A DNA stretch of 32,515 bases from Mesaphorura yosii (lineage: Eukaryota > Arthropoda > Collembola > Poduromorpha > Tullbergiidae), in contig WIXG01000613.1 of NCBI GenBank assembly GCA_009869945.1, forward strand, positions 1 to 32,515, given 5' to 3'. Made by a program: the position numbers and the translations under genes. This document shows positions 1 through 32,515 of the stretch, one piece after another. Below the pieces are notes generated by a model. That model did no database searches and was not told where the DNA came from. It saw only the letters and a program-made list of their open reading frames with translations. The stretch's first letter is position 1. Each line of letters starts with the position of its first letter.

Positions 1-780
1 CTGCTGCGAGAAAAATTTAGGTTCCTGAAGGATAAGTACAGCAAATTCAGTCATTGGCTAGCTAACACTGGGCAAACTGCTGAACCGAAAGAAGTAGCAG
101 GTAAGGCAACAACTAAATGTGTATCGTGTGGCTAAGTTGGCATGATTGATCTAACATCGGAGTTACAATTCTTAGTTATGATGGAGAAGATGTGTCCACA
201 TTACAATCAGCTCAACGAATTGCTATCAGAGAAAAGTAATGTAAATCCTCCAGGAGGAAACGAGCTTGGAATCGTTCATAATGAAGATGACGAGCAAGGA
301 CCAGCGGCACCTGTATTGAATGACATTTTGTTTGACGATGGCATTGAACTTCATCGCACAGAAAATCCTGACAGTTTTCAAGACGTCATCAGGGAAGTGC
401 AGTTCCCTCTCCACTTTGTATCGAATTCAGCACCAACATCCTCGGATAAGCAAGTCTTTGGAGCTAAGAAAGCCTGCAAACAATCTCGGATGATCGATAT
501 ATTTGAAGCTAAGTCCAAAGTGAAAATGGAGGAAGTGAATTATGAACACAAGAAGCTTGATTTCAAGAAAGAGAAATGGACCACCGAGATAAAGTGGAGA
601 GAGCGGCAGTTGTCACTGGAAGAACTTAAAGAAAAGCACCGAATGGAGATGGACACGAAGTCTATTGAAGTTGAGATGTTTAAAGCTGAAAAGGGGTTCG
701 ATTTAGAAAAGTACAAATTGGATAAGGAAGTTGAATTGCAGGTTAAGCTCGCCAAGATCAAGCAAGGGATTGATGTTTAA
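1..780 (+). CDS. Myb/SANT-like second protein of a PIF/Harbinger transposon (3' part)
   Basis: The gene is cut by the left edge. An open frame runs from base 1 to 100 and meets a GTAAGG donor at 101. An acceptor (CTTAG) ends at 175, and the second exon runs 176-780, with the phase kept across the junction. The visible protein has a Lys/Trp-rich piece (KDKYSKFSHW) that would be the end of a Myb/SANT-like domain, then an acidic stretch, and ends in a long charged alpha-helical or coiled-coil region (roughly the last 90 residues, rich in E and K). Harbinger elements encode such a DNA-binding partner beside the transposase; it helps bring the transposase to the nucleus and the ends. It faces the transposase gene tail to tail (48 bp between stops), as expected for one element. 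The assignment rests on position plus general shape, not on a motif I can fully see. Confidence 0.6.
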
Positions 781-827
781 GTTGGGTTAATTAAAAGTAT
801 GTCTTTATTCAGGATTAAATAAACTAG

Positions 828-2224
828 CTATGAATTGAATAGAGCGTACAAATTTGCTCTGCCATCATTTAAATCATCGCCTGGAAATGGGTACTCGCTA
901 CTATCTGATTCAGGAAAATCTTGTAATTCAATGAATGACCATTCTTCCTTCGATATACTTTCGCGAATTATGTTGTATAAAATACAGCAGCTGGAAATCC
1001 ACTTACATGCGCGTAGATGACCTTCACTCTTATCAACACGCATTCGTAGCCCCTTTAGACTACCAAAAATCTCTTTTACCATGCCAAAGACGTGTTCTAC
1101 GCAAACTCGATGTTTGGATAATCTTCTGTTAAACTTCTTTCGGCCAGTCACGGTTCCAAATGTAGAATTAGATCTGAAAGCAACCACTTATATTTATGTG
1201 CATTACAGTACAGTAGATTACAGTTTGATTAGCCACATGATATGATTACCTGAAGGGCACAATTACATAATTGGTATTTTTGTATGCTGAGTCTCCACAA
1301 ATCCATTCTCCTTCGGATAGGTACTTGGTAATCGACTGACCAATGCTGCTACTTGCGAAGACTCTGGCATCATGAACGCTACCCGGATATTTCACGAATA
1401 CATTTAAAATTTGTTTCTTGCTGTTAACAATGCATTGCATTTGAATGGCATATCTTTTGTTTCGATTAAAATACGATTCTGGGTCATGCAATGGTTTTTC
1501 TTCTAAAGGAATTTGGCAGCCATCAATAAAGCCGATGCATTTAGGGAGAGTGCGTTCCGTTTCATTACGAATCTCCAACCTTTCTTCAGACGTTGGCCAG
1601 CGAATAAATTTGTCTCCTAAACTCATGACAGCCTGAAATAGGAACTAATTTGAAGATTGAATTACTCAGGATGAACGTATGTCCCTACTTCGATGACCCG
1701 ATCAGTCACTCGATGAACTGTTGATCCATCACCCATTGCAAATTGTCGGGCGACTTTATAAATGGCAGTTGAACTCCCATAATGGCCAAGTCGGTATAAT
1801 GTTAAAGCCAATTGTACAGGGATTGGAAATTGTTGCAGTTCCTTTTGTGTGTGAAAAACTGGATGGTCTTCAATTAGTTTCAGGATTATTTGGAAGTTTT
1901 CTCTGCTTACTCTCAATTCCTGCTTGAAACGGACATCATCTGGAGATGAAATTTTGAAAGTTAAACAAAGTAGCTTAGTAATTTAGAACTAGAGTGGAAA
2001 TTCTACTTACCATACTTCGCCAGTAAATGAATTAAGCAGTCGCTGCCTTTTGGTACTGGAGGAATTGGCTCCACATAAATATCCCAGCTTGAGTCCACAA
2101 CTGTGTCCAAAGCTTCTTCAATATCACTTTCGTTATCACTTTCACTATCTAGCAATTCTAAAAAGCTATCAAAGTCCTTGAATATACTTTCAATTGATAT
2201 TTGTCTCACAGATTTACGTGGCAT
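828..2224 (-). CDS. PIF/Harbinger (HARBI1-like) transposase, intact, four exons
   Basis: Exons on the minus strand are 2224-2011, 1939-1689, 1632-1250 and 1173-828. They join in phase to 397 codons plus stop with no break. The donors are GTAAGT, GTAGGG and GTAATC, and the acceptors are CTCCAG, TTTCAG and TTTCAG. The first exon is acidic. Exon 2 has the helical region typical of the N-terminal part of the family (TLYRLGHYGSS...VARQF). Exons 3-4 carry the DDE_Tnp_4 catalytic core: D192 in FIDGC, the conserved HDAR at 242-245, D269 in GDSAY and E309 in VEHVFG. The enzyme would cut and paste the element, usually into a 3-bp target. Being intact, it may be recently active. The other element end lies left of the window, so the terminal repeats cannot be confirmed. 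The second donor (GTAGGG) is the weakest junction and was chosen because it restores the motif run into FIRWP. Confidence 0.88.
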
Positions 2225-3187
2225 TATGGAATTGTATCTAGTTGAAAATTTATTGAGTATTAAGTACGATTTCCTTGAGCTCTTTGAGTGCTGACTTGAA
2301 ATTGTGATTATGTTTTGAAGATTTACCGATTTGACTTGCGAAAATCACAATTTTGGTATACCCTCACAAGGGTGTCTCAAAATCGTAAATTCGCGAAATA
2401 AATTCACGACTTCGCAATAACGCGATTCGAGAGGGTTCCCCGCTATTGTAATTGTAGCACAACTCGCATTGAAATTTCTTAATTCGGCCAGCTTGAGCCC
2501 TGGATCTTGTTTGGGTTTTATGAGAAAGTACGATTTTTCAAGGAGATCAGGACAACGAACTGATCCAGCTCGTGTTCTGCAATGAAAACTCGTAGTTGGG
2601 GTAGTTGATCTAAAAAAGATTATAAAAAGAAGGGATTAATAAAGAGAAACATATGTAACAGATTAATTAGGAATGGGAAATAGATGCCACGAAACGTAAA
2701 TGGTAAACGAAAAGAAGGTAAAAGTGGAAAGCAAGTCGAGTACAAGTGCAAAAGATACAAGTCTTTCTCGTATTTGCAATTAGTCATGAGAACATGGTCT
2801 ATTATTTCTTATTTGAATTCTCTAATTTTCCTGTTCATGTGTCAAAGAAAAATAAATAAGAATCTGGAATAAATCCTATTTTTTTTTAGAAACGAAACAA
2901 CAGAAGATTTATTTCATGGACTTATTTTAATTGACTTCTGAGAAGGTGAGTCAGTTCCCGCGTAGGTGGCTGATAAGCGTGTAACCTGAAAGGGTGGATC
3001 ATCTGCATGAAGGGAAGCACGGCGCTCTCATCATTCACACGACCTGACCGTCATCCTGGGAGAAATATCTACGAACCCATTTCCCCATACTTGAGAGCTC
3101 TCAACCACTCGCAGTCCTATACTGTGATCAGGACAAAGGACGAATACGAAATGACCCAAACTCGCTGAACTCGTTTGATCTACCGAC
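2225..3187. other. Right flank of the Harbinger element and unassigned DNA
   Basis: No gene is recognised here. The stretch 2343-2400 has short inverted pieces (GGTATACCC, then GGGTGTCTCAAAATCG), and one of these probably marks the right terminal inverted repeat of the Harbinger element. The left end is outside the window, so the exact boundary and the 3-bp target duplication cannot be fixed. The small open frame at 2684-2872 has no recognisable content. Confidence 0.4.
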
Positions 3188-3478
3188 TTGGATCATTCTA
3201 CTCCTCATGGGCAGTTGAACGGGAGTTTTGGCATGCCTCGTTCTCAGTCCGAAGGAAGAATTTCAATTCCGTGTGCCTCGCCTGCAGAACATGCTCAGTC
3301 CGATGAGGAGAGAAAGACGAGTAATAAATTGCAGCTTGCAATTTGTATGGGAGCCTGTGTATTTCTCGGTCTCTACGAATTTTACCTGACCAGCGTCGAC
3401 CCCCACCCCACCCCAAACCCACAACTCGAGTACAACTGGATTGAGGAGTTCGTTGGAAGTGGCTGTCAGGTCATGTAG
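3188..3478 (+). CDS. Possible small single-pass membrane protein, hypothetical
   Basis: An ATG-started frame of 96 codons. The first 48 residues are polar, followed by a Lys and then one hydrophobic segment of about 20 residues (LQLAICMGACVFLGLYEFYL) at roughly 49-68, and a short Pro/acidic tail. That layout would suit a type II anchor. I do not recognise a family, no splice signals or neighbours support it, and the overlapping antisense frame is almost as long. It may equally be chance or the relic of an older gene. It lies just upstream of the broken G-alpha copy. Confidence 0.25.
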   Translation: MDHSTPHGQLNGSFGMPRSQSEGRISIPCASPAEHAQSDEERKTSNKLQLAICMGACVFLGLYEFYLTSVDPHPTPNPQLEYNWIEEFVGSGCQVM

Positions 3479-3577
3479 TACTATAGCAACGCGATGCTGC
3501 CCCCAGGCAGAATTCAGGAATCGGACACTGCCAGGCTATCCTGTGGTGCTGGATATCAAGTCAGGTGGTCGAACTCC

Positions 3578-3964
3578 GCCCTCACTCGAGCATTAGTTGA
3601 GACAAATTCCTCTTTAGTATCGTTTCTCTGACAACGTTGAATATTAAACGGATCTGCTCCGTGTCAACTGCAGTCGTCCAATGATAATAAAGTTTCTTCT
3701 CAACTCTATTCTGGTTGATGAAGAGGTGGAGGAGGAAGCGCTGGACAAATACAAATATATTAGGGGGCGTCGTGAACGAATCGAGTGGTAGAGCCCCCTA
3801 AGAGGGGCTCCGCCCCTAGAAGCGGGCCGCCTTTGGCGGTAAGACAGTGGAAACCGCCTGCGGCGGAGGAAACTAACACCTGCCCGCCCCCACCCCCGTA
3901 ACCCGCGGGGAAGGCGTCAAAGCTCCCCTTCAATAAAGACGGTGGTTCTGTCTTCGGCGAGGGC
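3578..3964 (-). pseudogene. Broken copy of the last G-alpha12/13 exon
   Basis: Bases 3578-3745 match the C-terminal coding end of the G-alpha12/13 gene (11125-11297), including the same stop codon. Bases 3941-3964 match the first codons of that exon (ALAEDRTT), with a copied acceptor (TTTACAG) beside them. The codons between the two pieces (over 200 bases in the intact exon) are missing and are replaced by repeat element sequence (3762-3940). I count nine base differences in the 3' piece, of which eight are silent and one changes Ser to Asn. The copy is in the same orientation as the intact gene about 7.5 kb away. No other G-alpha exon is seen here. The deletion makes a working subunit impossible unless the gap is a misassembly. 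Confidence 0.85.
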
Positions 3965-4014
3965 CTGTAAAGACATGAGGGGGCGTCGTGGCCCGCCGCT
4001 AGAAGCGGACCGTT
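3762..4014. repeat. Introner-like element, copy A (two pieces, rearranged)
   Basis: Bases 3762-3940 carry one end of the element (GGGGGCGTCGTGAACGAATC), the hairpin arm around CCGCCTTTGGCGG, the GGAAACC spacer and the CCGCCTGCGGCGG arm, then the central C-rich part with AATAAAGAC. Bases 3976-4014 carry a second piece (GGGGGCGTCGTGG, then CCGCTAGAAGCGG) placed exactly where the intron next to the copied G-alpha exon would start. So the duplication took the exon together with an element-filled intron, and a second element piece then came to lie inside the exon. Confidence 0.8.
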
Positions 4015-4931
4015 AAAATTAGTTTAAGAACATAACATGTGGTTTCCAATGGCGCATTCCCACCATGTAATTGATAATTGTGTGAATATCTGTGGAACAA
4101 GATTGCCAATTTGTGAATTGGCAATTACATCCTGGTCCACTGCGATCTGCGACCATACTAATTCACTACTGATAGTATAAGTTGCAAGATTCTCAAAGTT
4201 ACAAATATGAAAAATGGGCAACATCGCCGCAACTCATCCATACTTTTGTTCAACTGTTCAAGATACGAGTCTTCACGGGTTGAATTTTCCATTTGCACTT
4301 GCAGGTATGTTCATTTCACAAAGAGATGAGTCCAAGCAAGACGAATGATCGTACGATCGCGAAGCTCCTCCTTCAATGAGTCAACTCTTGAGTCTTTGAA
4401 TTAAAGTGCGGATTCCGGATGAGCAACCGAACCGGACGATTTTTGCATGTACATTTTTTCAACTTGTTGCCATCTTTGCACAATACAAGTACAAGTGTAC
4501 AAGTTCTGTTTAATAAAATTCATAAATGTTCAAGCCTGGTGCTCCATGATATTAACCCTAAATACAATTATCAATTATAGTGCAGTTAACAATTCTACCA
4601 CGCCAAATTGTGCTGTTGAACTTGTTTTAACGCAGCCTGGGCATGGACAAGAGGACAAAAGTGAGTATTATCTAGATTCTGTATTCTGTAATTTGTTGGG
4701 TTTTGCCCAAGTCTAAGAACAAATACTGATGTTTTATGGTTTCTTTTAGGATTTTGGTCCATGATCCAAGTGCCGATTGGTTAGTTCACATAGTCCAACA
4801 TCAGTCCACGTGGACAAATCCAAAGATAATTCAAGACTGATAGCGTATGTCCTTCGTAATTCGTTGTGAATTACTTGCTTGCGGCTGTGGTACAAAAATG
4901 TACTCTATTCTCGACCAAATTGCAGATAACA
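4015..4931. other. Upstream region of the lipase-NACHT gene, possible untranslated exons
   Basis: No coding gene is recognised. On the plus strand there are good splice signals without a long frame: an acceptor ending at 4580 (ATTATAG), a GTGAGT donor at 4661, an acceptor ending at 4749 (TTTTAG) and an acceptor ending at 4925 (ATTGCAG), seven bases before the chosen start codon. These could be short leader exons of the gene that follows. The frame 4024-4224 on the minus strand has no recognisable content. Confidence 0.35.
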
Positions 4932-7900
4932 ATGACAATGGGCTGCCGACTGTGCCAAGTTTCAGAAACTTCTGAACAGAAACCAGATCCATTATTAAAG
5001 ATTACTGACTTCGAAACCTACAAAAAGAATGGTCAATTACACTTTCCGACTGAACTCGACCTTATTAATCTAATCTGCGTGGAGAAGAAACTCAACTATG
5101 GTGATAAATGTATTCATGACAAAACTGCCAAAGAGATTGAAGACTATTTAGATGCTCGTGGTTGGAAATTACTTGAAGTGCTTGCTAAGAATAGTGAGTT
5201 GCTGGATCTGGATCTGGTGCACCGAAATTGCGAGTATTTCATGCTTTTTATTCTTTTCAGAGAAGAAGCAACACGCTGCAGCATTTTGGAACACTAAAAA
5301 GAGTCAGCTTGTAATTATCCACCGTGGGACGAAGTTAACTCACTTGAATTCGTTGAAGGCAGACCTAGACGAAATTGTAGCCCAGGAAATTGGTGCATTT
5401 GGATTCAGAGCTTATGATTTTACTAGTCGAATGATTGACACATACCGTGCTGGTGTTTTCGGTTCTTGTAGCTCAATTACAGTAGCTGGTCATTCTTTGG
5501 GTGGTTTCTTGGCGCAGCTCGCAACCTTCTTAAGCAAATACCCAGAAAAACTTGGAGATTTGGAACGAGAATCGGGGAGGAAGTTTTGGGATACTTTGGA
5601 CTACGAAAGATATAATCAACTCGTAGGATCCAATTCAACATCAAGACATTTGCACTGCGTCTCATTTGATGGAACAGGTTTGAAGGGAGTCATTACCAAG
5701 CTATTTCCAAAGTATCCGGTTGACAGCGAATATATTTATAAGCTATTAGACTCACTTGATATCGAAGTTTATTTGTGCAATAACGTAAATGGAGTCAATG
5801 CTGTCAATGAACAACTAGGGTCAATCTTTATAATGCAATCGGATTCAATATTTGTGCCGGATAGATTTCTAGCCAACTGGAACCCACTGTCGTGGTATGA
5901 TCGCATGTTTGGTTCCCATAGCTCAGATAAGATTCTAGAATTCTGGAGAGGCTACTGTAAAGGGGAAGGAGGCTGCCAAGTGCGGAAAGTTAACGACTGG
6001 AAAGTTTGTGAAGGGAAATTGGAATTCATTTCCAATGCATTCAGTAATTCAAAGGAAATCCCCGATTTTCCTGTGCGGAATCCACTTGAATTCCGTGCAT
6101 CTTGTTTTGATGACATGGAGCGGGCTACGATTAGGAATCTACACGGTTGGAAAGCGCATTACAAGAAGAATCAGGGGAGTTGGGATGAAACTGAGTGTGT
6201 CAAGTTTATAACTGACAGATTAGTATGTTCACATAATTACCAAGTCTTGAAGATTATCCTTGACCCCAAAGAGGAGCAAAAGCCTTTATATTTATATCGA
6301 GATTATTTCATAGCCAAAATGAAATATGAAATTAACGAGGTTAGGAAATTAGTCCGAAACACTCAGCTGCCTGATTATGCAGCCAATGTGTTCATATACA
6401 TCACTCAAGACTACTTACGCACACTGCCACAGTTCGAGACGAGTGACGAAACCGTTCCGAGATTGAACGATTTCTTATCAAAGCTTAATGCGTCGGTAAA
6501 ATTAGATCGATTTGTAATTATAACGAGTGAGCAACAAGAAACACGAATTTGTACTGCAAAAGTGTTTGAGATTTTAAAGTCATTTGGTTTATGGATTGAT
6601 CCCAAATCATATCTTGTACTCAATACAGATATTTTAAGAGAGCTGGAGGATTTGTACTCTGCAGAGTTCAAGGATCTGAATTATATTGTAATTGAATGCA
6701 ATTCACATTTCGATGCAGGCGTAATTGACAAATGGGTGGACAAATTCAAGGGAAATGCAAGTATCATTGTGATAGCATCAAATGAACTCACACTTTCTAA
6801 ACCAGTGTCAGGATCCATGGTGTTTGAAGCCAGTGATTTAAAGGCACTTTATAAAACTCTAAAATTTGAGAGCCTGAATGAATCAATTCAATTTAAAATC
6901 AAGGGAAATAGGATTCGGGTGTCAGATTTGATTCCATTTAAGGAAGACTTTTGGAAGTACATTGATAAATATGAACTTTGTAAAATGATGCGAGTCGGGT
7001 GGATTGGAGCTGAGCTCCCACAATTAACCTCTTTTGAAGAGTCTTATTTTATAGAGAGGACAATTAAGGGTGGGGAGGGAAATTGCATGGAGCTGCTTCT
7101 CGATACGAATCAGCAGCAAAGACTTGTGATAATTGCTGACGAGTCAGGCACGGGTAAAACTATCATCATGAAGAAATTAGCAATTTATAAACAAACGACC
7201 AAGTCGGAACAAGTTCCCTGGACAATTTTTGTAGACCTGAATTTAAAGCACATTCAAGAAATTATTAATAATTGTAATCGTGAGTCTTACATTGACACAC
7301 TTGCCAAATTCGAAACGGAATCGCGCACAAATTCTTTGATTGAATTTCTTGGCGAAATTCGACTACATCCCAACCGACTTTACGTCTTTCTCGATGGACT
7401 CGATGAAATGAACGAGAATTTAAGATTCAAGACTCTAAACTTGGTTGATGTTTTAATTAAAAAAACCAAAGCATGTGTTTTCATTGCTACAAGAACTTGG
7501 TTAGCAAACGAGTTGAAAAATAGATTCAAGGAGTTAAAGCCTGCTTTTTACGAGTTAAACAAATTTACTGAGAAAGAATGCGTTCTGTTCTTGTGTAATT
7601 ATTGGACTAATCATAAAGATTTTATCGCTGTGTACAAGAATGAGGTTATAAATCGAAATTTTGTCATAAAGTACGCTAAGGCTCTTCTGACCAAATTTAG
7701 AAAAGTAATTGGCAAAGAAGCGGACAAATTTATAGGGATTCCGTTCCAATTGCAAATGTTGGCCAGTGCTTTCCTTCATAAACCATTCATGGAATTCTAC
7801 GAAAAGTACAAGCAAAATACTGCAAACGTCTCCAGTGAAGAGATTGAGAAATGGCTTCCTAAATTTAAGAATGTGACCCAATTGTACACTAAATTTGTGC

Positions 7901-9534
7901 GTGCTAAAATTAAGGAAGCGTTACTAGCAAAATGTGGGATCAATGTTGACCCTGAGACAAGTAGAGCAGCTCTTGCTGCTTGTGATCCACAAGAAAGGTG
8001 GTTAGAAATTCATCGCATGGCAGGATTTGATCATATATTCGGATACGAGCATAGAAAGCCTTTTGCAAGCGAGAAAATTGTTGAGGAAGGTCAAATTGAT
8101 ATTTTACACTGTACAGGAATTGTTAAAGACCACGAGAAAGGAGAATACATACATAGAAGCATGTCTGAGTATTTGGCAGCTGAATTTATAGTGCACATGG
8201 TCAGGACAACAGGTGCGCGTCCAGAATTGGTCCGCTTTCTTGATTTAAATCTATTTCTTGAACAGTATCAAAATGTGGCTCATTTCGTAAACTGGTTGAG
8301 TATAAATACAACTCTGAGCCGCCCGTTGTCCAAAATGTTTGCTAAAATCACTGATTTGGATACGAACATGGAAGCAATTGTAGATTATTTGCAGACAGGA
8401 GCCCAGGATACGGATTGTTTAGGTCGGAATATAATGCATTACTTATTTTTATTTGATAGCTTGCATTCCCGAGCAGAATCATGCCTAAAATGTGGAAAAG
8501 ATACCAACCACACTTTTCTTACGACCGGCCAACATTTGCTGGACAAGCGGGACTTGTTTCAGGCCACTCCATTGGCTTACGGACACCTAAGTCGCGATTA
8601 TGTGAAAGTGAAACCAAAGTCTCTTTGTGGTGAACCGATTCGTTGTGAAGTAATAAGAAAGTTACTCTTCCCTGATCGGGATTTCTATGAGACGCGTGAT
8701 AGGGCGACTTCCCTGAAGGCTGCTCTGAGTCAAACCTGTCCAGGAACGTGTTCACAGTCCCTCGGCGTGCACTCAAGCGCCTTGGTCAAGAGTGTTAAGT
8801 CAATGATACAGAATTTTGAACCATACACGGTTGATTATAGTATATTATGCAGAAAAAACCATCCTCTGTATCAAATTCATAACCGTATGATGGGTCACAG
8901 TGATACAAGTATGTTGGAGCGAATTCTCGACTCCATTCTTAGCGTTGGTGGTGGTCGTAGTAGCAATAATGTGGCTCGAATCGGATTTGCTGCTCGGCTG
9001 ATTGTATCTCTAAGTGATTCTGAACTAAAGAAGCGTGCCATTCAATTCCTGTACGCTATTGTGAAAGAGAATGATTACGAATACTATAAAAGTTGTATCA
9101 GGTACGAGATTAAGGTTGAGGATGACGTCAAAATACTTGAATGTGTCCCAGAATCGGATTACGCGAAAATTTTCGGTGTTTTGAGAGACAGCGGGTTTGT
9201 GAACCTCAAAAAAGCGTTGAAAACTAGAGTACCGTTTTTTCTGATCGCCACGGATGCGACAAAGTATGTACGCCAGTTTAGGTATATTATGCAGTATTGC
9301 GGGCATGATTCGATTTCTGCTGAGGATAAGCAAGAAATTGCCGAGATTATCGTGGAATGTGGCCTATACTGGCACGACATGGGGTTAACTCCTGATTCGA
9401 TGGTATGTCAACAAGTTCGGAAAATTTTGGATTACTTGGTTAACGTCGTCGGTGCTGAGAAATTCTGTGAGAATTCGCAGGGTTTTGAACTGTACGAAGT
9501 TATAAAGGAAATTGTGGATAACATCCATGCCTAA
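4932..9534 (+). CDS. Lipase (class 3-like) fused to a NACHT NTPase, NLR-like protein
   Basis: Exons 4932-5193 and 5261-9534 are joined across a 67-base intron (GTGAGT...TTTTCAG, phase 1), giving 1511 residues. The start is the first ATG of the exon; a second lies two codons on. Residues about 20-280 form an alpha/beta-hydrolase of lipase class 3 type, with the strand VIIHRGT and the nucleophile elbow GHSLGG (Ser166). A long middle region of unknown fold follows. The NACHT domain at about 700-900 has a Walker A ending GTGKT (Lys720, Thr721), a Walker B VFLDGLDEM (Asp799, Asp802, Glu803) and a sensor-like ATRTW. A helical part with HRSMSEYLAAEF, typical after NACHT, comes next. The C-terminal 450 residues show no clear leucine-rich or ankyrin repeats. 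STAND NTPases of this kind switch and oligomerise on sensing a signal, and a lipase would be the effector. That role is inferred. The gene is more AT-rich and less split than its right-hand neighbours. Confidence 0.85.
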
Positions 9535-11128
9535 TAAGTACTAATGGCCTTCTTCACTGTTTACTCTGTATTTTAGGCTAGGAATTAAAACTAAGCTTAA
9601 TTTATTGTAAAATGCTGACCTGTGACCTGCTTTACTGGTATTCATTTGTGATACTGAGATAATGCGAATGAGTCAATAAATAAAAGATGGATTAATAGTT
9701 AATAATTAATCATTTTGGAAGCTGAAATATGAAAATTGTGGTTATTCTTGGCATTTTGACATCAAAACCGGAGTAAACATTAACCACTGTAGTTGTATAC
9801 TGATTTGCATTGAAAAATTGAAATTTGTACTTTGAACCTGACCTTTGCCCTCTTTGTCTGGCCACACGTGTCCCCGGAAATTCCTGGTTTAAGCGAAGTT
9901 CCTGTCGGTTTTTGTACCTACCTTACGAAAAATTTCAACTTCCAGAGTGAAAAGTTTCTGGAAATGGTGGCAAAACACTTTTCAGATGAAAATGTGTCAA
10001 TTTGCCTTAATTTTTTGCACTCGCACGGAATATTTTTCTAGAATGGTCGGAAAACGTGCAAAGTTGGTACTTTCTCCTTCAATGAAGTGTCTCACACTGC
10101 CCATGGGCATTGCCGTATCACTGGATCTTAGTACAATCCTGATGGTCATGACAATCCGAATCGAAAGTTTATTTATTTAAGTGTGCTTGAGCACCGTGTG
10201 CCATGAAACGCGCACCGAGTGGCTGACCACAGACCCTCCATTCGAAATCCAATCGATTATCACTCTGGTCATGTTCCGAGTTGGGCCTTTCTTTTCGAAA
10301 TATTTGAATTCTTTACACCGACCCTGGTCACCGACATACTTTTCAAAATTCCATATCTCAGCAACCCGTGGCTGGTTGAAACGTTTTCAAACATTTCCTC
10401 CAAGGGTCCTGATCCACAACGGCATACACCACGACCCCCGCGTCCCAGGGATGGCGAGCATACGATTTTTTTTAAATGGGAAGGTTTAAATAGGGTGAAA
10501 TATCGTTTTTTTTACTGTAGCTCGAAAACGCGAAGGAATCAGGCCATGGTTCATAATTCATTTTCGTAGGGTTTTACGAGACCTACAACATACGGTTTTC
10601 CGAAGTAGCACATGGCCCAGATTTACATATGACTGGCCCTTTTTCCACTCCCACGGAATATGTTTCTAAAATGACTGGAAAACATTTCTTGTGTGAAATA
10701 AAAAAAATAAAATTCCCCCCTTTGACACCCCGCATTTGTTAACTCACTTCCTTCCCTCTCTACCCTTCAGGCTACTCCCTAGTTATTAGTCTGTTTAATT
10801 TGTGATTTGGCGGGGGCTCGCCAATGTGCTCCGTAATGCAAGTCCCCTCCATTCCCCGCCCTCCCAAATCGGAGCATACTCCTCTGTCACCCTCCTGCAG
10901 CTCGGCGGCGAGCGCTCCCATGGTGCGATGATGATGAGAAATGAGTAAAGAAATGTAAAATCTGGAGCGAAAAATACCGACCCGGAACACTTCTCGAAGG
11001 TGGCGAAATGAATTTAATTCAAAGAGCCGGGGGCGGTAGAGTGAAATAGTTTTTATTAACAATTTGAAAAGACACATTACATTGTACAGAAATGAGTTGG
11101 ATGTCTGCCGTCAAACTTCACTTTGCCC
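9535..11128. other. Intergenic, with AATAAA sites and a diverged direct repeat
   Basis: A plus-strand AATAAA pair at 9675-9684 lies 141 bases after the lipase-NACHT stop and is its likely poly(A) signal. A minus-strand AATAAA (TTTATT at 11052-11057) serves G-alpha12/13. Between them, 10011-10057 and 10640-10684 are imperfect direct repeats (both with CACGGAATAT, TTTCTA and ATGG/ATGAC..GGAAAAC). The open frames at 10181-10569 have no recognisable content; the whole 9.9-10.7 kb block may be an old transposon relic. Confidence 0.5.
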
Positions 11129-12925
11129 TCACTCGAGCATTAGTTGAGACAAATTCCTCTTTAGTATCGTTTCTCTGACAACATTGAAAATTAAACGGAT
11201 CTGCTCCGTGTCAACTGCAGTAGTCCAATGATAATAGAGTTTCTTCTCCACTCTGTTCTGGCTGATAAAAAGGTGGAGGAGGAAGCGCTGGACGGAGTCG
11301 ACGCTTGGAGTGGCTGCTGCTGCAGGTGATGGAGGTCCAGTTTTAGTGTGTTCGGCAAACTCCGGAAAGTGGAAGCACAAAGACTCTGGACTGGATTCTA
11401 ATTTCTTAACGAGCAGGTCGTACTTATTAAGGAAGAGTATTACAGAGACTTGATTGAAAACTCTGTTGTTGATGAGGAGGCTGAAGACGTTGACTGATTC
11501 CCGTAGACGATTGGTGGTTCTGTCCTCGGCGAGGGCCTGCAAAGATTTTGAGGGAGGCGTCGTGAACGAGTCGAGTGGCGGAGCCCCCCAAAGGGGGGCT
11601 AGACCGCTCGAATCCTTCGCTCCGCGGTAGCAACGTGGCCCGTCGCTAGTAAAGACCGCCTACGGCGGTAAGACACTGGAAACCGCCTGCGGCGGAGAAA
11701 ACTAACTGCTGCCCCCCATCCACCACCCAAACCCGCCGCCCCCGTTATTCCGCGGAGAGGGGTTAAGTCCCCCTTTAATAAACACGGGGGGGGGGGCGGG
11801 ATTCCATTGTCTTACCGCCAAAGGCGGTCCGCTTCTAGCGGCAGGCCACCATAAAATATACTCACCTGATCCCACTCACTCGCCCCCACCATGTAAATCA
11901 TAGCCGTCAACCCCACCTGCGTGAAGCACTCGACCCATTTCGACCTTTGAGTACGCTGCCCCCCAACATCGTAGAATGTAAAAGGCACTTGATTGATGGA
12001 GAGGTGGAGTTGATGCAGTCCTTTTGTAGCACGGCGGAGGAGGAGGATGTCTTTGGTGGAGGGTTCATAGTCCTGCGTTTAGACCAGATTCAGAGACGAT
12101 ACACACTAAAATCAGGCTTTCCGCCTTCGGCGGCGGCCACTCACCTGCGCCGAGATCCTCGGAAGCTCGTCCAAGAACCACTCTACCGAATCCGAGATCT
12201 GTAAAATACTCCTCCTACAAAAGACCTGCTTAATAGAAGAGTCGCTCCATAAGCAAGAGATGGGCTGCGTTAGCTCTGAAAACCTCTCCCGGTCGATCAC
12301 GTTCGGATTGGTGCTGAGGAGAAGGTCGGAGTGGGATTGATTCCCCTCCTGTTCCCATGGAACCCCCAGCTTGGAACGGGCATCGGCGAGGACCCGGATC
12401 CCTTTTTCATAAAAGAGTGAGAGCATATTAAATCAGAGGGTCTCAGTGGGGAGGTTTTGGCCAAGTAGCGAAAAATTTCACCAAATTGGAATTCGCCCAA
12501 TGGATTCGCCCGCTCAATTTGTTAAATACTCACCCTGCACAATATTCGAGTAGACGTTCAGTCTAAACCCTTGCAGGTCCTCCTCTGTGAATCGCACCCC
12601 ATGAATAATCCGTATCTGCTTTATAAAAGTTGACTTGCCCGATTCCCCCGCTCCTAATAATAGGACTTTGACCTGTGGAGAATAAGAGTGTCTTAGGTGG
12701 GGGTTTTGTAGAGGGGGGTCAATTTCCAGAGGAAGATGGCTATAGGTGAGGAGTTTCTATTAGGGGGCAGTCAATTATCAATAAATCACATCTAACCTGC
12801 CTCTTTAGCATCCTCCTCTCCCTTTCTAGCTCCCTGTCTATCGCACGAGAGCGGGCCGACTCCAAATCATAATTATTGGTACGGCAACAGCAGTAACAGG
12901 AGCAGTCCCTCATTATTAAATTCAA
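11129..12925 (-). CDS. GNA13: Heterotrimeric G protein alpha subunit, G12/13 class
   Basis: Five exons on the minus strand (12925-12797, 12672-12534, 12401-12145, 12072-11866, 11536-11129) join to 379 residues, against 377 in human GNA13. All G boxes are present: P-loop GAGESGKST (50-58), switch I RRATKG with Thr191, DVGGQR (210-215, catalytic Gln214), NKYD (281-284) and TTAVDT (349-354). The tail QLMLE resembles the QLMLQ of the G12/13 class. The N-terminus has a Cys cluster (CSCYCCC), suited to palmitoylation and membrane anchoring. The protein would couple receptors to RhoGEF and Rho signalling, as Concertina does in fly gastrulation. A second Met lies four codons in. Intron 4 (11537-11865) is filled by an introner-like element, and intron 3 holds a small GC hairpin next to the donor. 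The gene shares its upstream region with Tweety. Confidence 0.95.
11537..11865. repeat. Introner-like element, copy B, filling G-alpha intron 4
   Basis: The 329-base intron is almost wholly repeat. In gene sense it opens GTGAGTATATTTTATGGTGGC and closes with CACGACGCCTCCCTCAAAATCTTTGCAG-type sequence (the last 16 bases before the exon are CCTCAAAATCTTTGCAG less one). Inside are the shared blocks: CCGCTAGAAGCGG, the ACCGCCTTTGGCGGTAAGAC arm, the GGAAACCGCCTGCGGCGG arm, a C-rich centre with TTTAATAAACACGG, and an AGCCCCCC..GGGGGGCT hairpin. The insertion point is CAG|GCC, phase 0. Relative to the host gene the internal C-rich segment is antisense, opposite to copies C and D. Confidence 0.85.
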
Positions 12926-13570
12926 TCAGTCTTGGCCAGGAGAGTAATAAAGTGGAAGGTCTGGACGGACGGATGACCGACTACATACTACAAATGAGCT
13001 ACACTCCTACATTTGCACCCCGGAAGTGACCAATGCAGGGCAATATTTGAAGCACTGGTCAAGGTGTGGACGGATAAACTAACACAAAAACTACCGCACT
13101 ACTGCTAAAAAATCACCCGCACACTCACATCTCCGATTGTTCAATCAAAGCAATCATCGTCAGCTGTGCTCTGTCCTCCGTAGCGATTTTCGAATCCGGG
13201 CGCCTCCTTTTTCAAAGATTCGGAGAGAGTGTTGAGTTTTGCGCAGGCCTCGAGTTTCTGTAGCACTCTTCTTCATTGATCGCGATCACCGCACCCCGTC
13301 CAGGCAGCAAAAGAGTGTTGTTGGGGTGCGATGCACTGCTACACTGCACTTCTGCCGCTGGAGAAGCTGCGTACAAAAGTTGTTTGTTGACAGCGCGAGT
13401 ACACCGCAGAGAGTGAAAGTACGCTGCTATCACCAAAACAACCCTCTCAAACCGCCGAGGAGCTCTTCATTCTTTAGCTGCTCCACACCACTGCTTCTGG
13501 TCTCCGCCTCCGTTCGCCAGTGGAGTCGGGGTGGGCTGCTGCCATTCTGCTCGAGTCTCCGGGATCAACA
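12926..13570. promoter_or_regulatory. Bidirectional promoter region of G-alpha12/13 and Tweety
   Basis: The 645 bases between the two start codons must hold both 5' leaders and both promoters, since the genes point away from each other. No TATA box is convincing on either strand. The open frames crossing it (13212-13634) have no recognisable content. The arrangement is read from gene positions; transcription starts cannot be placed from sequence alone. Confidence 0.55.
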
Positions 13571-16500
13571 ATGCTCCCCACACACACAAACACCCGCTGG
13601 CTCGTCTCGTTCCTCCACCGGTTCCCCCATTTAAACACAACCCTTAATAGGGTCAACTCTACTTTTGACTCGAGATCTGAATCGTATTTAGAATCTCTCG
13701 GGATACTCGCCTCCGTTCCAGCTCTACTACTAATAACTAGTTTGAGTTTATTATTATTGTACTTGGTGACGAGGTGCTGCGATGGGAATGGGAAGCAGAG
13801 TACTGGTGGGGGGTGTTGTGTTAGATTCGTATTGGTACTGGTTGCAGTTGGGAGCTGGTGAGTTTGCAATTCCTTAACAAAAAAAAACCCATTTAAAGGG
13901 GGGAATGTGTCTAATGATTCTTTATCCCAACAGCCTCTCCTCCTCGTTATCCCTCTACGCCAATGACGACCTGCATAATTCGTTGGCAACAGTCGTCCAA
14001 TCAGTACGCTCAATAGACTTGTATATAAGGCACTTGTCATTGGCGACCCACCAGATGGAATCTTCTCTTGGCTCTACTATACCGATGAATATAAGCGTCT
14101 TGGCGAACGTGTTCGAGAAGCCGTTGGTGAGTGGAGATTAGATTCGCTCGGGGGTTCTTCTAACTGGGGACGGGGGTTTCGGGAGAATTTAGAGACGGGA
14201 GCTCGAAATTTTCGGGACTGAAGGGACGGGGGTCCAACTTCGACATTTATGATTGTGACGGGGCTTGCACACAGGCTCTGAACTTTGGCTCCACCTTCCA
14301 AATTTGAGATTCCCAGGGCTGTGATTCTAATCTCCCCCCATCTTTCCAACAGCTCAACCGGACAGCCTACACGGAGCTCCAAGTCAGCCTAGACTACCTG
14401 CGGAGGAACGCAAGCTGGACCCTGACTAATATCCAACTCTTCAATGACAAGTACTTTGGATTGATTGACTCGAATCAGTATGCAAGACTAGCAGAGTCTA
14501 TTCGGTGGCCTACAACTGTGGCCCTCCAGAGCGTATTTATTGTACTGAATTTGTTGCTACTGTATGCGGTTGGGAGAGGCTCGAGGTGTTCGTACATCAC
14601 GTGAGTTTTGGGTATTTCCATCGCTTTCGATTTCCACCATGGCGATCGGCTTTTTAAAGTTGGCGCGTTCTTTTTATGGTGACGGAGTTACGAATTTCCA
14701 GCACCTCTGCATTTTTTTTGGGAAGGGGCGCCGAATTTGAATTTTACCGGCTGTCTGCTTATGATTTTCTGTGAATTTTTGAATTCGTTTCCCAATGGTT
14801 GCCTTGGTAGCCAGCTTTAAACCCGTCGACAGGGGGTTTCGAGTTTCCCTCTGCATTTACCTCGCATTGAGCGCTGAATTTGAATTTAGCGAGTCTCCAT
14901 GGCGGGGTATTTTTTTCTGTTTCGTAGTTTTTGAACGTGAGCATGATGGCGACCTTGGTACTATTATTGTTGTTCGTTGATTTCCGATTTTTTTCTTACT
15001 CGCCATGGTAACTAGGTTCCATTTTTTTCAATCCTTGGCTCACGATTGAGGTGCTTGATAACCCATTGTTCTCCCCCCAGGTTCTCAGTCCTCGGCCTCC
15101 TCGCCCTAATCATCAACTGGAGCCTCGTCTCTGTGTACTTGCTACTCTCCGTCTCCCTTGCGGATGTGTGCAGTGCACCTTCTCGAATAATTTCCATCGA
15201 GGTCCCACTACTAACAAGCTGCTCACGCGATTTGATAAGTTATTACATCAACTGCGGTGGAGAAACAGGAAGCCAGTCTCCCCTTCTACAAGAGATAGGG
15301 TTCATAGGGGGTTGTGTGGAGGCGACGAGGGTCGTTTTGAAGGAATTAAAGGATGATGCTGTGAGGTTTTACGATGGTGAGAAGGTAAGAAGATATCTTT
15401 GGTGGCTCCGTAACGGAAGACGAGGACCTTGAGCCCCCCCTGAAGGGGGGGCTTGGGGACCTCGCCATCGTCACATCCGTGGTAGCGGTGTGGCCCGCCG
15501 CTAAAGGCGGACCGCCTTTGGCGGAGGAAACTAACACCCGCCCGCCCCCCATCCCCGTAACCCGCGGGGGAAGGGGTCAAAACCTTCCCTGTAATAAAGA
15601 CGCGGGGGGGTACTGTCTTCCGCCGTCGTTTTTTAGCGACGGGCCCCCCGCTCCCGCGGAGCGAAGGATTCGAGAAGCCGAGGCCCCCTTTGGGGGGCTC
15701 CGCCGATCGACTCCTTCACGACGCCCCCCATCTATCTTCACAGGTCACGCCCCCCATCGAGTCAATAATGGACCAGCTCCACTCATTAGACATGACATTA
15801 CAAGACCTCGAGTCATCCGACTGCCAGCAACCTTACAATGAGTACAAGAGGGCTGTTGAAGCTGGATGTGGTGTTGGATTATTCGGACTGGCTTTATTGT
15901 TGGCCTCATCAGCTGTATCAGCTCTATTATTCACTGTGGGGGTTGGATTCGACTCGCATGCGTGGATTTATGGGGTGAGGAGGGGCTCTAGCACGGGAGG
16001 AACACTACAAAGGAACGGCGGCAGCAGTAAAGGGTGAGTTTTGACCGTGTTTTTATGAGTGGGGTTTTTGAAATCGTTCTCCCTCTATCGCACGAGCTTT
16101 CCCAACCCCAACCTATGATGAGTTTTGGGGGGCTAAATTCGAGTCTCCATGGGTGGGGTTTTTTCAAAAGTTTGAGCTTAATTGAGCAGTTTCCATGCAG
16201 TTTCTAAAATCTGCTATCTTCACAGGTCAAAGTCCCATCATCACCAGGAGCCCCAGCACTACCAGCAGCAGCCACCACCTATAGGAGCTGGAAGGAACGG
16301 CCACCAGTACGAGCACGACTCGTTTCTACCACCCCAGCCATACCAACAACAATACCAGCAGCACTACAGCACCCAACCAAGAACCGGGCACCACCACTCA
16401 CAGCATCAGCAGAGAGGAGGTCCTCAGCAGTTAGTGTCACTCTCGACTATAGAAGATTTTATATCATTAGAGGGGGTTTTGAAAGGGGGGTTTTCTTTCT

Positions 16501-16639
16501 GCTCCTTCACAGGTACGGAACAACAGCCAGGCACCATGGCCACTACAACGACCCACCGCCACCGCTTCGACCAAACAATGGCCAGTACGCGACTCTGAGC
16601 AGGGCCTGTAAGACGCTAGAAGCGAACGACTTTTATTAG
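13571..16639 (+). CDS. TTYH: Tweety homolog, five-TM membrane protein
   Basis: Seven exons (13571-13857, 13934-14126, 14353-14600, 15081-15384, 15744-16033, 16226-16429, 16513-16639) join in phase to 550 residues. The N-terminus has the family pattern (W..FLHR.PH.N.TL..VNSTF), then TM segments at about 43-67, 85-104, 212-234, 244-268 and 385-410. The cores RWP before TM3 and GLLALIINW in TM4, followed by ADVC, are typical of Tweety. The end YATLSRACKTLEANDFY looks like the conserved C-terminus. Family members were proposed as calcium- or volume-regulated anion channels; later structures suggest a lipid-handling role. Exon 6 codes a His/Gln/Tyr-rich tail that is probably disordered. Intron 4 is an introner-like element. 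The exon 4 donor was set at GAGAAG|GTAAGA because an earlier GTGAGA breaks the frame. The exon 6 donor (GTTAGT) is weak. Confidence 0.93.
15385..15743. repeat. Introner-like element, copy C, filling Tweety intron 4
   Basis: The 359-base intron begins GTAAGAAGATATCTTTGGTG and ends CACGACGCCCCCCATCTATCTTCACAG (read in two parts: the CACGACGCCCCCC end of the element, then a pyrimidine tract and CACAG). Inside are TGAGCCCCCCCTGAAGGGGG as a hairpin, CCGCCGCTAAAGGCGG, GGAGGAAACTAACACCCGCC, a C-rich centre with GTAATAAAGACGCGG, GGAGCGAAGGATTCGAG and GGCTCCGCCGATCGACTCC. The insertion point is AAG|GTC, phase 0. The copy lies in a plus-strand gene, whereas B and D lie in minus-strand genes. Confidence 0.85.
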
Positions 16640-17274
16640 CTGGACCAGGCCAGGGATTTAGAAGATGGAACCTCGTGGCTACGGGACACTGGAAACTATA
16701 CGCGAGTGGGTGGGCTGCTCGCCCTTGGAAACCCCCTCAGCAACTATGCAAACACGGGATCTCAAAGGAAACGGGGGGAATCTCGAAAACGGAGAATCGC
16801 AGTTATACATAGTTGCCTAGGAATCTTAAGGTCTAGTCTACAGCTGCCAAAAATACAAACGATAAGTTTAAGCACACTGAAGATGTGCAATAAGGCTACT
16901 ATTTGATCACGTTCTCACTTTTTCCACGTCGTTAGTTTTCGCGCGCGCTCTCCAATTGCTCACTTTCTCGATAGCTGCTTAGAGAATCTTTTGTAATGGT
17001 ATTTAGTCAGATATTCGCTTGTCTCTTGCTGCGTACTCGAATAAAAATGGAGACTTTTTCCCGCCACACTTAGAAACAAGGTCGATTTATTGTCCAACGA
17101 GGCGCATATGGAAAACGCGTACAAAAAAAAGTTGCATACAAAAATGTTGTGTGTGCTATGGAAACGTAGGGGAAAATAAATTATGAAAAGGAGGGCGGAG
17201 TAAATTACGGAGCGGAGTTGTATTTTACAGTGTGAGGGAGTTCTCCGATGGCTGATAAGCGGAGGCTGTCCTCC
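16640..17274. other. Convergent 3' ends of Tweety and the claudin-like gene
   Basis: No coding gene. The likely poly(A) signal of Tweety is AATAAA at 17040-17045 on the plus strand. That of the claudin-like gene is AATAAA on the minus strand, read as TTTATT at 17086-17091. With cleavage some 15-30 bases past each, the two 3' untranslated regions would abut or overlap slightly. An ATTAAA-like or other upstream signal for Tweety is not obvious. Confidence 0.55.
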
Positions 17275-18856
17275 TCAGTAGCTGTACGGGTACTGTCCCT
17301 GGCCCTGCACAGGCCCCCCGTAATAGGGCCCTCCATACCCATAAGCTGCGGCCTTCTGCTGTTGCTGCTGTTGTTGTGGGTAGACTGCGGGAGAAAATTT
17401 AAAAAAAAAACAGAAAATTGTTAATGGCAACGGACTAAACTCTACAGAATCTCAATTTTAAATTTCATAAAAATTCCTCACCCGTCATCAAATACTGCTG
17501 CTGGCTCCCTACACCATTCTCCCTGTAAAGACAACTGGCCGCTCCAGCGAATAAAGTCGCTGCTACCAAACTCAATCCCACACTACACCAGGCGAGGTAG
17601 AAACTCCAATCTAGTTGTTTGTAGCTCAACTCCCTTAATTGTGGCAACCACCCCCTGTAGTAGTTCTCTGTAGATAGTTTCTCCTGCTCGTAGTACTCAA
17701 CCCCATGCCAGAGGCCCATGGAGCCGGCGGAGAGGAGGCCTGTGAAATTTAAGGAGGGGAAATTACACTGGTGGCTGGATTGCAGAGTGGAGCACCATGG
17801 CAGCTAATGCAACCTCTCAAAGAGAGTCGCCAAACCACCACTTTTAAATAGCAACTCACAAGAAACGAGAACGAGTATCGCCGTTGTTGTGATGTTTCCA
17901 GATGACCGTCTCCAGCACCCCGCCACCCCAGTCCAGAAGGCGAGGAATAAGAAGAGGAATGAGAGGATGAAGAGGGCGACCATCGCCCTCGCCATGTCTG
18001 CAACGTGCACCCTCTTTTGTTAAATAAATCTCTAATATAAATCTCCAGGAAACACTTACGCAACCGCCCCATCTCATCCTGAGAGAAGCTAGAAGTCAAG
18101 TTCTCAGAGTCCGGGACGTAGTAGTCAATGTCCATGCAGTAGGTTTCGACGGGGGATAGGTAGATGAGGGAGCCTGCAAAGATTTTGAGGGGGGCGTCGT
18201 GAACGAGTCGAGCGGTGGAGCCACGGCCCCAAAGGGGCCGGAGGCTAGACCGCCTTTGGCGGTAAGACACTGGAAACCGCCTGCGGCGGAAGACACTAAC
18301 CCCCGACCCCATCCGCCCGTCTTTATTAAAAGGGAGCTTATGACCCCTCCCCTCTCGGGTTACGGGGATGGGGGCCGGCGGGGGTATGGGTCTTCTGCCG
18401 CAGGCGGTTTCCAGTGTCTTACCGCCAAAGGCGGTCCGCTTCTAGCGGCGGGCCACGCCGCTACCGCGGAGCGAAGGATTCGAGCGGCTTAGCCCCCCTT
18501 TGGGGGGCTCGCCCACTCGATTCGTTCACGACGCCACCATAGATATACTCACCTAAGCTCGGCTTCCCTCCCGCCCCAAAGCACACCCTCCACAGACCCT
18601 TAGTCCGGGAAAAGTAGATTGGATTCGTATCAAAGTCCTCTGGCAACGAGTCCGACTCCCTCGTCAGCCTCTCCTGGAATCAAACATTCTTCAGAGACGT
18701 GCTCGTCGCTGCTAAAACAGTCGCACTCACCCTCAACCTCTCCCTCTTCACATCTATGCGGAGCCAGTTGTCTGTAGAAAAGGCAATCGCCAGCAGCGCC
18801 ACCGAAAGAACAGCAGCCACCGTCCCAATGGACAAAGTAACAGCGGAGCAGGGCAT
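17275..18856 (-). CDS. Claudin/PMP22-superfamily four-TM protein
   Basis: Six exons on the minus strand (18856-18731, 18673-18553, 18173-18060, 17997-17860, 17739-17482, 17384-17275) give 288 residues. The claudin signature W..GLW..C..C is visible in the first outer loop: Trp31, GLW at 68-70, Cys73 and Cys95. Four hydrophobic segments lie at about 4-28, 126-148, 153-176 and 212-238. The tail is Gln/Tyr/Gly-rich and ends in a short YSY sequence, not a clear PDZ ligand. The loop between TM1 and GLW is longer than in classical claudins, so it may belong to the wider clc-like, stargazin-like or arthropod septate-junction branch. It would act in the plasma membrane at junctions or as a channel auxiliary subunit. 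The exon 4 acceptor (TTGCAG|ACATGG) was chosen because the nearer AG sites break the frame. Intron 2 is an introner-like element. Confidence 0.85.
18174..18552. repeat. Introner-like element, copy D, filling claudin-like intron 2
   Basis: This is the most complete copy: a 379-base intron with clear terminal inverted repeats. The left end GGGGCGTCGTGAACGAGTCG is matched by CGATTCGTTCACGACGCC on the right. A nearly perfect inner inverted repeat of about 45 bases follows (18252-18297 against 18388-18434, both with CCGCCTTTGGCGG, GGTAAGACACTGGAAACC and CCGCCTGCGGCGG or complements). In gene sense it opens GTGAGTATATCTATGGTGGC and closes CCCCTCAAAATCTTTGCAG, the same acceptor end as copy B. The insertion point is TTAG|GCT, phase 1, a different phase from B and C. 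Confidence 0.88.
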
Positions 18857-21800
18857 CTTTGTGACTCTCTGGGCTTGTCAATCGCTCTCTTTTGTATGGT
18901 CTGAACGGCCCTTCGACTACACTCGCTGGATTCGGCCGCTTCTGGCTCCCGAATACCCTCACGCCTGCTGTCCACTTCTTCGCTTCCGTAACCGTGTACT
19001 GTTGACCTCTCTCTCTCTGACGACCGCTGCAGTAGTGAAGACCTGTTTTCTCCGACTACCTGCTCCCTGAGCGCATATTGCCGAGAAGAAACTGGTCTCT
19101 TTGCATTCTCCTCAGGAGCAGCGTTCTCTTCAACGAAAGGAATTCGCTGCCCTGAGGGCACTCTCGTCTTACGAGGAGCATAGTAGTTCTTCACCTTTCT
19201 GCATTACTCGAAAGTGGCCAACAATGCACTCGGTTGCTGTTCTCGCCGCCTGCCGGGAGGTGGCGTGCGGTCAGCGCTCCGCGCCCCACTTTCGCTCCCT
19301 CCTTGCAAGAGCGGTCCTCGGGTGTGGAGCGCATGCAGAGGGTGCCGAGGAAACTGGGTTCCTAAAACCAGCTGCGCAACAGAAGAGGAAATAGGAGAGT
19401 TGTGTTTATTGCTAGATGTGATCAAATACCAATAAATATGACGAAAGGCACGTACAGGCTCAATGAAACTAAGCTAAAACTGTGTAAAAACTAAAACGGT
19501 CCAAGACCTAAAGAGAGTTTGAGACTAAAGTTTGGACCCTTGATTCTGATTAGGAAATCAGCCGCACAAGAGGAGGGTCCCCATTGACATTACGGGCACG
19601 ATCCTGAAATTCGGCATAATTTCAAAAGTGACAGCAGCAGCAGAGATGCGACAGCCGACAACACCCACCACGACGCGGCGGAGAGTAGCCTGTGGAAAGT
19701 AGGAGGGGCCCCCAACAACTCCCAGAATAGACGTGTAGTAGCCACCGCAAAAGCACGGCTTCGAAGCCGAGTCCCCCGAGCTGCGTTTTTTAAGGGGGGG
19801 GTTACTCATGTGGAGGCCGCCGCAGACTTTACTGTAGTGGTGAAGAGTTGATTGGCGGTCGCCCAATGACATGCCCCCCCCCCCAGCGTTAGAAGAGGAA
19901 CCTGAGAATTTGCGGTTTTTACCCGGCGGAGGTTCAGTTACCATTGAAACCAGGGCCTGCTCGGCAGGGTAGGCAATTGGGTTTAACCGTCGGAAAGGCC
20001 CCGTTTCCGCATTCGGAGGATGTCCATTGACATGGTTACGGTTGTATTATTAGTGGTGGGTGGGCAAAGACCGGTTGACCCACCGACTGAGCACTGCTTT
20101 CGCACTGCGGAGGGCCTGCAAACGCTCAACCCTCTCCGGTCTCACCCGGTCCACCCCCGAGAAACACCTGCGCCTGGCTTATTTCAGCGGAGGAAAATTA
20201 CTGCGGCGGGGCAGCTTACATGCGACCGAGGGCAGCAAATGTACAGTACCCGCCTGAGGGATTGCTGGTGGGAGGCGTCCCCCCTCGGTCGCTCCCCCCG
20301 ACTCCAACCCACCGGCTGCTCCTTCATCGGTGGCTGCTCCCAGGCGCTCCCCGCTCCGGAAGAATCAGCTTTCACAATGATCTCAAGAGTGTATTCGACT
20401 TGAATCAGATCATCGTGGAGGCCGGTTCCCCGTCGCTGCTCCTTCCCTGCACCCTCCTGCTCACTGCACGCTACTCCTTCCAAGTGCTCCGGCGCTCCTT
20501 CTGTAGTCACTCTTGGAAAAGACGGCCAGTCTGAGGAGGTTTGGAGGAGTGCGCCCGGCGCACTCGGAGTAAACGAGAAACTGCTGCCAGAGTGGTGTGG
20601 ATGAATGAAATGCAGCGCACTGCTCGGCAGCATTCCTTTCCACGTTGGCACTTTTTTCAGCACTCATGGTGATACTCTCTCGTGTGTGCTCCACTCTACA
20701 TGCACGCTCGTGCAGCAGCAGCAGCAGTAACACACTTCGGCATGGCACTCCCAGATTTTTACAGCAACAGCGAGCGTAGAGCGTCACCGTGTACACCCTT
20801 TCCTATAGCAGTACTCGCTACAGAGTATAGGCCCATGTACCATGTTGATGGGCTCATTCGATGCTGTGTGCTCTTTTTGAAAGGGGGCGAGAGAGAAGAC
20901 GGTGCTCGTACGCTCGAGAGTGGAGAATGAATGAATGAGAGTCTCTCGTAAGGAGACGGTGGAGAGGACATTGACACGGTGAAGGTGGTCGCCGTAAGAA
21001 AGCCGGTCAGCCGCCGTCGGGATGATGATGACGCTGCTGACCTGGCGTCATGGTGATGGACCTCGGGAGGCGCCCCCTCAAAAAAAAATTGGGCACGAAT
21101 GCACGAGAATGAATGGGCACACAAAACAATTGGACCTGGAAAAAGTGCAACTTGCTGGAGAAACGCCCCAGACCCTCGCACCGGATACCAGGGGGCACAG
21201 CTAATTTTTAATTGTAGTCAGAGTCTGCGGAAATTTGTCAACAAACATTTCGACCACTGCTGCCATACAGCATGAAATGTGTTGTATCTTTTTAACTAGA
21301 CAACCGTGATAAAATTCTGATCATTGGAAGTTCGGCAAAAGGCAGGAATTTTTTTTTTTGAGAATTTGTGTCACCGGGAACTTTTTCTTGGATTCTGGGG
21401 CCTTTAAAATTCTGGTCATTATTCTCTTTCGGACTGTTGGCAAATTTTTTTCCCTGACTTAAAAAAACAAATTCAACAATTGTCGTGGTAACCTCAAAAA
21501 AAAATTTCCCTCACGCCCTCCGCGCATGGGGATCACTCGAGAACCAAACAATTTTTAAAAAAACAATTCCAAAATTGTCATGGTAACCGGAAAAAAACTC
21601 GCCCGTAATTGATACGCGAAAGAAAACCATGGTGATAAGGTGGAATGAAGCGCGCATAAAACTCATCTCGGCTCTCCCGTTTATTCGAAGCTGTGTAGGT
21701 CGCGCTGAACAATTCGCTTTATGATTTTTGAAAGTGCGCGCTGGAAATTCGAGAAACAAACGAAAACGAGGGAAATCAAATTCTTTAAACAATTGCGATC

Positions 21801-21875
21801 TTATTAAATCTAGTCCGCTGCTGTCCGCTCCATCCTCCGGTCTTCAAAAACTCCGCCTCGACTGCTGCGCCCCCC
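18857..21875. other. GC-rich unassigned stretch between two minus-strand genes
   Basis: It contains the leader and promoter of the claudin-like gene, the 3' end of the B-box-cyclophilin gene (minus AATAAA as TTTATT at 21680-21685) and 19.4-21.2 kb in which several frames of 80-160 codons stay open on both strands, as expected from GC content. A minus-strand gene may exist here: an ATG at 20667, a frame 20663-20184 and a frame to a stop at 19558 after good acceptors (CTTTCCACAG ending near 19689, AATTTCAG near 19605). I could not join them in phase and recognise no domain. AATAAA on both strands near 19403-19434 hints at transcript ends there. Confidence 0.4.
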
Positions 21876-23960
21876 TCACACCAACTCCCCACACCTCCTC
21901 ACAACCACCCTCTTTGTAGGGTTCCCACTCGCATCGCCACATTCAGCAACCCTCTCAACAACTTCAATCCCTTCTAAAACATGGCCGAAAATCCCCGTAA
22001 ATCCCGGCATGTCCTGCAGTATAATCCTGAATTGTGATCCAACCAATCCTTTACTGTCGTGGCGCTTTTGCGTTCTTCTCATTCCCAATGCTCCCCTCGT
22101 TGCTGGGAGACGGGTGTCTTCGGGCATGAATAAACCTGATGGGAAGATGGAATGCCCTCCCCTCCCGTTCTGGTGCTCAAAGTCACCGGTGATGACCTGC
22201 GGGAGTTGTAAAGGGGGAATTATAAAGGGGGGAATTATAAAAGGGGGGATTTATTAGTCGGAATTAGAGGGGGAATTATAAAAGTTATTTTAGTCAAGGG
22301 AACCACAAAATGCCATGGAAACGGGGAAAAATTTAGCACCATGGCAACCAGCCAAAAGAAAACCACGCTTTTTCTTTTAATTGCTTACCGACTCCCCTCT
22401 CCAGCACTGAAACACGACACACCCCTCGAACCCGTACCCCCGATCCCCTCTCACTAAAGAGTGGAAGTTCTCGCACATCCTCGGCGCAACGTCAGGCCTC
22501 GTTTCTATGACAACCCTCCCTAGGCAACCGACTCCAATTATTTCCATGTCGAAGAAGAAGCGGGGCCCGAGGACGGGAGCTTTCTTCAGGCTCAGGCTTG
22601 AAGACGATGTCAGTTTAGCGGTGGTGAACTGGTGGATTAACTGTAGCTGTTCGATGTTGTTGCAGGTGGAGGGTTGGAGTAAAAGGGGGTGGGCCTGCTG
22701 TAGTAAATTTTGGAGGGCGGAGCGACGGTGTTGGAGGCTCGAGTGTAGTTGTAGGGGGCGCTGGTGGAAGGTGCTGTGCTGGGCTTGCAGTAAAGAGTGG
22801 ATCTGCAATGAGAATTTAAGGGGTTAGTGTCATGGGAATAAAGGAGGGTTAATTTTCTTTAACTGGATTTTTTCCCGGGAAACTTTTTTTTGGCGAATTT
22901 TTAGACGGGGGAACTTTTTTCAGGAGAAATTTTCGCGGGGGCACTTGTTCTGATTGGGAAGTCCTACGATTTGGGGCTGCTGTTTTTGCCGGGGAATTTG
23001 ATTTTTTTTGTTCGGCGAATTTTTTCGGGGGTGCTTTAATTTAGGGGGGGGGGGGATGTTTTAATTTTTTGTTGACTAATTTTTTCCCGGTGACGTTGAG
23101 AAAATATGAGTTACTGGGTACTTTGTATTTTTTTCATGGAGAATTCCTTTGGGCTATTTGGCGACTACTTTTCTCTGACTTGTCATTTCTTTAAGGACGT
23201 TATCTCCGCCGCAGGCGGTCCGCTCTTAACGACGCCATCCCCATAAAATTCTTACCTCTCCCAATTCCCCCGCTCCAACCAACCCCCCTCCCTGAATCAA
23301 AACCCCCTCCAATTCTTCCTTAACACTTTGAAGGGCATCAATCAGTTTGAGCATCAGGTCCTGCTGCTTGCGTTCGAAGTTGTACACTTCTGACAATAAG
23401 TTCCCAACGGAGCGGGACTCGGAGTCGATGGCTGATTGGATTGAAGATGAGGCGTCCGAGATAGGGAGGAGTGAGTGGGTTGTTATGGCAGCGGTGGTGG
23501 ACTCGCCGTTCTGGAGCGCTGGAGTGGTTGTTGGGTGGTCCTGCAAAGAGAACATTTTAAGGGTCCGCTCACTCGCCCTCCGCGCCAAGGCGCGGTCATC
23601 ACTTGTGGACCATAAAAATTGGAAAAAATACTTTAAGAATTGCCGTGGTAACCCAAAAAAACAAAAATAAGTCAAGAATTGTCATGGTAATTGGAAAAAA
23701 ACTTCACTCGCCCTTCGCGCTTGCGCGCAGTGGCGTCACTTGTGGACCATAAAAATTGGAAGATAATCAAGAATTGCCGTTGTAACCCGAAGACAATATA
23801 ATTTTTAAAAAAACAATTTAGGTATTGCTGGGGGAACACGAAAAATACAAAACAATAAAAAAAAACAATAAAAATCATGAATTGCCGTCATAACCCTAAA
23901 GACAAAGTTTAAAAGAAAATACAAGAGTTGACTTGGTGCCGACCAAATAATTGTCATAGT
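21476..23960. repeat. Dispersed ATTGTCATGGTAACC motif and short hairpin repeats
   Basis: Introns and flanks of the B-box-cyclophilin gene hold many copies of a short motif close to AATTGTCATGGTAACC (21476-21493, 21574-21588, 23638-23653, 23677-23690, 23773-23790, 23946-23954 in part). They alternate with CTCGCCCTCCGCGC-type hairpins (about 21513-21537, 23570-23605, 23705-23745). The same pair of modules recurs at 27.2-27.6 kb and 29.9-30.9 kb. The spacing is irregular, so these are dispersed repeats and not a satellite. Confidence 0.7.
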
Positions 23961-24239
23961 AACCCCCAAAAACCCCCTTCTTGCTCGGCGTACTGCACTC
24001 ACCTTCAAACACCCCGCCTGACAAACCCCCCTGCAACAACTCCCGCACCAGTAAACCAACTGTTGCCCGGGGTGCAGGTCGCAGTACTCAATTTCATCCA
24101 GCTTCCAGCTATTAATCAGGCTCGATAATTCGTCCTCATTGTTGCTCCAGCACGATTTCGATAATGGATTTTGCTGGGGTTGGAGCCCGGATTTCAATAG
24201 TGTTGAGTACGGCAGCTGCTGGACGGAGAGGGAACCCAT
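21876..24239 (-). CDS. B-box, coiled-coil and cyclophilin-like protein (TRIM-Cyp-like layout)
   Basis: Four exons on the minus strand (24239-24003, 23540-23256, 22802-22389, 22196-21876), all phase 0, make 418 residues. Residues 53-81 form a B-box zinc finger (CDLHPG...YWCGSCCRGVCQAGC, then DH across the first splice). A Ser/Thr-rich linker and a helical region with heptad-like spacing follow at about 120-240. Residues 255-418 are a cyclophilin fold: RVVIETRPDVAPRMCENF, YGFEGCVVFQCW, GDFEHQNGRGG, GSQFRIIL and the ending GNPTKRVVVRRCGEL. Most residues needed for proline isomerisation are changed: the FHR arginine, the FMCQGG block, the MANAG block, the second Phe of GSQFF, and the Trp and His of WLDGKH. 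It is therefore probably a binding module. No RING domain is found upstream. The role is unknown; the layout recalls primate TRIMCyp restriction factors. Confidence 0.85.
23193..23255. repeat. Partial introner-like element at a splice donor (copy E)
   Basis: In gene sense, intron 2 of the B-box-cyclophilin gene opens GTAAGAATTTTATGGGGATG, then GGCGTCGTTAAGAGCGGACC and GCCTGCGGCGGAG. These are the terminal GGCGTCGT block, the GCGGACC block and the CCGCCTGCGGCGG arm of the element. The rest of this 453-base intron is T/G-rich and not related, so this looks like a decayed or truncated copy with only its donor end left. Confidence 0.65.
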
Positions 24240-25239
24240 TCTTCAAGAAGTGAAGTTGTGGTGGAGTCACTTTCTTGATGTCAGAGAGGCTGTAGGAAGG
24301 AAGGGAGGGTTAAAATTCAGGGGCCCACCGATTCCCGCCGCCCGGCACACCGGCTCCACACTCACCCTCTCTTTGCTCGACGTTGCTATGGCGCGCCCAC
24401 TCGTCAAATCCCTGCTTCCAGTGCGTAGAGTCGGCTGTTGCTATGACGAAGGAGAAGACGAGGCCTTTTCCACTTAATTTGCGACTTTAACCTTTGACTT
24501 TCAATTAATTCAGAGTCTTGGTGGACTGAACGCTCGCTGCAAGAATCGGAACCGCACACTCCTGTACAGTGCACACGCTTTACTCAGAGTGCGGGGGGAC
24601 GCTATACTGCTGTTGCTTCTGCTGTAGTGGCGTGGCGTAGCGTGCACGCGGGCTCGGCTTTCAATGATGGCTTCCCTCCGCTGCTGTACGCTTTATGCAT
24701 GGGAGAGCAGCACGCCTTCCCACACACGCACGTACAAGAATGCATAAGAGTGGAGAAAGACTGTACGAGCGTGGATGACGTCACCCCGGCCGCTCTTTCT
24801 CTGCTCCTTTGTGTGCACCGAGAGACTCGAGACTTGCTCCTCGTCTTCGCCTCTTCCTTGTCCTGTGCTGCCGGTCCAGGCGGGAGTCGAGATCCCAAGG
24901 AATCGAGCGCTGGAGCAAGGAAGCTGGAGGTTACCATGGGACGCTGGGCGGTTGATGCGGAAGGGGTGCCGGTTGGAAAAACGAGAGACACCCTTCAAAA
25001 TGTACGTGCACGCCTCGGTGCACTTTTATTCCCCACCGCTCCCGATAATACACACCCCCCAGAAATATTCACACAACTTTCAGTATTACAATCATTATAA
25101 TGGTAATTTTACGTACAAAAAGTCCCCCCGAAAGTTAAAGTTCGCGCCACCCACGAGTCTACTATTCCCTGTACAAAAGAGTAGTCCCCGCCCGACGAGT
25201 CGCGGGAGAATCGGTAATTGAATTTATATTATCCTCCGG
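24240..25239. other. Leader of the B-box-cyclophilin gene and 3' end of the HhH gene
   Basis: A minus-strand acceptor (TTCCTACAG) ends at about 24293, so the B-box-cyclophilin start codon probably lies in a second or later exon with a leader intron upstream. A minus-strand AATAAA (TTTATT at 25025-25030) lies about 210 bases past the HhH stop and is its likely poly(A) signal. The frames of 100-157 codons between 24602 and 25221 stay open on both strands and have no recognisable content. Confidence 0.5.
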
Positions 25240-27676
25240 CTACAGTATCTTGATCTTCTTGGGGGCGGAGGGACCGCTGTACGTGTTATCTCCCTCCACG
25301 AACCCGTCCAGGGAGGTGGAGCAGTCTTCTTCTCCGGGAAGGAGCGGGCCGCCACTCACGGTGGTGGCTGAAGGAGGCTCCGACTCCCTGCTGTCCGTGT
25401 TATCATTGCTGTTCTCATACAGGACGAGGCTCGAAGAACTCGAGTCGTCCTGCTGCTGCTGAACAGAGGAGAGCTGCTCCTGCTGCTGGAATCCACTGCT
25501 GCTGTTCTCATGGTGCTCCTGCTGCTCCTGGGGAGGGTCGGGCTGGAGGGCTTCCTGGAAGGGGGCGGGCTCTCCGTCGCCATAGAGCTGATCGGACTGA
25601 TGGAGCTCGAACCCGTTCTCCCCCGCTGCTCCTGCAGCAGAGACTGCCGTGCCCCCCGCGTGGTTATACTCCTCCACTTCCTCTTCTTCGTGGTGGTCTT
25701 GGTGGGGCTCATCGTAATTAACGTGTGTGGGACGGTCCTCCTCCTCGTTGTCTTGCTCCTCCCCTCCATCTCCTGCTTCCGCCGCCGCCCCATTCTTGCC
25801 CCCCACCACTCCGGAGCCTGGTTCAGGAACCCCCGCTAACAACTCTGGTTTATGAGAGAGTAGAACGTGGTGCGTCCAGAGCACTAACTCGATACGGTGG
25901 GGGCTCCACTCTGGACCTAGCTTGGCCCGGGCCTACGGAAGAGAGAAGGAGTTTAGTCACCTCCTCGGAATATAAAACGCACCCCACTGGACAACCGCCC
26001 AGACTTTGAAAAGTTTGGAAACTTTTCTCGACAGTTCGGAGTTGCTAAGGTGTTTTGGGCTGTTTGGCCAATTTTTCGAAGGGACTTTGGTTTGAGAATC
26101 TTGGGACTCTGTTTTTTCTCATCATTGGGAAAGTCTTAATCCCCCGGGACTTTGGAAAGAAATCTCGATTCTAGCGTTTTTCTGAGCACTAGGAATGCCT
26201 TAATAAATCTGCCTCTGGCGAATTTTACGAGGGGACTTTGAAAAAAATCGGGATTCTGAGCTGTTTGGTTTTCTGATCATTGTGAAAGCCTTAATAAATC
26301 TGTGCTTGGTGAGTTTTTAGATGGGACTTTGAAAAACAAATGAGTTTCTGGGGACTTGGGTTTTCTGATCATTGGGAAAGTCTTCACAATTATGACTGAC
26401 TAAATTTCCTTCTCCGAGCTCTGTCACCTCCCCCGGCTGTAACGAATTGGGTGTCCGGCGCCAGTAGTTTTCTCCGCCACCAGAGATATCTTCTTACCTG
26501 CCCGATCGCCCTCATCATCTCCCCGTACTCCTGCACCGTGTAGTCAATGCCTTCTATCTCCGGCACAGCAGCAAGGCACTCATCCGCCATGAAGGCGGCC
26601 CGATCCGGGGCGGCGGCTGTTAACAGGGCGGAGGCGGTGGCCGGGCCGATGCCCTGCAAATAAAACACGGTCGGGTTCAAAGAGCCATGGTGACAATTCA
26701 AGTTTGAGGGATTCAAAGAGGTCACTCTTAAAAAAGCGGGAAAGTTTAAACTTACCTTCAGATTGCAAAGATAGTTAATCGCAGCCGTCAGATCGTCTTT
26801 CTTGAACAAAGCACGAAATGCTTTTCTAGACTCCTGCTGGACGACCCTCGGGGAGTTCATGGTAACCAACTCTTTAAGGCGTGGGCGGAACTTGCCCCTC
26901 TACGAGAGGGAAAGGAGCATAAATTAGCAAAGGGGACAGAGCGGGTAGAAATTGAACGAAGACCACCAAACTTAAAGACTCACCGCCAACTTCCACCGCA
27001 TCGTATTAACTAGCTCCTCATGTATAATATGGTAGTCGGGGCTCCTTGACGCAATCTTCTTTGGCAGTTCGTTCTGCATCCACTCATCGAGTTTTATGAG
27101 CTCTTGTGGCTTCTTAGATTTCGACTCGGCCTTCAATTGGAGGGCGGTGGGGTACAGTGTGCAGAGGTGGCTATAAATAATAGTTTTGGGGGGCATTACT
27201 CGGGGACTCTCTCTCAAATTGTTGAGGCGTGTCCCTGCGCACGCGAAGGGCGAGTGAGGAATTCGGGTCAATCATTTTTGATAGGTACCCTCACTCGCCC
27301 TGCGCGCAGAAGTGGCATCACTCGGGGAGCAAACAATTAAAATTTAAAAAGAAAAACAAGCAATTCAACAATTGCCGTGGTAAGAAAAAAAAATTACCCC
27401 TCATTCGCCCTCCGCGCAGGGCGCGGGAGGGGCATCACTCGGGGACCAAAAAATTCAAAAATTGTTAAGATTATCCAAAAAAAATTCCTCACTCGCCCTC
27501 CGCGCAAGCGCGCGGCATCACTCGGGGACACTTTAAAGGGGAGAGAGTAGAGAGAAAAAATAATCCCTCACTCGCCCCTCCGCGCTATCGTGCGCAGGGG
27601 CATCACTCGGTCTATTAACTCACCTAAACTGTGCCGGGCACGCCCTAGCTAGTAAAGCCGCCGTGGTAATCTCCAT
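25240..27676 (-). CDS. Helix-hairpin-helix protein with acidic, Gln-rich tail; family unknown
   Basis: Five exons on the minus strand (27676-27624, 27170-26984, 26899-26756, 26653-26498, 25932-25240) join in phase to 410 residues. The first 128 residues are helical with a basic conserved-looking run RWKLARGKFRPRL across the exon 2-3 junction. Exon 4 starts with GIGPATASALL, a classic helix-hairpin-helix motif that binds the DNA backbone in repair glycosylases and related proteins, followed by DRAAFMADE. From about residue 210 the protein is disordered, rich in E, D, Q, S and H, and ends in a basic PKKIKIL that could act as a nuclear signal. No catalytic residues of a glycosylase were identified, so a DNA-binding nuclear role is inferred only. 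Intron 1 carries four short hairpin repeats. Intron 4 opens with GTAAGAAGATATCTCTGGTG, like introner copy C. Confidence 0.8.
27230..27612. repeat. Cluster of four short GC hairpin repeats in HhH intron 1
   Basis: Four copies of a module lie at about 27288-27328, 27398-27446, 27485-27529 and 27564-27610. Each begins CTCACTCGCCC, has a self-complementary core (for example CGCCCCTCCGCGC..GCGCAGGGGC) and ends GGCATCACTCGG. Between them are A-rich spacers with ATTGCCGTGGTAAG. Other copies are at 28546-28580, 28610-28640 and 30733-30880. The last copy runs almost into the donor site of exon 1. Confidence 0.75.
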
Positions 27677-29668
27677 CCTTGTGATATTTTATTAGTGGGC
27701 TGTGGCGGTTGCCCAGACGATGATGATCGCGAGTCTCTTTAAAGGAAGAGCAATGGAGGAGCTCAGGCTGCTTCTCAGCGGAGATGAGCTTCACCCAAGC
27801 AGCGTGTCTCGGACAGTGGACAATAGCAAACAACTTCGGCTCACAGACTCCCGTCGTCAGAAAAGTTCGGAGACAGAGTTTCTTGGATTTCAGAGAATTT
27901 AATAAGAGTCACTCGGTTCACTCTCTCTCCTCAGCACTTATTCGTCGTCCTCGTCAAAATGGAGTTTCACTCTCTCTGCTACTCCTGCTTCGGCTGCTGT
28001 CTTTGCTCTCTTTTGTTCTGTCTGCTGCCTGCTGCTCTCATACATTGTGAGACGGGGGTCGACTCTCTCCTTCCTCACTCCACACTCGCTCGCCGCAGTC
28101 GACTGCTGCTCTCGCCTATGCCGTAGCGGCCATCTGCCGGCTCCCACTTTTGGCGCATGAAACTCTTTGTCTCTCTCCGACATGAAAACCCCCCACCGCC
28201 CAAGACCACCACTGCGAGGAGGCAGATAAGTAGACAGGCTTTCGAATCCCATTTTGACCTATCAGGAATCCGTTGGCTTATCAGTATTGCAGTATTGAGT
28301 TTGCACTGATTTCAGAGGTGAAACGAATTAAAACCACTATCAAAGTTCACGAGCTGCAGGGTGAAGGCGACGACCGCTCGCGAGCACAGAAGTGGTCAGA
28401 CTGAAGGCAAATTTTCAGCCTGCAGCTGGCAAGTGCAGCGAAGGAACGCGAATGCCAATTGAAGTCTTACGAAATTGGAGAAACTTCAAACAAGAATTCC
28501 TTCGCATTTTTGCCACGGACACACGGAAATATTTTTGGAGGGCACATTCGCCCTTCGCGCAGCGGCATCACTCTGTGACGCTTTATATTATGGGGGGGGG
28601 GGGAACCTTCGCCCCTCCGCGCTACCGTTCGCAGGGGAATAGCTCGAGTAAATCAACATCAGCTGACTTTAGTGTACTTTTATTCATCTCAAAACCGAAA
28701 GTTGCACAAAGTCTTCCAAAACGATTTCACAATCCCCAAAATTCGCCTCGCAAATCACGCCCGACCGAGACCCGTCTCGACATCCAATTTAGTGCATAAT
28801 ACTTAATTAAATATACAGTGTGTGCGGTTTTCAAAATTGTACCGCTATTTCTAACTTAAAATGCGCCGTGTGTACAAATTCTGCGTGATTCAAATCTAAG
28901 TGCTCATAAGCATGAGCACAATTTCGCACAATACAGCTCGAATTACACTGACGATAATTACTGCTCACAATAGGAATGTGTGAAATACACATGAAAATTT
29001 AAGGGCATGGACCACCAAAACCCATGGGCCTTAACTCTAGTTTACAATTTTTCACGAATTTTACCGAAAATAGCAGATTTTATAGACACAAGTTGTCAGG
29101 GTGACACGCGCAAAGCCCTCCACCTATTCTAGTCTTCTAATTTTCTATAATTTGACTTCTGACGACTGCTCTTCCTACACATTACAATTTTTTATTATTA
29201 TCGTATTTCAAGTCTGTCAATTCCACCACTTTTCTTTCCTTCACTATTACGCTCTTCAAGCTTCATGACAACTCACCTGATTGGCTAATTTTACTAAATC
29301 CTACGATTTTATTGTTATGACGTCCTTCAGCTCGTTTTACCATCTTATTCTTATTATGGATGGCAGAATTTGACTCTCGAGATGTGAAATTACTCGTAAT
29401 CAAGAACTCGGAACAGAAATCACAATCGCCACTTAAAATACATAACCTAACCTTCCGCACTAATAGGAAGTGAGGATAGTGCTAGGGGTGAGCGTGTGGA
29501 AGCGATCACAAATTCTCAGAAACCATAACAATAGAGGGTGAAAATTAATATTTAATACAGCTTGCAAACTTGGAATTTGTAGCTAGTTTAACACGTAACA
29601 ATTTAATTTGTATAATGTCCTTTTGACAATTTAGCCTGTTGTTTACCCGTCTGCTCTGCACTGCTCCC
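27677..29668. other. Unassigned region between the HhH gene and Bax inhibitor-1
   Basis: It holds the promoter side of the HhH gene and the 3' side of Bax inhibitor-1 (ATTAAA-like sites on the minus strand, read as TTTAAT near 29551 and 29602). A minus-strand frame at 28252-27938 codes 104 residues with a very charged end (FDEDDE) and a plausible ATG context; it could be a small gene but has no recognisable family. The frame at 28392-28799 on the plus strand has no recognisable content. Two degenerate hairpin repeats lie at 28546-28640. Confidence 0.35.
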
Positions 29669-30950
29669 CTAGCGACTAGACCGCTTCTTTCCCCGTGAAG
29701 ATGACTGCTCCCGATCCGCGAGAAGCACGAGCAAATGCTTAAAGATGGAGGCCAAGTCCATGAAGAGAGTTAATGCATGCCAAATGTAGTCACGATCACC
29801 CATCCGGAACTTTTCAATAATCAAGTGTGTGTCGTACAGGATGAAGGCTGACATTAAGAAGAGGCCGGCCAGGAGTTGGATCTGTGTGAAAAAAAGTTTT
29901 GGGGGGTCAAATCACTCGTTCACCATAAAAATTCAAGAATCGTCATGAAATTTTTTTAAAACTCAACAAATTCACATATAATTTTAAAAAAAAATAAACC
30001 AAGCAATTCAAGAATTGTCATGGTAACCAAGTCAGCTCACTCGTGAACCAAACAAATTCAAAAATTGTCATGGCAACTCACATAAGCAATCGATCCGGAC
30101 CGGAAGAAGATGTTCATGATAGAAGCCAGAAGCATCGTGCTCAAAATAGACATCAGAGGAGCCCCAAGCGCCAAGTACTTCCCCTCCGGTGCGATGAGGG
30201 CGCTCAGCGTGAAGCAGGAGAAGATGACGCATGTGTACAGGAGAGCGCTGATGACGATAGAGGGGTTCAGCTCCCAGACAGCGGAGATGAGGGGGCCGGT
30301 GGACATTCCTATGGTGTATTGGAAATTCAAATTTAAAGCAAAAAACCCAATTTCCCCTCCGCCAAATCCATCTCAATCTTCCCGTTTCTAAGGCAGTTTT
30401 TACCTGAGCAGAAAGCGAGCCCATTCAAATACAAGAACCGCATCCCATCGTCTTTTCCTTCAGCGTTACGGGAGAACGCGAGCATCAGAATTAAAGTGAA
30501 GGAGCCGAGTCCACTCAGGAGTCCCCCTTGCCAGATGCCTGTTAAAATTGGGGAGGAATTCATGAGCCATAAAAGTTGTTTGATGTTTGGAAACAAATTT
30601 AAAAAACTCACCATTCACATGACAAGCAGCTCCGACAGCAGCGACCAATGTAGCTGAGGCGATCGAGGCATACACATTCTTCAAGTGTGAGCGGAGTGGC
30701 CCATCCCTGCGGGAAAATAATAGAAGAGGTCACCTCACTCGCCCCCGCCTTTGGGGTAGGAATTGGAGAAAAAGTCAAAATTATGGAGGGTCACCTCACT
30801 TGCCCTTCGCGCGCAAGGCGCACATCCTCACTCGCCCCACCGAGCTATCGCACGGAGGGGCATCACTCGGGAACGCTTAAGGGGGGATAAATTGAGAGAA
30901 ACTTACAGTTTGTTACTCATCAACGATGAGAAATTGTTTAGGGTTTCCAT
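29669..30950 (-). CDS. TMBIM6: Bax inhibitor-1 (TMBIM6), ER calcium-leak and anti-apoptotic protein
   Basis: Five exons on the minus strand (30950-30907, 30706-30612, 30538-30404, 30308-30082, 29881-29669) join in phase to 237 residues, exactly the length of human BI-1. The protein has the family pattern HLKNVYASIA near the start, then six or seven hydrophobic segments. The end is the hallmark ILYDTHLIIEK..MGDRDYIWHALTLFMDLASIFKHLL, followed by a basic tail RGKKRSSR. Asp residues in the YDT and MDLAS segments correspond to the pH-sensing pair described in the family. It sits in the endoplasmic reticulum membrane, lets calcium leak out and protects from stress-induced death. Introns are short. 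Intron 1 carries GC hairpin repeats, and the exon 4 donor is overlapped by an ATTGTCATGGCAACTCAC copy of the dispersed motif. Confidence 0.95.
30733..30880. repeat. Short GC hairpin repeats in Bax inhibitor-1 intron 1
   Basis: Three copies of the CTCACTCGCCC...GCATCACTCGG module lie here (about 30733-30760 partial, 30795-30822 partial, 30824-30873 full). The full copy has a hairpin core CCCCACCGAGCTATCGCACG with GGAGGGG closing it. Together they make up most of this 200-base intron. Confidence 0.7.
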
Positions 30951-32515
30951 CCTTTTATATATTCAGAGTTGTGTCACACGAAATCAGTCCACAAATCACC
31001 AGTACTCTGCAAATGCAAAGAAAATTAAAAACTTCGCAACTGGTTTACAGAGAGAAGGTGTAGAATTTTCGGAGTTAATCAGAGAGGAAGATGAAATAAA
31101 AAATGGAGTCACCTGTTTTACTGCACTGTTTTTAGAAGTTGGTAGAAGTAGCTGGTATTCGCACTCGAATTTGGTATAGAAGAACAGTTGATTGCAGCAA
31201 TCAATTAGATTTACGCTGGTTGGTTGTGATAGGAACGTCGAAGCAATAAGCTGCTGCTGTTTATGCTCGCAAATGCAATACAGAAGACGTCATCAAATTG
31301 AAATACTCACGAGCCACAAACACACATCGTACGATTCTCTTTTGCTAGCTAATGCGAACAGAAGGCTACGTATTTTACGTGTTATCCTGTTAGTACACGT
31401 AGTTTTGCACACAGAGTCTGCGCTATGGGAACTCGAACCTTCTCGCAACTACTCGCACGCTTGAAGAGGAGCCGAGAGGTGTGAAAGAAGAGTTACATAT
31501 AAAGTGCCCAAACCAGCAGCGGGGCGATGAGATTGCAATTTAGCAACGACACTCTTCTCTCCTGGACGTGTCACGCCGCAAGAATTTCATAGCAGGGCAG
31601 TTGCCGTTTGAGAAGCTGGGTGGAAGGTTGTGGATTTCTGTTATGGCAACTATTGTGATTGGTTGGCGAACGAGCTTGGAATCTCTGTAAAATGCATGCT
31701 CCATGAACTACTTGTGACGGCATGTCGATGACTGGTGCCAACATGCCGAAATTTCTCGGGGCTACTGACCTTCATGGTCATGTCATGGAAGAGCGGTACG
31801 TAGCGGTACCGGACGGATGAAGTGGAGGTCACATGGAGGGATTAATTGATTTATTCATTGATTAAGAAGGTTAAATTTAGTTACTGACTATTACAGGTTT
31901 GACGTTTGGTTAACTGACCCCCCGTACCTAATCCTATTAACACCAAATAAATGAAATACACAAAGGAAATTTAAACTGAATGGAATTAATAACAGATTAG
32001 AAATTGTGAGTTGAGTCACCCCCAAAAGCGTCGTCATCGGCTTGAACAATCTGTAAGAACAAATTATATATGATTTCATTAAAATAAGCAAGGATTAAGA
32101 ACTGGTTGCCCATGGAACTTGACCTTGACCCTTACTTGGAGTGTTTACATGTTACAGGATCGTGCAATCGTTGTCCATCCCCTCGTCCCTTGACTCGAAT
32201 GCACCGCCGGTGTCCGATTTTGACGAGAAATATGCATGTCAGCGACTCGTGATGTCAGACTCTTGACCCCGGCATCTTGGCGTGACTGTGGCGGAGCAAC
32301 TGATTTTCCCATTCGATTTATAGCCGGAGTTGGCTGTGGCTCCGGCCGACTGGCCATGCAATCCATTCCCGTTCTGCGGCAATGAATATAATTTCGGGGG
32401 GCCTGGAGGACGCCAATGTCCCGCTCGTAGGCCAACATCATGATAGTGATTAGAGTAATGTTATTTTCCAAAAAAGTTGCGGCTTTATTTCATTAGTGAT
32501 CCTAATCAAATGTAA
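30951..32515. other. Upstream region of Bax inhibitor-1, otherwise unassigned
   Basis: It contains the promoter and leader of Bax inhibitor-1. No other gene is recognised. A minus-strand frame near the right edge (32471-32145) is open for 108 codons but lacks an early ATG and shows no domain; it might be the last exon of a gene beyond the window. Confidence 0.4.

Follow-up and report, generated by a model that had tools for sequence, protein, structure and literature searches.

A terminal inverted-repeat element that coincides with introns and probably acts as an introner in a Mesaphorura yosii assembly

The window (the whole stretch of DNA analysed, 32,515 nucleotides) is contig C613 of an assembly of 93,006,257 bases in 1127 contigs. 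The assembly has 66 matches to PF00379, a cuticle domain typical of arthropods, against none in 14 prokaryote controls, which identifies it as arthropod; a COX1 search of the assembly gave no match. It contains a G-alpha 12/13-like gene, a Tweety gene and a claudin/PMP22-like gene, each with an intron made of a copy of the same element (Table 1). The coordinates given for these introns in the original prediction, their GT/AG ends, their shared blocks and their phases (0, 0 and 1) were all confirmed in the sequence. The same holds for the final CCTCAAAATCTTTGCAG common to the G-alpha and claudin-like introns and for the block TGGTGGC, which lies soon after GT in all three. The terminal inverted repeat (TIR), hairpin and core blocks are common to the three introns, in direct or inverted order. 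The proposed presence of TIRs in every copy was only partly borne out: the repeats are clear at both ends of the claudin-like copy, but the G-alpha and Tweety copies are incomplete. The G-alpha copy kept its TIR at the acceptor end alone and lost the donor-side arm (its arms align no better than shuffled sequence), and the donor-side TIR of the Tweety copy has diverged. Beyond the three named introns, the window has two further copies, at 3766-4012 and 23206-23255. A Pfam match to PF04906 spans the intron junction in the hand-joined Tweety protein, and the hand-joined claudin-like protein matches PF13903. Tweety had no match in the protein collection searched. Rfam at gathering scores gave no match within the window.

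Table 1. Element copies, terminal inverted repeats and host genes in the window.
Feature	Position	Strand	Remarks
G-alpha 12/13-like intron, element copy	11537..11865	-	phase 0, between DQ and ALAED; core antisense; GTGAGT...TTTGCAG; 329 nt
Tweety intron, element copy	15385..15743	+	phase 0; core sense; GTAAGA...TTCACAG; 359 nt
Claudin-like intron, most complete element copy of the window	18174..18552	-	phase 1; two TIRs; core sense; GTGAGT...TTTGCAG; 379 nt
TIR in G-alpha intron	11556..11575	+	exact match to GGCGTCGTGAACGAGTCGAG
TIR in claudin-like intron	18193..18212	+	exact match to GGCGTCGTGAACGAGTCGAG
TIR in claudin-like intron	18516..18535	-	1 mismatch
TIR in Tweety intron	15706..15725	-	2 mismatches
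Partial duplicate of G-alpha 3' exon region with rearranged element copy	3573..4012	unset	copy 3766-4012, TIR 3766-3785
Element remnant, donor-side, with donor-like end GTAAGAATTTTATGGGGATGGCGTCG...	23206..23255	-	by eye; putative splice role
G-alpha 12/13-like host gene	11130..12913	-	approximate ends, by eye
Tweety host gene	13782..16639	+	approximate ends; hand exon 1-2 join out of frame
Claudin/PMP22-like host gene	17280..18858	-	approximate ends, by eye

The element is found at many other places in the assembly. The 20-base TIR has 65 sites in the 93 Mb at up to 3 mismatches, against 8 for a reversed control, and the inner motif has 54 sites against 1. Comparison with the reversed control excludes chance as the source of the family. 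The outer TIR alone gave 11 sites (control: 0), nine on contigs already known and the others on C12 and C44, which were new. TIR sites and similarity-search matches together formed 64 clusters on 28 contigs. From 76 partly overlapping fetched loci, 70 distinct ends were extracted by script (up to 5 mismatches); five were nearer the inner motif, which left 65 TIR ends and 54 TIR-bearing copies. Three loci with pieces of the element and no TIR end (L062, L065 and L066) were left out of the 54. The number of copies is a lower bound, because some clusters and eleven inner-motif sites lie outside the fetched loci. Outside the count are seven 3-mismatch TIR sites (C61, C180, C266, C431, C456, C636 and C1074) and the inner-motif sites on C123, C288, C327:71523, C391:48057, C463:45524, C489, C522:30371, C705, C800 (twice) and C1120.

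Placement by eye put 43 of the 54 copies at splice sites, with 51 ends (25 donors and 26 acceptors). This supports the introner interpretation that had been proposed from the window; most copies are not intergenic or in the middle of older introns, the pattern named beforehand as contrary to it. A loose automatic rule placed 45 of the 54 copies at splice sites. The copies C613:3766 and C624:30373 pass this rule but were dropped from the 43. Among the 11 copies without splice-site placement are the rearranged 3766 copy and a C624 match that is probably due to chance. Splice-like signals were present at 38 of the 70 ends under a strict rule, compared with 4.1% of 16,844 random positions, and at 53 of the 65 ends under the loose rule, compared with 16.4% of 25,068 random positions. 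The count leaves out a possible GC donor at C554:9863.

Eleven introns have two ends set, and in all of them the element spans the intron from GT to AG (88-412 nt). Two of these, L037 and L063, lie in paralogous copies of one gene, and the remaining ones are in unrelated proteins. In the available part of PMC9860276, introners are defined via similarity up to two boundaries, with pairs in opposite orientation allowed. Similarity up to both exon boundaries in non-paralogous genes is found here for the eleven introns, and the several intron-forming copies per genome that the same paper asks for are represented by the 43 copies at splice sites. By these sequence features the family falls under the introner definition of Gozashti et al. 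2022 (PMC9860276).

Hand-joined G-alpha, SMUG1, RPA1, MKK4-like and Rab11 proteins are gapless at the junction when aligned with solved structures; insertion followed by splicing therefore appears to keep protein length in these five genes. Unchanged length is consistent with creation of the introns de novo, and removal of the element by splicing is predicted from the open frames and the gapless protein alignments. Exons adjoining other copies match GH18, STAT, synapsin, PurA, NIF phosphatase, SHMT, LUC7, NKAIN, protein kinase, guanidino kinase and SURF4. The KCC, MTCH2-like, CTDSP, serine protease and Rab2 genes were named by eye. Pfam gave no match for the pieces of KCC, serine protease and SMUG1, and SMUG1 was named by structure alignment. 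In the hand-joined STAT the donor is possibly wrong, and the acceptor exon alone counts. In the SURF4 and SHMT introns the element is recognised only on the donor side and other sequence continues to the acceptor, so the element may have joined an older intron there.

The TIR extends to the insertion point and reads roughly T-A-(A/C)-G-A-A-G-A-T-A-G-A-T-GGGG-GGCGTCGTGAACGA. After the target G, one TIR end forms G|TAAGAAG, a 5' splice site. The opposite end, read as the complement, is CCCCATCTATCTTC(G/T)TA|G, a pyrimidine tract followed by a 3' splice site (TA/CA|G). The outermost G's agree with a target AG|GT. For the comparison of ends the splice site was the anchor, and GT donors and AG acceptors alone were scored; positions 1-2 (G/T) and part of the exon G's are therefore built in. 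Donors read (GT)A-A-G-A-A, and acceptors, taken from the complementary strand, read (CT)(A/G)-(C/T)-G-A-A. Position 5 is G in 22 of 25 donors and 16 of 26 reversed acceptors, position 6 is A in 15/25 and 21/26, and position 7 is A in 15/25 and 15/26, while positions 17 and 18 are G in most ends of both kinds. The two kinds differ at position 4, where 22 of 25 donors have A and 25 of 26 acceptors have another base. For example, the acceptor CTACGAAGATAGATGG (C85) resembles the donor GTAAGAAGATGGATGAGG (C391:22911), and many ends continue via GATAGATGGGG or a similar sequence to the GGCGTC of the TIR. The same purine-rich string, common to donor and reversed acceptor ends, thus serves as donor on one strand and as pyrimidine tract plus acceptor on the other.

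The placement score favoured G on either side, and exons end in G in 22 of 25 cases (AG in 16/25) and start with G in 23 of 26 (GT in 16/26). Flanks are GG/GG in 10 of the 11 introns with two ends set and CG/GG in Rab11. A 2-nt duplication would fit this pattern, but selection for splicing favours it as well. In these eleven introns no longer target duplication was found. TA as a mariner-type target duplication was considered and rejected: splicing would in that case take out coding bases and disrupt the reading frame, whereas protein lengths are unchanged. In 8 of the 11 introns the alignment of the two TIR arms is better than that of 200 shuffles, the exceptions being G-alpha, RPA1 and LUC7. 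Against shuffled sequence, the intron RNAs have folding z-scores of -7.3 (G-alpha), -8.4 (Tweety) and -15.9 (claudin-like), and the predicted fold of the claudin-like copy joins the intron ends; such a hairpin may aid splicing. A search of IMG/VR for a viral origin with the exact TIR returned 0 matches.

The three window introns very probably arose when copies of a single foldback DNA transposon, non-autonomous and acting as an introner, were inserted. As far as the assembled DNA can tell, the element equals the intron, the TIR runs up to the splice sites, the core occurs in two orientations and protein length is unchanged in five genes. The element would insert in exon DNA at or near AG|GT, probably moved by a transposase and possibly with a 2-nt GG target duplication. 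The target G and one TIR end would then make the 5' splice site, and the opposite end the pyrimidine tract and the 3' splice site, whose last G would come from the target. Because the two ends are nearly alike in sequence, the element should yield a spliceable intron whichever way round it is inserted. Splicing, perhaps helped by the RNA hairpin, would restore the reading frame exactly.

The orientation of the asymmetric core bears directly on how copies are made. Among 8 readable copies, 4 are sense and 4 antisense; at up to one mismatch the figures are 3 and 4 of 7, C638:4110 being the weakest with two mismatches. Introns could instead have been copied as RNA via reverse splicing, as has been proposed for fungal introners, with the inverted repeats being merely hairpin structure. 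The AG|G sites, the exact intron boundaries, the lack of a clear target site duplication (TSD) and the strong predicted RNA hairpins would all agree with this. However, reverse splicing expects one fixed orientation and does not predict a string common to donor and acceptor ends. The two core orientations therefore favour DNA transposition, and reverse splicing is very improbable. Slightly less probable still is that a gene-biased MITE entered pre-existing introns near their ends, via chance or preference. The SURF4 and SHMT introns and the 11 copies without splice-site placement would fit such a history, but eleven introns consist of the element from GT to AG, the TIR extends to the splice sites, and the splice-like signal is far rarer at random positions than at TIR ends.

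DNA transposition alone leaves one observation unaccounted for, the confinement of the family. Of the 43 placed copies, 39 are concentrated on 11 contigs that together make up about 0.6% of the assembly (ten of these contigs total ~505 kb, and C554 is taken as ~39 kb from its rank). The copy-rich loci stand apart in their tetranucleotide signature, part of which comes from the element itself, and the signature of the window shifts at ~10.5 kb. Most likely this is one genome with a copy-rich compartment. The introners could also be real but lie on contigs from a second, co-sequenced animal that is not the main arthropod of the assembly. Besides the concentration of copies and the peculiar signature, several observations point that way. 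Introns seem denser in genes on copy-rich contigs than in the few polymerase-subunit genes seen elsewhere. Among the other contigs, C1105 carries a divergent RPA1-like gene (26 bits; by eye, beside a protease-like gene), C224 a 61-73% Rab11-like gene and C219 a divergent second RPB2, which might be genes of another genome. No repeats are shared with 17 other loci, all 4 matches being to the Rab gene, in a comparison of little power.

Gene content speaks against a second animal. SURF4 was found at a single place in 93 Mb (profile positions 12-267), on a copy-bearing contig. Parts of SMUG1, synapsin and PURA are found on copy-bearing contigs only, and STAT has in addition one 26-bit match on C7. 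Ordinary RPB2, RPC2 and RPA2 (named by eye) each occur once elsewhere, so the main genome is not badly incomplete. On C67 (267 kb) the copy in the SHMT gene is flanked by stretches of ordinary signature, and the window itself combines both signatures. Since SURF4 and the ordinary RPA1 were found only on copy-rich contigs, a second organism is unlikely. The fuller picture of an ambidextrous arthropod introner, whose symmetric TIR yields a frame-neutral intron in either orientation and whose activity is confined to one small intron-rich compartment (possibly one chromosome or block), is a tentative proposal, about which we are somewhat more doubtful than confident.

The original prediction also suggested recent bursts from the presence of three copies close together. 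Most BLAST pieces match the G-alpha copy at 71-94% identity (two short ones reach 96%), which lends a recent burst no support, and the crowding of copies here mirrors the copy-rich 0.6% of the assembly. The G-alpha gene and the 3573-4012 fragment of it seem to share an insertion that predates their duplication, and the same appears true of L037 and L063.

Introners are a leading candidate for large-scale intron gain, and in the available part of the 2022 survey they are reported from two animal groups only, with copepods named (PMC9860276). In the literature searched, no paper was found on an introner with TIRs working in either orientation, which is not proof that such a case is unpublished. 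Dozens of readable copies in conserved genes (among them Rab11, RPA1, SMUG1 and MKK4-like) would provide clear examples of insertions that leave the frame intact, and a TIR whose strand decides between donor and acceptor would be a simple and testable rule for turning a transposon into an intron. If the confinement to less than 1% of the assembly is real, intron-gaining and quiet parts could be compared within one genome.

The introner elements of Aureococcus and Micromonas, reportedly described by Huff et al. 2016, are said to be non-autonomous, TIR-bearing and intron-making. The present family shares with them the non-autonomy and the TIRs. Its likeness to the introners of Gozashti et al. 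is one of description, and its arthropod host may fall in a known group, going by the sections available (PMC9860276). The same sections give TSDs of 3-9 bp for some earlier introner families, whereas the possible duplication here is at most 2 nt (GG), and in them no mention was found of a confinement like that to ~0.6% of this assembly. Amoebophrya introners, as far as described in the accessible text of PMC7789003, have intron ends paired by inverted repeats and predicted hairpins, as here, but their splice sites are non-canonical and their direct repeats 3-5 nt long, whereas GT/AG sites, the only ones scored, are seen in the present family. The copepod Eurytemora affinis resembles the present host in being an arthropod, and it has many lineage-specific introns; in the part of PMC5714493 available, the donor is GA or GG in about 12% of its introns, while GT donors only were scored here. 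The word stem 'transpos' is absent from the main text of that paper. The Acanthoeca sp. family is similar to the one presented here in having TIRs without a clear TSD and boundary-to-boundary similarity in unrelated genes, as depicted in Fig. 2D of PMC9860276 and the accompanying text available.

Toward opposite ends of contig C795 lie two apparently paralogous gene copies, L037 (C795:21064) and L063 (C795:2741). Their introns share an insertion point and measure 115 and 188 nt, respectively; the splice ends are kept and the interior is altered. Genes on the 11 copy-rich contigs, which hold 39 of the 43 introner copies placed at splice sites, look more intron-dense than polymerase-subunit genes elsewhere in the assembly, judging from the few genes seen.

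The left part of the window is AT-rich and contains a gene for a NACHT-domain protein. By-eye reading also identified STAND-like proteins on C67 (L086) and C85 (L091). The rearranged introner copy (3766-4012) is found close to broken pieces of a PIF/Harbinger-like transposase, of which 828-1187 matches PF13359 (DDE_Tnp_4) and the remainder was assigned by eye. Nothing points to these pieces as having served the introner's terminal inverted repeats. A second dispersed repeat family has units such as AATTGTCATGGTAACC and CTCACTCGCCCTCCGCGC, and part of it sits within an apparent intron at ~23544-24002 on the minus strand.

Features of the window and the set of copy-rich contigs
Feature	Location	Strand	Details
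PIF/Harbinger-like transposase, broken pieces	828-1982	-	PF13359 (part) and by-eye reading
NACHT-domain protein	5152-9534	+	1460 aa, one exon; PF05729 match
Second dispersed repeat family	21453-30870		Repeat families D1, D6, D9
Copy-rich contigs (n=11)	C327, C355, C379, C391, C463, C522, C554, C613, C638, C795, C823		

Divergent polymerase-subunit-like genes were seen at two other loci. On C219 (L098) there is an extra, very divergent RPB2-like gene, the normal RPB2 being on C500. A divergent RPA1-like gene on C1105 (L079) neighbours, by eye, repeats and a possible Ulp1-like protease gene, and this locus is perhaps a piece of a mobile element.
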